64,000 nucleotides of DNA from Verrucomicrobiota bacterium (lineage in GTDB: Bacteria; Verrucomicrobiota; Verrucomicrobiia; Opitutales; Opitutaceae): positions 248,001-312,000 of the forward strand of contig JACRQG010000032.1 in the NCBI GenBank assembly GCA_016222805.1. The letters are read 5' to 3'. The position numbers and the translations under genes were made by a program. How positions within the stretch are numbered: position 1 is the stretch's first letter; each line of letters starts with the position of its first letter. The notes below the pieces were generated by a model, which saw only the letters and a program-made list of their open reading frames with translations, had not been told where the DNA came from and did not search any database. Below are positions 1-64,000 of the stretch, one piece after another.

Positions 1-778
1 CCTCTCCGCCCTGAAGAAGCGCCACGATGACTTCCACGCCGCCGGCGCCCGCGTGTCGGATCACGGGTTGGAGAGCGCGCTGGCCGAACCCTGCACCCAC
101 GCCCAGGCGCGGATGATCTTCGACGCCGTGCGCGGGGGCCGCGCCGCCACGCCCGAGGAAGCCGCGCGCTATGGTTCGTACCTCATGCTGGAGTTTGGCC
201 GCTGGGACGCCGCCCGCGGCTGGGTGAAGCAGCTCCACCTCGGCGCCCTGCGCAACAACAACGCCCGCCTCCTCGGCAAGCTCGGCCCCGACACCGGCTT
301 CGACTCGATCGGCGACTTCCCGCAGGCGGCGGCGCTTTCGCGCTACCTCAACACCCTCGACTCCACCGACCAGCTGCCGCGGACCATCCTCTACAACAAC
401 AACCCGACGGACAATTACGTCCTCGGGACGATGATCGGCAACTTCCAGGACGGCTCCATTCCCGGCAAGGTGCAGTTCGGCAGCGGCTGGTGGTTCCTCG
501 ACCAGAAGGAAGGGATGGAGTGGCAGATGAACGCGCTCTCCAACCTCGGTCTGCTGTCGCGCTTCGTCGGCATGATCACCGATTCGCGCAGCTTCGTCAG
601 CTACCCGCGGCACGAGTATTTCCGGCGCACGCTCTGCAACCTCCTCGGCGCCGACATGGCCGCCGGCCTGATCCCGAACGACCTCAAGGCCGTGGGCGGC
701 ATGGTGAAGAACATCTGCTTCGCCAACGCCCGCGACTACTTCGGCCTTGAGCTGGCGCCGAAGTTTGCGAAGAAGTAG
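1..778 (+). CDS. uxaC: Uronate isomerase, 3' part (5' end outside window)
   Basis: The reading frame is open from the first bases (ALKKRHDDFHAAG), so the gene begins upstream of the window; the GTG at 53 is internal. The visible ~258 residues match the C-terminal half of glucuronate/galacturonate isomerase, which interconverts D-glucuronate and fructuronate in cytoplasmic uronate catabolism. Family-typical segments are SDHGLE, HLGALRNNN, YNNNPTDNYVLG and the FGSGWWFLDQKEGM stretch near the end. The C-terminus (LELAPKFAKK) looks complete. It is separated from the next gene by palindromes and points the opposite way, so it probably does not belong to the adjacent cluster. Confidence 0.9.
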   Translation, partial: LSALKKRHDDFHAAGARVSDHGLESALAEPCTHAQARMIFDAVRGGRAATPEEAARYGSYLMLEFGRWDAARGWVKQLHLGALRNNNARLLGKLGPDTGFDSIGDFPQAAALSRYLNTLDSTDQLPRTILYNNNPTDNYVLGTMIGNFQDGSIPGKVQFGSGWWFLDQKEGMEWQMNALSNLGLLSRFVGMITDSRSFVSYPRHEYFRRTLCNLLGADMAAGLIPNDLKAVGGMVKNICFANARDYFGLELAPKFAKK

Positions 779-807
779 CCTCCCAGCGGGAGGTCGTGTT
801 CGCGACC

Positions 808-941
808 GGGGTTTCCCTTGTCGCCGGGGTCGGCGCCCCCGGCTACACCAGTGCCGTCGCGCGGCGGGGAGGCAGAGCGGCGTCACAGAAGGCCGTCCTC
901 CTCCGGATCGGGAGGTAGCCGGGCTCGGCGAGCCCGGTGAT
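808..941. repeat. REP-like palindromes between convergent genes
   Basis: Two short GC-rich imperfect palindromes lie in the gap after uxaC: one at about 818-847 built on GCCGGGGTCGGCGCCCCCGGC, reading 'gccggggt...cccccggctac', and one at about 911-941 reading 'tagccgggctcggcgagcccgg'. They belong to the same dispersed families (GTAGCCGG.../...CCGGCTAC) seen elsewhere in the window. Because they sit between convergent genes they could also act as bidirectional transcription stops, although no T-tract follows. Confidence 0.6.
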
Positions 942-951
942 CCCGTTCGCC

Positions 952-1839
952 TCACACCGCCAGGTGGCCCAGGGCCAGCAGGCCGTAAAAGGTGTACTCG
1001 GAATCGACGAAGTCGTCGGCCCAGTGCCCGTGAAACCCGCCCGTGGCGTCCCAGAGGGAGTCGACGAAATCGAGCGTCCGTTCCTTCAGCGATGCCGGCA
1101 GCGGACGATCGAGGGCCGAGAGCGCGTGCAGTGCCGTGGCGGTGGACAACAGGTCAGGCATCGGAGCGCCCGGCACGGCGAGAAAGCCACCCTGCGGGTG
1201 AGCCTGGGCGAGAATCCAGTCCCCGATGGCGTCGCGCACCGGCAGACCGAGATGGCGGATGAGGATCGCGGCGCCCGCGGTGGCGTTGAGGGCGCCGAAC
1301 TTCGCCCCGGGCAGATTGCTCCAGGCTCCGTCCGCCGCCTGCAGGCGACTTAAGGCCTGGATCAGCCGCAACGGCTTGGCGGGCAGCCGGCCGAGATCCT
1401 CGTAGGCCCCGAGGGCGACGAAGGCGCCGTAGGCCGTTCCATGGGCGAGGGAGGCATTGCCTTCGTAGCCGCCGTCCGGCTTGCGGAAGGTCTCGATCCG
1501 CGCGAGGAGCGCATCGGCGCATCCGGCCGGCATCCGTTCGCGACCGACGATGCACCAGCACCGGGCGAGGGCGGAGGCGTGAACAAAATCCAGCGTCGCA
1601 CCATTGCCGAACGTGCGCAGGTAGGCCTCGACGCGATCGAGCGGCGGTGCCACGTCGAGCACCTGCAGCGCGGCGAGGTTGAAGATCGTGTAGTAGAGAT
1701 CCGGGCGGCCGGCGCGATCGCAGCCACCACCCTCCGGAGACATCTGCCGCTGCAGGTAGGCCCGGACGAGATCGGAGGACTCGCCCAGCAGGCGCGGGGC
1801 GAGCCGGGCGACCTGGAGCAGTTGCAGGCGGAGACTCAA
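952..1839 (-). CDS. Terpene-cyclase/prenyltransferase-fold protein (squalene-cyclase-type repeats)
   Basis: A 295-residue cytoplasmic protein made of (alpha/alpha)-barrel repeats of the prenyltransferase/squalene-oxidase class. Repeat cores visible are FRKPDGGYEGN, LQAADGAWSN, AHPQGGFLAV and WDATGGFHGH. No DxDD class II acid motif is seen and the length is about half that of squalene-hopene cyclase, so it resembles single-barrel proteins of the protein-prenyltransferase beta-subunit type; its reaction is unknown. It starts with TTG overlapping the stop of the polyprenyl synthase gene (TTGA), which implies translational coupling and a shared isoprenoid substrate. It is the last gene of the minus-strand block. 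Confidence 0.7.
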   Translation of the reverse strand: MSLRLQLLQVARLAPRLLGESSDLVRAYLQRQMSPEGGGCDRAGRPDLYYTIFNLAALQVLDVAPPLDRVEAYLRTFGNGATLDFVHASALARCWCIVGRERMPAGCADALLARIETFRKPDGGYEGNASLAHGTAYGAFVALGAYEDLGRLPAKPLRLIQALSRLQAADGAWSNLPGAKFGALNATAGAAILIRHLGLPVRDAIGDWILAQAHPQGGFLAVPGAPMPDLLSTATALHALSALDRPLPASLKERTLDFVDSLWDATGGFHGHWADDFVDSEYTFYGLLALGHLAV

Positions 1840-3602
1840 GCCGAGGCGGCCTCGGACAGCACCGGCACGCGGGCGCGGTTAATCTTTTCCTGCTCCTTGC
1901 ACCAACCCTTGATCTCGACGTCGTTGAAAATCTTGCCGAGCACGCGGCGGAGCAGGCCCTTGAGGTTGTGGTTCTCGAGGTCGTGCAGGGACCGGATCGC
2001 CTCTTCCTTGAACGTCCCCAGCAGCACCTCCGCCCGGTCCGTGGCGCCCACCTCCGCGTACAGGGCCTCGATCGCCGCCGGCGTCAGTCCCTCCGGCCAG
2101 GTGCGCCGCCAGAGTGCGGCCAACTGCTCCTTCTGGGCTCCCTTCGCCTTTTCATGGGCGACCGCCAGCAGCAGGCTGGGCCGCAGGCCGGCGATGTCGT
2201 TGGTCTCGCCAGAGAGGCCGAGATCGCTCAGGTCGTCGCGAATCTGATACGCCACGCCCAGCGCCTCGCTGTACTTGCCGAGCACGGCGGACACCTCGTC
2301 GTGCCGCTCGATCCCGGCGAAGAGCGCGCCGACGCGCAGGGCCACTTCGAAAGCCGGAGCGGTCTTGCGGCGGAAGATGTCCAGCACCTCGGTCGAGCGC
2401 AGTGGCCCGGGCTGCCGGGCCCAGCAGAGTTCCGCTCCCTGGCCGCGACAGAGTTGGCGCTGCCCCTCGGCCGCGACCTGGAGCAGGCGCACGCGCTGCT
2501 CCGCGGAAATGCGGCAGGCCGCGAGCAGGCGGTATCCCTCGCCGATGAGCAGGTCGCCGACATTGAGGGCGACGGGCACGCCATGGGACTCGTGCAGGGT
2601 CTTTTCCCCGTAACGAAGGGAGTCGTTGTCCTCGATGTCGTCGTGGATCAGCGAGGCCTTGTGGAAGCACTCCACGGCGATGGCGGCCTTGCGCAGATCG
2701 TCGGGCAGCGGCCCGCCGGCGTCACCGCGCAGGGCCTGGTAGGCGGCGACGGCGAGAAACGGCCGCCAGCGCTTGCCGGCGCGGGCCAGCCATTCGCGGG
2801 CGAGGCGTTCGGTCTCGCCCTCGGCGGTGCCCATGGTCAGCTCGAGGGAGGCCGGGGTGAACCAGAGGTCGACCTCCTCGTGCAGCGCGCCGAGATCGAG
2901 CCGGCGCGTGCGGTCCTGGCTGGAGAGGTGGATGTACTCCCACACCCAGTCGAGGTCGACGGTGGTGTCGATGCAGTCGTCCTGGAGCAGCGGAATCGCC
3001 ACGCCCGGAATCGCCGCGGCCTCCATGTAGGGGAAAGCCTGCTCCAGCACGCTGAGGCAGCTCACGCCCACGATGGCGTCGATCTTGCCGGTCTGGATGA
3101 TCGACATGACCACGGCGCTGCCTTCGGCCACCAACACCGCGTAACCCAGCTTTTCGGCTTCGGCGGTGAGATCCTGGATGGTGCAAAGGCCGCATTGCTT
3201 GCACAGCAGGCCGAATTCGTCGAACGGCGCCGGGCACTTGCTCTCGACGCGCATGCACTTGGGCAGGAGCAGCAGCCGGCGCTCGTACGGCACCGCGGCG
3301 AGCGATTCGCGCCACATCTCGTTGCTGAGCAGGACGCCAAGGTAGTCGCGATAGACGGGATCGCAGCCAAGCAGCTGCACCACGCGATCGGCGTGCTCCT
3401 TGAGCTCCGCCATGGGCAGCGGCGGCACCGGGTTGAACTCGGCCACGTAATTGCGCACCGCATGCAGGATGCGCGTGCGCTCGAACGGGGCGGGCGGGAT
3501 GTTGGCCTTGGGGGCGCGGAATCGCTGCTGCACCGCGTGGCGCGGCACGATCATGGGGGTGGTGAGGTCGGCGGGTTTCGACGCAGTGGGGGCGGCGTTC
3601 AT
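1836..3602 (-). CDS. Fusion: DUF116-like Cys-rich domain + polyprenyl diphosphate synthase
   Basis: 588 residues in two parts. Residues ~45-240 resemble DUF116: conserved cysteines at 116, 123, 134, 137, 140 (LLCKQCGLC) and 182 (VSCLS) could hold an Fe-S cluster. Residues ~255-570 are an isoprenyl diphosphate synthase with both Asp-rich motifs, DDIED at 321-325 and DDLSD at 456-460, and a KRWRPFL substrate-binding segment. The second half should condense IPP with an allylic diphosphate; chain length cannot be read reliably. DUF116 proteins often neighbour lipoate and radical SAM genes, and both kinds of neighbour occur here, so the fusion ties prenyl-chain synthesis to this Fe-S/lipoyl module. 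The ATG at 3602 is the natural start. Confidence 0.85.
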   Translation of the reverse strand: MNAAPTASKPADLTTPMIVPRHAVQQRFRAPKANIPPAPFERTRILHAVRNYVAEFNPVPPLPMAELKEHADRVVQLLGCDPVYRDYLGVLLSNEMWRESLAAVPYERRLLLLPKCMRVESKCPAPFDEFGLLCKQCGLCTIQDLTAEAEKLGYAVLVAEGSAVVMSIIQTGKIDAIVGVSCLSVLEQAFPYMEAAAIPGVAIPLLQDDCIDTTVDLDWVWEYIHLSSQDRTRRLDLGALHEEVDLWFTPASLELTMGTAEGETERLAREWLARAGKRWRPFLAVAAYQALRGDAGGPLPDDLRKAAIAVECFHKASLIHDDIEDNDSLRYGEKTLHESHGVPVALNVGDLLIGEGYRLLAACRISAEQRVRLLQVAAEGQRQLCRGQGAELCWARQPGPLRSTEVLDIFRRKTAPAFEVALRVGALFAGIERHDEVSAVLGKYSEALGVAYQIRDDLSDLGLSGETNDIAGLRPSLLLAVAHEKAKGAQKEQLAALWRRTWPEGLTPAAIEALYAEVGATDRAEVLLGTFKEEAIRSLHDLENHNLKGLLRRVLGKIFNDVEIKGWCKEQEKINRARVPVLSEAASA

Positions 3603-3746
3603 GATCGGGGAAAGTTGGCCAGTTTCAGGTATGGCGCGCGACAGTTTCTTTTCGGGGAGTGGCGAACCGGAAAGGGTGGGGACGCGAGGCAGCGCGGGGC
3701 GGGGTCGCCCCGCCGACAGCGGTCGGACGCGGTGGGAGTGTCCTTC
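3603..3746. repeat. Intergenic gap with REP-like palindrome
   Basis: The 144-bp gap between the radical SAM gene and the fusion gene contains one GC-rich palindrome at about 3693-3718 (gcggggcggggtcgccccgc), the same family as those at 15857, 25335, 25401, 28576 and 30195. It probably separates the two genes by attenuation or simply marks an insertion in the transcription unit. No promoter is obvious. Confidence 0.55.
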
Positions 3747-5042
3747 TCAATGGCATCGGGCGTGATCGGCGGCGGCGGAAGCCGCGGCCGTCGGCGGGCG
3801 TTCCAGGGAGTCGCGGAGCTGGCGGGCCTTGCCGGCGGCATCGTGGGCGACGTTCCGGTAGGCCCCGAAGTCGTGAAACCAGTATTTCTTCGCGATCCGG
3901 TACATCCAGTGTTTCTCCGGCACCTCCTCGCCGGGCAGCCACTGGCTGAACCGCGGCGTGATGGCATCGAGTTCCGCCATCGCCGTGCCGCGGACCGTGG
4001 TGTCGCGGGCGCCGTGCTTGCGCACGATCTCCTTTACCAGGTCGGGCCGCTCCAGGACGACACAACCGCGGGTGTGCCGGGCGGTGATTTCGCGAAAGTC
4101 CTTCAGGAAGGCGCTCTGGCGCATCGTCTCGTAGATCCCGCGCGGATCGTGGATGTCCTCGACCGCAAACTGCAGGATCGGACATGGCTCGATGTCGCCG
4201 CGCGGGCTGATGTGATGGCTGACCCCGGTTGCCATCGGGCAGAGGGCCTGGCCCTGATGATCGTAATAGGCGTCGACGATGGCGATGGGCAGGCGGGCGC
4301 GGGCCTCGGTCACGAAGCGCCGGATGCGCACGAGCTGCTCGGGAGTGCGCGCGAGGTCGAAGTTGGGCTTGGGGCCGACCGTGCGGTAACCGTGGTACCA
4401 CGCGTAGTGCACGCCCCGACGGATCAGCTCGCGCAGCCACTCCTCGGTGAGCAATTCGTCGATGTTGGTGCGGCAGAGGCTGGTCGCGACTCCGGTGAGC
4501 AGGCCGGCGCGCACGCAGTTATCCAGGCCGCGCAGCGTGCGGGCGTAGACATCCTTGTTGCCCCGGCGCTGGTCGCTGGTGATTTCGCGGCCCTCGATCG
4601 AAATGAGCGGGGTGGCGTTGCCCAGCCGGCGCAGGCGTTCGGCGATTTTCTCCGTGATCGGCTGGCCGTTGGTGAAGATCTGGAAGTAGCAGTCGGGATG
4701 CGCCTCGAGCAGGTCGAAGAGCTGCGGGTGCAGGAAGGGTTCGCCGCCAAGGATGCCGAAGAAGACATTGCCGTGGCGCTTGGCGTCGGCGACCAGGCGA
4801 TTGAGGGCGGAGAGATCCACCGCATCCTTCGCCTCGACGTCGACCCAACAGCCCTGGCAGCGGAGGTTGCAGGTGTTGATGATCGAGAGATGGAGAAAGG
4901 GAGGGAAGTACTCCCCGCGCTTCAGGCGGCGCTTGAACTTCTCGACCGAGAGCATGCCCTTGAAGCCGAAGTTCCAGGCGAACTTCCAGAGGCACTTCGG
5001 GTCCGCGCCGCGGATCGAGCGGTAGACGAGGGTGGGCAGCAT
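3747..5042 (-). CDS. Radical SAM enzyme with C-terminal SPASM-like region
   Basis: 431 residues. The CxxxCxxC motif is at C58, C62, C65 (TCNLRCQGC) at the start of the TIM-barrel, followed by GGEPFLHP, the usual second motif. Towards the C-terminus, CPMATGVSHHISPRGDIEPCP resembles the auxiliary-cluster (SPASM/twitch) region, so a second Fe-S cluster is likely. It should cleave S-adenosylmethionine to start radical chemistry; the substrate is unknown. It lies 6 bp from the ferredoxin-type gene, which may be its electron donor, and upstream of the prenyl-synthase fusion. The N-terminal ~45 residues precede the barrel as in HpnH-type enzymes, but the neighbours do not match a hopanoid operon, so I do not call it HpnH. 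Confidence 0.85.
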   Translation of the reverse strand: MLPTLVYRSIRGADPKCLWKFAWNFGFKGMLSVEKFKRRLKRGEYFPPFLHLSIINTCNLRCQGCWVDVEAKDAVDLSALNRLVADAKRHGNVFFGILGGEPFLHPQLFDLLEAHPDCYFQIFTNGQPITEKIAERLRRLGNATPLISIEGREITSDQRRGNKDVYARTLRGLDNCVRAGLLTGVATSLCRTNIDELLTEEWLRELIRRGVHYAWYHGYRTVGPKPNFDLARTPEQLVRIRRFVTEARARLPIAIVDAYYDHQGQALCPMATGVSHHISPRGDIEPCPILQFAVEDIHDPRGIYETMRQSAFLKDFREITARHTRGCVVLERPDLVKEIVRKHGARDTTVRGTAMAELDAITPRFSQWLPGEEVPEKHWMYRIAKKYWFHDFGAYRNVAHDAAGKARQLRDSLERPPTAAASAAADHARCH

Positions 5043-5048
5043 GGCGGC

Positions 5049-5900
5049 CTATCGCTGTTGCGCGGCGAGCGCCGCCTGGGCCTTGGCCCGCGCTTCCCCG
5101 GCACGCCGGAGGATTTCCTCGGGGCTGGGCAGGCTCATCAACACCTCGGCGGGAATGTCGCCCGCCTGCGCCAGCTTGGTGAGGCATTTCTGGCGCTCCT
5201 GCAGCGCCTTGTCGGAATCGCGCTCCTTGGAAAACCGCGACTGCGCCCGCTCGCTGCGCATCCGCAACATCGAGTAGATGTCGCCACCGAGAAGGGCCGA
5301 GATGTCGACCTTCATCTTCTCGCGCTGCAGATCCTCGTCGCGCACCGCCGCCCCGTTGATCGGGCCGGCCTTGTACTTGGGAAACATGATCGCCGCCTCG
5401 GGGCACACACGCGAGCAAGCGGGACAGTTGGTTTTGCAGTTGTCGTGGCTCTGGACCTGGATCTTGCCCCCGGAGTCGGCCCCGTACACGCCGAAGAGGC
5501 AAAAGCTCAGGCACTGCATGCAGTTCGTGCAGCGGTCGTAGTCGATGACCGGAAACCACGGTTTCCAGGCACCGGGCTGGACCGCCTGGCGTTCGGTCCG
5601 GGTGGTCTCGACCACCGCGGCCACCTGTTCTCCGGAGAGCCCGGACACCTCGGCCACGCGCATGCGCTCCGGCGCCGCCGCCGACAACTGTTCGGCCGCG
5701 CCCGCGCGAAAATGGCCCAGGACCAGGGCCGGTCCGTCGTCCGCCGGGGCGGTCTGGCCGGATTCCCCCACGCGGGTGACGGCAAACCCCTGCCCCAGCA
5801 GGCGCGACAGGATCTCGAAACGCTGTCCGCCCTCGAGAGGTTGGGAATCGCGCCCTTCGTAGAGGACGACTCGCAGGTGGGTCTGATCGCGCAGCGACAT
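5049..5900 (-). CDS. Ferredoxin-type protein with two [4Fe-4S] motifs
   Basis: 283 residues from the ATG at 5900; the frame is open further upstream but that part is Arg/Pro-rich and overlaps the next gene, so the shorter start is chosen. Two cluster motifs are clear: C124-C127-C130-C134 (RCTNCMQCLSFC) and C155-C159-C162-C166 (NCKTNCPACSRVC). The first ~110 residues lack cysteine and carry no recognised motif; the last ~100 are charged and helical. It probably passes electrons to the radical SAM enzyme 6 bp downstream, or between the HdrA-like and lipoyl proteins upstream. No transmembrane segment is seen. Confidence 0.8.
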   Translation of the reverse strand: MSLRDQTHLRVVLYEGRDSQPLEGGQRFEILSRLLGQGFAVTRVGESGQTAPADDGPALVLGHFRAGAAEQLSAAAPERMRVAEVSGLSGEQVAAVVETTRTERQAVQPGAWKPWFPVIDYDRCTNCMQCLSFCLFGVYGADSGGKIQVQSHDNCKTNCPACSRVCPEAAIMFPKYKAGPINGAAVRDEDLQREKMKVDISALLGGDIYSMLRMRSERAQSRFSKERDSDKALQERQKCLTKLAQAGDIPAEVLMSLPSPEEILRRAGEARAKAQAALAAQQR

Positions 5901-5935
5901 GGTTCGAAGAAAGGGAGATGGGGTAGGCGGCCCGG

Positions 5936-6337
5936 CTACGACGAAGACGAGGGCGCGGAGGTTGCGGACGCCGGTGACTTGTCGGCGGGGAGATTGGGCT
6001 GCAGGTCGGCGGCCAGCAGGCGCTCCAGCGCCGCCGGCTCGGTGAGTTCGCGCAGGTTGACGACCTCGGTCTGGGCGGGGTCGAGGGGCGTGCCCGCAGA
6101 GGCAAAGAGCCATTTCACCGCCCGGGGATAACAGGCGGCGATCTTGACGCCGGGTTGGCGGGCAAGCCGCTGGAGCGCCGGATCGCGGCGGGCCGACATC
6201 TCGCAGAGATCGGCGACCGCCTCAAAGGAGCGGCCGGAATCACACAGGCGCCGGAGCACGCCGGCCTTCACGGCCGGATCGATGATCTGGGCGTAGGTGC
6301 AGTTGCAGTACAGGAGACCGGCCGGTTCGGGGTTCAT
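5936..6337 (-). CDS. Small Fe-S protein resembling the N-terminal domain of HdrA
   Basis: 133 residues. The segments LLYCNC near the start and KIAACYPRAVKWLF at about residue 65 resemble the N-terminal domain of heterodisulfide reductase HdrA (CxC...VVAACSPR); cysteines at 11, 13, 32, 44 and 69 could bind a cluster. The flavin-binding part of HdrA is absent, so this is a stand-alone module. Its C-terminus is low complexity (Ala/Ser/Pro). It overlaps the lipoyl-carrier gene by 4 bp (ATGA), pointing to coupled synthesis and a shared task such as electron or sulfur transfer to the lipoyl arm. The homology is by eye and moderate. Confidence 0.6.
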   Translation of the reverse strand: MNPEPAGLLYCNCTYAQIIDPAVKAGVLRRLCDSGRSFEAVADLCEMSARRDPALQRLARQPGVKIAACYPRAVKWLFASAGTPLDPAQTEVVNLRELTEPAALERLLAADLQPNLPADKSPASATSAPSSSS

Positions 6338-6813
6338 GGGCTTCCGGGGTTGTCACCCTTTTGCTGTTCCATCATCCGGTCAATCGTGGCGTTGAGGAGG
6401 TCCGTGTATTCGAGGGCCGGCATGCAGTTGCGGTCCGGTTCGCCCTCCGCCCGGTAGAGCCAGCCCGCGCCGTAGGGCGCTTCATGAATCCGGTCGAGGT
6501 TGCCGGCCAGTTCCGGGTTCCCGCCGCGAAACACCCCGTCGATGACGCAATAGATGTCACTGATCGCCTTGAAGCCCTCGATGGCGCCGAGGATGGTGCC
6601 GGGCTTGACGGGCGCACCGGGCGGTAATTCGAACGACAGGTCCACCAGATCCCCCAGCATGCGGACGGCGAACTTCGTGAACCCCACGCGCCAAAGCCCG
6701 TCCGGTTCCCGGGCCAGCCAGAAGTGCGAAGGCGAGTAGAAGGCATCGGCGGGAAGATGGGTGGCGAAGTGCGATCGCTTGAAGAAAATCGTCTGGGGCG
6801 GTGCTTCGTCCAT
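6334..6813 (-). CDS. GcvH-like lipoyl carrier protein
   Basis: 159 residues from the ATG at 6813; an in-frame ATG at 6840 would add nine. The fold pattern of glycine-cleavage H protein is clear: GFTKFAVRMLGDLVDLSFE, PVKPGTILGAIEGFKAISDIY, then GVFRGGNPEL. K82 in IEGFKA aligns with the lipoylated lysine. The N-terminal ~30 and C-terminal ~35 residues extend past the usual domain. No glycine cleavage P or T gene is nearby; instead it starts an operon with HdrA-N-like, ferredoxin and radical SAM genes. That recalls lipoate-binding proteins of sHdr sulfur-oxidation systems rather than glycine metabolism. Lipoylation is inferred. Confidence 0.85.
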   Translation of the reverse strand: MDEAPPQTIFFKRSHFATHLPADAFYSPSHFWLAREPDGLWRVGFTKFAVRMLGDLVDLSFELPPGAPVKPGTILGAIEGFKAISDIYCVIDGVFRGGNPELAGNLDRIHEAPYGAGWLYRAEGEPDRNCMPALEYTDLLNATIDRMMEQQKGDNPGSP

Positions 6814-6840
6814 GCGGGCGGGGGACTGTCCCCCATTCAT

Positions 6841-6909
6841 CACGGATGGCAAGGAGCCAGTCGCGGAATTCGTCTTGGTCCGCACCGGGAACGCCCGCAG
6901 GCTGGACGC
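6841..6909. promoter_or_regulatory. Divergent intergenic region (probable promoters)
   Basis: This 69-bp gap is the only space between the leftward lipoyl/Fe-S operon and the rightward cysteine desulfurase gene, so promoters for both should lie here or overlap the coding ends. I see no convincing -35/-10 pair and no strong Shine-Dalgarno before the GTG at 6910. Confidence 0.4.
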
Positions 6910-8040
6910 GTGACCTACCTCGACCACAACGCCAGTTCGCCCCTGCTGCCGGTGGCGCGAACCGCCTGGCTGGACGCGGTGGAGAGGTTTCCCGGCAATC
7001 CCTCGAGCCCCCACCGGGTGGGGGCCCGGGCGGAGGCGGCCTTGGAGGAGGCCCGGCAACGCCTGGCTGCGAGGCTGGGTTGCACGGCGCCCGACCTGGT
7101 CTGGACGAGTGGCGCCACGGAGGCCTGTAACACCGTGCTGCACCATGCCGCCGCGGTCGCGCCTGCGGCGGCGGAGGTCTGGGTGAGCGCCATCGAGCAC
7201 CCGGCCGTGGGCGCCAGCGCCCGGCATTATTTTGGCGGCCGAGTCCGGGAGATTCCCGTGGATCGAAGCGGAGTTGCGGACCTGGGATGGTTGAAGGAGC
7301 ACCTCCGGGATCGCCGGCCGGCGCTCGTCGCGCTGATGGCGGCGAATAACGAGACGGGCGTGCTGCAACCCTGGGCCGAGACCCGCGCCGCGTGCGCCGA
7401 GGCGGGCGTACCTTCCTTCTGCGATGCCACCCAGTGGTGCGGCCGGCAACCGATCCGGGACCTGGGGGTGGGGGGCTTTGTCGCGGGCAGCGCCCACAAG
7501 TTTGGCGGGCCGCGGGGCGTGGGCTTCCTGCTGGTGCCGGCGGGAACGGCGCTGCGGCCGCTGCTGCACGGCGGCAAGCAACTCGAAGGCCGGCGGGCCG
7601 GGACGGAAAACGTCGCCGGGGTGCTGGCGATGATGGCTGCGCTGGATTGGTGCGAGGAGCAGATTGCCGCAGGTGCCACGGCGAGCCGGGCCGGGTGGCG
7701 GGACCAGTTCGAAGCGGAGCTTGTCCGGGCCCTGCCGGGAACCGTCGTCCACGGTGCTAATGTGGACCGGCTGTGGAACACCAGCAGCCTCCGCCTGCCT
7801 GCCGCCGACTGTCGGCACCGCTGGGTGGTGAAACTCGACAAGGCGGGCTTTGCCGTTTCCACCGGATCGGCCTGCGCGAGCGGGACCGAGGCACCCTCCC
7901 CGGTATTGACCGCCATGGGCCTCACGGCGGAGGAGGCGTCCCGGGCGCTGCGCGTCAGCGCCGGTTGGAACACGATCGCGGAGGAGTGGACCGGCCTTCG
8001 GCAGGCAATGGAGCGGATCCATGCCACCGCCGCGGCCTGA
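6910..8040 (+). CDS. Cysteine desulfurase (class V aminotransferase, NifS/IscS type)
   Basis: 376 residues from a GTG start; the open frame extends to 6724 but the family N-terminus (VTYLDHNASSPL) begins here. PLP enzyme that takes sulfur from cysteine as a persulfide. Seen: the NETGVLQP segment, the PLP lysine in GSAHKFGGPRGVGFL, GRRAGTENVAGV and the active-site cysteine loop STGSACASGT. A complete, probably active enzyme. The usual isc/suf scaffold genes are absent; it is divergent from the lipoyl/radical SAM block and 20 bp before the class II cyclase, so it may supply sulfur to cluster assembly or to a product of this locus. Confidence 0.9.
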   Translation: MTYLDHNASSPLLPVARTAWLDAVERFPGNPSSPHRVGARAEAALEEARQRLAARLGCTAPDLVWTSGATEACNTVLHHAAAVAPAAAEVWVSAIEHPAVGASARHYFGGRVREIPVDRSGVADLGWLKEHLRDRRPALVALMAANNETGVLQPWAETRAACAEAGVPSFCDATQWCGRQPIRDLGVGGFVAGSAHKFGGPRGVGFLLVPAGTALRPLLHGGKQLEGRRAGTENVAGVLAMMAALDWCEEQIAAGATASRAGWRDQFEAELVRALPGTVVHGANVDRLWNTSSLRLPAADCRHRWVVKLDKAGFAVSTGSACASGTEAPSPVLTAMGLTAEEASRALRVSAGWNTIAEEWTGLRQAMERIHATAAA

Positions 8041-8060
8041 GACGTGCCGGTGGCCGCCCC

Positions 8061-9980
8061 ATGAGCCTCTTTCATCCGAGCGATCCTGCAATCGAAGGGG
8101 GTAACCTGACCCTGGACCGCCTGCAGCAGGCGCGAGACGTGGCGGTCGCCGCCCTGCTGGCGGAGCGCGCGCCCGACGGCGCGTGGGTGGGTGAGTTGTC
8201 GTCGAGTGCGTTGTCCACCGCCACCGCGGTCACCGCGCTGAGTGTAGTCGCCCGGGGCGGACCGGGAGAGGGGGAAGGGACGGGGGAGTTGATCGGCCGG
8301 GGTTTTGCCTGGCTCATCGCCCACCAGAATCCGGATGGCGGCTGGGGAGACACGGTCCGGAGCAAGAGCAACATCAGCACCACGACGCTGGTCTGGTCGG
8401 CCCTGGCTTTGGCGCCTGCCGGACAACCGGGGGTCGCCCGGGCCGTCGGTGCCGCCGAGGCGTGGCTGGAGCGGGCTGCGGGTGGGAGGCAGCCCGAGGT
8501 GCTGGTCGCGGCGATCGAACGGCGTTACGGCAAGGACCGGACCTTCTCGATCCCCATCCTGACCATGGCGGCGTTGTGCGGCCGCCTGGGTCCCGACGGC
8601 TGGAAACGCGTTCGCCAGCTCCCGTTCGAGGTGGCCGTGCTGCCGCAGCGATGGTTCGGTGCCTTGCAACTGCCGGTGGTAAGTTATGCATTGCCTGCCT
8701 TGATTGCGATGGGACAGGTCAGGCACGGACGGCAGCCGAGTCGGAATCCCCTGTCGCGGGCATTAAGAAACTGGTGCAAAGAGAAGACGTTAAGGAAACT
8801 GACCTCTCTCCAGCCTTCCAACGGGGGGTTCCTGGAAGCCACGCCCTTGACGAGCTTCGTCACCATGAGCCTGGCGGATTTGGGCCTAACCCGTCACCCC
8901 GTGGTACAAAAGGGAGTCTCTTTCCTTGTCGCCTCGGTCCGAGCTGATGGGAGTTGGCCGATCGACACCAACCTGACGACGTGGCTGACAAGTTTAACAT
9001 TGCAAGCTGGGAGCCTCAACCTCCCCGGAAAGCAAGGCATCTCCCACCCCGAGCTCCGTCGCTGGTACCTGGCGCAGCAGTATCGGGAGGAGCACCCCTA
9101 CACGCTGGCGGCGCCGGGGGGATGGGCTTGGACCAACCTTCCCGGGGGTGTGCCCGATGCCGACGACACGCCGGGGGCGTTGCTGGCGCTGCGGGAACTG
9201 CGACCGGTGGATGAGGAGAACAAGGCCGCCGCTCGGGATGGCGTGGAGTGGCTCTTGAACCTCCAAAACCGCGATGGAGGCATCCCGACCTTCTGCCGCG
9301 GGTGGGGGCGGTTGCCTTTTGACCGAAGCAGCCCCGACCTGACGGCCCATGCCATTCGAGCCTGGCTGGCCTGGCGGGGCGACCTTCCGTCTGCGTCGCT
9401 GGAAAGGGTGGATCGCGGGGTGGCGAAGGCGGTTGATTTTCTGCGCCGCACCCAGCGACCGGATGGAGCCTGGATACCGCTGTGGTTCGGCCACCAGGAC
9501 GCGCCGAACGAGGAGAACCCGGTTTACGGCACCGCCCGCGTCATCCTGGCGTTGGTTGACCTGCACCGGGGAGGCGCCGGTTCAGGAGCCCTGTTGAGTT
9601 CGGCCACACGGTGGCTGGCAAATCATCAGCACCCGGATGGCGGCTGGGGTTCTGCTCCGGAAGGACCTGCCTCCTCCGAGGAAACAGCCGTGGCGGTCGA
9701 GGCTCTGGCCGCAGCCTGGACGGCCGGCGCGGTGGATCCCTCCTCTCTTCCCACGGTCCGTGCGGCTCTTCACCGCGGCGCGGGCTGGCTCCTCCACGCC
9801 GTGGAGTCAGGAAAGTGGAGGGAGCCTGCGCCCATCGGTTTCTACTTTGCCAAGCTCTGGTACTTCGAGCGGCTGTACCCGATGATCTTCGTGACCGCCG
9901 CGCTGAACCGCCTGCTGGACGCCGCGTCGACGGACCCCGCCCTCCCGGCGCCGGCGGCGAAACCTGGCGCCAACGACTGA
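8061..9980 (+). CDS. Squalene-hopene-cyclase-like class II terpene cyclase
   Basis: 639 residues, normal for squalene-hopene cyclase. The catalytic acid motif DADDT is at residues 366-370, and QW-type repeats occur along the protein (QNPDGGWGD, VRADGSWPI, QNRDGGIPTF, QRPDGAWIPLW, HPDGGWGS). It should start carbocation cyclisation of a linear isoprenoid by protonation at a membrane face. No squalene synthase (hpnC/D/E) lies here, so the substrate may be the product of the neighbouring polyprenyl synthase rather than squalene. It starts at ATG 8061, 20 bp after the cysteine desulfurase. The stretch around 8690-9010 is more A+T-rich than its flanks. Confidence 0.85.
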   Translation: MSLFHPSDPAIEGGNLTLDRLQQARDVAVAALLAERAPDGAWVGELSSSALSTATAVTALSVVARGGPGEGEGTGELIGRGFAWLIAHQNPDGGWGDTVRSKSNISTTTLVWSALALAPAGQPGVARAVGAAEAWLERAAGGRQPEVLVAAIERRYGKDRTFSIPILTMAALCGRLGPDGWKRVRQLPFEVAVLPQRWFGALQLPVVSYALPALIAMGQVRHGRQPSRNPLSRALRNWCKEKTLRKLTSLQPSNGGFLEATPLTSFVTMSLADLGLTRHPVVQKGVSFLVASVRADGSWPIDTNLTTWLTSLTLQAGSLNLPGKQGISHPELRRWYLAQQYREEHPYTLAAPGGWAWTNLPGGVPDADDTPGALLALRELRPVDEENKAAARDGVEWLLNLQNRDGGIPTFCRGWGRLPFDRSSPDLTAHAIRAWLAWRGDLPSASLERVDRGVAKAVDFLRRTQRPDGAWIPLWFGHQDAPNEENPVYGTARVILALVDLHRGGAGSGALLSSATRWLANHQHPDGGWGSAPEGPASSEETAVAVEALAAAWTAGAVDPSSLPTVRAALHRGAGWLLHAVESGKWREPAPIGFYFAKLWYFERLYPMIFVTAALNRLLDAASTDPALPAPAAKPGAND

Positions 9981-10004
9981 AGCCCGCGCACGGTTCTCGG
10001 CGCG

Positions 10005-11150
10005 TCAGGCCGGCAAGCCGTCCAACCGATGCGTAGGGGTCGGCTTGCCGGGCCGAAAATGTTCCAGATGGTCCAGGGTGGCCCGCAGGCCTGGAAACGA
10101 TCCCGCCGCCGCAGTGAGGCCTTCTCGCACGGCGGTGGCCAGCACTTCGGGCGCTGCCTCGGCGCGAAGGTTCAGGATCAACTGCCCGCTCCGGACCGGC
10201 TGCTCGAGGTGGTACGAAAGCTCCGGCACGAAGTCGTTGCGCACGAGGTTCACGGCGGCGATCTCCCCCGCCAGGCTCTCGTCGGGGCTGAGCGTCATCT
10301 TGAGGTGTGCCACCTCCGCCTCTGCCGTCCGCAAGCGTTGCTGCACCTCGGTGGCCACCTGCCGCAAGAAGTCATCGGCGGAGAAGGCTGTCGCCGCGCT
10401 TACCTGTACGGTGGCGTTCAGCCACCCCAGCAACGCCTCTCCCTCGGCATAGGTCTGATAGTCGATGTCCATCGCGATCCGCGCCACCTGTTCGTGGCTG
10501 GTCAGGCGCTGGAACCACGCCTCCAGGTTGGTTCCCTCCCGCGCGGACACGGCCAGCACTTCCTTGCCCGGGAACTCCCGGGCCAGCACCTGACGCAGTG
10601 CGGCCTGCCGGCGTTCGTCCACCAGGTCGGACTTGCTGATGACGACCAAGTCCGCCTCTTCGATCTGCTTCCGGTAAATGTACAGGACCTTGGGGGAGAA
10701 GTTGCCGCCCGGCTCCACCCCCAGCACGCGCAACGCCCGCACCGGGTCGAGCAGCACACTCACCGGCGCCACGGTGAACTGGTCGCCATAGAGCCGCCGC
10801 AGTGGGTAGGTGACGGTCGCGGCCAGGTCCGTGCAACTGCCCACGGGCTCCGCCACAAACACCTCGGGCCGGGTCTCACTCGTGAGCTTCTGCGCCGCGT
10901 CGACGAGCGAATTGAAGCGGCAGCAGAAACACCCGCCGGGGATCTCCTCCGTCGCGAACCCCTGCGACCGCAGCATCGCGGTATCGACGAGGTTGCGGCC
11001 TTGATCGTTGGTGATGAGTCCGACGCGCAGGCCCTGTGCCGCCAGGTGCCGGGCCAGCCGGCCGACCGCGGTCGTCTTGCCTGCGCCCAGGAAGCCGCCG
11101 ATCATGATGTACCGTGCCTTGGCACCCGGGTTGGCGGGAGTCGCGCTCAT
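10005..11150 (-). CDS. CobW/P47K-family G3E GTPase (metal chaperone type)
   Basis: 381 residues. Walker A is GGFLGAGKTT (18-27), the metal-binding CxCC motif is GGCFCC (C74, C76, C77), and the guanine-recognition element is SKSD, a variant of NKxD. The C-terminal ~150 residues do not look like the standard CobW C-terminal domain. Such GTPases insert or deliver zinc, cobalt, nickel or iron to client proteins in the cytoplasm. It converges on the class II cyclase with only 24 bp between stops, and follows the propeller gene by 16 bp, so the two probably share a transcript. The client is unknown. Confidence 0.85.
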   Translation of the reverse strand: MSATPANPGAKARYIMIGGFLGAGKTTAVGRLARHLAAQGLRVGLITNDQGRNLVDTAMLRSQGFATEEIPGGCFCCRFNSLVDAAQKLTSETRPEVFVAEPVGSCTDLAATVTYPLRRLYGDQFTVAPVSVLLDPVRALRVLGVEPGGNFSPKVLYIYRKQIEEADLVVISKSDLVDERRQAALRQVLAREFPGKEVLAVSAREGTNLEAWFQRLTSHEQVARIAMDIDYQTYAEGEALLGWLNATVQVSAATAFSADDFLRQVATEVQQRLRTAEAEVAHLKMTLSPDESLAGEIAAVNLVRNDFVPELSYHLEQPVRSGQLILNLRAEAAPEVLATAVREGLTAAAGSFPGLRATLDHLEHFRPGKPTPTHRLDGLPA

Positions 11151-11166
11151 GCGGTGTCGTGTCGCG

Positions 11167-12510
11167 TCAACGCCCGGCCACCGCGATCAGTTTTCCCCGC
11201 GTGCGGAAGAACAGCGTCCCGTCCGTGATCGCCGGGGTGGCGAGGCAGGTTTCGCCCAGCGGATTCGTCGCCACCACCGAGAAGGCCGCGCCCACGGGCA
11301 CGACGACCACATTGCCGAGTTCGCTGGTGATGAACAGGTGGCGGCCGTCCGAGACCGGCGAAGCGGTGTAGCCTTCGCTCACCTTGGACACGCGTTCACT
11401 GTACCGCACCTCCCCCGTGCGCGCGTCGAAACACGACAGTACCCCGAGGTCGTTGCAGGCGTAAACGTGTTCCCCGATCACGATCGGGGTCTGCATATAG
11501 TTCCCCTTCTTGTCGTGGTTCCAGACGATCGCCGCGCTGGCCGGATTGGCCGGCCCGGACTCCGCCGGCGTGATGTCGCCGGACGCATCCGCCCGGATGG
11601 CGCGAATCGGCCGCAGCCGTCCGTGCGCGCTCGTGAAGTAGATCAGGCCGTGGGCAAAAACCGGCGTCGGCACGGGAATATCGCCGCCGCCATCCAGTTT
11701 CCAAAGCTCCCGGCCGGTCGCGAAGTCATAGCCGCCGGAGTGGTGCCAGCCGTTGACGGCGATTTGCGTGCGCCCGCCCTGCACAACCACCGCGGGAGTG
11801 CCCCAGGTCGGCACGTCCTTTCGCGCCGTCCGCCAGAGCTCGCGGCCGTCCGCGAGATCGAACACCGCGAGGAAGGAGTCCTTTTGCACATCGCATTGCA
11901 CGACCACCTTGCCGTCGTGAATCACCGGGGAACTGGCGAAACCCCACTGGGCCGTCGGCACCTGGAAGTACCCGGAGTCCATCGGGCCGAGGTCCTTTTT
12001 CCACAGGAGCTTTCCCTCGCGATCGAAACAGAACAGGCCTTCCGAGCCGAAGAGGGCGACGATGCGCTTCCCGTCGGTGGCCGGGGTGGAATTGCAGTGC
12101 GTGGCCTTGGTGTGGCGCTTGACCCGCGGCACCGCTTCGAGCGCGAGCACGTTCCAGAGAATGCGCCCGGTTGCCCGGTCCAGCGCGAGCAACCGCCATT
12201 GCACCGGTCCGCTTTCCGGCACCGAGTCGATGTTGCCGTAGAGCCCCACCTTCAAGTCGGCCTTGCCGGCCTCCACCGCGGTCGCGACGTAGATCCGATC
12301 GTCCCAGAGGATCGGCGAGGCATGCGCGAGGCCGGGAATCGGCGCTTGCCAGCGGATGTTCGTGCCGGTTTCCGCGTTCCAGGTCGTGGGCAGGGACACT
12401 GACGAGTCGAGGCCGCTGGCGGAGGGTCCTCGGTATTGCGGCCAGGGCGCGGCCGCCAGCGCCGTCGCCGCCAGCATCCAAAACGCCGTCAGGTGGGAAG
12501 GGGTGGGCAT
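11167..12510 (-). CDS. Secreted PQQ-like beta-propeller protein
   Basis: 447 residues from ATG 12510, chosen because a signal peptide follows at once (hydrophobic FWMLAATALAAA, cleavage near AAAPW). The mature part begins WPQYRGPSASGL, common in Planctomycetota/Verrucomicrobiota propellers. Tryptophan-docking style repeats are visible: ATGRILWN, REGKLLWKKD, ADGRELWRT, ATGRELWKLD, RTGEVRYS. It is probably exported to the periplasm; quinone binding is not proven, since many such proteins are scaffolds like BamB. It is followed by the CobW-type GTPase. Confidence 0.85.
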   Translation of the reverse strand: MPTPSHLTAFWMLAATALAAAPWPQYRGPSASGLDSSVSLPTTWNAETGTNIRWQAPIPGLAHASPILWDDRIYVATAVEAGKADLKVGLYGNIDSVPESGPVQWRLLALDRATGRILWNVLALEAVPRVKRHTKATHCNSTPATDGKRIVALFGSEGLFCFDREGKLLWKKDLGPMDSGYFQVPTAQWGFASSPVIHDGKVVVQCDVQKDSFLAVFDLADGRELWRTARKDVPTWGTPAVVVQGGRTQIAVNGWHHSGGYDFATGRELWKLDGGGDIPVPTPVFAHGLIYFTSAHGRLRPIRAIRADASGDITPAESGPANPASAAIVWNHDKKGNYMQTPIVIGEHVYACNDLGVLSCFDARTGEVRYSERVSKVSEGYTASPVSDGRHLFITSELGNVVVVPVGAAFSVVATNPLGETCLATPAITDGTLFFRTRGKLIAVAGR

Positions 12511-12560
12511 GCGCGGATGCAATCCGCCTTCCGGGCCGGCGCAAGCCGGGTCGCGTCTCC

Positions 12561-15500
12561 CTAATCGCCGCCCAGGACGGTGCTCGGGCGGAGATCCCGC
12601 AGCGACCAACGGAAAACCAACCAGCCGCTGGCGAGGTTGAGCAGCAGGATTCCCGCGAGCAGTCCGCCCACCAGGGCGAGCGTCGGAGCCGCGGGCAGGG
12701 TGCCGAGACCGGGCCAGACGGCGACGATCGCGGCGCCGAGACCAATGCCGATGCCCCAGAGGACCAGCCGGCCAAACTCGGCGACCACCAGGCGGGCCAG
12801 GACCGGCGGCGGCAGGCCAATCGCGGCCATCACCGCAAACTCACCGCGTCGCTCCCGCAGGTTGCGCGCGATCACGATCGCGAGACCGAGGCTGCCGAGT
12901 ACGACCCCGAGGGCGCCGAGGACGTTGAAGATCGCGATGTAGGTGTTTTCGATCTGGTGGAAGGCGGTGAGCACCTCGCGGGTGGTGTCGACCCGACCGC
13001 CGACGTCGCCGACCGCCGCGGCCAGACGCGGCTGGAGGGCCGCGATCCCCCCGGGGCGCGCGGCATCGACGAGGAAAATCGAGTAGCCGGGATGGGAAGG
13101 ATACCGCGCCAGGAATGCCGCCTCGTCGACGAGTAGGTAGCCCTGAAACACGGAATCCTTCAGGGTGCCGGCAATCCGCACCGGAAAGGTGCGGCCGTTT
13201 TCATCGGTGTAGCTGAGGAGGTCGCCGACCTTGCGTTTCAGCGCCCAGAGGAGCGTGGTCTCGTCGATCAGCGCCGGCAGCGCCGGGTCAGCCGGAGTCG
13301 GCCGGAGCAGGTTCCAGCCGTTGGCGCCGGCCGGTCCCGTCCCGGTGATGGGAAATGCTCCGCGGGCAGCGAGGACGGCCGCGTCGACGGCGAGGAGCCG
13401 GGGCTGCGCCGTGGTGTTGAGGTTGAAACAGTTGATGTTGTCGCCCGCCCCGGCGCGGAGCGGCACGATGAGGCCGAGTTCCGACGCGTGGGATTCAAAG
13501 ATCTCGAAACGTCCCACCAGGCGGTCGCGGGCGGGGTTCTGGGCGGCCGTGGTTTCGACAAAGAAGGCAAACCCTCCGGTGCCGCTGGTGCGGTCGAGCC
13601 AGTCGCTGCCCACCTGTTTGCGGAAGGAAGCGACGGACAGCACCATGAAGACGGCGGTGGCGATGAGTCCGATGACCGTCAGGCTGCGGGAGCGCCGGGT
13701 CTTCAGGTTGAGCACTCCCAGGCGCGAGGGCTCGAACGGAGCGGCCGGATCCAGTCCGGTCGAACCGGCCAGCCAGGTGCGGCACGTCGCCAGGCCGGCC
13801 ACGAGCAACGCGAAACCCGCGAGGAAAAACGCTCCCTGTGGCGGCAGGCCGCGCCCGGCGACCGCGAGGGCGATCGCGGCGACGAGACCGGCGACGATCG
13901 CGATCCGCACCGACGTGCGCCGCAGGCGCGGAGTGGCGGCAGACTCCTCTGCGTGGGCGGCGAGTCGGATCGAAAGCGCCCGTCGTGCCTGGCGGCGCAG
14001 GGAGAGCCAGAGCACCAGGAGCGAGAGGATCAGGAAGCCGCCGGCGCCGCCGGCCAGGCTCGCCGGCGTGGCGGCGAAATCGAACCGCGCCGCCCCCTGG
14101 CCCGCCCAGATGGTCTCGAGGAACCGCAGGATCCCGCGGGTGTAGAGCGCCGCCAGGGGCACGCCCGCCGCGCTGCCGAGCGTGAGCAGCACCACCGCCT
14201 CGGCGAGGCGCCAGCGCCGAAGACGTTCCGGAGGGATGCCGACGGCGGCGAGGAGGGCGTCTTCCCGATTGCGCTGCAGGAGGCAGAACTGAAAGAGCAT
14301 CGCGACGAGACCGAGGGCCGCGAGGATGAGAAAGAAGCTCATCCCGAGGAAGAGCCCGGCGAAGTCCACCGCCGGGGCGGCGGAGTCGGCGGCGGCACCG
14401 CGAAAATCGCGGACCAGGAGTTGGTTCAGCTCGGGCCTGAGGGCGCCCAGGAGGGTCTGCGTGATCTCGGCCTCGTTTTCCCGCGGCGCGGCGATTCGCC
14501 GGGCGGTGCGGGCACCCCAGCGGCTGGACCACAACTCCTGTCCGGCTTCAGCGGGCAGGAATGCCTTCGGCGCCCCGCGGTGTTCGTCCCAGTAGCGTTC
14601 GTCCTGGTCCCGGATGCGCTTCAGGTCGAGCGGCAGGCCGGGGTTCCAGTCGCGCGGGCTTCCGGTGTTGGTGATGCCGGGAAACTCCGGCATCCAGGCC
14701 CGATCCGCGGCCAGTCTCTGCAGAGGGATGATGGCGCGGACGCGAAACGAAGCCGCCTGCTCCTGCAGGGCGCTGCCCGCCGAGGATTGAAAATAGGTGA
14801 GCCGCACCTCATCGCCCACGGCGGCCTGCAGATCGCGCGCGAGCCAGTCGTTCAGGACGATGTCCCGCGGCCCGAGGTCGGCGGGGAGGAAGGGAGCGGC
14901 CGCGTGCGTGGTGGCCGTGACGATGGAGTACGGCGTGGTGAGCGTGCGCACGCGGAATTCGTTCACGAGGTAGGAGGTGACCGGCTGCGCGGCGGGGAGC
15001 GCGCGCACGATCGCGGCGTCGATCTCGGGGTCGAGGAAGATGCGGTCGGCTCCGACCTCAAACGCTCCGGCCGCCTCAATCCAGCGCAGCGAAAGCCCAT
15101 AGTCGGCCAGGCGGACCGCCCGCCGCAGGGCGGCCGCGAGGGTCTCGCGCGGAGCCTCGGTTTCGAGCAGCATCAGGTTGGCCCGGCCGGGCTGATCCAG
15201 CGCCTCCTGCAGGCGGGCGATGGGCAGGAAGACGGAGGCCGGCGGCACCTGCGTCGCTTCCAGGCTGAAGCGTCCGAGGGAGTGGTCGTCGATCACGGCA
15301 GCGACGGTGCCGCGCAGCGTCTGCAGGGTGCTTTCGCCGCCCGCGATCGGGGCGTTGCCGGTGAGGATTCCGGGTTTCTGAAACCGGAGGATGAGGGTGT
15401 CGCCAGTCGCCAGGTTGAGCTGGCGGGCGAGGGCGTGATTGATCGCGACGGCCGGGCCGGCAGGGGTCAACGGCGCGGCGGGGGGACGCGGGGCGAAGGC

Positions 15501-15848
15501 CCAGAAGGCGTCGGTGACGCCGAGGAGTTGGACGTGGTTTACGCGGGCCTGGGTGGAGGCGTGGGCGGCCGTGCCGCGCGTGAGCAGCACGGGCGCGGTC
15601 CGGGCCGGAACGACGCCAGCCAGATCCGTGGCGAGGGCGGCACGAAAGAACCGGTCCCCGGAGGTCAGCACCTGCGTGGCGCGACCCGTGCGCTGCGCGG
15701 CGATTTGCTGCAAGGTGGCCCGGACCGAATCACCGGAGAACAGTGCGCCGAGCAGCACGGTGGCGCCGAGCACCGAGCCAGCCAGCACGCCAAGGTAGGC
15801 GTACCGGTGATGGAGGAGGCTGCTCAGCAGGTAGCGCGTGGCGGTCAT
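12561..15848 (-). CDS. MacB/FtsX-family ABC transporter permease (large)
   Basis: 1095 residues. The first membrane helix (YLGVLAGSVLGATVLLGALFSG) is followed by a long extracytoplasmic domain (~residues 50-470), then helices around 485-505, 535-555 and 585-620, a second block of helices after ~650, another extracytoplasmic domain (~720-950), and final helices to the end. This is the two-FtsX-domain layout of a MacB/LolC-type exporter or lipoprotein-release permease. A REP-like palindrome lies at 15857-15883 in the 78-bp gap to the ATPase gene upstream. It probably exports the product of this cluster or a lipoprotein. Confidence 0.85.
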   Translation of the reverse strand: MTATRYLLSSLLHHRYAYLGVLAGSVLGATVLLGALFSGDSVRATLQQIAAQRTGRATQVLTSGDRFFRAALATDLAGVVPARTAPVLLTRGTAAHASTQARVNHVQLLGVTDAFWAFAPRPPAAPLTPAGPAVAINHALARQLNLATGDTLILRFQKPGILTGNAPIAGGESTLQTLRGTVAAVIDDHSLGRFSLEATQVPPASVFLPIARLQEALDQPGRANLMLLETEAPRETLAAALRRAVRLADYGLSLRWIEAAGAFEVGADRIFLDPEIDAAIVRALPAAQPVTSYLVNEFRVRTLTTPYSIVTATTHAAAPFLPADLGPRDIVLNDWLARDLQAAVGDEVRLTYFQSSAGSALQEQAASFRVRAIIPLQRLAADRAWMPEFPGITNTGSPRDWNPGLPLDLKRIRDQDERYWDEHRGAPKAFLPAEAGQELWSSRWGARTARRIAAPRENEAEITQTLLGALRPELNQLLVRDFRGAAADSAAPAVDFAGLFLGMSFFLILAALGLVAMLFQFCLLQRNREDALLAAVGIPPERLRRWRLAEAVVLLTLGSAAGVPLAALYTRGILRFLETIWAGQGAARFDFAATPASLAGGAGGFLILSLLVLWLSLRRQARRALSIRLAAHAEESAATPRLRRTSVRIAIVAGLVAAIALAVAGRGLPPQGAFFLAGFALLVAGLATCRTWLAGSTGLDPAAPFEPSRLGVLNLKTRRSRSLTVIGLIATAVFMVLSVASFRKQVGSDWLDRTSGTGGFAFFVETTAAQNPARDRLVGRFEIFESHASELGLIVPLRAGAGDNINCFNLNTTAQPRLLAVDAAVLAARGAFPITGTGPAGANGWNLLRPTPADPALPALIDETTLLWALKRKVGDLLSYTDENGRTFPVRIAGTLKDSVFQGYLLVDEAAFLARYPSHPGYSIFLVDAARPGGIAALQPRLAAAVGDVGGRVDTTREVLTAFHQIENTYIAIFNVLGALGVVLGSLGLAIVIARNLRERRGEFAVMAAIGLPPPVLARLVVAEFGRLVLWGIGIGLGAAIVAVWPGLGTLPAAPTLALVGGLLAGILLLNLASGWLVFRWSLRDLRPSTVLGGD

Positions 15849-15856
15849 CGCGAGAC

Positions 15857-15883
15857 GCGGGGCGGGGTCGCCCCGCCCACAGG
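15857..15883. repeat. REP-like palindrome between ABC ATPase and permease genes
   Basis: GC-rich palindrome (gcggggcggggtcgccccgc) followed by 'ccacagg', one of the dispersed GTAGGCGGGGCGACC family members. It lies within the ABC operon, where it could form a hairpin in the mRNA and set the relative amounts of the two subunits. Confidence 0.6.
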
Positions 15884-15926
15884 GCGAGGGAAGCTTAGCC
15901 GGAGGAGAACGCCGGACATGGCGGCT

Positions 15927-16598
15927 TCAGTCCACCAGCCGGCCATCGGCGAGGCGGTAGGTCCGGTGCAGGCGCTGGGCGAGCCCGGGGTTGTGCGTCA
16001 CGACCACGAGGGCGACGCGGGCCAGCGCGTTGGTTTGGAGAAACAGCTCGGCGATGCGCTCCCCGGTGGAGGGGTCGAGCGAGCCGGTCGGCTCATCCGC
16101 GAGGATGATCCGGGGTTGGTTGATCAACGAACGGGCGATGGCGGTGCGGAGCTGTTCACCGCCCGAGAGCTGGTACGGGCGGTGGTCGCGGCGATCCTGA
16201 AGACCGACCTGTTCCAGCAGGGCCTCGGCGCGGGCGCGGGTGGTGCGGGAGTCCTCGTCCCAGCCGCCGGCCAGCCGGGGCACGAGGACGTTCTCGAGCA
16301 CGGTGCACTGCGGCAGCAGGTAATGCAGCTGGAAGACGAAACCGATCGTGCGGTTGCGAAAGCGGGCGGCGGCGGGGGCGTCGAGGGCCGAGAGTTCCTC
16401 TCCGGCGACACGAATCGAGCCGGAGGAGGGACGGTCGAGGGCGCCGAGCAGGTTGAGCAGGGTGGTCTTGCCGGAGCCGGAGGGACCGACGACGGCGATC
16501 GACTCCCCGGCGCCGACACGCAGATCGAGATCTTTCAGCACCGAGACCGGGCCGGCAGCGGTGTCGTAGGACTTGGAGACGCGGGTGGCTTCGATCAT
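15927..16598 (-). CDS. ABC transporter ATPase (MacB/LolD type)
   Basis: 223 residues, a typical single nucleotide-binding domain. Walker A GPSGSGKTT at 38-46, Q-loop in GFVFQLHYLLPQ, signature LSGGEQLRTAIAR, Walker B IILADEPTGSLD and the H-loop VVTHN. The LHYLLPQ segment is typical of LolD/MacB ATPases that pair with FtsX-domain permeases, matching the gene downstream. Its ATG overlaps the stop of the adenylating-enzyme gene upstream (ATGA). Confidence 0.95.
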   Translation of the reverse strand: MIEATRVSKSYDTAAGPVSVLKDLDLRVGAGESIAVVGPSGSGKTTLLNLLGALDRPSSGSIRVAGEELSALDAPAAARFRNRTIGFVFQLHYLLPQCTVLENVLVPRLAGGWDEDSRTTRARAEALLEQVGLQDRRDHRPYQLSGGEQLRTAIARSLINQPRIILADEPTGSLDPSTGERIAELFLQTNALARVALVVVTHNPGLAQRLHRTYRLADGRLVD

Positions 16599-17857
16599 GA
16601 GAGGATTTTCCAGCGCCGGGCTTTCATCTCGAAGGCGGGCAACGTGCCGTCGGGCACCTTCTGGACGTCGAAACGCAACTGGAAGATGGCGTGCAGATGC
16701 TTGGCGAGCGCGGACGCGGGATCCTGGGCAGGATCCTCGGCCTCGAAGAAGAGCGCCACCTGCGCCAGCGTCCCGCGGTTGTCGATTTCCACGCGATATT
16801 CACGAATGCCCGGAATGGCGCGCACCGCCGCATCGACCGCACTCGGGTAGAGGTTGACGCCGCGCACGATCACCATGTCGTCCACGCGACCGAGGATGCC
16901 GCCGGCGAGCGCGAACGCCTCCGGCGGCTCGTGCGGCAGCGCGACCGGCTGGACCAGGTCCCCGGTGCGATAGCGCAGGAGCGGGCAGGCGGCGCGGCCC
17001 AGGGTGGTGAGGACGAGTTCGCCGCGGCCGGAGCCGGGGGGCACCGGGGTGTTGGTCCCTGGCTGGACGACCTCGCAGAGGTACGACTCATGCAGGAGGC
17101 AGAGATGGGAGGGGTGTTCCGCGACGCTGTAGGACACGGGCCCGACTTCGGTCATGCCGTGGTGGTCGATCACGCGGGCGCCGGGCCAGGCCTTCTCGAT
17201 CCGGGAGCGGATGATGGGCAGGCTGCCGCCCGGCTCGCCGGCGACGAGGATGCGCTGCACGCCGGATCCGAAGAGGCTGAGGGATTCCTGGCGGGCGACT
17301 TCGGCGAGGCGAAGGGCGTAGGTCGGCGTGCAACAAAGGAAGCGCGGGCGCTGGGCGAGCAGGAAGCGGAGGCGTTCCGCGCTGCTCATCCCGCCGGAAG
17401 GGATGGCGCGCAGCCCGCACTGGATCGCGGAATCAAACGCGGCCCAGAAGCCGAGGAACGGCCCGAAGGAAAAGGCAAAGAAGGCAGTGTCGCCTGGGAC
17501 GGCGTCGGCCTTTTGCCAGACGACCTTCCAGTTGTCCACGACCCACTGCCAGCTGGCGGGATCGTCGAGCCAGACGATTGGGCGGCCGCCCGTGCCGCTG
17601 GTCTGGTGAAAGCGGGTGTAGGTGGCCCGCGGGTACGTCAGGGTCGAACCGTAGGGCGGATGGGCAATCTGGTCCCTGGCCAGCTCCTCCTTGGTCGTAA
17701 ACGGCATGCGCGTGCGAAACGCCTCCAGGGAGGAGAATCCCCCCAGCCCCTCGGCCGCGGCCAGCTTGGGCCGGTAGAACCGGTTCAGCGGCGCGATTTC
17801 GGCGACGAGGCGGTTGAGCGCGGCCAGTTGCCGGGTCTCGAGCGCAGTCATGGCCAT
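16595..17857 (-). CDS. PaaK-type adenylate-forming ligase (phenylacetate-CoA ligase family)
   Basis: 420 residues from ATG 17857 (a second ATG at 17851 is possible). Motifs of the ANL/PaaK family: HQTSGTGGRP (phosphate loop), GMTEVGP, LLRYRTGDLV and GRVDDMVIVRGVNLYP. PaaK relatives activate aryl or fatty acids as acyl-AMP, then CoA thioesters. With a chorismate-lyase-like gene and a hotdog thioesterase in the same strand run, an aromatic acid such as a hydroxybenzoate is a reasonable substrate; this is inference. It is coupled to the ABC ATPase by a 4-bp overlap, which links activation and export. Confidence 0.85.
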   Translation of the reverse strand: MAMTALETRQLAALNRLVAEIAPLNRFYRPKLAAAEGLGGFSSLEAFRTRMPFTTKEELARDQIAHPPYGSTLTYPRATYTRFHQTSGTGGRPIVWLDDPASWQWVVDNWKVVWQKADAVPGDTAFFAFSFGPFLGFWAAFDSAIQCGLRAIPSGGMSSAERLRFLLAQRPRFLCCTPTYALRLAEVARQESLSLFGSGVQRILVAGEPGGSLPIIRSRIEKAWPGARVIDHHGMTEVGPVSYSVAEHPSHLCLLHESYLCEVVQPGTNTPVPPGSGRGELVLTTLGRAACPLLRYRTGDLVQPVALPHEPPEAFALAGGILGRVDDMVIVRGVNLYPSAVDAAVRAIPGIREYRVEIDNRGTLAQVALFFEAEDPAQDPASALAKHLHAIFQLRFDVQKVPDGTLPAFEMKARRWKILS

Positions 17858-17907
17858 AAGTGTCGAGGGCCCGGGTTTGGGGCGCAAGCGCGCGGGGTCG
17901 GATCTCC

Positions 17908-17992
17908 CGGTTGGCGGTTGTAGCCGGCCGCGAGGAGGCCGGCCCCGGGGTCGCCGCCCCCGGCTACATTGGAATCAAACACCGCCAACCGG
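17908..17992. repeat. Composite inverted repeat with REP core
   Basis: Outer arms CCGGTTGGCGGT (17908-17919) and ACCGCCAACCGG (17981-17992) are perfectly complementary and enclose a REP-type core running from 'gtagccggcc' to 'cggctac'. The whole could fold as one long cruciform or mRNA hairpin. It lies in the 248-bp gap upstream of the PaaK-type gene, so it may insulate that gene from the permease gene before it. Confidence 0.75.
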
Positions 17993-18105
17993 AAAATGTG
18001 CCCGGCGCCCTCCTCTAAGGTGGTCCGTGTGGCAGGGGGCGGGGGCACGGTTAAACGCCGGTTCAACCTGAAACCCAGCGGATACCAGGCAGGCCTGCGG
18101 AATCA

Positions 18106-18645
18106 TCATTGCGCGCCGGAGGCCGGCGGGGCCGGGCTCGCGGGGGCAATGGCACGTGCGGTGGCCTTCGCGGGTGCGGGGGCCGGCCGATAGAGGCTGA
18201 CGATGCAGCCTCCCGCGGCCGCCATCACCATGCCCATGTAGAACTGCCACGGCACGCCGGCGAGGCCATCCTTGGGCGGGTGCATCCAGGTGGCGACGAC
18301 GGCGTTCACCACGGGAGCACCGGCAAACACGATCGACATGACCACCTGCGGCGTGCCCTTGGCGCCAAAGGCGAGCAGGATGCCAAACGCCCCGATCGCG
18401 CCGAGGGCGCCGGCGAACAGCGACAGCCAAATGCCCCTGCTGGGAAAGCTGAAGCTCGAGCCCTGCAGCTTGAGCAGGGCGAGAGGCGCGATCACCGCGA
18501 AGATGAAGTAGGCGACGCCGACGAAGAGGAACGCCTTGTAGCGCCCAAAGACCGGATCCTTCATCGCGATCTGGCCGCTGTGCAGGAAGACCCCGTAGAG
18601 GCCCCAGGTGGCGACGGTGAGGAGGACGTAGAACAGCCATTGCAT
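18106..18645 (-). CDS. EamA/DMT-type small membrane permease
   Basis: 179 residues from ATG 18645. About five hydrophobic helices are visible (WLFYVLLTVATWGLYGVF, FLFVGVAYFIFAVIAPLALL, WLSLFAGALGAIGAFGILLAF, VVMSIVFAGAPVVNAVVATW, FYMGMVMAAAGGCIVSLY), half the number in a full ten-helix EamA transporter, so it may dimerise. The C-terminal ~25 residues are Ala/Pro-rich. Inner-membrane transport of a small metabolite is likely; the substrate is unknown. Confidence 0.75.
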   Translation of the reverse strand: MQWLFYVLLTVATWGLYGVFLHSGQIAMKDPVFGRYKAFLFVGVAYFIFAVIAPLALLKLQGSSFSFPSRGIWLSLFAGALGAIGAFGILLAFGAKGTPQVVMSIVFAGAPVVNAVVATWMHPPKDGLAGVPWQFYMGMVMAAAGGCIVSLYRPAPAPAKATARAIAPASPAPPASGAQ

Positions 18646-18758
18646 GGTGGGTGGTGGGTTAGGGTAGAACGAGAGAGAGGGACAGTAGATGGAGGCGGGA
18701 CGACCTCGTCCCGCCTCCGGCCGGGGAAAGCCGGCTGGCCAGGAAGCACAACGCGATC

Positions 18759-19205
18759 TCAGCCGGCCATCATATTCTCCAAGGCGTGGCGGAGGGCGGC
18801 GGGAATCGGCGCCTTGCGGAGTTGGTGAGCCTTGGTGTCGAGAGCGACATGGATGATCGAGCAACTTCCCTTGGCGACCAGGGACCGGCCTTCGCCGGGA
18901 CCAAAGACCCAGAATCCGTAGGTGAGGCTGCTGTTGCGCAGTTCGGAGACGCGAAGGCCAATCTCCAGGGTTTCCTCGAAGCGGGCAGGCTTGAGGTACT
19001 GGCAGGTTACCTCGAGGCGCGGCCAGCCCTGGTGTTCATGGCCGTCGGCGGTGTGGACCCGGAAGCCGAGGGAGCGGAAGAAGGCGTGCTCGGCGGATTC
19101 CACGAAGCGGAAGAAGTTCGCGAAATGCATGATGCCGGCGAGGTCGGTGTCGGCAAATTCGACCAGGCGGTGGTGGGTGAAATGAAACCGGGAGGGAACG
19201 TCCAT
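18759..19205 (-). CDS. Hotdog-fold acyl-CoA thioesterase (4HBT/YbgC type)
   Basis: 148 residues from ATG 19205; the open frame continues upstream but the family N-terminus (FHFTHHRLVEFADTD) starts here. The 4-hydroxybenzoyl-CoA thioesterase motif is clear: FADTDLAGIMHFANFFRFVE, with the catalytic aspartate in ADTD. Soluble enzyme hydrolysing aryl- or acyl-CoA thioesters. Such thioesterases are regular members of aryl-polyene and related aromatic clusters, which fits the PaaK-type ligase and chorismate-lyase-like neighbours. Confidence 0.85.
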   Translation of the reverse strand: MDVPSRFHFTHHRLVEFADTDLAGIMHFANFFRFVESAEHAFFRSLGFRVHTADGHEHQGWPRLEVTCQYLKPARFEETLEIGLRVSELRNSSLTYGFWVFGPGEGRSLVAKGSCSIIHVALDTKAHQLRKAPIPAALRHALENMMAG

Positions 19206-19311
19206 GCGGGAGCGGGTCGGTGGCGGGGCTGACGTTGCGGGAAGATCCGTCAGGGAGCAAGGGGAGGACCGACGTTCCCGGTCGTGGGGCAAACCCTCTT
19301 CCGCGCCGGGT

Positions 19312-20643
19312 TCAGGGGGCCGGGTCAGGTGATCCCGGCCGGCTGGTTGGACGACGCGGCACCCGATCGCTTACCACCCGGCGGAAACTCGCGGCCATCG
19401 CCGCGGCGCTGAAGTGGCGTTGCACGCCGGCCCGGGCGGAATCGCCCAGCGCCTGCCTACGGGCGGGATCCGCCAGCAGGTCGCGCCAGGCGCGCGCCAG
19501 CGCGGACGGATCCCGGGGCGGCACCGTCACTCCGCTGCCAGCGGCGGCGAGCAATTCAGGAAAGGCCGCCGACGCCGGCTGCACCACGGGCAGCGCGCAG
19601 GCCATCGCTTCGATGACGTAGAGGCCAAAGGCCTCCTCGTAGATGGCAGGGACGGAAAACACCGTCAGGCCCCGCAGAAACGCGACCTTCTGCTCCCGGG
19701 TGAGATTGGGTGACCACTCGACGCGGTCACCGAGGCCCGCGGCGGAAATCTTCTTTTGCAGCGAGGTGATCAGGGGCTGGTCCCCGGCCGTGGCGGCGCC
19801 GGCGATGCGCAGGCGGGTGGTGGTATCGCCGAGGTCGCGCGCCAGCACGAGGAAGGCGTCGACCAGGACCTCCAGTCCCTTGTCGCGATTCATCCGGGCG
19901 AGGTAGCCGATCGCCGGTGGCGTCGTCGGCGCGGCGGGCGCGTAACCCTCGAGGTGGATGCCGTTGGGAACAATCTCCACCGGAGTGCCGATGGCCCCCA
20001 GGCGCCGCGCCATGAAGTCCGCGTAGAAGCGACTGGGGGAAAGCACGAGGTCGGAGTCGCGGAGGCGGGCCGCCAGGGCCGTCCAGCAACGGCTGCGGAA
20101 GGGCTCGGGCAGGCCGTCGAGGAAACTGTCCTCGCCCTGGAAGAACGTCACGACCGGCACGCCGAGGCGGCGTTTCAAGCCCGGTCCGAACCCCGCGAGC
20201 AGTGCGGTCGAGAGGCAGACGAGATCGGGCTTCTCGATCTGTTCGAGCCAGGACAGGAGCTTTTCCAGTTCCTTCCCGAGCGGACTCGACTCCACCTCGA
20301 GCATCTGCAGCGACATCTCGCCCTGCTCGCGAGCGGTGGTCATGTGGCTGTGGCGGGCGGCCCAGCGCAGGAGGGCGGCCGAGTTGAGGAGGCGATCCAC
20401 GAAGGCCGGCGTGCGGCGGAACAGCGGGATCTTCTGTTGCAGGTAGACGTTGATGCCGCCGAAGAACACCGGAACCTCGCGGCCCCCGCCGGCCTCCGCC
20501 TCGTCGAGGACGTGCGGCAGGTACATCGGCGCGATCGTCACCTCGTCCCCCGCCTGGTGGAGCTCACGTGCGAGTGCGTTGTCGCGCATGCAGGCGCCGC
20601 AGTAGTAGCTTCCCGTCCCCGGGGTGAGGAATACGATCTTCAC
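19312..20643 (-). CDS. Glycosyltransferase family 4 (GT-B)
   Basis: 443 residues from a GTG at 20643, preferred because AGGAAG lies 7 nt upstream; a TTG two codons earlier is the alternative. Two Rossmann domains: N-terminal start VKIVFLTPGTGSYYCGACMRDN, C-terminal domain from IGYLARMNRDKGLEVLVDAF. The EEAFGLYVIEAMACALPVV segment is the GT4 E-x7-E nucleotide-sugar site. It probably transfers a sugar from a nucleotide donor onto a small molecule or lipid in the cytoplasm. Its place among aromatic-acid genes suggests glycosylation of that product. Confidence 0.85.
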   Translation of the reverse strand: MKIVFLTPGTGSYYCGACMRDNALARELHQAGDEVTIAPMYLPHVLDEAEAGGGREVPVFFGGINVYLQQKIPLFRRTPAFVDRLLNSAALLRWAARHSHMTTAREQGEMSLQMLEVESSPLGKELEKLLSWLEQIEKPDLVCLSTALLAGFGPGLKRRLGVPVVTFFQGEDSFLDGLPEPFRSRCWTALAARLRDSDLVLSPSRFYADFMARRLGAIGTPVEIVPNGIHLEGYAPAAPTTPPAIGYLARMNRDKGLEVLVDAFLVLARDLGDTTTRLRIAGAATAGDQPLITSLQKKISAAGLGDRVEWSPNLTREQKVAFLRGLTVFSVPAIYEEAFGLYVIEAMACALPVVQPASAAFPELLAAAGSGVTVPPRDPSALARAWRDLLADPARRQALGDSARAGVQRHFSAAAMAASFRRVVSDRVPRRPTSRPGSPDPAP

Positions 20644-20694
20644 GGACAATCTTCCTGGGTGGTCGCGCTGGGCGGCGCAAGAAGGAGGTGCAGA

Positions 20695-21969
20695 TCAGCT
20701 CCGGCCGGCGACGGGCGCGCGGCCGTGCGCCAGCGGGGCGGGCAGGGTCGCGAACTGCCGCATCGCCTCGAAGAGCGGCGCGTAGTCCCGCCCGTCGATG
20801 TTGCCGATCAGGCAGTCGGTGAGCGGTCCGCGCTGGTCTTTGTGCGCCCGGATCAGATCCGCGAAGCTGAACTTCGGATCGTAGAAGGCGTAGACGATCT
20901 TGCGCATGGTCTCCACCGCCTGGCAGACGCGCTCACCGTAGGCCCCGAAGGCATCGGCGGTGATGGGTCCGGGCCGATCCAGGGCGGCGTCCACCGCATC
21001 GGCGGCCAGTTCCCCGCTCTTCAGGGCGAGGAACACGCCCGAGGAGAACACCGGATCGAGGAAGGCAAAGGCGTCGCCGACCAGCACGAGTCCGTCGGCC
21101 GCGCAATACTCGCCCCGGTACGAGTACTCTCCGGTCACCCAGTACTCGCCGAACTGCTGGCCGCAGGAAAGGTGGTCCTCGATCCAGCGGTTGTTCTTGA
21201 TCTCGCGTTCGAAGATCGTGCGGGGGTCCTGGGTGTCGCGGAAGAGGTAGTTGCGCTCCGCCACGATGCCGGAGCTTACGATGTCGTTGCGCAGCGGGAT
21301 GTGCCAGAACCAGCCCTTGCCCTCGAGGTAGGCGACGGTGGTTGAACCCTCGTCCAGGCCGGGGTCCCGCTTGGCGCCGCGGTAGTAGGTCCAGATCGCG
21401 ACCTTGTTGAGCTGGGGATCGCGCTTTCGGGTGCCGGTCTTGCGGAGATGAAGCGCATCGCGGCCGGTCGCGTCGATGACCACGCGCGCCGCATGCTCCC
21501 GGACGGTGCCGTCGCGGCCCCGCGCCTGCACGCCGGTGATGGCGCCGGAGGCGTCGGCCAGGAGTCGGGTCACCTCGGTCTCCTCGCGGACCTCGGTTCC
21601 CTTGGCGCGGGCGTTGTCGAGGAGCATCTGGTCGAAGTCCGCGCGCGGCACCTGCCAGGTCTTGGCCGCCGGGTGATCGAAGTGCTGGAAGAAATAGAAG
21701 GGCGTCGAGACCCGGCCGTCGCGACCGACAAACTGCACGCTGTACTTCTCGACGAACGCCATCGCCGCGATCTTCTCGAGGACCCCGAGCCGCTCGAACG
21801 TGAAGTAGCAGTACGGCATCAGGGACTCGCCGATGTGGTAGCGGGGAAATTTCTCCTTCTCGAGGACGAGCACGCGCCGGCCTTTTTCCGCCAGGAGAGC
21901 GCCGGCGGTGGTTCCGGCCGGACCAGCACCGATGACGATCGCGTCGTAGGGATCAGTGGGGGTGGGCAT
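20695..21969 (-). CDS. FAD-dependent oxidoreductase with flavin-halogenase motifs
   Basis: 424 residues. FAD-binding GAGPAG at the N-terminus, PRYHIGESLMP at 42-52, W220-x-W222-x-I-P (GWFWHIP) and GDAFAFLDPVFSSGVFLA at 298-315. The W-x-W-x-I-P motif and a lysine in FVEKYSVQF (K75) are features of FADH2-dependent halogenases of the phenolic type; geranylgeranyl-reductase-like enzymes share the rest. So either halogenation or redox modification of an aromatic or isoprenoid substrate is possible. Its start overlaps the preceding chorismate-lyase-like gene by 17 bp, and the region before the ATG has no Shine-Dalgarno, so it probably depends on coupling. Confidence 0.8.
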   Translation of the reverse strand: MPTPTDPYDAIVIGAGPAGTTAGALLAEKGRRVLVLEKEKFPRYHIGESLMPYCYFTFERLGVLEKIAAMAFVEKYSVQFVGRDGRVSTPFYFFQHFDHPAAKTWQVPRADFDQMLLDNARAKGTEVREETEVTRLLADASGAITGVQARGRDGTVREHAARVVIDATGRDALHLRKTGTRKRDPQLNKVAIWTYYRGAKRDPGLDEGSTTVAYLEGKGWFWHIPLRNDIVSSGIVAERNYLFRDTQDPRTIFEREIKNNRWIEDHLSCGQQFGEYWVTGEYSYRGEYCAADGLVLVGDAFAFLDPVFSSGVFLALKSGELAADAVDAALDRPGPITADAFGAYGERVCQAVETMRKIVYAFYDPKFSFADLIRAHKDQRGPLTDCLIGNIDGRDYAPLFEAMRQFATLPAPLAHGRAPVAGRS

Positions 21970-22597
21970 GGGTTGGTGGGTGGGAAAGGAGGCGCGGCAC
22001 CGGGGGGGGGGGGGGGGGGGGGAAAAGGAGGCGCGGCACCGGCGCGGGAGGCAGGATCTCCATCGCCCACGCGATGGCCTCGCCGGAGGGTTTCGCGAGC
22101 TGGTTGAAACGTCCGTAGCAGCTCACGCCCGCGGCGGTGCGAAACGGCAACCGCGTGAGCAGGGCGGCGTCCACCGCAAAGAAGCACGTGGGCGCGCTGG
22201 TGAAGCGGATCTGAAACTGGTGCAACAGGCCCCCGAGGGGCCCGTGGCCGCCGAGGATGGCCTCCCGTTGCGAAGCGGTGAAATGCTCCCAGACCACGGC
22301 AATCACGCCGTACTCCACGACCTGATCCCGATCCTCGGTGCGGAGAAACACCTCGCGGAGGTAGATCTCGTCCTGCCGCACCTGCTGGAGGATTTCGACC
22401 CGCAGCGGGCTGCCGTGGAACTGGGCCAGGGTGGAAGTCATGTCCCGATCGTGGGCGAGCAGCCGGGCGGCAGGCGGTGGCAGTTCGTCGGGGGGAAGCC
22501 GGTGCAGCGCGTGCGCGGGCAGCCGGCACGATTCGCGCAGGAAGTCCCAGAGGGCGACGGGCACGCCGAGGACGGAGGCGGAATCGGCGGCAGGCAT
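21953..22597 (-). CDS. Chorismate-pyruvate-lyase-like protein (UbiC/DUF98 fold) with repeat-generated Pro-rich tail
   Basis: 214 residues from ATG 22597. The order of conserved elements matches UbiC by eye: DMTSTL, IYLREVFL (UbiC LREILL arginine), GPLGGLL, and a C-terminal RFNQLAKPSGEAIAWAMEILP (UbiC SGKPLLLTELFLP glutamate). UbiC makes 4-hydroxybenzoate and pyruvate from chorismate. The last ~25 residues (proline runs) are encoded by a duplicated 22-bp unit around a 21-G tract, so the true C-terminus may vary. It overlaps the FAD oxidoreductase start by 17 bp and lies 14 bp after the HemN-like gene. It could instead be a non-catalytic relative. Confidence 0.6.
   Translation of the reverse strand: MPAADSASVLGVPVALWDFLRESCRLPAHALHRLPPDELPPPAARLLAHDRDMTSTLAQFHGSPLRVEILQQVRQDEIYLREVFLRTEDRDQVVEYGVIAVVWEHFTASQREAILGGHGPLGGLLHQFQIRFTSAPTCFFAVDAALLTRLPFRTAAGVSCYGRFNQLAKPSGEAIAWAMEILPPAPVPRLLFPPPPPPPVPRLLSHPPTHAHPH
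21982..22042. repeat. 21-nt poly-G tract flanked by a direct repeat
   Basis: An uninterrupted run of 21 G spans 22002-22022. It is flanked by two near-identical 22-bp copies (gggaaaggaggcgcggcacc + gg at 21982-22003 and ggaaaaggaggcgcggcacc + gg at 22021-22042), 39 bp apart. It encodes the Pro-rich tail of the chorismate-lyase-like protein on the minus strand and lies 33 bp upstream of the start of the FAD oxidoreductase. Slippage here would change the reading frame of the tail and the overlap with the next gene. A sequencing or assembly error is also possible. Confidence 0.9.
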
Positions 22598-22611
22598 GGC
22601 AGCGCGGCGGA

Positions 22612-23943
22612 TCAGACGATCTTCGTGGTCTGATGCTGCGGCAGGAAGAACTCGTGCAGCAGGGTGTCGACGCAGAGCAGTCCGTCGCGCGCGAGTCGCA
22701 CCTCCCCGGCAGAAAGGGTGGCCAGCCCCTCGGCGACCAAGTGCTCCAGCTGGCGCGCGAAGCGCTCCCGGAGGTTGGTGCCGAACTTTTCCTGGAAATA
22801 GCCGAAGGCGACGCGCCCCAGCTTCATTTGCAGGATGAACTCGCGGATCATCCGCTCCTCGGGCGAGGTGCGGAAGGCTCGCTTCAGCGGCAGTTCGCCG
22901 GCCTGGATGGCGGCGAGGTAGGGTTCCATTTCCGTCAGGTTCTGGAAATGGACGCCGGCGGCGTGGGAGAACGAGGCGACCCCGAGGCCGATGAGATCGG
23001 CGCCGCTCCACAACGCGTCGCGATAGATGAACTTCGTGCGCTGGGGATTGAGGACGGCGGTGTAGCCGCTGGCGACGGTGTAGCCGGCGCTCTCCAGCGC
23101 GGCGAAAGCCTCCTTCACCCAGCGGCGCTTGGTCTGCCAGTCGGCCACCGGGGCGACCAGTCTGCCGCTGGCCTTCATCTCCTTGTAGATGGTGGTGTTG
23201 TACGGGACCTCCATCTGGTAGATCGTCACGCTGTCGGGCTGGAGCGCGATCGTGCGCTCGATGTTGCGCTGCCAGTTGGCCTCGGTCTCCTCGACCATGC
23301 CGGCGATGAGGTCGATGTTGATCTGGGGAAACCCCTCGGCGCGCGCTCTCTCGTAGGCGCCATAGACCTCGCCCGAGCGATGGGCGCGGCCGTTGATCTC
23401 CAGGATGTGGTCGTCGAAGTTCTCGATCCCGAGGCTCAGCCGCGTGACCCCGAGACCGCGAATGGCGGCCAGCTTGCCGGGATTAAGCGTCCCGGGTTCG
23501 CATTCAAAGGCGATTTCCTCGGCGGCGTCCCACGGCAGGATCGCCTGCAATTCGCGGGTGAGGTCCTCGAGCTGCTTGGCCGAAAGATACGAGGGAGTGC
23601 CACCGCCGAAATAGACGAAGTGCGGCCGGCGTCCGCGGATCAGCGGCCGAGCCGCCATGGCCCGCAATTCGGCGACGGTGGCGTCGAGGTAGGTCTGGAT
23701 CTCGCGGGCGTTCTTGTCGGTGTAGACGCGAAAATAACAAAAATGACAGCGTTTCCGGCAGAACGGGATGTGGTGATAGAGGCCGAGTTTGGTCTCGGGG
23801 GCCGGGGTGGAACCGAGGGCGGCATCGACTTCTCCCCGCTGGTTTTCCGACCAGAAGGAGAACGGCGGGTAGTTGGAGATGAAGTAGTTTCCCGCGACCG
23901 TGGAATTCCGGGCAGGTGACGAAGTCGGGGACGCGGAGGACAT
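22612..23943 (-). CDS. HemN-like radical SAM enzyme
   Basis: 443 residues from ATG 23943. Cluster motif C62-x3-C66-x2-C69 (FCRKRCHFC), then VYFGGGTPSYL, FECEPGTLNP, LSLGIENFDD and INIDLIAGM, all in the order of coproporphyrinogen dehydrogenase-like enzymes, with a HemN-type C-terminal domain ending ...LCVDTLLHEFFLP. The substitution of the usual CxxCDF context by CHFCYF argues against a true HemN. Related enzymes act as methyltransferases or oxidases in natural-product pathways. It is tightly linked to the chorismate-lyase-like and FAD genes (14-bp and overlapping junctions), so it probably modifies the same product. Confidence 0.8.
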   Translation of the reverse strand: MSSASPTSSPARNSTVAGNYFISNYPPFSFWSENQRGEVDAALGSTPAPETKLGLYHHIPFCRKRCHFCYFRVYTDKNAREIQTYLDATVAELRAMAARPLIRGRRPHFVYFGGGTPSYLSAKQLEDLTRELQAILPWDAAEEIAFECEPGTLNPGKLAAIRGLGVTRLSLGIENFDDHILEINGRAHRSGEVYGAYERARAEGFPQINIDLIAGMVEETEANWQRNIERTIALQPDSVTIYQMEVPYNTTIYKEMKASGRLVAPVADWQTKRRWVKEAFAALESAGYTVASGYTAVLNPQRTKFIYRDALWSGADLIGLGVASFSHAAGVHFQNLTEMEPYLAAIQAGELPLKRAFRTSPEERMIREFILQMKLGRVAFGYFQEKFGTNLRERFARQLEHLVAEGLATLSAGEVRLARDGLLCVDTLLHEFFLPQHQTTKIV

Positions 23944-24135
23944 GAGGGGGCAGGAGAAAGACGTCGAGAGAGTGGAGGGGGATGCGGCCAGATCGCAACG
24001 AAGGTCGATGGAAGTGGGGACGTGGCGGATGAAGACCTGGTGGTGGCGCAGGGACTCGCCGTCCAAGCAGGTACGGGATTCGCGAAAGGGCGGGGCGCGG
24101 ACTGGCGGCTCCGTTCCGCGCCAGAAGTACGGTAC

Positions 24136-25383
24136 TTACTTTCCCGGAGTTCCGCGGATCGCGAAGACGGTGCCTTTTTCGCCGCCGACCAGGATCAGGT
24201 TTTCGCCAAAGGCCGGGCTGGCCACGATCGCTTCGCCGAGTTCGAGGCGCCAGATCTCCGCGCCGGTATCCAGGCTGGCCGCGTAGAGTCGGCCGTCGGC
24301 GGAACCGAAGACCACACCATCGGTGAAGGCGATGGGCGAACCCTCGACCCGCCCGCTCGTCTTGAACTTCCAGGCGCCTGCGCCCGTGGTGCGCTGGATG
24401 GCGTGGAGGTGTTTGTCGCGCGAGCCGATGAGGACGAGGGACTCGGTGACCGCCGGCGAGCTGAAGAAGGGCATCTGCCGATCCTGGTAGGTCCAGGCGA
24501 CCTTGCCGGCGGGCACGTCGAAGGCGACCGCCTGGTTCGCGTAATTGCCGCAGAAGGCCATCGTCCCGTAGGTGCCGATCGACGAAGGGATGTACGCCTC
24601 CGCCTCGATGGAATGCACCGGCGTGCCGTCGCGCAGGTTGACCACGTGGAGCTTGGCGTCGCAGCCGCCGAAGACCACGAAGCGCCGGTCGACGATGGCG
24701 GGGGCGCCGTTGATGTAGTCGTTGGTCTTGTAGGTCCAGACGACCTTGCCGTCGGCGGCGCTCAGGACGCGCGTGGTGCCGTCGTAGCCGTTGATCAGCA
24801 CCCATTCGCCTTCGCCCGTCGGGCTGGCGATCACGTTGGCGCCGGAGCTGATCTTTTCGTCCGTGGAGAACTTCCACGCCTCTTTGCCTGTGGTGGCGTC
24901 GAGGGCATACAGGTTGCCGTCGTTGGAAGTGAGATAGACGCGGTCGCCGCTGACGGCCGGCGCGGCGCCAATCGTATCCTTGGCGTCGAAGTGCCACAGT
25001 TCGCGCCCGGATTCGGCGGCGAGGCAGTGGAGGCGTCCCTTGTCGGTGCCGACGTAAATCCGGCCGCGGGCGATGGCGGCCTCGGCATTGACGGGACCAT
25101 GGGCCGTGAAGGTCCACGCCGTCTGGGGTGCGCGGGGGAGGGGCGCCGGCACACTCCCGGTGAGGGCGGGGCCGCCGCGGGTCATCGGCCAGGCAGTGAC
25201 CGGGGGCGGGGCGGACTTCGGGGCGGGGGCGGCGGCGCGCTCGCCGCAGCCGGTGAGCGCGAGGGCCGCGGCGAACAGGAGTGCAGCCAATCCGGGTGCT
25301 GAAGACCCCGTCCCGGGCTCCTGCCCTCGCTGGTGTAGGCGGGGCGACCCCGCCCCGCAGGTTGGGCTATTCGCCTCGCGCAT
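24136..25383 (-). CDS. PQQ-like beta-propeller lipoprotein
   Basis: About 415 residues from ATG 25383. A lipoprotein signal is visible: hydrophobic GLAALLFAAALALTGC with the lipobox LTGC (C46), then a Pro/Ala linker and propeller blades (ESGRELWHFD, TTGKEAWKFS, ADGKVVWTYK, PAGKVAWTYQ, TTGAGAWKFK, DTGAEIWRLE). It is probably anchored in the outer or inner membrane facing the periplasm, like BamB. The ~30 residues before the hydrophobic core are encoded by a REP-like palindrome (25335-25358), so the annotated start is uncertain; a TTG just before the core (GGA TTG GCT GCA) is an alternative. Confidence 0.75.
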   Translation of the reverse strand: MREANSPTCGAGSPRLHQRGQEPGTGSSAPGLAALLFAAALALTGCGERAAAPAPKSAPPPVTAWPMTRGGPALTGSVPAPLPRAPQTAWTFTAHGPVNAEAAIARGRIYVGTDKGRLHCLAAESGRELWHFDAKDTIGAAPAVSGDRVYLTSNDGNLYALDATTGKEAWKFSTDEKISSGANVIASPTGEGEWVLINGYDGTTRVLSAADGKVVWTYKTNDYINGAPAIVDRRFVVFGGCDAKLHVVNLRDGTPVHSIEAEAYIPSSIGTYGTMAFCGNYANQAVAFDVPAGKVAWTYQDRQMPFFSSPAVTESLVLIGSRDKHLHAIQRTTGAGAWKFKTSGRVEGSPIAFTDGVVFGSADGRLYAASLDTGAEIWRLELGEAIVASPAFGENLILVGGEKGTVFAIRGTPGK

Positions 25384-25511
25384 CGGGCCGCTCCCCGGCC
25401 GCGGGGCGAGGTCGCCCCGCCTACAGGTGAAGTGGTAGCCGGGGTCGCTGACCCCGGCCGAGGAACCATCGAACACCCGTCCCGGGCCGGCCTCGACGCG
25501 GCCGGCTACAT
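25335..25511. repeat. Cluster of four REP-like palindromes
   Basis: Four GC-rich palindromic units lie close together: 25335-25358 (gtaggcggggcgaccccgcc...), 25401-25425 (gcggggcgaggtcgccccgc, inverted orientation, ending ctac), 25435-25461 (gtagccggggtcgctgaccc...) and 25488-25511 (ggccggcctcgacgcggccg...ctac). They alternate in orientation as REP/BIME clusters do. The first falls within the 5' end of the lipoprotein gene; the others fill the gap to the reductase gene. Confidence 0.75.
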
Positions 25512-25579
25512 TCTTCCCGTTTGCTTCCACTCCAGGCGATCGGGTCATCACGCGAAGAGCAGATCCCGTAACGTCGGAA

Positions 25580-27016
25580 TCACACGGCCACAAGATCCCC
25601 TTGCAGGGCGCGGCGGCGGTAGAGGAATTCGAACAGGTTGCCCTCGTGCGGTTGCTCCCACTGCACGCGGTTGGTCGGGTACGGGCCGATGTTGAGCCGC
25701 TCGATGTTGGTGCTCGTCATCAGGTCGACGGTCCACGCGCGATCGCGCGTGAAGGCCGAAACCACCAGCGATTCGCCGATGACGTCCAGCATGCGCGCCT
25801 GCGGCACCTCAAGGATGCTGGCAAAGGGGAACATGAACTCTGTGTTGGCGAGCGGGTGCTCCGGATCGCGGCACGAGATCAAGGTGGGCTGCAGGAAGGT
25901 CTGCCCGTGCGCCTCGATGAGGCGCGGACCCTGGCGGTAGCGCGCGGTCACGTCCTCGGCGCCCGGCGTCTGGAGAAGTTCGTCGATCCGCTCGTTGATG
26001 CCTTTCGCCATCGAGGGATTGGCGAAGCCGCACAGGAGCGCGTCGCGATCGTCGCGGGCCCGCGGCACGATGGCGGCGAGCTTCCGGGCCAGGGCGTCGG
26101 CCAGGGCATCGCGATGGCGCGAAATCAGGACGGCGGAGGCGTTGATGCAGCTGCGGCCGCCGTTGGAGGCGATCGACTGCACGACCACGTCGAGGTGCTG
26201 CTCCCACTGGTCGGCGTAATCGTCGCCGATCAGCACCTTGCTGCGACCGGAACCGTGCACCTGGATGTGACGGTACGGCGCGTACTTCTTCACGGTGGCG
26301 TCGCTGCCGAAGGCGATGGCGCGACCGGTGCCAAAGAGCAGGGCGTCGCCGCCATCGTGGGAGGTCGGGTAGAATCCGAAGGCCTCGCGGGGAAATCCGG
26401 CGGCGATCATGGCCTGCACCAGACGGAACGGCGTGAGCGGATCCTCGCGGCCGGGCTTCAGCACCACCGGGATCTTCATCACGAGCGCGGGCAGCCAGAG
26501 GGAGTTCACGCCGGGGGAGTTGCTCGGCAGGAGCACGCCGAGGCTCTCTGTCTGCGGGAAGAAGTTCACATCGATCCCGCCCTGCCGGATGTAGCCGCGA
26601 TCGAACATCTCCAGTGGCAGACCCCGGGTGAGGCCGGCCAGCACGGCGCGGATGTTGGCCATCGCGGCGTGGACCTTGCCCATGTTGGCCCGCCCGAGGC
26701 TGTGGGGTAGTCCCGTCAACTGCGAGAGCGCGACCACGTAGTCCTCCGGGCTCTGCCGCTCGTCGCCCAGGCCCCAGGGGAGTTCACCGTGGAGGAAGAG
26801 CTCGGCGGCCTTTTCGCAATAGCTGGCGAGTGTGGCGCAGGGGATCGCCTGGAGGGCGGCGCCGGCGCGCTCGAGGCCCTGGAGATCCCGGCGGATCAGC
26901 CCGGAGTTGGCCATGCTGACCTCGACCCGGCGTCCGGCAGCGGTGAACTCGATCTTGTCCAGGCTTTGGTAGGGGCGACCGAGGCGAAGGATGGGAATGT
27001 GAAGCGGAGAGATCAT
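25580..27016 (-). CDS. LuxC-like acyl-CoA reductase / aldehyde dehydrogenase superfamily protein
   Basis: 478 residues from ATG 27016. ALDH-superfamily features: PSNSPGVNSLWLPALVMKIPVVLKPGRE (cofactor and Lys region), GSGRSKVLIG, and the catalytic cysteine in SNGGRSCINAS (C290). It probably reduces an activated acyl group (CoA or enzyme thioester) with NADPH to an aldehyde, in the cytoplasm. The downstream-acting partner is suggested by the adenylating enzyme gene 267 bp upstream, a LuxC/LuxE-like pairing. Classical NAD-aldehyde dehydrogenase or a dedicated aryl-aldehyde reductase are alternatives. Confidence 0.7.
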   Translation of the reverse strand: MISPLHIPILRLGRPYQSLDKIEFTAAGRRVEVSMANSGLIRRDLQGLERAGAALQAIPCATLASYCEKAAELFLHGELPWGLGDERQSPEDYVVALSQLTGLPHSLGRANMGKVHAAMANIRAVLAGLTRGLPLEMFDRGYIRQGGIDVNFFPQTESLGVLLPSNSPGVNSLWLPALVMKIPVVLKPGREDPLTPFRLVQAMIAAGFPREAFGFYPTSHDGGDALLFGTGRAIAFGSDATVKKYAPYRHIQVHGSGRSKVLIGDDYADQWEQHLDVVVQSIASNGGRSCINASAVLISRHRDALADALARKLAAIVPRARDDRDALLCGFANPSMAKGINERIDELLQTPGAEDVTARYRQGPRLIEAHGQTFLQPTLISCRDPEHPLANTEFMFPFASILEVPQARMLDVIGESLVVSAFTRDRAWTVDLMTSTNIERLNIGPYPTNRVQWEQPHEGNLFEFLYRRRALQGDLVAV

Positions 27017-27283
27017 GCGGGGAGGAGGCCCACGGAACACACGGAGAACACGGAAGGAAGTGGCGAGTGCTGGAAAGCGGGACGGCTTACGGGCGTTTCG
27101 ATTCGGGTCGGATTAACCACGGAATACACCAAACACACAAAAGCAGAGAAGCATGGGGGCGGGATGGTCTGAATCGAGATGCCGGCGGAGTGCTGCGAGG
27201 CGATGACCATTTGGAAAGAACCGCAGGCCAGCCTTTCGTGTGTTTCGTGTCTTTGGTGGTGACCCTTGGTGTCTGGGCCCGAC
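27017..27283. repeat. Intergenic region with low-complexity 'cacggaa-acac' repeats
   Basis: The 267-bp gap holds short degenerate units of the type CACGGA(A/G)(A/T)ACAC (27032-27056, 27117-27142) and, in inverse orientation, TTTCGTGTGTTTCGTGTCTTTGG (27233-27255). The two orientations could pair to form a long hairpin. Similar words occur at 33030-33060 and 33170-33192. I see no gene and no clear promoter. Confidence 0.6.
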
Positions 27284-28357
<1,074 letters not shown>

Positions 28358-28384
28358 GAAGGAAGAGAGGGGAGGATGAGAGGA

Positions 28385-28438
28385 AGACGCGGAAAACGGG
28401 GGAAGAGAGGAAAACGGGGGAAGAGAGGAAGACGGGGG
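28385..28438. repeat. 18-bp tandem repeat, purine-rich
   Basis: Three 18-bp units of the form aagag(a/c)gga(a/g)aacggggg lie in tandem upstream of the LuxE-like gene, and degenerate copies continue to about 28500. The strand is almost all purine, so triplex or slipped structures are possible. The rest of the 259-bp gap (28358-28616) has a stock 'atcagtgttcatccgtggtt' word and a REP palindrome at 28576-28601. Confidence 0.7.
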
Positions 28439-28575
28439 AAACGAGGAAGAGGAAACCTGGGAAGACCGAGAAGGCAGGGAAAAGAGGGAGACTGGGGAAA
28501 GTAGAAACGGGGCGGCGGCGTAGGCCTTTCCGCCGCCATCCGGGTTAATCAGTGTTCATCCGTGGTTGAGTTCCT

Positions 28576-28601
28576 GTAGGCGGGGCGACCTCGCCCCGCG
28601 G
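28576..28601. repeat. REP-like palindrome after propeller gene
   Basis: A unit gtaggcggggcgacctcgcc followed by ccgc lies 15 bp past the 3' end of the propeller gene at 28617. As a GC-rich hairpin at a gene end it may protect the 3' end of the mRNA; there is no T-tract. Confidence 0.6.
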
Positions 28602-28616
28602 GAAGAAGGCTTCGAA

Positions 28617-30347
28617 TCAAGACGCGCGGGGCGGGGAGACGAAGAGCGTGTTGTTCGCGGCGACGGGGCTGCAATAGATCGGCGTGTAGAACTCCGGCTT
28701 GCCGACGAGCTTCATCTCCCGGCCGGTCTTGAGGATGACCATCTCGCCGTCCTCGTTGCCGCAGTAGACCTTGCCGTCGGCCACCAGCGTGGAGGACCAG
28801 ATGCGGCTGTTGGTGGCGTAGGTCCAGAGGATCTTGCCGGTCTTCGCGTCGACACAGTGGATGTTGCCGTTGTATTCGGCCTGATAGAGCAGCCCCTCGT
28901 GGAGGCTGGGGGTGGAGATGGAGCGACCAAGCGTCTTGTTGGTCCAGATGGCCTTGCCGGTGAGATCCCCCCGTCCGTTCAGATCGAGGCAGCTCAGCAT
29001 TCCGACGCCGTCGCCGTGCTCGGGATCCTGTCCGATCGACATGAAGGCGCGGTCGCCGTCGACGATCACGGTGGCGATGATCTCGCTCGGTCCGTCGTGC
29101 GTCGCGTACTTGAGCGGCTGGCCGTTCTTCGTGCGGTACTCGGGCGGGTTGGCGTCGTAGCGGAAGAGCTCCTTCAGCGCGGGAAAACCCTCCGGGTGCT
29201 GGTAGGGCTCAAGATCGAAGCCGTAGCAAAAACCATCGCCACCGCCCCAGACGATCATCGGCTTGTTCTGGACCAGCGTGTATGAAGCGGAGCTCCAACT
29301 GGCGTGCAGGGCGCGCTTGGAGACCCCGGAGGCCTCCTCGGCGAGAACCTTGCCGGTGTGCTTGTCGACGAGGATCAGCGCCGGGGCCATCGGGGCCGGG
29401 ATGTTGAGGTGCGACCAGTCCACGCCGTTGGAGGTCGCCATCACGATCTTATCGCCGATCACGAGGGGCGAGCAGCTCGAGACGTTGTGCGGGAAGATGC
29501 CGAGCTCGTTGCGGATGTCGGAGACCCAGAGGATGTCGGCGTGCTTGTCGGTCAGGTTGACCGGCTTGCCGTCGACCGAGGAGAATTTTGCCTCGTCGGT
29601 GAAGGGGCCGGCGTTGCCGTCGGCGAGACCCTTGACGTCGAAGCACACGAGTTCGCCGCGGTTCGTCACCACGTACCCGCGATCGCCGTCGATGGCGACC
29701 GAGGAACAGAGGCCGACGAACTCCCAGTCGCTGACCTTGCCCGCGCCGACCTTCGGGATGATCAGCTGCCAGAGGAACTCGCCGGTCTTCTCGTCGAAGC
29801 ACATCAGGATGCCGCGGTCGCCCGTCTGGGCGGGATCGCGGGGCGACTCGTTGTTGGTCCCTGAATACACCCTCCCGCCCGCCACCACCGGCGTGCCGTA
29901 GGACTGGGATCCGAGCTTGGCGACCCAGCGGATGTTCTTCGTCGTCTTCGGGTCGATCGTCTCGCTCTTGGGCAGGAACTTGCCGCTGACGATGTCATCC
30001 GGGATGCCCGTGGCCTTCTGCACCATGTTGCGGGTGGGACCGCCGCCCCACATCGGCCAGTCCGCGGCGGACAGCGCGGGGGCCAGCAGGCCGAGGGTCA
30101 GGGCGAGCGCGCCCCACTTGTAGCCGGGGGCGCTGATCCCGGCGCGGCCTCGGCGAGGCCGGCTACACCAGACCTCCGTGGTGGTTGCCGCCCATGTAGG
30201 CGGGGCGACCTCGCCCCGCGCCGTGCCGTCGGCTCCGCACGAGAGCGCGCGGCGGGGTCGCCGCGCCCACAGGGCCCGGGCAGCGGCGTGGGCGGACGAA
30301 AGGCGGAAGGACGGGCGGCCCGGGAGGGACGGCAGGTGGCTATTCAT
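28617..30347 (-). CDS. Secreted PQQ-like beta-propeller protein with REP-encoded N-terminal extension
   Basis: 576 residues from ATG 30347, which overlaps the stop of the preceding propeller gene (ATGAATAG). The signal-peptide core LALTLGLLAPALSA is at residues 81-94, unusually far in; residues ~18-75 are Arg/Ala-rich and are encoded by three REP-like palindromes (30119-30272). No start codon lies closer to the core in frame. The mature protein begins DWPMWGGGPTRN and carries propeller blades (KTGEFLWQL, DVKGLADG, KTGKILWTY). Either the signal peptide now has a long extension or export is impaired. It is periplasmic if exported; ligand unknown. Confidence 0.75.
   Translation of the reverse strand: MNSHLPSLPGRPSFRLSSAHAAARALWARRPRRALSCGADGTARGEVAPPTWAATTTEVWCSRPRRGRAGISAPGYKWGALALTLGLLAPALSAADWPMWGGGPTRNMVQKATGIPDDIVSGKFLPKSETIDPKTTKNIRWVAKLGSQSYGTPVVAGGRVYSGTNNESPRDPAQTGDRGILMCFDEKTGEFLWQLIIPKVGAGKVSDWEFVGLCSSVAIDGDRGYVVTNRGELVCFDVKGLADGNAGPFTDEAKFSSVDGKPVNLTDKHADILWVSDIRNELGIFPHNVSSCSPLVIGDKIVMATSNGVDWSHLNIPAPMAPALILVDKHTGKVLAEEASGVSKRALHASWSSASYTLVQNKPMIVWGGGDGFCYGFDLEPYQHPEGFPALKELFRYDANPPEYRTKNGQPLKYATHDGPSEIIATVIVDGDRAFMSIGQDPEHGDGVGMLSCLDLNGRGDLTGKAIWTNKTLGRSISTPSLHEGLLYQAEYNGNIHCVDAKTGKILWTYATNSRIWSSTLVADGKVYCGNEDGEMVILKTGREMKLVGKPEFYTPIYCSPVAANNTLFVSPPRAS
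30119..30273. repeat. Three REP-like palindromes inside the 5' end of a propeller gene
   Basis: Units at 30119-30167 (tgtagccgggggcgctgatcccgg...cggctaca), 30195-30220 (gtaggcggggcgacctcgcc...) and 30246-30273 (gcgcgcggcggggtcgccgc...) follow one another. All three are in frame with the propeller gene and keep it open, adding about 55 residues before its signal-peptide core. Confidence 0.75.
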
Positions 30348-32616
30348 GGGTGGCGAGGGAGAGGTTGTCGATGTACACGCGCTTGAGCGCCTGCGGCGAA
30401 AAGGCGAACACCCCGGGCGCGCCTTGCGCATGGAGCTTCTCCTGGCGGACCTCGATGGTCCATTTGTCGGGTTCCGGTTTCGCCCGCTCCCAGAGCTTGG
30501 CCCGCACCCAGCCGCCGCCCTTGCCGTCGCTGTCCACCCGGGTCTTCAGGTGGTACCAGGTGTTGGGCTGGGCGTCGAAGGGCACGGATTCCTTTACCCG
30601 CTCGTGATTGCTGGAGACCTCGAGGATGCGGCTGTTGGCGACCAGGGCGATCAGGTAGCGCTGGTTGACGAGCCCGACTGAAGACATCACGCGGCGCGTG
30701 CCGTCGGTCATGACGTCGGCCTCGAGGGTGTAGCTCTTGAGGTCGGATCGTCCGATGAAGTTCATCGTCCGCTGGAACAGGATGTTGTCGAGCCGGTTGG
30801 TGACCACCTTGCTGCCATCCCGCTCGAGGACGTGCCATTTCACGCGGGCGCCAAGCCACGCGAGGGGCGGGAACTCGACGGTTTCGCCGTCCTTGTTCTT
30901 TTGCGTGAGCGCGATCGCGTCGAAGTTCTCCTTGTAGCCGGGACCGGCGACAATGCGCCCGCGGGTCACGGCGGAGAGGTTGTTCCACTTGGCCTGGAAC
31001 TGGCCAGCGGACATCCGGGAGGTCGGCTTGGTCCGGAGGGTGTCGCCGGTGAGTTCGCCATCGACTTCGGACTTCACGAGGGCGGTGGGCGGGATGAACT
31101 TGGCCCAGGTCACCTCGCTGGTGACCGGGCGGACGCGCCGCCCGCTGGCGTCGAGACCCCAGACGGTGAACTTCTGCTGCATGCCGGGTGAGAGCACGAA
31201 CTCCGCCGGCAGCACCTGGAGCTGGGTGATCGGCGCGGTGGAGGGAGCCTCGGGCGCCACCGCGACGGAGGCGGGAATCACCGGCGGCGTGGTCTTCGGC
31301 CCGAAGCAGTGCAGCGATTCCTTGGTGAAGATGAACACCGAGTCGCCGTAGAACGACGGCGCGCCGAGGCAGAGGGAATCCATCTGGTTGACCGAGAGGA
31401 TTTGGGCCTTGTCGCCGGCGTCCTTGAGGATGTGGACGGAGCCGTTGTGCATCGGCACGTAGAACTTGCCGTCGGCGTAGGCGGGCGAGGCGTGGAGCTG
31501 ATCGGGGGCGAGTTTTTCGCTCCAGAGCAGCTTGCCGGTGGCGGCGTCGGCGCACAGGAGGCTGCCGGTGGCGATGGTGGAGTACACGCGGCCGTTGACG
31601 AGGAGCGGGGAACTGCTGAAGGCGACAAACTCGTCGTTGCGCCAGATCTCGGCTTCCTTGCCGAGCACGAGCGGCTTCGGCCCGGTCGGGTATTCGGTGG
31701 GAATCTTCAGCGCGACCAGGCGGCCGTGGTGCGTCGCGTCGACGTTCTCTTTCCCGTGGATGCCGATCAGCTTGCCCGGGCCGTCGAGGAGGATGTCGGC
31801 GTTGACGCCGGACTGCGAGAGGCGGAAACGCCAGACGGGCTCGCCGGTGCGGACATTGACGCACACGATGTTGCCGCAGCCGGTGCCGGCGTACATCACG
31901 CGCTGGTTACCGAGATTGCCGAAGACCGGCGTGGCAAAGGTGCTGTCGAGGGGCTCGATGCCCGGGGTGGAAAACCAGGCGAGTTCGCCGGTGCGTTTGT
32001 CGAAGGCGTAGAAACGGTTGCGGGCGGGGCCGTCCGCGCCCCAGTTGGCGGTGATGCCGTCGGTGATCACCAGCGGGCCGTCGATCGCGAGGGAGCCGGT
32101 GCGACCGTTGGGGAAGGTGAGGCGGCCGTACTCCTCCATCATCGAGTGCTCCCAGAGCAGTTTGCCGTCGCGGCTGAAGGCCATGAGGTGACCCCAGGTT
32201 GATTCGAGGTAGACGTTGCCGGTCTCGGCGTCGACGACCGGGGCACCGATGGCGTAGCGGTTGTAGGTCGTGTCGGAGAGGTAGTCGCGGAAGCGGTGCT
32301 CCCAGAGCTTCTGTCCGGTCTTCACATCGAGGCAGAGCAGCGTCTCCTCGACATCGGTCGTCTCGCCGTAGAAGCCGAAGGCGTAAACGCGGCCGTCGGC
32401 GATCACCGGGGTGCCGGCGCCGCGCACCTTGACTGACCACCGATGGTTGGGACCACCGATCTCGAGCTTGTCGGGCAGCTTGGCCGTGGACTTGGAGACG
32501 CCGTTCTGGTCGGGGCCGCGCCAGTTCAGCCAGCCGGACGCCGCCTGGAGCACGCTGGTGGACGGCACGGCAGCCAGCGCAAGGACGAGCGGAACAAGTC
32601 GAGACACGAATCTCAT
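30340..32616 (-). CDS. Secreted PQQ-like beta-propeller with C-terminal lectin-like domain
   Basis: 758 residues from ATG 32616. Signal peptide MRFVSRLVPLVLALAAVPST, cleavage near LQAAS; the mature N-terminus GWLNWRGPDQNGVS is typical of the group. Blades up to ~residue 430 include KTGQKLWEHR, RDGKLLWEHS, RTGELAWFS, RTGEPVWRF and ATGKLLWSE. A linker (PVIPASVAVAPEAPS) leads to an Ig-like segment and a ~190-residue jelly-roll domain (YTLEADVMTDGTRR, NTWYHLKTRVDSDG, VYIDNLSLATHE), which resembles concanavalin-type folds and may bind sugar. The next propeller gene overlaps its stop, so they are co-translated. Confidence 0.85.
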   Translation of the reverse strand: MRFVSRLVPLVLALAAVPSTSVLQAASGWLNWRGPDQNGVSKSTAKLPDKLEIGGPNHRWSVKVRGAGTPVIADGRVYAFGFYGETTDVEETLLCLDVKTGQKLWEHRFRDYLSDTTYNRYAIGAPVVDAETGNVYLESTWGHLMAFSRDGKLLWEHSMMEEYGRLTFPNGRTGSLAIDGPLVITDGITANWGADGPARNRFYAFDKRTGELAWFSTPGIEPLDSTFATPVFGNLGNQRVMYAGTGCGNIVCVNVRTGEPVWRFRLSQSGVNADILLDGPGKLIGIHGKENVDATHHGRLVALKIPTEYPTGPKPLVLGKEAEIWRNDEFVAFSSSPLLVNGRVYSTIATGSLLCADAATGKLLWSEKLAPDQLHASPAYADGKFYVPMHNGSVHILKDAGDKAQILSVNQMDSLCLGAPSFYGDSVFIFTKESLHCFGPKTTPPVIPASVAVAPEAPSTAPITQLQVLPAEFVLSPGMQQKFTVWGLDASGRRVRPVTSEVTWAKFIPPTALVKSEVDGELTGDTLRTKPTSRMSAGQFQAKWNNLSAVTRGRIVAGPGYKENFDAIALTQKNKDGETVEFPPLAWLGARVKWHVLERDGSKVVTNRLDNILFQRTMNFIGRSDLKSYTLEADVMTDGTRRVMSSVGLVNQRYLIALVANSRILEVSSNHERVKESVPFDAQPNTWYHLKTRVDSDGKGGGWVRAKLWERAKPEPDKWTIEVRQEKLHAQGAPGVFAFSPQALKRVYIDNLSLATHE

Positions 32617-32924
32617 GGGTGGGAGTGGAAAGAGGGGGGAATCCGGGCGGCGCGGGCGGAAGACCCGTCCGGCGGCCGGAAAGGAGGCCGGGCAAGACGT
32701 GTGGGAACCCGCAACGTAACGCGGAAACGTGGACGCCACTTCGAAGGAGAGCGCCGAAGGCAAAACCGCAAGGCGGTTTTTCGGGAGGCGGAAGCGTGGG
32801 GCGCCTTCCGTGTGCTTGCACGCGAAGTGAGGGGAGCGGCGCTTTCCCAAGCGCCGCTGCGTGTAAGCGGAAGAAGTACCTGTCAGCCCGGATAGGAATA
32901 CCCCTCGCCGCCCACCTCTCTGTT

Positions 32925-32983
32925 CCCTCCGTTGCCTCCTGTTCAGGCCAATCTGGAACAGGAGCCAGCTGAGGAAACGGAGG
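32925..32983. repeat. Hairpin-forming dispersed repeat, copy 1
   Basis: Outer arms CCTCCGTT (32926-32933) and AACGGAGG (32976-32983) and inner arms CTCCTGTTC and GAACAGGAG are complementary around the loop aggccaatct. A second copy with a few changes lies at 33211-33277. Confidence 0.75.
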
Positions 32984-33210
32984 TGAAGATCGCGGACCCG
33001 TTGGATTGCCTCAGGGCGCTACCTCTCAATCTTTCCGTGTTTTCCGCGTATTCCGTGGGCCCGTTCCCCTTCGCCCCGCCCCCTTTTCTTGGCTTGCGAG
33101 TATTTTGTGGTGGCCCCGCCCGAGTCGTCCGTTCACCCGCAGCCCAAGACCCCAGTCCGGCTTTTGTGGGTTTGGTGTATTTCGTGGTGACCGCCCAACC
33201 CGCCGCCCAC

Positions 33211-33277
33211 TCTCTGTTCCCTCCGTTACCTCCTGTTCAGGCCAATCTGGAACAGGAGCTAACTGAGGAAACCGAGG
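33211..33277. repeat. Hairpin-forming dispersed repeat, copy 2
   Basis: Near-identical to the element at 32925, starting tctctgttccctccgtta; the inner arms CTCCTGTTC/GAACAGGAG are unchanged, while the outer right arm is ACCGAGG instead of ACGGAGG, which weakens the outer stem. The loop (aggccaatct) is conserved between copies. Confidence 0.75.
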
Positions 33278-33623
33278 CCGGCCGGACCGGAATGACGCTC
33301 CGCCTGACCCCCGTTCGCGCCCGCCGCGGTGTTCGCTTCCCCCGGCAGAACACCCCCAGCTCCGCCGTTCGCCGGTGATTTCCCGCCGTTCGTCACGAAA
33401 GAGGGATTTCCCGCAGGCGCTTCACTTCAATTTGAGTTGAACAGGAAGTCGAAAATCGGCTGCATCTGGCTTTCGATTCGCCCGGCTGGTACCGGAAGCG
33501 ACGGGGCGAAGCCGTGGCGCGAGGGCGAGGTACTCGGGCGCGTTAAGCCCGGCCCCCCTTTTCACCGATCTCCAACCACCGACCGCTGCCCACTGATTAC
33601 TGACCACTGATTACCGCCTCCCC

Positions 33624-34175
33624 TTGTCCGTCGAATCCTCAACTCCCGTCCTGACCGCCCCGCCGCCCTCGACCCTGGTGAACGCGGGGGATCGGGCGCC
33701 CGACGTGGTGGCCTTCGAGCAGGCGGTGGTGGGTTTCTTCGTGGAGGCGGCGGACTTGCTGGCGGTGCCGAAGTCGGTCGCGGCGATTTACGGCATCTGT
33801 TTCGCCAGCGCGGAGCCGTTGAGCTTTGCGGAGATCAAGAGCCGGCTGGATATCAGCGTGGGCTCGATCAGCCAGGGGCTGCGGGTCCTGCGCGGGGTGG
33901 GGGCGTTGAAGGAGGTCTCCGGGCCGACGGATCGGGCGGAGCGTTTCGAGCCGGACATCGAGCTGCGGAAGCTGATCGTGCACTATCTGGAGATGCGGGT
34001 GGAGAAGCAGCTCGACGGCGGGAAGAAGCGCCTGCGCGACATCCGGGCGGGCATCCCGCGGGGTGATTCCGCCGCCGCCCGCACGCTCGCCGTCCGGATC
34101 AAGTCCCTCGAAGGCTGGCACACCAAGTCCCGGGCGCTGATGCCGCTGGTCAAGGGGGCGTTGAAGCTGGGGTGA
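33624..34175 (+). CDS. GbsR/MarR-like winged-helix transcriptional regulator
   Basis: 183 residues from a TTG start; an in-frame GTG at 33678 is possible, as neither has a clear ribosome site. The helix-turn-helix is visible around residues 52-95: AAIYGICFASAEPLSFAEI, then SRLDISVGSISQGLRVLRGVGAL. After it a helical stretch (YLEMRVEKQLDGGKKRLRDI) may dimerise. It is the first gene of the plus-strand polysaccharide locus and likely controls it, as similar regulators do at the head of exosortase-linked exopolysaccharide loci; operator sites were not identified. Confidence 0.75.
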   Translation: MSVESSTPVLTAPPPSTLVNAGDRAPDVVAFEQAVVGFFVEAADLLAVPKSVAAIYGICFASAEPLSFAEIKSRLDISVGSISQGLRVLRGVGALKEVSGPTDRAERFEPDIELRKLIVHYLEMRVEKQLDGGKKRLRDIRAGIPRGDSAAARTLAVRIKSLEGWHTKSRALMPLVKGALKLG

Positions 34176-34256
34176 GCGAGTGGGACTGGGACCCCGAGAG
34201 TGAAAACAGGCACGACAGTGTCTGCTTGATGGTGATGCGTGCTTCACGTCCCAACG

Positions 34257-37196
34257 ATGGCCGGACGAATTTGGAATTGGGTCATCCGGTCTGTGCATTT
34301 TCTCCTTGGTAAAGAAGCGTGCACAGGTCGATCCTGGTCGACAATAGCTGGCAACCAGGGAACCTCGCTCTGCCTGAACAAGATCGCCCAACGGGAGTGG
34401 AATGGAGGACTCTTACGCCTGCTGGTCGGGCTGGCGCTGGTCTCTCCGGCTGTGGCCGCACCAGTCGCTGTAGTTTATGAGTTTGTCGACGGTTACACAA
34501 ATGCAGTCGGCGCGGCACGTAGACTTCGTGAAGCCGGATTTCAGGTGAGGGAAGCGGGCGATTTTGGCACAATGGACCTGCGTGGAGCGGACTTGGTAGT
34601 TTTCGGGTCCTTTCTCAGCGAGAAGCCGGGGTACATCGAGTTTGTACGTCGCAATCGCACCCTCCTTCAGGATGCGGTCGCGGCCGGCACAGTCTTCCTT
34701 CAACTGACTGCGGCAGACCAAACAGAACCTGAAGCGCAGTTTCTGCCTGCCCACTTGAGAATTGGGCGAGCGGACGAAGATCTTGAGGAGATTTTCGCCC
34801 TTCAACCCAACCACCTTCTGTTGGAAGGAGCAGGATTGTCGGGCAGCGATTTCAGACTGCGCCTTCCCGCCCACCATGAACGTGCGCCGAGTTGGGAAAC
34901 TCTAGAGCGGCAGAATGGGTTTGGCGTTCTTCTTTGTTCGGATAGCATCGGCACTGGGCCGGTGTTGGTGGAGGGTCCTCACGGGCGAGGCCGGTTTCTT
35001 TTCACGTCACTCGCGCTGGACAAGGTCTACCGAGCGGAGCTTCCGATTGGCGCAGGAGAGTACCTGGAATTCAGCTCCCGCTTTTTCCGCAACTTGTTGC
35101 GGTACGTCGAAGCGGTTCGAACCGGTTCGGCCCCTTCAGTCGTGGTGACTCGCCCCGTTGAAACCACGACCCCCGGATCTTGGTCGATGGTCTTACTGCC
35201 AGACACCCAGTATTATGTGTATCCGCCGGCTACGTATGCGTCTTTCTTCCGCGCGCAGACCGACTGGATTGTCCGTAATCAAGTGCAGTTGGATATCAGG
35301 TTCGTGATGCACTTGGGGGATATTACAAACAACAACAGCATACCCGAATGGGAACTGGCCCGGGAAATCATGGGTAGACTCGATGGGCGGGTCCCTTATT
35401 CCGTGGTACTCGGAAATCATGACGTCGGCCCAAACGGTCTTTCGGGCGATCGGAGTACCTTCTTGTCAAACTACTTCCGGCCGGAAAGCTATCGTTCGAT
35501 CCAAGGTTTCGGTGGAGTAATGGAGCCCGAGAAACTGGATAACAGCTTTCATTTTTTCGAAGCGGGGGGAGAAAATTGGCTGGTAGTCGCACTCGAATGG
35601 TCGCCTCGAGATCGGACGGTGGCGTGGGCCAATGAGGTTATCGCCGCTCACCCGAACCATCGGGTTATTCTGATCACCCACGCCTACCTCTATTACGACG
35701 ACACCCGATACGATTGGTCTCGGCGAAGGGATCAGGATTGGTCTCCCGCCACGTATGCTACTGCACGTGATGCTGACGGGTGGAACGATGGGGAGTTGCT
35801 CTGGCAGAAGTTGGTCAGCCGGCACCCGAATATCGCCCTCGTCGCGAACGGCCATGTCTTGGGAGACGGTTTGGGTTTTCTGACGAGCACGGGAAACAGT
35901 GGGAACGCAGTCAGTCAGATGCTGGTTAACTTCCAGATCCGACCGCAGGGAGGGGGGGGCTACTTGCGAGTTCTCGAGGTCGGCCCAGACCAGAGTTCCG
36001 TTCGAGTGCGGGACTATTCGCCTGCTCTTGGCCGATATCTCTTGGGACACCAAAGCAATTTTCGTTTCCGTCTCGATCCCGGACCACTGGCGCGAACGCG
36101 GCAAGTGGCATTCTCTCCCAATCAGGTGCTTCCTGTCGCCGCAGGCTCGAGTGCGGTCTTGGCACCGGCGATTTTGAACCGGAGCAGTGTGCGCAGTTTT
36201 GAATGGCGGAGAGAAGGGGTCATTCTTCCTGGCGCGTCATCTCCAGTGCTACGGACTCCACCTCTAGATTTGCACCGGGCTGAGACGTACACGTTACACG
36301 CTGTCACCCACAATGGCACCACCGCCACTTGGACAGCGAAGCTCGTCGCGGGGGACGGGGCGTTGGGAGTTACCAATGCGTCGGTGCGGGCCCGGGTCGC
36401 TGCACAGGAGGGCACGTTGGTGTTCGGTGTGGTTTCAAGGGAAACGGAAACTTCCGGACCGAGTGGGTTGCTGATTCGCGCGGCAGGGCCTTCGCTTCAG
36501 TCGTTCGGGGTATCCGGGGCCTTGGGTAACCCGCGATTGGAGGTTTATTCGCGGGATGGTCGACTTGTCGCCTCCAACGACAATTGGGACCAACCGTTGG
36601 GCCCCGGGCGAGTCGCGGACATTTCCACGCAGGTTGGCGCGTTTGCTTTTTCTCCCGGCAGTCTCGACGCCGCGGTGCTTCTCTCTTCGCCTCCAAGTGT
36701 ACTTACCGCTCATTGCACCAGCGGTGAAGGTGGTGAGGGGATTTCTTTGGTAGAGGTGTTCTCCCTTCCCGCATCTGGCAGCCACAGGTTTGCCGACACC
36801 CTGAAGAACTTCTCGGTCCGCGCGCGAGTTGCCACTGGAGAAGGGGCGGTAACGGTGGGTTTTACGATCACGGGAGGCGCCGCCCGCACGGTGCTCGTTC
36901 GCGGGATTGGCCCGGCCTTGGGTGGCTTCGGGATTCGCGATTATGTGGAGGACCCGGTCTTGACGGTGTTCGATGAGGGGCGTCGAGTGCTGGCGGTCAA
37001 TGACGATTGGGCTGACAATGACGAATCGCTCTCGGTGACGGCGGAAGTTGCTCGGGTGGGGGCGTTTCCTTTGGCGGTTGGAATGCGAGATTCATCGTGT
37101 CTGCTGACACTTGCACCTGGGGGGTATACAGTCAGATGCGAGAGCAAGAACAGCCAACCGGGTATCGTGCTCGTCGAAGTTTATGATGTTCGCTAG
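34257..37196 (+). CDS. Secreted calcineurin-like phosphoesterase with ThuA-like N-domain and two C-terminal repeats
   Basis: About 979 residues from ATG 34257 (GTG 34239 possible); a signal-like core GLLRLLVGLALVSPAVAAP lies ~50 residues in, so a later non-ATG start is likely. Domains: a Rossmann-like ThuA/GATase-type part (~70-290); a metallophosphoesterase (~310-600) with motifs PDTQYY, HLGDI, GNHD, THAYLY and NGH; an Ig-like linker; and two copies of a ~125-residue Opitutaceae-type domain (starting NASVRARVAAQEG and FSVRARVATGEG, each with ...IRAAGPSL/VRGIGPAL...). Probably a secreted or surface enzyme for a phosphodiester in the polysaccharide. It may not belong to the operon proper. Confidence 0.75.
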   Translation: MAGRIWNWVIRSVHFLLGKEACTGRSWSTIAGNQGTSLCLNKIAQREWNGGLLRLLVGLALVSPAVAAPVAVVYEFVDGYTNAVGAARRLREAGFQVREAGDFGTMDLRGADLVVFGSFLSEKPGYIEFVRRNRTLLQDAVAAGTVFLQLTAADQTEPEAQFLPAHLRIGRADEDLEEIFALQPNHLLLEGAGLSGSDFRLRLPAHHERAPSWETLERQNGFGVLLCSDSIGTGPVLVEGPHGRGRFLFTSLALDKVYRAELPIGAGEYLEFSSRFFRNLLRYVEAVRTGSAPSVVVTRPVETTTPGSWSMVLLPDTQYYVYPPATYASFFRAQTDWIVRNQVQLDIRFVMHLGDITNNNSIPEWELAREIMGRLDGRVPYSVVLGNHDVGPNGLSGDRSTFLSNYFRPESYRSIQGFGGVMEPEKLDNSFHFFEAGGENWLVVALEWSPRDRTVAWANEVIAAHPNHRVILITHAYLYYDDTRYDWSRRRDQDWSPATYATARDADGWNDGELLWQKLVSRHPNIALVANGHVLGDGLGFLTSTGNSGNAVSQMLVNFQIRPQGGGGYLRVLEVGPDQSSVRVRDYSPALGRYLLGHQSNFRFRLDPGPLARTRQVAFSPNQVLPVAAGSSAVLAPAILNRSSVRSFEWRREGVILPGASSPVLRTPPLDLHRAETYTLHAVTHNGTTATWTAKLVAGDGALGVTNASVRARVAAQEGTLVFGVVSRETETSGPSGLLIRAAGPSLQSFGVSGALGNPRLEVYSRDGRLVASNDNWDQPLGPGRVADISTQVGAFAFSPGSLDAAVLLSSPPSVLTAHCTSGEGGEGISLVEVFSLPASGSHRFADTLKNFSVRARVATGEGAVTVGFTITGGAARTVLVRGIGPALGGFGIRDYVEDPVLTVFDEGRRVLAVNDDWADNDESLSVTAEVARVGAFPLAVGMRDSSCLLTLAPGGYTVRCESKNSQPGIVLVEVYDVR

Positions 37197-37430
37197 CCGG
37201 AGTCACCCGGGTCTCTTGCAGGATTGCGGATTTAGGAATGGGAGACCGCTCAATCTGGCCCCACTTCACTTCCCAGACCTCCAAGTGCGAAACTCAGTTA
37301 CATTTGGAAGACCTCAGTCGTCTAAACAAGGCAACACGGTTTCGGCACTGCCTGACACATGCGTCAGGAAAATATCCTGTTGATCCAGGAATTGACTCTC
37401 CAGACAGCAGACTCTTTCGATTCTCCTCTC
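37197..37430. other. Intergenic region with nested CCTGA/TCAGG inverted repeats
   Basis: No gene is seen in this 234-bp gap. At 37351-37368 CCTGAC and GTCAGG form a perfect 6-bp stem with a 6-nt loop; the second arm can also pair with TCCTG at 37375-37379, which in turn can pair with CAGGA at 37386-37390. These mutually exclusive hairpins lie 40-80 bp before the small YIDPGSG gene. Confidence 0.45.
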
Positions 37431-37580
37431 ATGCAGGTATTGGCTTACATCGATCCAGGCTCAGGTTTGATGCTTGTTCAGATCATTACCGCGGCCGTTT
37501 GTGGGGTGGCGCTCTCGCTTCGAAAGGTGCGTACTTGGATAAAAGGTCTTTTTGGAAAGAAGCAGGATAAGCAAGACTAA
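37431..37580 (+). CDS. Small YIDPGSG-motif membrane protein
   Basis: 49 residues from ATG 37431; an in-frame ATG at 37359, inside a hairpin loop, would give 73. The sequence MQVLAYIDPGSGLMLVQI matches a small conserved family starting YIDPGSG followed by one hydrophobic helix (IITAAVCGVALSL) and a basic tail (RKVRTWIKGLFGKK). Function unknown; relatives occur beside methyltransferase and AlkP-superfamily genes in exopolysaccharide loci, which is the context here. Confidence 0.7.
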   Translation: MQVLAYIDPGSGLMLVQIITAAVCGVALSLRKVRTWIKGLFGKKQDKQD

Positions 37581-37630
37581 CACATCAATGGTCTGCAACT
37601 GGCGGCCTTGGAGGAACTGGATGCCATTGG

Positions 37631-39055
37631 ATGGCTGGCATGATTGAAGGGGCGGCGAGTTTTCGCGACCCCGACGGGGTGTGCTTCTTGTGGCGAAGGC
37701 GCGTGTTCCGTTTTGTCAGAGCCCATGCAGCGACAGCAGTGCGGAATCTTATTGGCTCACCGCATTTCCAACGGTGGGTAAGTAACGGTTGGGTGGTGAG
37801 GACATGGGAAGTTGATTTGAAGGAGACCGGGATCGACTTATCGGAGATAGCATGGGAGGGGGTGCCGGCGCTGGTCTTGGAACAAGAGAGGATTCCCTTC
37901 GTTTCCTATGCCCATGAATGGTGTCCGGAAATGCTGTATTCCGCAGCAGAGCGGACGCTGGAACTGCAATTGTCGGCACTGGCCGAGGGCTTGATGCTCA
38001 AGGATGCCACACCAAGCAATATCCTCTTTCGAGGAAACGAACCCGTTTTTGTCGACGTGCTGTCATTGGTGCGACGGCCTTTGGGCATGGTGGTGTGGCC
38101 AGCGTACGCCCAGTTTGTGCGTACCTTTCTGCTCCCGCTGCTCCTGCATCGAAGACGTGGAGGCGGAGTTCATGAGGTGTTCTTGTGTCATCGCGACGGC
38201 TTGGAGCCGGAAGACGCATACGATTGCCTCTCGTGGACAGAGCGATTTCTCCCCGCTTCGTTAAGGTATGTTAGTCTGCCAACTTGGCTGGGCTCGACGA
38301 AAGCCGCGCAGGGGAGTGCCCCGTCGCGAGTCAGGTTGGAGCCGGAGGAGCGGGCGAAAGAGCTGGCACCAATGTTGATTGAAGGGTTGCGTCAGAGTTT
38401 GCGGTCCTTGCGGCCGGTGCAACGGCAGACCGCCTGGTCAGATTACACGTCCACGAGCACGTATGCTCGGGATGCCACCCGGGTCAAAGAGCAGTTCGTT
38501 CGCGATGCGTTGGCGGGGTGGCAACCGCACTCGGTGTTGGATGTGGGCTGCAATACGGGCCATTATTCCATGATTGCGGCGGCAGCCGGGGCTGCGGTGG
38601 TGGCGCTTGATTATGATCCGGAGGTTGTAAACGCGGTCTTCCGGGGAACTTCGGGCAATGCGAACAGCATTCTTCCTTTGGTGGTGAACCTCGCCTGGCC
38701 GAGTCCGGCGATGGGATGGAACTGCGCGGAAACCACTTCTTTCTTGGATCGCGCGACTGGTGCATTTGACGCTGCACTGCTACTCGCGGTGATCCACCAC
38801 CTCACCGTCACCGACGGGGTGCCGCTCGCCGCCGTCTTTCGCCTCCTCTCCAGGATGGTCACGAAAGGTGCGGTTGCTGAGTACGTGCCGCCAGACGACC
38901 CGCAGTTCCAGCGAATCGTCCGAAACAAGGAACACCTCATTCCCCTCCTTGGCCAACCGGAATTTGAACAGGCGTTTTCGCCCTGGTTCTTCGAGTCAGG
39001 TCGCGTAGCTGTGCCAGGTTCCGGCAGGGTTCTTTACGCGTTGAGTGTGCGCTGA
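37631..39055 (+). CDS. NoeA-like fusion: kinase-like N-domain + SAM methyltransferase
   Basis: 474 residues. Residues ~90-150 contain GLMLKDATPSNILFRGNEPVFVDV, which resembles a protein/aminoglycoside-kinase catalytic loop and metal site (D125, N130, D142), although no ATP-binding glycine loop is obvious. Residues ~300-470 are a class I methyltransferase (VLDVGCNTGHYS at 302-313, LDYDPEVV, LLLAVIHHLTV). Rhizobial NoeA-type proteins have a similar layout. Likely methylates a glycan or lipid-linked precursor; the N-domain may phosphorylate or only bind. It is followed 18 bp later by the AlkP-superfamily gene. Confidence 0.75.
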   Translation: MAGMIEGAASFRDPDGVCFLWRRRVFRFVRAHAATAVRNLIGSPHFQRWVSNGWVVRTWEVDLKETGIDLSEIAWEGVPALVLEQERIPFVSYAHEWCPEMLYSAAERTLELQLSALAEGLMLKDATPSNILFRGNEPVFVDVLSLVRRPLGMVVWPAYAQFVRTFLLPLLLHRRRGGGVHEVFLCHRDGLEPEDAYDCLSWTERFLPASLRYVSLPTWLGSTKAAQGSAPSRVRLEPEERAKELAPMLIEGLRQSLRSLRPVQRQTAWSDYTSTSTYARDATRVKEQFVRDALAGWQPHSVLDVGCNTGHYSMIAAAAGAAVVALDYDPEVVNAVFRGTSGNANSILPLVVNLAWPSPAMGWNCAETTSFLDRATGAFDAALLLAVIHHLTVTDGVPLAAVFRLLSRMVTKGAVAEYVPPDDPQFQRIVRNKEHLIPLLGQPEFEQAFSPWFFESGRVAVPGSGRVLYALSVR

Positions 39056-39073
39056 GCGCACGCCAGACCCCTG

Positions 39074-40642
39074 ATGCCGTTCAGTCTCTCCGAGTTTCTA
39101 CACATCGAGCGAAAACCGCCGGCAAGATCCCGCTGGGTGCGCGGGTTGGCGGCGCTGTCAATCGGCAACCTGTTTTGCATTCGAGCGTGGGACGCCATAC
39201 TGCACGATCCATACGATGGATACCTGGCGGTTTCGACCCTGCGGACCACCGACCACCTGGCCTCGATTGCGAGTGTGGGACTGGTGAGTGTGGTGGCCTA
39301 CTTTCTGATCGCAGTGATGTGGTACTCGTTGGTTCGGTGGCGCCGGGCGGCCGCCATGGGAGGAATGCTCGTTCTCTTTGCGGTGCCGCTCGATTTCCTG
39401 CGGGGTGTCCTTGGCTGGAATTCGGGAGCAAACGCCGGGTGGGTGGAGATGATGGGACTTGCCGCATTAGCGCTGTTGGTCCCGGCGCTTGCCCTGATCT
39501 TTCGCCAGTGGTTCTTCGCGGTAGTTCTTTGGCTTCTGGCGCTCGTTTCACCCTACGCGGGATTCAATCTCGCCTCGGCGGCGGGTCGGGCCCTTGCGGC
39601 TTTGGAAGTACGTCGTGACCCACCAACTCAGGGGACCACTGTCGCGAAGAAGGCTGAAAACCGGGTGCTGTGGGTGGTCTTCGATGAATGGGATCACGTG
39701 GCACTCTTCGAACAGCGCCCCAAGAACCTGGCCCTTCCAAACCTCGATGCCCTCTTGAAAGAGAGTGTGGTCGTAACCGCAGCCGTCCCACCTGCGGGCC
39801 GGACCATGATCTCGATTCCTGCGTTGTTCACCGGGCAGCTCATCGCTCAAGCCAAGACCGAAGGCGCTTCAGAATTGTTAGTCCAAGCGGTTGGGACTGA
39901 AAAATGGAAGCGTTTCCGACAGACCGACAATATTGTCACCCGGACTCTCCAGCACGGCAGGCGTGCCGCGATCTTTGGTTGGTACCACCCCTACGGGCGT
40001 CTCTTTTCCGAACACCCGAATCTGCTGGCAAAGGGCTTTGGTTTCTCGACCTTTCGACCCGATGAAGACGGCAACTTTGTGAGTTCGGTGGCGGAGCAAC
40101 TTCAGTTTATCACCTCGCCGGCTCATCGCCGCCATGTGGTGATCGAAATATTCTCCGAGGTCGATTCAGCGGTACGGGCAGCGGTGGCGAGTGGACAATA
40201 CCACTTGATTTTCGCCCACTATGGCGTGCCCCACACTCCGGGAATCTACTCGGTACCGGATGGAAAGCTCTCTTCCGCGGTAGTGTCAGAGCACGATGGT
40301 TACCTCTCGAACCTTGCTCTGGTCGATCGGGTAATCGGCGAATTGCTGGCAGCCGGGGCACGGGTCAATACCACCCTGATTCTGACCTCGGATCACTGGT
40401 GGCGAAAGGCTCCCTGGATGTCCACCCAACCGAGTTTCCGCGTTCCCCTGGTTATCCGGGCTGCCGAATCAGGTCCGCCAGCCGTGGTGGACACAGCCAA
40501 CTGCACAACCGTGCTGGCAGGATTGATTGATGAGTTGCTGGACGGGAGAATCCGTACCAACACGCAGGTCGCCGCGTGGTTGCAGGTCGCGCGCGGCCCG
40601 GTGCCAACGGGATTTGACAAAGGGAGCCCCGTCGTGCCGTAG
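39074..40642 (+). CDS. Membrane alkaline-phosphatase-superfamily (sulfatase/phosphotransferase-like) protein
   Basis: 522 residues. Four to five N-terminal helices (~25-165) anchor it in the inner membrane; the rest is an extracytoplasmic AlkP-fold domain with WVVFDEWDH (metal aspartate D204), GRTMISIPALFTG (candidate nucleophile T244), HYGVPHTPGIY and LILTSDHWWR near the C-terminus. This recalls LtaS/EptA-like phospho-group transferases or membrane sulfatases. Probably transfers or removes a phospho or sulfo group on the polysaccharide outside the membrane. It forms a trio with the YIDPGSG and NoeA-like genes. Confidence 0.8.
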   Translation: MPFSLSEFLHIERKPPARSRWVRGLAALSIGNLFCIRAWDAILHDPYDGYLAVSTLRTTDHLASIASVGLVSVVAYFLIAVMWYSLVRWRRAAAMGGMLVLFAVPLDFLRGVLGWNSGANAGWVEMMGLAALALLVPALALIFRQWFFAVVLWLLALVSPYAGFNLASAAGRALAALEVRRDPPTQGTTVAKKAENRVLWVVFDEWDHVALFEQRPKNLALPNLDALLKESVVVTAAVPPAGRTMISIPALFTGQLIAQAKTEGASELLVQAVGTEKWKRFRQTDNIVTRTLQHGRRAAIFGWYHPYGRLFSEHPNLLAKGFGFSTFRPDEDGNFVSSVAEQLQFITSPAHRRHVVIEIFSEVDSAVRAAVASGQYHLIFAHYGVPHTPGIYSVPDGKLSSAVVSEHDGYLSNLALVDRVIGELLAAGARVNTTLILTSDHWWRKAPWMSTQPSFRVPLVIRAAESGPPAVVDTANCTTVLAGLIDELLDGRIRTNTQVAAWLQVARGPVPTGFDKGSPVVP

Positions 40643-40740
40643 GCTGCTAGCCATCGGCGGCGAACCAACGAAACAAACTTCCTTTCCCGTGGTGCTATGG
40701 GCCGGGTTGCACTGTATCCACTAATCAATAACTCCAAGAA

Positions 40741-41784
40741 ATGAGGAAAGCGCTGATCACAGGTATTACCGGCCAGGACGGTTCCTATCTGGCGGAACTT
40801 CTGGTGGCAAAGAACTACGAGGTGCATGGCATCGTGCGGCGGAGTAGTACGACGGAACGGACGCGAATAGAACACCTCCTGCCCTTCCATCCCGGCGGCC
40901 GGCGCCAGGTGTTTCTGCACTACGGTGACCTTGCGAACTCCGGGCTCATCATGCAGTTGATCGCTGAAATCCGTCCGGACGAAGTGTATAATTTGGGGGC
41001 GCAGTCCCATGTGCGAATCTCTTTCGACGTTCCGGAGTACAGCTGCGATATTGCGGCGACCGGAACACTGCGAGTCTTGGAGGCGATTCGTGCGGCGGGG
41101 CTGACAAAGAAATGTCGATACTATCAAGCTTCCTCCTCTGAGATGTACGGCAAGGTCCAGGAGGTTCCGCAGACCGAGATGACCAAGTTTTGGCCACGTT
41201 CACCCTACGCCTGCGCCAAGGCCTTTGCCTATTGGGCAACGGTGAACTACCGCGAAAGCTATGGTATGCATGCGAGCAACGGAATACTCTTCAACCACGA
41301 ATCGCCACGACGGGGTGAAACTTTCGTGACGAGGAAGATCACTCGCGCCGCAACGAGGATAAAGTGTGGCCTCCAGTCGGAACTCCTTCTCGGTAACCTG
41401 GATGCCCGCAGAGATTGGGGATATGCAAAGGAGTATGTGGAAGTCATGTGGCTGATGTTACAGCAAGAACAGCCAGACGACTTCGTGGTGGCGACCAACG
41501 AAAGCAACAGCGTCCGCGACTTTTGTGCCGAGGCGTTTGGCTTGCTGGGCCTGGACTGGAAAGAGTTTGTCCGGTACGACGAAAGATATGAGCGCCCTGC
41601 CGAGGTGGACCTCCTGCTGGGAAATCCCGCCAAGGCCAAGCGAATCTTGGGCTGGGAACCCAAGGTGCGGTTCAAGGAACTCGTCAAGCTGATGATTGAG
41701 CATGACCTCAAGCTCGCCGAAAGAGAGGCGGAGTTGGCCGAGTTCTACCGCCGTACTGGTCGCGAGGACGAGCAACCCAATTAG
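40741..41784 (+). CDS. gmd: GDP-mannose 4,6-dehydratase
   Basis: 347 residues, full length. Extended [21 protein letters not shown] (NAD(P) site), the [14 protein letters not shown] region, SSSEMYGK, and the active-site tyrosine and lysine in [12 protein letters not shown]. Makes GDP-4-keto-6-deoxymannose from GDP-mannose. The next gene is a perosamine-synthase-like aminotransferase that could use this product directly. The 98-bp gap before it may hold a weak promoter but I see no convincing one. Confidence 0.95.
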
Positions 41785-41807
41785 AGATACATGCAGCCCT
41801 AGTGTAT

Positions 41808-42923
41808 ATGAAGTTCGATATTCCCCTCGCCCGTCCCGATCTATCCGGTAACGAAGAGTCGTATGCGCTCGAAGCGCTACGTTCTGGTTGGATCGGTCAT
41901 GGAGACTTTATTGCCCGTTTCGAACGCGAGTATGCTGAGATGTGTGGCACCCGTGCGGCCATTGCGTGTGCGAATGGCACCGTAGCCCTGCACCTCGCAT
42001 TGGTGGCCTTAAAGGTAGGCCTGGGGGATGAGGTGATTGTGCCGTCCTTTACCTATGTGGCGTCGGCAAATGCGATTCGATACTGCGGGGCGGAGCCGGT
42101 GTTTGTTGATGTGGACGAGGCCACTTGGTGTTTGGACCCGACGCGGATCGAAGCGGCGATCACCAGCCGAACCAAGGGCATCCTAGTGGTACACCTCTTT
42201 GGTCACCCGGCCGACATGGATCCGATCAACCACCTTGCCAGTCTTTATGGGCTTTGGGTCGTCGAGGATGCCGCTGAGGCAGCTTTGGCCACCTACAAGG
42301 GGCGGCCGGTCGGTGGACTTTCAACCGTCGGGTCATTCTCGTTTCACGTGAACAAGGTCTTCACCTCGGGTGAAGGCGGGGCGCTGACACTGAACGATCC
42401 AAAAGTGGAGGGGTATATCCGGATGATTTGCAGCCACGGGATGGACCCGAGGCGCCGGTTCTTCTTTCCTGTCGTTGGATACAACTACCGACTCACGAAT
42501 ATCGCGGCAGGGCTGTTGTGCGCTCAGCTGGAACGGCGAAATGTGTTCTTGGATCGCCGTCGAGCGATTATCAGCCTATACGAACAGCTTTTGCGAGGCG
42601 TACCGGGTCTGGAGTTTCGGCCGGTCGCACCGTGGGCCGTCACCTCACCGTGGATGTTCTCATTGATCGTGGACCAAGCGCAGTTTGGTTGCACGCGGGA
42701 TCGGCTCATGGCTCACCTGGCTACCCACCGGATTGACTCTCGTCCATTCTTCATTCCCGTTCATACTCTTCCGGTTTATCGAGACGGGGCTCGGATGCGA
42801 AATCTCCAGTTGCCGGTCACCGAGCGGCTGTGTGCCCACGGTGTCAACCTGCCCACCTTCACGACTATGACGGATGCGGAAGTGGAGCGAGTCGCCGAGT
42901 GTATCCATGGGATTCGAAAATAA
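41808..42923 (+). CDS. DegT/DnrJ/EryC1 aminotransferase, GDP-perosamine-synthase-like
   Basis: 371 residues from ATG 41808 (GTG 41802 possible). PLP sugar aminotransferase with IPLARPDLSGNEESY, ANGTVALHLALVAL, GDEVIVPSFTYVAS, VVHLFGHPADMDP and the PLP lysine in SFHVNKVFTSGEGGAL; YNYRLTNIAAGLLCAQLER is typical. The pattern is close to RfbE/PerA, which converts GDP-4-keto-6-deoxymannose to GDP-perosamine with glutamate, and the gmd gene lies 23 bp upstream. The substrate assignment is from this pairing. Confidence 0.85.
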   Translation: MKFDIPLARPDLSGNEESYALEALRSGWIGHGDFIARFEREYAEMCGTRAAIACANGTVALHLALVALKVGLGDEVIVPSFTYVASANAIRYCGAEPVFVDVDEATWCLDPTRIEAAITSRTKGILVVHLFGHPADMDPINHLASLYGLWVVEDAAEAALATYKGRPVGGLSTVGSFSFHVNKVFTSGEGGALTLNDPKVEGYIRMICSHGMDPRRRFFFPVVGYNYRLTNIAAGLLCAQLERRNVFLDRRRAIISLYEQLLRGVPGLEFRPVAPWAVTSPWMFSLIVDQAQFGCTRDRLMAHLATHRIDSRPFFIPVHTLPVYRDGARMRNLQLPVTERLCAHGVNLPTFTTMTDAEVERVAECIHGIRK

Positions 42924-42928
42924 GCACT

Positions 42929-43408
42929 ATGGCAGCACCAGACGCGGTCAAATTACTTCCTGTCGGTCCGGAACACCGAGATGCGTTGGCAACCTTCTTC
43001 GAGAGATTCGCCGCCAGCCCAGCCGTGGAGTTCTTCCATCCGCACACTCTCTGCGCCGCCGCTGCGCAAGAGCGGGCCGACTACCAGGGTAAAGACTTCT
43101 ATGCCGTGTTGGTCGGAGACCACCGAGTGCTCGGGTATGGACTCTTGCGGGGATGGGATGAGGGATATGAAGTTCCAAGCCTGGGAGTAGCGATTGATGA
43201 GGGATACCGAGGGCTGGGTTTGGGACGATTAATGATGGAGTACTTGCATGCTGTGGCGCGGTTGCGCGGCGCCCCGCGCGTGCGCCTTCGTGTCCGGGAA
43301 ACAAATCGGCAAGCCCAGGAACTATATCGGTCCATGGGCTACACTCTCTCCTCGGACTCGGATGGCTATATGATCGGATACCTAACCCTTGGAAGGAAAT
43401 TGAACTGA
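42929..43408 (+). CDS. GNAT-family N-acetyltransferase
   Basis: 159 residues from ATG 42929. GNAT core: ...VLGYGLLRGW, VPSLGVAIDEGYRGLGLGRLMM (acetyl-CoA pyrophosphate loop, RGLGLGR) and ETNRQAQELYRSMGY. It lies 5 bp after the perosamine-synthase-like gene and overlaps the next by one base (TGATG), so it may N-acetylate the 4-amino group of the perosamine-like sugar. Known perosamine acetyltransferases are often of the hexapeptide type, so this is an inference from position. Confidence 0.85.
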   Translation: MAAPDAVKLLPVGPEHRDALATFFERFAASPAVEFFHPHTLCAAAAQERADYQGKDFYAVLVGDHRVLGYGLLRGWDEGYEVPSLGVAIDEGYRGLGLGRLMMEYLHAVARLRGAPRVRLRVRETNRQAQELYRSMGYTLSSDSDGYMIGYLTLGRKLN

Positions 43409-44664
43409 TGTATCGCGAAATCACCCAATGTAGGATCTGCGGAAATCAGCACCTGGTAGAGGTGTTGAATCTCGGAACTCAATATCTCACGGGCGTCTTT
43501 CCCCGCAGCAAAGAAACGACGTTGAGTTGCGGACCGGTGCAACTAGTAAAGTGCAGCGGAAGCAATCGGGACCTTCATTGTGGGTTGGTTCAGATGAAGC
43601 ATTCCTTTTCCGCCAGTGAGATGTACGGGGAGACGTATGGTTATCGCTCGGGACTAAACCGGGGCATGGTGGATCATTTACATCGCAAGGCGGACCAGTT
43701 GATGAACCGGGTGCGGCTCGGATCAGACGATCTGGTGCTTGATATCGGAAGTAACGATGGAACAAGCCTCAGTCGCTACCCATCGCGTGGACCGAGGCTC
43801 GTTGGATTCGATCCGAGCGCCCGCAAGTTTCGCCACTACTACCGTTCGGACATCGAACTGCACATCGACTTCTTCAGCGCAGCTGCGTTCCGACGTATTT
43901 ATGGAGACAGGAAAGCGCGGATTATCACATCAATCGCCATGTTTTATGATCTCGAGGATCCACAAGGATTTGCCGATGATGTGGCGGCGATTCTTGCCGA
44001 CGATGGCATCTGGCATCTGGAGCAGAGCTACCTTCCTGCCATGTTGGAGACCAACTCCTATGATACCGCTTGCCATGAACACCTGGAGTATTACGCGCTG
44101 CGGCAAATCGAATGGATCGCAAGTCGCGCGGGATTGAGGGTCATCGATGTTGAGCGCAATGGGGTAAATGGCGGCAGCTTTGCGGTTACCTTGGCCAAAA
44201 CCGCGGGGAAGATCAGCGCCAATCAGCCCGCCATCGAGGAACTTCGAACACTGGAAATGGAGACCGGGTTGGACTCCGCCGAGCCATTCTCGGATTTCCG
44301 GACCCGAATCCAGAGAAGCCGGGATGAACTTCACGGGCTCCTCTCTAGGCTACAAAAGGAAGGAAAGGTCGTCGCCGGCTACGGGGCCTCGACGAAAGGA
44401 AATGTCCTGCTGCAGTTCTGCAGCCTTGGTCCCCGGGAGATTCCCTTTATTGCGGAGGTCAACGAGGATAAGTTCGGATGCTTCACACCCGGCACGGGAA
44501 TACCGATCATTTCGGAAGCGGAAGCAAACGCCCGTGCTCCGGACTATTATCTGGTGCTGCCGTGGCATTTCCGCGAGGGTATTATCCGACGCGAGCTCGC
44601 CTTCCTAAAGCGCGGTGGGAGGTTCATCTTCCCATTGCCCAATGTTGAGGTAGTCCAGGGTTGA
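43408..44664 (+). CDS. Sugar C-methyltransferase (NovU/TylCIII-like)
   Basis: 418 residues. N-terminal putative zinc domain (CRICGNQHL ... C41 ... C49, C58 region), a class I methyltransferase core (VLDIGSNDGTSLSRYP), and a C-terminal domain with YGASTKGNVLLQFC, a hallmark of the C-methyltransferase family acting on NDP-4-keto-6-deoxy sugars. It includes the catalytic-region histidines HEHLEYYALRQIE. The substrate could be the GDP-4-keto-6-deoxymannose made by gmd, giving a branched-chain sugar. Start ATG overlaps the stop of the GNAT gene. Confidence 0.85.
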   Translation: MYREITQCRICGNQHLVEVLNLGTQYLTGVFPRSKETTLSCGPVQLVKCSGSNRDLHCGLVQMKHSFSASEMYGETYGYRSGLNRGMVDHLHRKADQLMNRVRLGSDDLVLDIGSNDGTSLSRYPSRGPRLVGFDPSARKFRHYYRSDIELHIDFFSAAAFRRIYGDRKARIITSIAMFYDLEDPQGFADDVAAILADDGIWHLEQSYLPAMLETNSYDTACHEHLEYYALRQIEWIASRAGLRVIDVERNGVNGGSFAVTLAKTAGKISANQPAIEELRTLEMETGLDSAEPFSDFRTRIQRSRDELHGLLSRLQKEGKVVAGYGASTKGNVLLQFCSLGPREIPFIAEVNEDKFGCFTPGTGIPIISEAEANARAPDYYLVLPWHFREGIIRRELAFLKRGGRFIFPLPNVEVVQG

Positions 44665-44684
44665 GAATTTCCACGCGATAGCGG

Positions 44685-45824
44685 ATGGCGTCCTACAGAT
44701 TGCCTGGTCCGATGCGGAGGCCATTCGTTATCGTAAGTCCATTGGCTCAGGATCGTGGTCACCTGCTTCTCGACGATGAATTTTGGTTTAAGAACCTATT
44801 GGCAATTGACTCACGAACTCGGATTCTAACCTCGTCACAGTCTTTGTCTAATTTGGCCAGTTATGGGGTAGGTGGCAGTGGTGCCATACAGGCTTGGCGC
44901 GATCTAGCGGCTTTAGAGCGTATCTCGCCCCGCCTCCAACTGCTGGCCCGGATGTTCCAGGGCGGTACGATCAGTGACAGCAACATTATCCTTCAGGGTT
45001 TCGACGAAGTCGCGATCTTACCGTTTCTGGTGAAGGCGAAACGCGCTCGCAATCGAGTGGGACTCGTGCTCACCAACAACATCTCGAAAGAGCGCTTCGA
45101 CAGAAGCGGGTGGGTACTGGCGGGTCTATTGCGTACAATCTTCCGCTGGAGTGATCGAATATTTTATCATTCCGATCACGAACTAGAGTTGATCCGGCGA
45201 CACATTACGGACGACCGTCAGCTGCTGGAGAAGTGCTCCAAACTAAAATACCATCTCCTTGGCTGCAGCCACCCTCCTTTCGAGGTAGACCGGAATCCGA
45301 AGAGCATCGCTTTCTACGGTCCGGCGATGGAGTCCAAGCCATGGAAGCCGATCGCAAACCTGATCCAGCGCGATACCCGAAACCAGTTTCTATACCGATT
45401 CTATAACCTTCAACCTCAGGTGGCGACCGAGATACGCAACACGCTGGAGCCGAGTAGTTTAGTGGAGTTCGTTTCCGGTTACCAGACACAGCAGAAGTAT
45501 CTGGAGTCAATCGCAAGTGCTGGTTACGTCTTTCTGCCGCACAACCAGTTGTTCGCGGGCAAACTCAGCGGGATCCTCTGCGATGCGGTAGCGTGTGGAA
45601 CTCCAGTAATCTCGGATAACGTCGAACCAATTGGTGAGTTCTGCCGGAAATATGGCTCGATCGGCCACGTATTCGATTTCACTTTGGATGCAAGGTGGCC
45701 GGACAAGTTCCTGAACACGGTTGGGAACGAATCCGAGTACGCCCGCTTTCAGAGGGCCATGGAGTACATTCGGGCGGATCATCGCGGAGAGAGAATCATC
45801 GAGGAGTTCGTTCGCGAGTTTTGA
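44685..45824 (+). CDS. GT-B-like glycosyltransferase, family unassigned
   Basis: 379 residues (an ATG at 44712 would give 370). The N-terminal half has GGTISDSNIILQGFDEVAILP and FYHSDHELELIRRH; the C-terminal half has a Rossmann-like start (SIAFYGPAMESK) and FLPHNQLFAGKLSGILCDAVACGTPVISD, which resembles the nucleotide-sugar region of GT-B enzymes. Cytoplasmic transfer of a sugar onto a lipid-linked intermediate is likely. A+T content is higher than in the first half of the window. Confidence 0.65.
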   Translation: MASYRLPGPMRRPFVIVSPLAQDRGHLLLDDEFWFKNLLAIDSRTRILTSSQSLSNLASYGVGGSGAIQAWRDLAALERISPRLQLLARMFQGGTISDSNIILQGFDEVAILPFLVKAKRARNRVGLVLTNNISKERFDRSGWVLAGLLRTIFRWSDRIFYHSDHELELIRRHITDDRQLLEKCSKLKYHLLGCSHPPFEVDRNPKSIAFYGPAMESKPWKPIANLIQRDTRNQFLYRFYNLQPQVATEIRNTLEPSSLVEFVSGYQTQQKYLESIASAGYVFLPHNQLFAGKLSGILCDAVACGTPVISDNVEPIGEFCRKYGSIGHVFDFTLDARWPDKFLNTVGNESEYARFQRAMEYIRADHRGERIIEEFVREF

Positions 45825-45828
45825 ACCC

Positions 45829-47379
45829 ATGCTCTTGGCTACAAAATCTCCGCCAGTAGTCTCAGGTCCAACTCGAAATAGACCTCGCCTCGAGGTGCCG
45901 GAACACCCTTCCGCACGCTTGGTGGCGATTGCAATTGCCAGTGCTGGTCTGAGTGCGCTGTTTGGCCTGAGTCAATCGAGTCCGGTGTTTGGCGTCGCAG
46001 CTGGGATGGCATTCGCCACACTCTTGTCGATCTTGGTATTGCCGGAAAAGTACGTAGTCTATCCGGTATTTGTGGTGATCGTCAACATGCTCGATCATAC
46101 CACCACGACCGAGGTTGCGATGTACGGCGGTGTTGGCCTGCGCGCATCGCTCTGGCAGTTAGCGGCATTTGGTGTTTCCCCCGCAATGATAGTCTTTTCA
46201 GTGCTTCTCGTCCGCGGTCTATTTTCCATGACACAAGGTGCGATGGGCCGCATCAGATGGCTGGTCCTGTATTTTCTTGTGCTCATGCCGGTGGTTTCGA
46301 TGGCGTATGGCTTCTTGCTGCATGAACGACCAATGCGGATATTTGGTGACGCCAAAGTCCCCTTGTTCTTCATTGTCGGGTACCTAATCTTCTCCAGCTA
46401 TTATCGCAGGTACCCGCAGCAACTCCTGTCAACCTGTCAGGTGTTACTCGCGATGGTGGCGGGCCATTTTGCCTTGGACTATTTTTATCTACTAACACAG
46501 CGGTTTGTCGACGACACATCGGGCTTCGGTAATGTGAGTCTAGACTCTGGAAAGGGTTTCGTCTGCGTCTTGATATTCGCCGCAATCGCCCAGATCTACC
46601 GACGAAGAAACATCCTCTTCAACTTGGTGATCATCTTGCTGAGCCTGCACTTGCTGGTGTCCTACCAGACGCGCTGGCTCCTTGTCACGCTACTGGCAGG
46701 GGCGGTCCTCACAATGATCTACACAGGACTCCGGGCCCTTCCAAGCGTCTTAACGACGGCCGTCTTCCTAATGGTGGCGATTCCAGTGGTCGTGAGGTGG
46801 AGTCCAACCGCTTGGGAAGTGATGAGTCTCAGATTTCGATTGTCAGAAGGCACGGTGGATCTCTCGACCGCCGGACTTGAAGCCCTAGATGCATGTCGAG
46901 TTGCTTCGATCTACAATGCCCTTGGAACCCTGAGCGAGAAATACGCATTCCTTACCGGCGTTGGTTATGGGGGCTGGTATGACGACCGCTTCTATGCCTT
47001 TCCGCCGCTTACCCTGCACGCATTCGATTTGGAATCGTTGAATGCCGGCCAGTTCTACCGGGTGCATGATTTTACGATTCACTTTCTGTTCAAGTTTGGC
47101 GTGCTAGGCATTCTACTCTATGCGGGCGTATTCGTCCGTCCGCTGATTAAACTCTGGAGGCCTCGGAGAGCCCTCCTTGAAAAGAGTGCGTTCGGGACGG
47201 TTGTGATCGTCTTGGTGGGGACGACCCCAATGATCATGACGGCGATGTTCTGGACGGGCAAGGGACTCCTCGCATCAGCACTGCTCGCGGTACTGGCTTC
47301 CCGCCTTTGGCCACAGGGAGGAAACTCGCGAGACAGTTCACACCTTCCGGGTATACCGCTCCCGGCGCCTCCGAAGTAA
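45829..47379 (+). CDS. O-antigen/polysaccharide polymerase-like membrane protein (Wzy/ligase type)
   Basis: 516 residues from ATG 45829. About 11-12 hydrophobic helices along the whole length with one larger loop (~residues 365-430, EVMSLRFRLSEGTVDLS ... GGWYDDRF), the usual position of the periplasmic loop in Wzy/WaaL proteins. No other conserved signature, as is normal. Position next to the flippase gene, with TAATG overlap, supports a polymerase. Sequence is A+T-rich compared with its GC-rich surroundings. Confidence 0.75.
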   Translation: MLLATKSPPVVSGPTRNRPRLEVPEHPSARLVAIAIASAGLSALFGLSQSSPVFGVAAGMAFATLLSILVLPEKYVVYPVFVVIVNMLDHTTTTEVAMYGGVGLRASLWQLAAFGVSPAMIVFSVLLVRGLFSMTQGAMGRIRWLVLYFLVLMPVVSMAYGFLLHERPMRIFGDAKVPLFFIVGYLIFSSYYRRYPQQLLSTCQVLLAMVAGHFALDYFYLLTQRFVDDTSGFGNVSLDSGKGFVCVLIFAAIAQIYRRRNILFNLVIILLSLHLLVSYQTRWLLVTLLAGAVLTMIYTGLRALPSVLTTAVFLMVAIPVVVRWSPTAWEVMSLRFRLSEGTVDLSTAGLEALDACRVASIYNALGTLSEKYAFLTGVGYGGWYDDRFYAFPPLTLHAFDLESLNAGQFYRVHDFTIHFLFKFGVLGILLYAGVFVRPLIKLWRPRRALLEKSAFGTVVIVLVGTTPMIMTAMFWTGKGLLASALLAVLASRLWPQGGNSRDSSHLPGIPLPAPPK

Positions 47380-48800
47380 TGCCTGTTGTCGGGAAGTCGT
47401 TGGCGGTGATCGCATGCCAGATCGCCCAGGCCGTAGTTAGCGCGGCGGTTATGCTGTACCTAGCCGTGGTGCTAGATGCCGCTACCTTCGGGAAATATGT
47501 TTTCATAACGACTACCTGCGCGATCGTGCCGCTGTTTGCTGGTCTTGGCACCGAACATGTATTGATCATGGAAGCCAGTCGCAGTGAGTCGCTACTTCCA
47601 GTCCAACTTGGAAACGCACTCGCGGTCAGGGCACCGGTGAGTCTCGCCCTAATAGGCGCTGGCGTATTGGTGGTACTCGGGTGGGATTTCGACGACCCAG
47701 GGGCGTGGTTCTGCATCTGGTTTGGCTCGATTGTGGCGGCCATCTCCAACCCCCTGTTGATGGCGGTGTACCGCATTACCTCCAACTATGTACGTCCGTG
47801 GATATACCTGCTGACCGGAACGATGATCCTCCTTGTCTTGGTGGTGGCGATGGGGAAAGGAATCACCCTATTGACAGTGGCGATTGCATTCGCCGGTGCG
47901 CACCTCGCGACATTGACACTTTTTGCCTTCGACATACGTAAAAGGACAACCATCCGGCTCGAACCGCAGACGTTCTGGAAATCGTTCAGGAGCGGCATTA
48001 TCTTTGCCGCGTCACAGGCATGCGACTTCATCTTCGCTCGGCTGGATATATTTCTTGTTCAGGCGTTGTGTGGTTCGCGTGCATTGGGGGTATATTCCAT
48101 CGGGCAAAAAATCGTCAGCATGCTGCAACTCATCCCAGCCTCAGTCAATATAGTCGAACTACCGGAGTTTCACCGTGCGGCTTCGGATCTTGGGTCGTTG
48201 ACGCTGAAATTCCGCGTCATGCGTCGTGCTCTTACGGAAATTGGAACGATTGCGTTCGGACTGCTGGCGCTCAATGCCAAGGTGATCATCAGTTCCTTCT
48301 TCAGTGATGAATACCAACACGCGAGCGAAGTTCTGATGGTACTGTGTGCAGGCGGACTTATCCTCTTTGCAAATTACCCCTACTACATGCTGGCAGAGGC
48401 GATTCGCGCGATCCGTGCGCGATTGTCGGCGCGAATCGTCACCACTGTGGGGACGGCAGTCGCGGTCGCTGCTGGGGTGAAGATGCTGGGTGTGGTCGGG
48501 GCGGCCTACGGTGTGCTGTTGGGGCAACTGATTTTCATGTTGCTGTTACATAAGATCACCAAGACTGCGAATGGAGGCATGAGTGCACTCATCAGTGATA
48601 CCCGTCTGTGCTTGCTTGGGGTAGCCTGTCTCCTTGGGTCCGTCGGCCTGACTTCAGGCCTCGATTCACAGCCAATCCGATCCTTCGCGGCTTCGTCGCT
48701 CTACGTCGTCACCTTCCTTGGTGGGGGATACCAGCTTCGATGGACTCTCCTCGTTTCTCTCCTGGCACGCGGGCGGACTTCAAAAGCGGCGCCAAGTTAG
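47379..48800 (+). CDS. Polysaccharide flippase (Wzx/MATE-like)
   Basis: 473 residues from ATG 47379, which overlaps the polymerase stop (TAATG). About 12-14 hydrophobic segments, with the MOP-family N-terminal pattern (VGKSLAVIACQIAQAVVSAAVMLYLA...TFGKYVF) and RSGIIFAASQACDFIFARLDIFLVQAL at the start of the second half. It should flip the undecaprenyl-linked repeat unit across the inner membrane. No intergenic space before it, so it is co-translated with Wzy. Confidence 0.85.
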   Translation: MPVVGKSLAVIACQIAQAVVSAAVMLYLAVVLDAATFGKYVFITTTCAIVPLFAGLGTEHVLIMEASRSESLLPVQLGNALAVRAPVSLALIGAGVLVVLGWDFDDPGAWFCIWFGSIVAAISNPLLMAVYRITSNYVRPWIYLLTGTMILLVLVVAMGKGITLLTVAIAFAGAHLATLTLFAFDIRKRTTIRLEPQTFWKSFRSGIIFAASQACDFIFARLDIFLVQALCGSRALGVYSIGQKIVSMLQLIPASVNIVELPEFHRAASDLGSLTLKFRVMRRALTEIGTIAFGLLALNAKVIISSFFSDEYQHASEVLMVLCAGGLILFANYPYYMLAEAIRAIRARLSARIVTTVGTAVAVAAGVKMLGVVGAAYGVLLGQLIFMLLLHKITKTANGGMSALISDTRLCLLGVACLLGSVGLTSGLDSQPIRSFAASSLYVVTFLGGGYQLRWTLLVSLLARGRTSKAAPS

Positions 48801-49027
48801 AGTCGTCCTCAAACCATCGACGCCGCGCTACCTTGGGGCTCCAGCAAGTCAAATATACAATCAAGAGGGATGATTAGGCGAGCCGATGGGAGCTCAAATC
48901 GACCGAACTCCGGCTTGTTGTCGAGAGGAAATGCGGTTCCGGGTTTCATGTGCGAAAAGGGGACGGGTGCCGCAAAGCGGTGGGCCCTTGACTCGGGCTT
49001 TCAGGCCGCGGGGTGCACTCGCCGATC
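48801..49027. other. Intergenic gap, no feature recognised
   Basis: 227 bp between the flippase and acyltransferase genes. No open frame of interest, no palindrome of the dispersed families and no convincing promoter were seen. Confidence 0.6.
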
Positions 49028-50062
49028 ATGAACAACAAGATTGTTAAACTCGAAGCCCTGAGAGGGTTTGCTGCAGTATATGTGTTGTTTCACCATTTTC
49101 GCGTAGGTGAAGGTACGGCCACCGCCTACTTCACGATGCAGGGGCAGGTGGCGGTGATACTCTTTTTCATTCTTAGTGGATTTGTCATTTTCTACTCGTG
49201 TGTGAAAACAGCGAAGCTGAGTTTTCGGGCGTATTTCATCAAACGTTTCCGTCGCATCTACGGGGTCTTCCTAGCAGCCTTGCTGGTGTCCTATCTCGCG
49301 GCATGTATTGATGCAAGAAGATGGATGCCCTTGAATCTCGGCAGCCTTGTTCTGAACCTAACCAACTTGCAGGACCTCGACCGTCATCCGGGGTGCTGGT
49401 TTGAGGGTTACTACGGTAATACCCCGCTGTGGTCTATATCGTACGAGTGGTGGTTTTATATGCTATTCTATCCACTCTATCGATATGTACCGGAGGATCG
49501 GCAGCGAGCGGTAGCGGTTGGAATATCGTTGTTCGGTCTATTTTCGTACGAAGTCTTCCCTAATCAAGTTTCGATTATTCTCGAGTATTTTCTCTGCTGG
49601 TGGACAGGAGTTGAGATAGCGAAGGTCTGGCTCAAGGGTGAGCCCCTGGGGTTGTATCGCCTCAGGCATATTCAATACTGCCTACTCGCAATGATTGCCC
49701 TGCTGTCAGTTCGCGTCCTCGTGAAGGGGTGGTCCTCGGTTGGCGAGCATCCAGTGATTGAGCTGCGCCATTATGTGTATTGCTATTTGCTGTTAGTTTG
49801 TGGATTGATCTGGCGACGGATGGGGTGGCGGTTCTTCAACCGGACGTTGCTTCCGTTTGCGGCGATAGCGCCAATCTCGTATGCTATCTACGTATTGCAC
49901 TATCCAGTTGTTGTGAAATACACGTTCAGTGCCTTGAAAAATCCGGCGTTCAATCTGGCTCTTCTGCTCTTTGTGCTTTGCCTCCTTGCTTACATAGTGG
50001 AAGTTCAGGGGCAAAAAGTGATCAATCGATGGACCGATCGCTTCTTGCGGCGTCCCGCATGA
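49028..50062 (+). CDS. Acyltransferase family 3 membrane protein (OafA type)
   Basis: 344 residues from ATG 49028 (GTG 49013 possible). The N-terminus KLEALRGFAAVYVLFHHF carries the conserved R-x10-H of acyltransferase-3 proteins; about ten helices follow, with SYEWWFYMLFYPLYR and APISYAIYVLHYPVV as typical family segments. It transfers acyl groups, often acetyl, onto sugars across the inner membrane. Probably O-acetylates the polysaccharide repeat. Confidence 0.9.
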   Translation: MNNKIVKLEALRGFAAVYVLFHHFRVGEGTATAYFTMQGQVAVILFFILSGFVIFYSCVKTAKLSFRAYFIKRFRRIYGVFLAALLVSYLAACIDARRWMPLNLGSLVLNLTNLQDLDRHPGCWFEGYYGNTPLWSISYEWWFYMLFYPLYRYVPEDRQRAVAVGISLFGLFSYEVFPNQVSIILEYFLCWWTGVEIAKVWLKGEPLGLYRLRHIQYCLLAMIALLSVRVLVKGWSSVGEHPVIELRHYVYCYLLLVCGLIWRRMGWRFFNRTLLPFAAIAPISYAIYVLHYPVVVKYTFSALKNPAFNLALLLFVLCLLAYIVEVQGQKVINRWTDRFLRRPA

Positions 50063-50422
50063 GCAAGTCCTTTCCGAGGCAGGCACAGCGAGCGTCGGCG
50101 GTGGGCCGAGGGGTCTCGAGGGAAGGCTGCCATCGAGGTAACCAGGCGTCCTTTGTGGACGGTCCTCCCTGGATGGAAGAGACCGAACGAACTTTGGCGA
50201 CTGGCGGCCCTTGGAAAGACACCGGCGGCGCCAGACGGCGGCGGGATGCTGGAAACTCCGTCGGACAACAGATCGTCAGCACACGGCCTGCTGCCCCGGA
50301 ATCGCCCAGCCCTTACCAGATCTCGGCCCGGTGCGTCGCGCAGCTCGACCGGAACCGGCGTGACGCCGCGGGCGACGCCCGCTGGGGCCTTCACATCTCT
50401 CTTAATCGACCGCTGCGGATCT
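50063..50422. other. 360-bp gap, GC-rich, no assigned feature
   Basis: A GC-rich stretch in an A+T-richer neighbourhood. The frame of the downstream glycosyltransferase stays open back to 50153 (about 90 codons, Arg/Pro/Ser-rich) but does not resemble a glycosyltransferase N-terminus, so I leave it non-coding. No palindrome family member, tRNA or transposase remnant was recognised. Confidence 0.5.
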
Positions 50423-51604
50423 ATGGAACAACCGATACTAGGTGGCAAAGACAAATGGGATAGCGTATTCCTGTTCAGCGGAAGGCCCGTTCCTGCGATG
50501 CTGGACATGGCGCGATATGCGCAGATGAACGGTCTGCGGACCTTGGTCATTATCTTGGACCGCGGGGTAAACGATGTGTTGATCGACCAGGCGTTGGTGA
50601 AGTTCGAGGTGATCACGATTCCCGTCGATTACACCACGGTGAGCCTCCGGCGGTTGTTGTCATTTCCGGCCGTATACTGGCAGATTAACCGTATCGTTCG
50701 CGATGGTCTGGCGAGAGATGGCGTGATCTTCTCCGCCTCGTACGATCTGCTGGCGATCGCCCGGCTACTTTGCGTCGGTCGCAAGTTTCGCCTGCGACAT
50801 CAGGTTCGTGATCTCCACCGACTGCAACTTGGGCGAAGTGCCAAGTCACGGGTGCTGGCGGCGCTAGAGAAGCTGATGCTGCGGCGTGCCGAAATGCTGA
50901 TCGTATCTGCTCCGGGGTTCTTTGAGCACTACTACGTGAGATTCTTCTCAAAGCGCGTCGTGCTGTTAGAGAACACGCCTGCGCGTTCCACTTGGCTCGG
51001 ATTCAGAAAAGAACCACGAGAGGGTCGGCCATTTCGTATTGGCTTCGTTGGAATCGTGCGATATAAGCAGTCGCTCAGGCAACTCATCGAAGCCGTCGAG
51101 CGTCTGGCTGGTGAGGGGATGGCCATTGATATCATGTTCGCCGGCGGCGGCTTGCCGGAGGATCTCGAACTCCTCCGCAGCGCTCCGTCGATCGTCAGAT
51201 TCTGCGGCCCATACGAATACACGCGTGACATCAAGCGTCTCTATTCCACCGTCGATCTTATCTACTCAGTCTACGACAACGCCGACCAAAATTGCCAGAT
51301 CGCAATGCCGAATAAATTCTATGAGGCGATTATAGCAAAGATTCCAATCGTGGTCGCGAGCCGGACGTATGTTGCCGCCGAGGTGCAGCGGCTGGGTATC
51401 GGCACGGCTGTAGAGTCCGGCGATGTGGAGGGTTTGATTTCCTTGCTACGTCGTGTCGCCACTGTGGGTGACTGGTATGATCGCGCGGTGGTGCAGCTCG
51501 ATGCTACCAGTGCGGAGTACTTCTTTTCCGCATATGAGCGGGCTCTCGCCGACTCGATTATGCCGATTGCGCATGAAGACTCCTGCGGGGGAAAGAAAGC
51601 ATGA
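50423..51604 (+). CDS. GT4-like glycosyltransferase (GT-B)
   Basis: 393 residues from ATG 50423, placed by the family-like start (KWDSVFLFSGRPVPAMLDMARY). The second Rossmann domain begins FRIGFVGIVRYKQSLRQLIEAVERL; MPNKFYEAIIAKIPIVVASRTYVAAE is the donor-sugar region. Cytoplasmic, adds a sugar to the lipid-linked repeat. It overlaps the start of the epimerase gene by 4 bp (ATGA). Confidence 0.75.
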   Translation: MEQPILGGKDKWDSVFLFSGRPVPAMLDMARYAQMNGLRTLVIILDRGVNDVLIDQALVKFEVITIPVDYTTVSLRRLLSFPAVYWQINRIVRDGLARDGVIFSASYDLLAIARLLCVGRKFRLRHQVRDLHRLQLGRSAKSRVLAALEKLMLRRAEMLIVSAPGFFEHYYVRFFSKRVVLLENTPARSTWLGFRKEPREGRPFRIGFVGIVRYKQSLRQLIEAVERLAGEGMAIDIMFAGGGLPEDLELLRSAPSIVRFCGPYEYTRDIKRLYSTVDLIYSVYDNADQNCQIAMPNKFYEAIIAKIPIVVASRTYVAAEVQRLGIGTAVESGDVEGLISLLRRVATVGDWYDRAVVQLDATSAEYFFSAYERALADSIMPIAHEDSCGGKKA

Positions 51605-52782
51605 AGAACGTATCAAAGGAAAATCCGAAAGGGCGGAAGCGCGTCGTCTTGGTTGCTGGGACGCGTCCGGAAGTGATTAAGCTGGCGCCGGTTTTCTTCG
51701 CGCTCAAGGAATCTGAACGCCTGGAGCCGGTTTTCGTGTCGTCTGGACAGCATCGCGAGATGCTCGATCAGGCGTTTTCTGTGTTTGGGATCTGCCCCGA
51801 CGTTGAGCTAGGACTAATGACACCCGGCCAATCGCTTCCGGAACTGACGGCGCGCGCGATTACCCGTCTAAGCGCAGCTTTTACGGATCTACAACCGGCC
51901 GCGGTGCTGCTGCAGGGGGATACCACGACGGTCTTTGCGGCAGCCGTGGCGGCGTTTTATCAACGCGTACTAATCGGCCATGTTGAGGCAGGGCTCCGGA
52001 CCGGTGATTTGTATGCGCCCTTTCCGGAGGAGATGAATCGCTGCCTAACGTCTCCGCTTGCGCGGTGGAATTTCTGTCCAACCGAACTCTCGCTTGCGAA
52101 CTTGCGGCGGGAGAGCATCAAGCCGGAACGGTGCTTTGTGACCGGTAACACCGTCATTGATGCGCTCTATTATGTCCGGGATCGCCTTCGGCGCACCAAC
52201 ATCGCGGCGCCGGAGGTCGCGGCTCGGCTCGGTGTGACGACGGCCTTCACGGAGCATTTCCTCGCGCGCCGCGCGGCGCGGTGGATCCTGGTGACAGCCC
52301 ACCGTCGCGAGTCGTTTGGGGTCGGTATCGAACGCGTTTGCGCAGCTATCAACAAACTTACGGCGATGCATGATGTCGGCGTCCTCTATCCTGTTCATCT
52401 TAATCCACAGGTGCAGGAACCCGTCCGACGATTGCTTGGGTCGAACCCGCGCGTAGCGCTAACTCTACCGGCGAGGTACGAGGACTTCATCTGGTTGCTG
52501 GATCGATGCCATTTTGCATTGAGTGATTCTGGTGGCGTTCAGGAAGAGGCTCCAAGTCTCGGCAAGCCGGTGCTTGTTCTTCGCGACACCACAGAACGGC
52601 CGGAAGGAGTCACCGCCGGGACTTGTCGGCTGGTCGGAACCGATCCTTCCCGAATCTTGCTCGAAGCGTCTCTGCTTTTGAACGACGGAGATGAATACGC
52701 GCGACGCTCATCGCTGCAAAATCCCTATGGCGACGGTCGCGCAGCAAAGAAGATTGCCGAGCTCCTCGATGCGAGCGTGTAG
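51601..52782 (+). CDS. wecB: UDP-N-acetylglucosamine 2-epimerase (non-hydrolysing)
   Basis: 393 residues. Family motifs: VAGTRPEVIKLAPVFFAL, SGQHREMLDQAFSVFGI, LLQGDTTTVFAAAVAAFY, GHVEAGLRTGDLYAPFPEEMNR, TAHRRESFG, SDSGGVQEEAPSLGKPVLVLRDTTERPE. Converts UDP-GlcNAc to UDP-ManNAc, or a related 2-acetamido sugar such as the 2,3-diacetamido form. The amidotransferase set that follows often acts on such mannuronate-type sugars, so a 2,3-diamino substrate is possible. Confidence 0.9.
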   Translation: MKNVSKENPKGRKRVVLVAGTRPEVIKLAPVFFALKESERLEPVFVSSGQHREMLDQAFSVFGICPDVELGLMTPGQSLPELTARAITRLSAAFTDLQPAAVLLQGDTTTVFAAAVAAFYQRVLIGHVEAGLRTGDLYAPFPEEMNRCLTSPLARWNFCPTELSLANLRRESIKPERCFVTGNTVIDALYYVRDRLRRTNIAAPEVAARLGVTTAFTEHFLARRAARWILVTAHRRESFGVGIERVCAAINKLTAMHDVGVLYPVHLNPQVQEPVRRLLGSNPRVALTLPARYEDFIWLLDRCHFALSDSGGVQEEAPSLGKPVLVLRDTTERPEGVTAGTCRLVGTDPSRILLEASLLLNDGDEYARRSSLQNPYGDGRAAKKIAELLDASV

Positions 52783-52862
52783 CTGCTCCTTCCAGCATCC
52801 GGAAGCACCGCCATGGGGAAATGCGCCAGGCAAAGTGGTCGAACACGGAAGCTAGATCCGCC

Positions 52863-54092
52863 GTGAAGATAGCGTATATTCACCAGTACTTCAATACGCC
52901 GGAGATGTCGGGTAGTACGCGGTCGTATGAAATCGCCACCGGGCTGGCGCGTCGAGGGCACCAGGTTGCCGTTGTCACCACTTGGCGGGAACAAACTCCC
53001 GCACCGGGCTGGACCCATACGTCTCAGGACGGCGTCGAAATCCACTGGCTGCGGGTTCCCTATTCAAACCACATGGGATACGGAGCGCGCCTGAGGGCAT
53101 TTGGGCGGTTTGCTCTTGGGGCAGGTGAAAAGGCAGCCGGTCTCCACAGTAACGTTGTATACGCCACCAGCACGCCTCTGACGGTGGCAATTCCCGGAAT
53201 CTACTGCGCACGGCGAAAGCGGATACCAATGGTGTTCGAAGTGCGAGACCTATGGCCAGAAGTGCCCATCAAGCTGGGTGCCTTGAAAAATCGCGTTGCC
53301 ATCTGGATGGCACAGGCGTTGGAGCGCGCCGCCTACCGCAACGCCGACCACGTGATTGCCCTCTCTCCCGACATGGCTGCCGGCGTCAGGCGGGTCTTTC
53401 CCCAAGCCGGGGTCACTGTAATACCCAACTTCTGTCACGATATCAATCATCTGCCATCCGAGTGGTCCGGACCGGTCAGGGCGGTGGTGGGAGAAAGCCG
53501 GCGCCCAGTCATCCTCTATGCGGGGACGATCGGCCTGGTGAACAATATCGGCTATATGCTGCGATTGGCGCAAGCGTCGAGGGATCTGGGACACCCCCTG
53601 GCGTATGTAGTGGTAGGCGACGGGAGAGAAGCGCAGCAGATCCGGAGCGCTGCGCTGAAAAGCGGGGTGTTAAACGGCAACTTCTTCATGTTGCCGCCAG
53701 TTCCAAAACGCGACATGAAGCGCATTCTCGCGACCGCCGAAATCGCCACGTCTTTCGTGCTGCCGGAACCGGTCCTTTGGGCAAACTCGGCCAACAAGAT
53801 CTTCGACGGGCTGGCGGCCGGGCGGCCGATTGCCATCAATCACGGCGGCTGGTTGGCGGACCTGCTTACCCGGACCGGGGCCGGTCTGGTTCTGCCACCG
53901 GATGACACGGTCCGGGCAGCGCAGATGCTGAATGGGCTGATCCAGGATTCACGGCGTCTGAAGGAAGCACAGAAGGCGGCCCTTGGACTCGCCCGCAGCG
54001 AATTTGATCCAGCAGTGCTGGTCGATAAACTAGAACTCATCCTTACACAATGCATATCGCGCCGAGAACATGCTCCCAGATGCGGACGGTGA
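52863..54092 (+). CDS. WbuB-like glycosyltransferase (GT4)
   Basis: 409 residues from a GTG at 52863, where the family start (VKIAYIHQYFNTPEMSGSTRSYE) lies; an ATG at 52821 would add 14 unrelated residues. WbuB-type features: FEVRDLWPEVP, NADHVIALSPDMAAGV, VIPNFCHD, VILYAGTIGLVNNI, and SANKIFDGLAAGRPIAIN. Such enzymes add acetamido sugars in O-antigen synthesis. Its 3' end overlaps the amidotransferase gene. Confidence 0.85.
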   Translation: MKIAYIHQYFNTPEMSGSTRSYEIATGLARRGHQVAVVTTWREQTPAPGWTHTSQDGVEIHWLRVPYSNHMGYGARLRAFGRFALGAGEKAAGLHSNVVYATSTPLTVAIPGIYCARRKRIPMVFEVRDLWPEVPIKLGALKNRVAIWMAQALERAAYRNADHVIALSPDMAAGVRRVFPQAGVTVIPNFCHDINHLPSEWSGPVRAVVGESRRPVILYAGTIGLVNNIGYMLRLAQASRDLGHPLAYVVVGDGREAQQIRSAALKSGVLNGNFFMLPPVPKRDMKRILATAEIATSFVLPEPVLWANSANKIFDGLAAGRPIAINHGGWLADLLTRTGAGLVLPPDDTVRAAQMLNGLIQDSRRLKEAQKAALGLARSEFDPAVLVDKLELILTQCISRREHAPRCGR

Positions 54093-55222
54093 CGCCTTAC
54101 CGAATTTGCAGCAACTGCGTCATGGACACGTCCGACCCACGAATTGTCTTTGATGAAAGAGGAGTGTGTGACCATTGCCGTGGATTCTATCGAGACGTGC
54201 TGCCGAATTGGCACCCAAACGAGCGCGGCAAAGAGATGTTTAGGCGCGAAGTCGCGGCAATAAAGAAACAGGCAAGAGGGAAGCCTTATGATTGCATCAT
54301 GGGAATGAGCGGGGGGCTTGACAGTTCATATCTGCTGCATCTCGCGGTGGCGGAATTCGGCTTGCGCCCATTGGTCTTTCACGTCGATGGCGGCTGGAAT
54401 ACCGACATCGCCGTGAATAACATCCAGATGTTGGTGGAAAAACTCGGCCTGGAACTCTTCACCGAGGTGATTAGCTGGCCAGCGATGCGGGACTTTCAAC
54501 TCGCGTTCTTCAAATCCGGAACGCCGCACTTGGACATTCCCCAAGACCATGCGTTCTTTGGGACGATGTTCCACTTCGCGAACAAGTACGGCGTGAAGTG
54601 CATCCTTAATGGAGGCAATTTTTCCACGGAGTGCATTCGAAATCCGAAGGACTGGCTATACTATGGCACCGATATGCCCATGATTAATGATATCAGGGCG
54701 CGGTTCTGCACCACCGATATGGAGGGGTATCCCTTTAGCGGGATTCTTTATCACAAGGTGTTTCTTCGCTATGTAAAGGGCATCCGGGTGGTTCGTCCCC
54801 TGAACTACCTTCCTTACACCAAGGCAACCGCCATCCAGACGCTGTCAGAGAAGTATGGCTGGAAGTCGTATCCCCAGAAGCACTTTGAATCGCGCTTTAC
54901 GAAATTCTACGAGGGGTACTGGCTGCCAACGCGGTTTGGCTATGACACTCGACGGGTGCAGTACTCGAGTTTGATCGTGACCGAGCAAATGACCCGAGCG
55001 GAGGCGCTGAAGAGGCTTGAAAGTCCTCCCTACGACCCAGCGGTGATTGACGAGGAGTTTGAGTACATCGCAACGAAGTTGGGGATCGGGGTGGAGGAGT
55101 TGCAGCACTACCACCAAATGCCGCTGAAGTGGTTTCGCGACTACAAGAATCAGGAGTGGCTTTTTGATCTCGGGGCGCGCGTGATGAAATTGATGGGCTT
55201 GGAGCGAGCGATTAAGCGATGA
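54080..55222 (+). CDS. N-acetyl sugar amidotransferase (WbpG/PseA family)
   Basis: 380 residues from ATG 54080 (ATG 54050 possible). N-terminal cysteine motifs CSNC and CDHC (CSNCVMDTSDPRIVF...VCDHC) suggest a zinc or Fe-S site; the ATP-pyrophosphatase loop is MGMSGGLDSSYLLHL. Activates an acetamido group with ATP and replaces its oxygen with ammonia to give an acetamidino group. Ammonia comes from the HisH/HisF-like pair encoded next, with which it overlaps (ATGA). This trio is known from Pseudomonas O5 LPS synthesis. Confidence 0.9.
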   Translation: MRTVTPYRICSNCVMDTSDPRIVFDERGVCDHCRGFYRDVLPNWHPNERGKEMFRREVAAIKKQARGKPYDCIMGMSGGLDSSYLLHLAVAEFGLRPLVFHVDGGWNTDIAVNNIQMLVEKLGLELFTEVISWPAMRDFQLAFFKSGTPHLDIPQDHAFFGTMFHFANKYGVKCILNGGNFSTECIRNPKDWLYYGTDMPMINDIRARFCTTDMEGYPFSGILYHKVFLRYVKGIRVVRPLNYLPYTKATAIQTLSEKYGWKSYPQKHFESRFTKFYEGYWLPTRFGYDTRRVQYSSLIVTEQMTRAEALKRLESPPYDPAVIDEEFEYIATKLGIGVEELQHYHQMPLKWFRDYKNQEWLFDLGARVMKLMGLERAIKR

Positions 55223-55833
55223 TTGCGATAATCAACTATGGCTCCGGCAACGTCGGGGCGATCGCTAATATCTACAAACAGCTAAAGGTGCCTCATTTCA
55301 TTGCGTCGAAAGCCGAGGAACTAAAGACAGCTGGTAAGTATATCCTGCCCGGGGTCGGGCATTTTGACACGACGATGGAGTATATGAGAAGATCGGGGCT
55401 GCAGGATGCCCTGGAGGAGAATGTGTTGGCACGCGGGCGGCCCCTTTTGGGAATCTGTGTTGGTATGCAGATTCTCGCGAATTCGAGTGAAGAAGGCCGA
55501 GGGGCCGGCCTGGGGTGGATTCCCGGGCGAGTCTTGCGGATTGAGCAGCGGGCCGCGGGGGTCCGACTTCCCCACATGGGTTGGAATTCCGTGGTGGTTC
55601 GCAATGATCCGCTTGGTGTCTTCCGGGGGGTGGAGACAGAGCGCGGTTTCTATTTTCTGCATAGCTACTACTTTCAGGCGGATGCGGTCACGGCCATCGG
55701 GGCGGAAGTGAACTACGGATCGGTGTTTGCCTGTGCGGTGTCGAATGGAAAGAACATAGTCGGGGTCCAGTTCCACCCGGAAAAGAGTCACCACAACGGG
55801 ATGACAGTCTTCCGAAATTTCGCGGCTTTGTAA
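55219..55833 (+). CDS. HisH-like glutamine amidotransferase for sugar amidine synthesis
   Basis: 204 residues. Class I amidotransferase: NYGSGNVGAIANIYK start, oxyanion LPGVGHFD, nucleophile C80 in GICVGMQ, and H186/E188 in FHPEKS. Together with the HisF-like protein it releases ammonia from glutamine; in this operon it serves the WbpG-type enzyme rather than histidine synthesis, as no other his gene is present. Confidence 0.9.
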   Translation: MIAIINYGSGNVGAIANIYKQLKVPHFIASKAEELKTAGKYILPGVGHFDTTMEYMRRSGLQDALEENVLARGRPLLGICVGMQILANSSEEGRGAGLGWIPGRVLRIEQRAAGVRLPHMGWNSVVVRNDPLGVFRGVETERGFYFLHSYYFQADAVTAIGAEVNYGSVFACAVSNGKNIVGVQFHPEKSHHNGMTVFRNFAAL

Positions 55834-55835
55834 TC

Positions 55836-56573
55836 ATGTTGCGTCCGAGAATAATACCTTGCCTACTCATGAGAGATGGGGGGCTGTACAAGACCCGGCA
55901 GTTCGGGAATCCGAAGTACGTTGGCGATCCTCTTAACGCGGTGAAGATCTTCAACGAAAAGGAGGTCGATGAACTCATCCTCCTGGATATTGGCCGGCCG
56001 GCAAAGGAGCGGCCGAATTTCCGCTTGCTGGAGAAGATCGCGGTCGAGTCAAGGATGCCGTTGTGTTATGGAGGCGGCGTCTGCCGCGTGGAGCAGGTTT
56101 GCAGAATAGTGAACATGGGATTCGAAAAAGTCTCGGTGAGCTCCGCGGCCGTGCGCGAGCCGCGTCTGGTGCGGGAGTTCGCCGATGCGGTGGGTAGTCA
56201 GAGTGTGGTCATCACACTGGACGTCAGGTACGACGCGAAGACCCGAACCCATGCGGTTTTCACGGAGAACGGGCAGGTGAGGTCGCCGTGGGAAGTTTTC
56301 GAACTTTGCGCGGAGCTTGTCGCCCAGGGTGCGGGAGAGATCGTGTTCAATTCGATTGACCGCGAAGGGGTGATGAACGGCTATGATTTGGATTTTGCGC
56401 AGGCAGCAGCGTCGCGTATCAACATTCCGCTGACTTTCCTCGGGGGCGCGGGGGAGGTCGCCCATATGCGGGCGCTAATCGAGAGAGTAGGCACCGTCGG
56501 AGCCGCTGCGGGGAGCATGTTCGTGTTCAAGGGACCCTTCCGGGCTGTGCTCATCAGCTATCAGCGACCGTGA
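55836..56573 (+). CDS. HisF-like cyclase subunit for sugar amidine synthesis
   Basis: 245 residues, a full (beta/alpha)8 barrel: RIIPCLLMRDGGLYKTRQF start, ELILLDI, PLCYGGGVCRVEQV, FNSIDREGVMNGYDL, FLGGAGEVAHM. The start differs from histidine HisF (RIIPCLDVxxGxVVKG) and matches the HisF2 type linked to WbpG. It channels ammonia from the HisH-like subunit, 2 bp upstream, to the amidotransferase. Confidence 0.9.
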   Translation: MLRPRIIPCLLMRDGGLYKTRQFGNPKYVGDPLNAVKIFNEKEVDELILLDIGRPAKERPNFRLLEKIAVESRMPLCYGGGVCRVEQVCRIVNMGFEKVSVSSAAVREPRLVREFADAVGSQSVVITLDVRYDAKTRTHAVFTENGQVRSPWEVFELCAELVAQGAGEIVFNSIDREGVMNGYDLDFAQAAASRINIPLTFLGGAGEVAHMRALIERVGTVGAAAGSMFVFKGPFRAVLISYQRP

Positions 56574-56716
56574 AAGTCGAAGCGTGTTTATTGCCCGTCC
56601 GGCGGGGGGTAACGGTGGCAGGCGCTGTGACGTCGCCGGGAAGGATCCTGGTCCGGAAGGCAATCCATGAGTTCAACATACGCGAGATTGAGTGGAAGTT
56701 CCCGTGGAACCATTAG
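56570..56716 (+). CDS. Possible small ORF of 48 residues, function unknown
   Basis: A GTG start overlaps the HisF stop (GTGA), giving a frame MKVEACLLPVRRGVTVAG... to FPWNH. About three quarters of its third codon positions are G or C, like real genes here, and it fills the gap to the ACP gene with only 9 bp spare. I recognise no family; it is hydrophilic with no signal or membrane segment. It may be chance. Confidence 0.35.
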   Translation: MKVEACLLPVRRGVTVAGAVTSPGRILVRKAIHEFNIREIEWKFPWNH

Positions 56717-56725
56717 GCTGCCCCT

Positions 56726-56983
56726 ATGAGCGCGGACGATCGTCTTCGAGAGCTTGCCAACCGGGTGCGGAAGCACAAGGGCGTCGGGGAGTTTGATCGC
56801 TTTGTGCCGGGCACCCGCCTGCGGGAGGACCTCGGCTTCGATTCGTTGGATCTCGCGGAGTTCACGGTGCGGATTGAACAGAGGTGTGGCGTGGATGTCT
56901 TCGCTGCCGGCGTTGTGCACACCTGGGGAGAAGTGGTGGCGCGCGTGGAGCAGCATGATCGGAGCACCGCACGGGGAGCGTGA
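56726..56983 (+). CDS. Acyl carrier protein
   Basis: 85 residues. The phosphopantetheine serine is S40 in DLGFDSLDLAEFTV; helices around it fit an ACP. It needs a phosphopantetheinyl transferase from elsewhere. Overlaps the AMP-ligase gene by 29 bp in another frame. It probably carries the acyl chain that the next enzymes make for a sugar. Confidence 0.9.
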   Translation: MSADDRLRELANRVRKHKGVGEFDRFVPGTRLREDLGFDSLDLAEFTVRIEQRCGVDVFAAGVVHTWGEVVARVEQHDRSTARGA

Positions 56984-58184
56984 TCTTTGGTTCGCCGCCG
57001 GAGGCCGGGAACCAGCGGTGACGTACGCCCACCTGCTCGAGGAGATTGCGCCTCCAGCGCCGGTGGCAGGTTCTCCGCAGGGCTTGCGCGCGACCTTGGT
57101 CACTCTGGTGCGCGCCTTGGTGCACGGGGAGGATCTCGCGTGTGGGGATGGGGTGGTGGCGATTGCGGGCACGGCGCCAACCGGCCAGGAACGCCGCTGG
57201 CCCGGCCCCTCCGACTTTCCGTCGTCGCCGGCGGCGATGATTGCCGCCAGCCTCCGCGCGAATCGCTCGTCGCGCGTCACGTTCCAGACTTCCGGTACCT
57301 CTGGCCCGCCCAAGCGCTCCACGCACACGCTGGAACGGCTGCAGCACGCCGTCGTCACAGGAGAGCATCACCGCGGGGATGTCTGGGGCCTGGCGTATCC
57401 GCCGACCTCGATCGCTGGGTTCCAGGTCTGCCTGCAGGCTTGGTGCAATGGCAATGGCATCGTCGATCTCCTCGGCGTGCAAGGGGAAGAGGTGTTGCGG
57501 CGGTGTGGTGAATGGGGGGTGAACCGCCTATCCGCGACGCCGACCTTCTTCCGGCTGCTGTTGCCGATCCGAGATCCGCTGCCTGGCCTGCGGTCCTGCA
57601 CACTCGGAGGTGAAGTGGCCGATACTGCCTTGCTACAGCGAGTACGGGAGGCCTTTCCCGGCGCCCGGGTCCACAACGTCTACGCCCTGACGGAGGCGGG
57701 AACGGTTCTGCGCTCGGAAGGGGAGGAGTTTTCCATCCCGGATGAACTGCAGGACCACGTGAGAATCCAGGAAGGGCGCCTCTGGCTGAGGCACACCCTG
57801 GTGGCGGAGGACCGGCGTGCCGGAGACTGGTTCGATACCGGGGACCTGGTCGAAGTGACCAGCCGGACCCCTCTCCGCTTCCGAGTGCAGGGTCGGGCCG
57901 GCTCGGTCATCAATGTTGGCGGCTCCAAGGTGAATCCAGAGGAAGTCGAGAGTATCCTGCTGTCCTTCCCGGGCATTGTCGGGGCCCGGGTGGCCGGGCG
58001 CCGGAACTCCGTCACGGGGATGCTGCTTGAGGCAGAGGTCGTGTGGAAGGATCGACCCAGGCCGGAGGAGGAAGTAAGGGCTTTCCTGCAATCGCGGTTG
58101 CCGCCGGAGCGGGTTCCTCGGATCTTCCAGGCAGTGAATCGACTCACCCTGACGGCAAGCGGAAAAGTGAAACGCGATGCATAA
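56955..58184 (+). CDS. AMP-dependent acyl-ACP synthetase-like enzyme
   Basis: 409 residues from ATG 56955. ANL superfamily: phosphate loop FQTSGTSGPPKR (110-121), YALTEAGTV, WFDTGDLVE and the C-terminal hinge region GSVINVGGSKVNPEEVE, ending with LTASGKVKRDA (catalytic lysine K near the end). It is short for the family, mainly at the N-terminus. It likely loads a short acid onto the ACP encoded before it. Overlaps the SDR gene by 8 bp. Confidence 0.85.
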   Translation: MIGAPHGERDLWFAAGGREPAVTYAHLLEEIAPPAPVAGSPQGLRATLVTLVRALVHGEDLACGDGVVAIAGTAPTGQERRWPGPSDFPSSPAAMIAASLRANRSSRVTFQTSGTSGPPKRSTHTLERLQHAVVTGEHHRGDVWGLAYPPTSIAGFQVCLQAWCNGNGIVDLLGVQGEEVLRRCGEWGVNRLSATPTFFRLLLPIRDPLPGLRSCTLGGEVADTALLQRVREAFPGARVHNVYALTEAGTVLRSEGEEFSIPDELQDHVRIQEGRLWLRHTLVAEDRRAGDWFDTGDLVEVTSRTPLRFRVQGRAGSVINVGGSKVNPEEVESILLSFPGIVGARVAGRRNSVTGMLLEAEVVWKDRPRPEEEVRAFLQSRLPPERVPRIFQAVNRLTLTASGKVKRDA

Positions 58185-58902
58185 GACCGTTCTCATCACC
58201 GGGGTTTCGCGGGGGCTCGGACTGGCCTGCGCCCGTCGGCTGCTCGAGGGCGGCTGGCGCGTCTGCGGAGTCAGCCGATCCGAGTCGGCGGAATGGTCGG
58301 CGCTGGCGCGCGCCCATGCCGGGATGACCGAGTGGCGAAGCTGGGATTTGGAGCGGACGGAGCGGATCGAGGCCGGGGTGCAGGAATTCCTACCGCTGAC
58401 TCGGCCAGTCCACGCGTTGGTGAACAACGCCGCCGTGGCGTACGACGATCTGGCGACAAACGTCTCTCTCGCCAGGCTCGAGGCGATGCTCGCGGTGAAC
58501 GTAGTCGCTCCGATGATGATCACCCGCGCGGTCATCCGCAACATGCTGTGCCACGAGGTACGCGGTTCGATCATCCATATCTCGTCGGTCAGCGTGCGAT
58601 CCGGAGCGCGCGGCCTGGCGATGTACGCCGCGAGCAAGGGGGCGATGGAGGCGTTCTCCCGGGGTATCGCTCAGGAATGGGGTCCGCGGGGGATTCGTTC
58701 AAATTGCGTCGTGCCCGGCTACATGGAGACGGAAATGACCGCCGGCCTCACGGCCGACCAACGGACCCGGATCCGTCGGCAGGCCGCCCTCCGGCGCGAA
58801 ACGGACGTCGAATCGGTGGCCGCCACGGTTGGATTTCTCCTCGGAGACGAGTCGTCGGCGATCACCGGACAGGAGATTGTGGTGGACGCTGGACTTTCCT
58901 GA
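58177..58902 (+). CDS. FabG-like short-chain dehydrogenase/reductase
   Basis: 241 residues. Classical SDR: ITGVSRGLGLACARRLL (Rossmann glycines), NNAAV, IIHISSVSV with the serine, and Y150-x3-K154 (MYAASKG), then PGYMETEM and GQEIVVDAGLS at the end. It should reduce a 3-oxoacyl-ACP (or ketone) with NAD(P)H; in this cassette a 3-hydroxyacyl-ACP is the expected product. Confidence 0.9.
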   Translation: MHKTVLITGVSRGLGLACARRLLEGGWRVCGVSRSESAEWSALARAHAGMTEWRSWDLERTERIEAGVQEFLPLTRPVHALVNNAAVAYDDLATNVSLARLEAMLAVNVVAPMMITRAVIRNMLCHEVRGSIIHISSVSVRSGARGLAMYAASKGAMEAFSRGIAQEWGPRGIRSNCVVPGYMETEMTAGLTADQRTRIRRQAALRRETDVESVAATVGFLLGDESSAITGQEIVVDAGLS

Positions 58903-58904
58903 AA

Positions 58905-59546
58905 ATGAGCAAACTGCCTGGATTGGTGATCATTGGTGCCGGCGGCTTTGGCCGGGAAATGGTGGCGTGGGCCCGGCAAAGCGTGCAATTCAGGCGTGAC
59001 TGGGTACTGAAGGGACTGATCGACGACAATCCCAACGCCCTGATCGGCAAGAACTGCGCTTTGCCGCTGCTGGGCTCCGTCCGGGACCATGAGCCGAAGG
59101 AAGATGAGGTTTTCATTTGTGCGCTGGGCGTCCCGGCGATCAAACGCAAGTGCACCGAGTTGCTGCTCACCCGGGGGGCGCGGTTCACGCAGGTGATTCA
59201 CCAAACCGCTGTGCTCGGCGACAACGTCGAACTGGGTGCGGGCGTCGTGATGTGTCCTTTCTCCGTCGCGTCCGCAAACAACCGGCTGGGACGGGGCGTG
59301 GTCCTCAACCTCCACGCCAGTGTGGACCACGACGCCAACGTCGATGATTGGTCCCAGGTCAACTGCCACTGTGATCTGACCGCGGGGGTGGAGATTGGCA
59401 AAGAAGTGTTCCTCGGCAGCAGCGTGGCGATCATCCCCGGGGTCCGGGTGGGCGATGGCGCCTATGTCGGTGCGGGCGCCGTGGTGCTCCGCGACGTGCC
59501 GCCGGGGGCCAAGGTCTTTGGGGTGCCCGCCCGTCGGAAGGAATAG
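58905..59546 (+). CDS. NeuD/PglD-like hexapeptide-repeat acyltransferase
   Basis: 213 residues from ATG 58905, two bases after the SDR stop. N-terminal PglD-like Rossmann domain (VIIGAGGFGREMVAWAR), then left-handed beta-helix hexads (VELGAGVVMCPFSVAS...NLHASVDHDANV...VEIGKEVFLGSSVAIIPGVRVGDGAYVGAGAVVLRDVPPGAKVFGVPARR) with the active-site histidine in HDANV region. It should transfer the acyl group from CoA or the ACP to an amino sugar. Confidence 0.9.
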   Translation: MSKLPGLVIIGAGGFGREMVAWARQSVQFRRDWVLKGLIDDNPNALIGKNCALPLLGSVRDHEPKEDEVFICALGVPAIKRKCTELLLTRGARFTQVIHQTAVLGDNVELGAGVVMCPFSVASANNRLGRGVVLNLHASVDHDANVDDWSQVNCHCDLTAGVEIGKEVFLGSSVAIIPGVRVGDGAYVGAGAVVLRDVPPGAKVFGVPARRKE

Positions 59547-59588
59547 GGGAAGCGGTGTTGGAATGGAGATTCACATGGGAGGATCAAG

Positions 59589-60434
59589 TTGCCAGCCACA
59601 ATGAATCCCAACCAACCAGGTGAGCAGGCGGAAACGAGCCTCATTATGACCCAACAGCACTGGGGATTTGGCGGGGGCAGGGTCTTGCTGATGGGGGCGT
59701 CCGTCCTGTTGGCTGTAGCTGTCGGCTTTCAGTTTGCTTACCAGCTGCGTGAACAGCCCCAGGTTGCCGGCCGGCCTCGCATTAGCGCATCCCTTCCCCT
59801 TCGGGCAGGGGAGTGGGTCGGGCAGGATGAGCCCTTGGGGGCGACAGAGGTCGTAAGCGAAGCTGCCCTGAAAACGCTCAATCTCGACGATTACGTCTTC
59901 CGTCTCTATCGCAACGGAGGCCGGACCTTTACGGTCTATGCGGCCTACTGGGCACCGGGAAAGATGCCAACGCGCTTGGTGGCGTCGCACACCCCAGACC
60001 GTTGTTGGACTGAAAACGGGATGCGCTGCGTCGACCTGCGTTTCAAACAGACCTATGAAGTGAAGGGGCGGCCGCTCCTGCCGGCGGAGTATCGGGTCTT
60101 CGTACCCGGGGGGACCGCGCCGGCGGGCGACGGACGCAACTCCACCAGCGAGCACCCATCACAGCGTAACACCCGCCGCACCTACGTGGTCTACTGGCAC
60201 ACGGTCGAAGGGAAACTCTATGACTACGGGGAGCGGTTTAATGCCATTCCGCACCCATGGTTGTGGTGGAAGGACGTCGTGGCCCAGGCGGCGTCTGGTT
60301 CCCGGGAACAGCTGTTCGTGCGCGTGGCATCCGATCTACCGTTGGAGGAACTGTGGCCGGATCCTGGGGTGCAGGAATTGCTGGAAAGCGTGGCCAACCT
60401 CGGCCTGTGGAAGGGAGAATGGTCGGGAAAGTGA
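59589..60434 (+). CDS. EpsI-domain protein (exosortase-associated)
   Basis: 281 residues from a TTG at 59589, supported by GGAGG 6 nt upstream; ATG 59601 is the alternative. One N-terminal helix (VLLMGASVLLAVAVGF) then a periplasmic DUF3485/EpsI domain with YAAYWAPGKMPTRLVASHTPDRCW. EpsI usually accompanies or is fused to exosortase (XrtA-type) in exopolysaccharide loci; the exosortase itself is not in the window. It may lie further downstream. Its function is poorly known. Confidence 0.8.
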   Translation: MPATMNPNQPGEQAETSLIMTQQHWGFGGGRVLLMGASVLLAVAVGFQFAYQLREQPQVAGRPRISASLPLRAGEWVGQDEPLGATEVVSEAALKTLNLDDYVFRLYRNGGRTFTVYAAYWAPGKMPTRLVASHTPDRCWTENGMRCVDLRFKQTYEVKGRPLLPAEYRVFVPGGTAPAGDGRNSTSEHPSQRNTRRTYVVYWHTVEGKLYDYGERFNAIPHPWLWWKDVVAQAASGSREQLFVRVASDLPLEELWPDPGVQELLESVANLGLWKGEWSGK

Positions 60435-60492
60435 ACCTTCCTCGGACATCTCATGAGCAAGCCGGCCCCGATCGGCCAGACGGGGAGGTCCA

Positions 60493-61152
60493 TTGAAACG
60501 CGCCATAGATCTTACCCTGGTGCTGTTGTCGGCGCCGGCGTGGGTGCCGGTGTTGTTGGCGTTGGCCGCCGTGGTTCGCGTCCGCCTCGGTGCTCCGGTT
60601 TTCTTCACCCAGGAACGGGCCGGATGGAAGGGCCGCTGTTTCCGGGTGGTGAAGTTCCGGACCATGACCGACGAGCGCGACTCCGAAGGCAAGCTACTGC
60701 CCGACGATCAGCGCCTCACCGCCTTTGGCCGTTGGTTGCGGGCCACTTCCCTCGATGAACTGCCGGAGCTTTGGAACATCCTCAAAGGAGATATGAGTCT
60801 CGTGGGGCCGCGCCCCCTCCTCGCGAAGTACCTCCCGCGGTACTCGGTGGAGCAGCGCCGCCGTCACGAGGTCAGGCCTGGGCTCACGGGTTGGGCCCAG
60901 ATCAACGGACGCAACGCTCTGGGTTGGGATGAGCGTTTCGCCTTGGATGTGTGGTACGTCGACCATCGAACCTTGGCACTCGACCTCAAAATCCTCCTCC
61001 TGACTCTGCAGAAGGTTGTTCGGCGTGATGGGATTTCGGCTCCGGGCGAGGCGACGATGCCGGAGTTTTTGGGCCCGCGAGGGCAGTCACCTGTAGTTGG
61101 TCCGGTGGGGGGGCGTGGTTCTGCCGTCCTGAACGACGGCGCGTCGCATTGA
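60493..61152 (+). CDS. Initiating sugar-1-phosphate transferase (polyprenyl-phosphate, PglC/WcaJ type)
   Basis: 219 residues from a TTG with GGAGG 4 nt upstream. One re-entrant N-terminal hydrophobic segment (LTLVLLSAPAWVPVLLALAAV) and the catalytic core: VKFRTMTDE, DELPELWNILKGDMSLVGPRPLL, RPGLTGWAQINGRN. Attaches the first sugar phosphate to undecaprenyl phosphate. The short PglC-like form lacks the large N-terminal region of WcaJ. The last ~35 residues are extra and Gly-rich. Confidence 0.9.
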   Translation: MKRAIDLTLVLLSAPAWVPVLLALAAVVRVRLGAPVFFTQERAGWKGRCFRVVKFRTMTDERDSEGKLLPDDQRLTAFGRWLRATSLDELPELWNILKGDMSLVGPRPLLAKYLPRYSVEQRRRHEVRPGLTGWAQINGRNALGWDERFALDVWYVDHRTLALDLKILLLTLQKVVRRDGISAPGEATMPEFLGPRGQSPVVGPVGGRGSAVLNDGASH

Positions 61153-61299
61153 CCCCTCCGGTCGTTGCCACGGGGTGGTGAGGTTGCACGCGGGAATACG
61201 GTGCTTCAGAGAGTGGAGTAGCCGTCGTTTTCCAGATCGCAGAAACCTCCCCGGGTCTTTTTCAATCTAATCCAGACTTTTCCACCAACACCATCGACC
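61153..61299. other. Intergenic gap before second aminotransferase gene
   Basis: 147 bp with no clear gene or repeat. The 'cctccccgggtctttttc' stretch at 61242-61262 has a T-run after a GC-rich patch but no good stem, so it is a weak candidate terminator only. Confidence 0.35.
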
Positions 61300-62487
61300 A
61301 TGGATTCAATTACCAAGAGCAGGCCGCTTCCCGGCTGGCCACAATTCGGTGAAGAGGAGATTAGTGCCACCGTTGCGGTCCTGCGTTCCGGAAAGGTCAA
61401 CTATTGGACCGGTGGTATCTGCAAGGAATTCGAGGCGCAGTACGCCGCGAACCTCGGGGTGAAGCACACCATCTCCGCCGCCAATGGGACGGTGACATTA
61501 GAGATGGCGTTGCTGGCCCTTGGTATCGGCCCGGGAGACGAAGTTGTGGTGACTCCCCGGACGTTCATGGCGTCGATCAGTTGTGTCGTCACGGTGGGCG
61601 CCAGGCCGGTGTTTGCGGATATCGAGCGCGAGAGTGGCAACCTCTCGGCCGAGACGGTGGCCAGAGCACTCACCCCGAAAACCAAGGCGGTGATTCCAGT
61701 CCATCTCGGCGGCTGGCCGTGCGAGATGGACGCCCTGATGCAGTTGGCGGCCGATCGCCGGATCGCGGTGATCGAGGATTGCGCCCAAGCCCATGGCGCA
61801 ACGTATCGGGGCCGGGCGATCGGATCGATCGGTCACGTGAATTCCTTCTCGTTCTGTCAGGACAAAATCATCACGACAGGTGGGGAGGGTGGCCTGCTGG
61901 CAACCAATGACAGTGCGTTGTGGGAGAAACTCTGGTCTCTGAAGGACCACGGAAAGAGCTTCGATGCCTGCTTCCGGCGCCAGTGGCCTCCGGGGTTTCG
62001 CTGGCTGCATGAGTCCTTTGGGACGAACTACCGCATGACGGAGATGCAGGCGGCAATTGGACGGGAGGCCCTGAAAAAGTTGCCGGAGTGGACGCGAATT
62101 CGCCAGCGACACTCTGCTGCCTTGTCCCGCTGCTTGCAGGAGTTTCCTTGTATCCGCGTTCCCGAAGTTCCCGCGCACATGGAACATGCGCGCTACAAGT
62201 ACTATTGTTACGTAGAAGCGGGGCAACTCAGGGACGGATGGTCCCGTGATCGCGTGATGGCGGAAATCAACGCCCTTGGCGTCCCCTGCTTCTCCGGCTC
62301 CTGCAGCGAGGTCTATCTTGAGAAGGCGTTCGACCGGCCGGGCTTCCGGCCGCCGGAACGCCTTCCGGTTGCCCGCGAGTTGGGCGAGACTTCGCTGATG
62401 TTCCTGGTGCACCCCACCTTGGGAGACGGGGATGTCGCGGCGTGTTGCGAGCGGATTGCCCACGTGCTGCGCCAGGCTGGGCGGTAA
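61300..62487 (+). CDS. DegT/DnrJ/EryC1 sugar aminotransferase (second copy)
   Basis: 395 residues. PLP enzyme: SAANGTVTLEMALLALGIGPGDEVVVTPRTFMAS, EDCAQAHGATYRG, PLP lysine in FCQDKIITTGGEGG and GTNYRMTEMQAAIGREAL. It is clearly different from the first DegT protein, so it acts on another keto sugar. The next gene encodes a sugar epimerase/dehydratase, a likely source of its substrate. Confidence 0.85.
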   Translation: MDSITKSRPLPGWPQFGEEEISATVAVLRSGKVNYWTGGICKEFEAQYAANLGVKHTISAANGTVTLEMALLALGIGPGDEVVVTPRTFMASISCVVTVGARPVFADIERESGNLSAETVARALTPKTKAVIPVHLGGWPCEMDALMQLAADRRIAVIEDCAQAHGATYRGRAIGSIGHVNSFSFCQDKIITTGGEGGLLATNDSALWEKLWSLKDHGKSFDACFRRQWPPGFRWLHESFGTNYRMTEMQAAIGREALKKLPEWTRIRQRHSAALSRCLQEFPCIRVPEVPAHMEHARYKYYCYVEAGQLRDGWSRDRVMAEINALGVPCFSGSCSEVYLEKAFDRPGFRPPERLPVARELGETSLMFLVHPTLGDGDVAACCERIAHVLRQAGR

Positions 62488-62687
62488 CGCGGTGGTCTCA
62501 GACCAGACGCTTCTTCGAGTTGGCATCCGCGTGGCAGTGAGTCGGGGGCGTTGATTTCGTACCCGGCTGTAACTGTCGTGCGGAGAGATTCGCGCTCCCA
62601 TGAACGGCAGGTAACATCAGTCTCGACGGTTGGGCACCAACCACCAATCGTTCCGTCTTCCCAATCTACCCAACCACAGAAACAAGC
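62488..62687. other. Intergenic gap, no feature recognised
   Basis: 200 bp before the membrane epimerase gene. Contains only weak dyad symmetry (tggtctcagacca, 62495-62507), too short a loop for a terminator. Confidence 0.5.
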
Positions 62688-64000
62688 ATGAAGGAACGAT
62701 TCAGTCAGGGGGCAGTGCTGCGCCTTGTAGTGGACGCAATAGGACTAACGGCATGTTTGCTGGCGGCCTTCCTCCTCCGCTTCACCTATCACATGGTGTT
62801 CGAAGGGCCGGTTGGCTCCGGGCGCGTGCTGCTTAGTCTCTACCTGAATAACTTCGCGATTTGCGCGTCGCTAATCGTGCCACTGACGCTGGGTTCTTTT
62901 GCTTTCTTCGGCCTGTACAGCCGGACGCGTTCCTACCAATGGCAGGCCAAGGCTATCGCCATTTCGAAAGCCGTGGCAGTACCGTATCTTCTCGTCCCGT
63001 TGACGCTCTTCTTGCTTCCAGCGGTATTCACCGTTCCGCGTTCGGTGCTGTTTCTGGCTTGGGGCTTCACCTGGTTTGCGACGCTGTTTGGCCGGATGTG
63101 GGCCCTGATTTGGCGTCGACTGGTCGTGCAGGAATCCGGGACGGCCAAGACCCCGATCAGGGATGAACGCAAGGTCCTCCTGATTGGGGGTGCCGGCTAC
63201 ATTGGATCGGCCTTGGTGCCGAAGCTCCTGGAGGCCGGCAATAAGGTGCGCCTCCTGGACGTGTTCCTCTATGGCAAGGAAACCCTTGGCGCCTCCCTCA
63301 ATCATCCCAACCTGGAATTGGTCGATGGTGATTTCCGGCAGGTGGAGAAGGTCGTGTCGGCGATGCGGGATGTCGGTTCGGTGATTCACCTGGGCGGCCT
63401 TGTCGGCGATCCGGCGTGTGCTGTTGACGAACAATTGACTCTGGAAATCAACCTCGTGGCGACGCGAGTCATCGCGGAGGTCGCCAAGGGTGACGGCATT
63501 CGGAGGTTCATCTTTGCCAGCACCTGCTCCGTGTACGGGGCGAGTGATGGGGTGTTGGACGAGAATTCCCGCCTCAACCCCGTTTCGCTTTATGCCCGCA
63601 GCAAGATCGCGTCCGAGAAAGTGCTCCTGGAGATGCGCGACGACGGCTTTTCGCCGGCGATCCTCCGGTTCGGCACCATCTTCGGGCTGTCTGGCAGGAC
63701 GCGCTTTGATCTGGTGGTGAATCTGCTCACGGCGAAGGCGGTGTTCGACGGCAAGATCACTTTATACGGCGGCGATCAGTGGAGGCCTTTTGTTCACGTC
63801 GATGATGCCGCACGGGCTGTTCTCGCCGTCCTTCAGGCGCCCATCAACCGCGTGGATGGCGAGATTTTCAACATCGGCGGCGACAATCTCAACTACACGC
63901 TCCAGCAGGTAGGAGAGGTGATCAACCGCATGGTGCCCAATTCCGAACTTCTCGACTTGGGAGCCAACTCCGATCGCCGGAATTATCGGGTGGATTTTGG
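62688..64000 (+). CDS. Membrane-anchored NAD-dependent sugar epimerase/dehydratase (3' end outside window)
   Basis: At least 437 residues from ATG 62688, open to the window end. The first ~150 residues hold four hydrophobic helices (LRLVVDAIGLTACLLAAFLLRF, ICASLIVPLTLGSFAFFGLY, AVAVPYLLVPLTLFLLPAVF, SVLFLAWGFTWFATLFGRMW) like the N-terminus of FlaA1/WbpM-type enzymes. An extended SDR follows directly (VLLIGGAGYIGSALVPKLLEAG, FIFASTCSVYG, LYARSK with Tyr-x3-Lys). The intermediate CoA-binding-like domain of WbpM is missing. It probably makes a keto sugar for the preceding aminotransferase. Confidence 0.8.
   Translation, partial: MKERFSQGAVLRLVVDAIGLTACLLAAFLLRFTYHMVFEGPVGSGRVLLSLYLNNFAICASLIVPLTLGSFAFFGLYSRTRSYQWQAKAIAISKAVAVPYLLVPLTLFLLPAVFTVPRSVLFLAWGFTWFATLFGRMWALIWRRLVVQESGTAKTPIRDERKVLLIGGAGYIGSALVPKLLEAGNKVRLLDVFLYGKETLGASLNHPNLELVDGDFRQVEKVVSAMRDVGSVIHLGGLVGDPACAVDEQLTLEINLVATRVIAEVAKGDGIRRFIFASTCSVYGASDGVLDENSRLNPVSLYARSKIASEKVLLEMRDDGFSPAILRFGTIFGLSGRTRFDLVVNLLTAKAVFDGKITLYGGDQWRPFVHVDDAARAVLAVLQAPINRVDGEIFNIGGDNLNYTLQQVGEVINRMVPNSELLDLGANSDRRNYRVDF

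Follow-up and report, generated by a model that had tools for sequence, protein, structure and literature searches.

A conserved gene block in Verrucomicrobiota that may encode a squalene-independent polyprenoid pathway

The window analysed here (the whole stretch of 64,000 nucleotides) carries a block of nine genes that is conserved as a unit in related loci, and four of these genes, encoding a DUF116-polyprenyl synthase fusion, a radical SAM enzyme, a single alpha-alpha toroid protein and an SHC-type class II prenyl cyclase, co-occur genome-wide across the phylum. Catalytic motifs are intact and no squalene synthase was found in the window's genome. A squalene-independent polyprenoid pathway is the best explanation of these observations, one that we hold with about even confidence; the product, the order of the steps, the role of each Fe-S protein and the radical chemistry are what we infer from them. 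The initial annotation had proposed a cyclised isoprenoid modified by radical or sulfur chemistry on a lipoyl-type carrier. The most economical reading still involves a cyclised isoprenoid and a radical step, and the catalytic residues of the class II cyclase are kept; the carrier and its sulfur chemistry fare less well as the centre of the system (see below).

The window lies on contig C38 of a 7.9 Mb genome that is 95.6% complete and whose nearest relatives bear the names Opitutaceae and Verrucomicrobiota. Its leftward genes form one run, divergent from the genes for a NifS-like cysteine desulfurase (376 aa; 6910–8040, plus strand; Pfam Aminotran_5, 166 bits) and the class II cyclase (639 aa; 8061–9980, plus strand; Pfam SQHop_cyclase_C, 131.9 bits). 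Read along the minus strand, the run comprises a candidate GcvH-like lipoyl-carrier protein (159 aa; 6334–6813; Pfam GCV_H, 62.8 bits), a small HdrA-N-like Fe-S-type protein (133 aa; 5936–6337), a dicluster ferredoxin-like protein (5049–5900; Pfam Fer4 families), the radical SAM enzyme (431 aa; 3747–5042; Pfam Radical_SAM, 53.9 bits), the fusion (588 aa; 1836–3602; Pfam DUF116, 125.9 bits, and polyprenyl_synt, 146 bits) and the toroid protein (295 aa; 952–1839; Pfam Prenyltrans, 47.7 bits). Coordinates, Pfam and NCBIfam bear out the position and strand of all eight genes described in the initial annotation, and the 4-bp overlaps that it gave for two junctions are present in the sequence: at 6334–6337 the TGA that ends the lipoyl gene runs into the ATG of the HdrA-N-like gene, and at 1836–1839 the TGA of the fusion gene shares bases with the TTG from which the toroid gene starts. 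The consensus of 37 toroid relatives opens with the same MSLRLQ as the protein read from this TTG. The other gaps in the run are 6 bp and 35 bp, and 144 bp separate the radical SAM and fusion genes. A CobW/G3E-type GTPase gene (10005–11150, minus strand; Pfam cobW, 84.6 bits), which lies outside the range of that annotation and was missed by it, is the ninth member of the block. Upstream of the GTPase gene sits a gene for a PQQ_2 beta-propeller protein of uncertain membership (11167–12609, minus strand; 96.8 bits in Pfam for 11167–12516).

When the genome collection was scanned by pattern for proteins like the fusion, 319 relatives emerged, and the top 80 were retained; by name, 73 of these 80 are Verrucomicrobiota, four are simply "bacterium" and three are Pseudomonadota, which are nested inside in the tree. 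Many of the 80 loci lie on short contigs. Profiles recognised the radical SAM enzyme in 45 of them, the toroid in 42, the ferredoxin in 39, the HdrA-N-like protein in 38, the lipoyl protein and the GTPase in 25 each, the cyclase in 20 and the desulfurase in 19. All nine genes are present in 13 of the 80, and gene order is kept in related loci; the genes thus form a conserved unit, as had been supposed. Together with the genome-wide co-occurrence of four of the genes, this kept order argues that the block is more than a chance assembly. Among the 47 loci that are well flanked (at least 7.5 kb before and at least 4 kb after the fusion), all nine genes occur in 11 and the fusion stands alone in 17. 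The initial annotation had counted homologues found apart in related genomes as evidence against a single system; such loci do exist in the literal sense, yet the separated genes still co-occur in the same genomes, so that their separation argues for one pathway and not against it.

Co-occurrence was scored with five proteins of the block as queries in 144 genomes of the phylum, each at least 90% complete. The fusion with both domains is present in 21 of the 144 (all at E 4.5e-83 or below; a match at E 4e-26, to the synthase half only, comes next). The radical SAM enzyme (E 1e-35) is found in 19 genomes, all among these 21 and not including the fusion genomes G112 and G124, and the cyclase (E 1e-25) in 22, namely all 21 and a partial match in G139. 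The toroid (E 1e-6) is likewise present in 21 genomes, 20 of them shared with the fusion: it was not found in the fusion genome G101, is present in G086 without the fusion, and in G112 is a weak match far from the fusion. Fisher P values, which ignore kinship, run from 9e-22 to 2e-24 where the fusion is one of the pair and from 7e-19 to 2e-24 among all four genes, and the positives span 12 to 15 families. No fusion was found in 14 genomes of the window's own family or in 9 others of its order.

A further 30 genomes behind named loci, mostly loci with an isolated fusion, carry the radical SAM gene in 26 cases and the cyclase in 25; the radical SAM gene was not found in the genomes behind L016, L023, L025 and L066, and the genomes in which either gene was missed may be incomplete. 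For the 17 well-flanked loci with the fusion alone, 16 genomes were covered (L076 was left out), and the radical SAM gene is present in all 16 and the cyclase in 15. We also note that the close relatives behind L069 and L077 have the fusion and the radical SAM gene and no cyclase seen in the genome, and thus cyclisation may not be obligatory.

The fusion retains the two Asp-rich motifs of trans-isoprenyl diphosphate synthases. In the alignment of 102 sequences D321, D322 and D325 of the first motif are invariant, and in the second D456 is kept in 101, D457 in all 102 and D460 in 100. The small residues A316 and S317, which precede the first motif, are also kept in 102 of 102, and small residues at this place favour long products. 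The RRG motif that follows the first Asp-rich motif reads RYG, however, with Tyr in place of the second Arg in 99 of 102 sequences, whereas the three solved synthases aligned with the fusion all have RRG, with Arg at the Tyr position. That Arg presumably helps to bind IPP; with Tyr in its place, the fusion may depart from the usual mode of chain elongation. In the DUF116 half, C116, C123, C134, C140, C182 and C210 are invariant (102/102) and C137 is kept in 101 of 102. The window's genome encodes four polyprenyl synthases. The identical domain fusion was mentioned in 2015 for Psta_0175 of Pirellula staleyi, in a single sentence of the text on DUF116 in PMC5898192, which predicts a flavodoxin-like fold with an electron-transfer role for DUF116; unlike the present block, the fusion comes in that text with neither a pathway nor partner genes.

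Residues 228–621 of the class II cyclase align with 233–627 of a solved squalene-hopene cyclase, DADDT facing DVDDT and DLTAH facing DVTAH, and the DXDD acid and activating His of SHC-type enzymes are present, with D366, D368 and D369 of the DADD motif and H430 kept in 58 of 58 sequences. The only two SHC-type matches in the window's genome are both pieces of this gene, and no second SHC-type cyclase was found there. The toroid protein had been labelled a single-barrel cyclase. It does have the fold, that of the Prenyltrans family (terpene cyclase / protein prenyltransferase beta), but not the DXDD motif of class II terpene cyclases, which occurs neither in the window sequence nor among the conserved positions, so that the label describes only its fold. 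The motifs that are conserved are D229-LLST and D279-x-EYT.

The radical SAM enzyme has a CX3CX2C motif (C62 and C65 in 94 of 94 sequences, C58 in 92) and three invariant C-terminal cysteines, C268, C287 and C327 (94/94), which probably mark an auxiliary cluster. None of the 25 NCBIfam families shown for it, of 52, reaches its cut-off. In the ferredoxin an unassigned N-terminal domain precedes the two Cys quartets, all eight cysteines of which are kept in 61 of 61 sequences. No Pfam family matches the HdrA-N-like protein at E 0.1; its name comes from a sub-threshold NCBIfam match (E 0.03, HdrA positions 5–92), from four cysteines (C11, C13, C45 and C69, invariant in 48 of 48) and from structural matches, which are middling. 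Among the 25 loci L089–L113, which come from the fusion genomes, the ferredoxin is present in 17. In 13 of them a single open frame is matched by both the HdrA-N-like and the ferredoxin profile, and a simple tblastn search with the HdrA-N-like protein of the window picked up 8 of these 13 frames as well; in L106, L108, L109 and L111 the ferredoxin is present and no HdrA-N-like match was seen. Such shared frames point to the two proteins acting as one electron-transfer unit.

The lipoyl protein, the desulfurase and the GTPase have intact key residues and, among the loci L089–L113, a narrow distribution. K82 of the lipoyl protein, the candidate lipoyl Lys, occupies the lipoyl-lysine position of the GcvH-like domain and is kept in 32 of 32 sequences. 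The protein falls below all four of the NCBIfam cut-offs that it matched (for example, 72.3 against 117 bits and 64.4 against 115.85 bits) and so lacks a curated GcvH score; a separate canonical GcvH is encoded elsewhere in the window's genome (142.5 bits), which disposes of the possibility that the lipoyl protein is the sole GcvH of the organism. Cys322 and Lys197 of the desulfurase are kept in 25 of 25 sequences, as are Cys74, Cys76 and Cys77 of the CxCC motif of the GTPase in 30 of 30, and in L005, L006, L008, L010, L011 and L013, among others, the GTPase gene is flanked by the lipoyl and HdrA-N-like genes. In L089–L113 the lipoyl profile matches only in L089, L091, L093 and L095, the GTPase profile only in L089, L090 and L092, and the desulfurase profile in none; in the locus-level search of the distant loci L096–L113, neither the desulfurase nor the GTPase profile matched anything. 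Of the 21 fusion genomes, no more than 5 have an ortholog of the lipoyl protein (at least 44% identity), and weaker matches, down to E 1e-12, in 57 further genomes resemble ordinary GcvH. The lipoyl protein thus looks like an add-on, and the earlier proposal that placed a lipoyl-type carrier and sulfur chemistry at the centre is not supported.

The pathway that we favor would run as follows. The DUF116-polyprenyl synthase, with its kept Asp-rich motifs, would make or transfer a polyprenyl diphosphate chain. The SHC-type cyclase would close the rings by protonation, its putative substrate being the polyprenyl product, since the window's genome showed no squalene synthase. Low-potential electrons for the radical SAM enzyme, and possibly for the cysteines of DUF116, would come from the HdrA-N-like protein and the ferredoxin, and with them the radical SAM enzyme would modify the chain in an oxygen-independent manner. 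The single toroid probably serves to bind the prenyl chain or to present it. The lipoyl protein, CobW GTPase and cysteine desulfurase would be a lineage-specific addition, probably for the supply of a cofactor, metal or thiol. A more specific form of this scheme, which we put forward tentatively and consider rather unlikely as it stands, has the Fe-S and radical SAM chemistry acting directly on the polyprenyl chain and the RYG synthase joining that chain to an acceptor other than IPP, giving a novel cyclised membrane lipid or redox carrier in many Verrucomicrobiota and possibly in Planctomycetes.

In the hopanoid/HpnH route to adenosylhopane, an SHC-type cyclase and a radical SAM enzyme act on one polycyclic isoprenoid, and the intact SHC-type motifs and a weak HpnH profile match of our radical SAM protein raise the question of whether the block is a pathway of that type, with the cyclase working on squalene and an HpnH-like partner. 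This is very unlikely. The HpnH match reaches 33.5 bits against a cut-off of 225.05, with other radical SAM families scoring higher, and squalene would have to come from SQS_PSY-family (squalene/phytoene synthase) enzymes, which had no match in the window's genome. SQS_PSY is absent from 17 of the 21 fusion genomes and present in G066, G007, G020 and G053, a distribution that speaks against a hopanoid role, although it is present in 10 of the 12 genomes reached through named loci. It is also absent from all 14 fusion-negative genomes of the window's family, and its absence there is thus a trait of the family and not of the module. Squalene, then, is not the general substrate, but may serve where a synthase is present or where some unrecognised synthase makes it. 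Equally unlikely is a role of the toroid as the beta chain of a protein prenyltransferase that attaches a chain to a protein of the block. Its profile matches class II cyclases, the beta chains of protein prenyltransferases and complement C4, and the farnesyl-/geranylgeranyltransferase beta chains (best E 7e-07) are somewhat surpassed by the class II cyclases (best E 8e-09); by eye, no protein of the window has a CaaX-like end, and what we take to be the Zn-ligand positions of protein prenyltransferases seem not to be kept.

The pathway could also make a membrane-soluble isoprenoid redox cofactor, quinone-like or other, for a periplasmic or membrane electron-transfer complex, a possibility that we consider rather unlikely. 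In 9 of the 21 fusion genomes, from 5 families, the region beyond the cyclase gene encodes two or more of four proteins, namely a PQQ_2-type propeller, a small protein, a multi-cluster ferredoxin and a membrane Fe-S protein (L089, L090, L096, L097, L103, L106, L109, L110 and L111; on the opposite strand in L089 and L090), Pfam supporting the L103 set and one L096 propeller and the "NapH-like" label being given by eye. In L079, L082, L083 and L084 the fusion follows genes for succinate dehydrogenase-like subunits, again as judged by eye. Against this, no aromatic or quinone gene was recognised in the block, and at the window locus only the PQQ_2 propeller is present, tblastn of the window giving no match to the small protein, the multi-cluster ferredoxin or the membrane Fe-S protein. 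More doubtful is a core of sulfur or thiol chemistry, in which the desulfurase would supply sulfur and the lipoyl protein carry it toward a sulfur-containing terpenoid. The invariant lipoyl Lys fits this, as do the divergent arrangement, in related loci, of the desulfurase and lipoyl genes and a lipoyl gene that adjoins the radical SAM gene in L091, L093 and L095, where the fusion lies elsewhere; the scarcity of lipoyl orthologs among fusion genomes does not, and HdrB/HdrC-type proteins, absent from the block, were not found among the ten locus proteins scanned with Pfam. In the portion of PMC10332631 on sHdr-LbpA sulfur oxidation, a GcvH-like lipoyl protein is paired with Hdr-like proteins, a pairing shared with our block, which has, however, only a fragment like the N terminus of HdrA and its lipoyl ortholog in few fusion genomes. 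Of the dedicated lipoylation proteins of that system, neither the lipoate ligase sLpl(AB) nor LipS1/LipS2 was recognised in the locus by Pfam and NCBIfam, the latter covering 25 of 52 families in the case of the radical SAM protein.

For the squalene-independent polyprenoid pathway, the nearest known system in logic appears to be the C35 sesquarterpenoid route of Bacillus subtilis (HepST, YtpB and SqhC), in which a compound derived from heptaprenyl diphosphate receives its rings from an SHC homologue (PMC8144471). That route combines, as the present one would, a long-chain trans-prenyl diphosphate synthase with an SHC homologue on a substrate other than squalene, but, in the sections of that source describing it, is without the DUF116 fusion and the radical SAM, HdrA-N-like, ferredoxin, toroid and lipoyl genes. 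Searches of the literature gave no paper on the present gene combination and no name for it. Co-occurrence this close to perfect, across at least a dozen families of a single phylum, suggests that the module serves to make a lipid or cofactor not yet described. Terpenoid biosynthesis would thereby gain a branch based on Fe-S and radical SAM enzymes. The block is also a warning against taking SHC-type genes of this phylum as hopanoid markers where a squalene synthase is lacking. The question is open to experiment, as eight of the nine genes are present in a cultured member, Chthoniobacter flavus Ellin428: one stretch (L056) has the genes for the fusion, the toroid and the cyclase, and a second (L176) those for the radical SAM enzyme, the ferredoxin, the HdrA-N-like protein, the lipoyl protein and the desulfurase, the GTPase being the gene not found in these two stretches. 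Its genome also carries squalene/phytoene-synthase-family genes. Finally, in a quick tree of 98 fusion sequences, in which the root is unsafe (long outer branches) and such genome names are unreliable, the window's group is nested among Pedosphaera / Limisphaerales rows with supports of 90 to 99 (one test), which hints that the fusion was transferred into the window's family.

In two close relatives, at loci L069 and L077, the gene for the DUF116-polyprenyl synthase fusion (window 1836-3602, minus strand) adjoins the radical SAM gene (3747-5042, minus strand), and a genome-wide search of these genomes, which carry no completeness estimate, found no homolog of the class II cyclase (8061-9980, plus strand). 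These two relatives may carry an abridged version of the pathway.

Two PQQ_2 beta-propeller genes lie in the window, at 11167-12609 (minus strand), upstream of the CobW-like GTPase gene, and at 28617-30431, and in distant genomes propellers of this type repeatedly adjoin the block. At 12561-16598 an ATP-binding cassette ORF and a long permease-like ORF look, by eye, like an FtsX-type ABC transporter pair, and an AMP-binding gene is located at 16595-17887.

Several related loci (L006, L008, L010, L012, L013, and L031; for example, L008 18836-21508 and L010 16756-20532) also have an AMP-binding gene near the block, together with a gene of the aldehyde-dehydrogenase family, and the two resemble an acyl reductase pair; Pfam assignment covers one example of each gene type among these loci.

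Farther along the window, genes for a flippase, UDP-GlcNAc 2-epimerase, glycosyltransferase, hexapeptide transferase, and DegT aminotransferase belong to a surface polysaccharide cluster (47307-62487).
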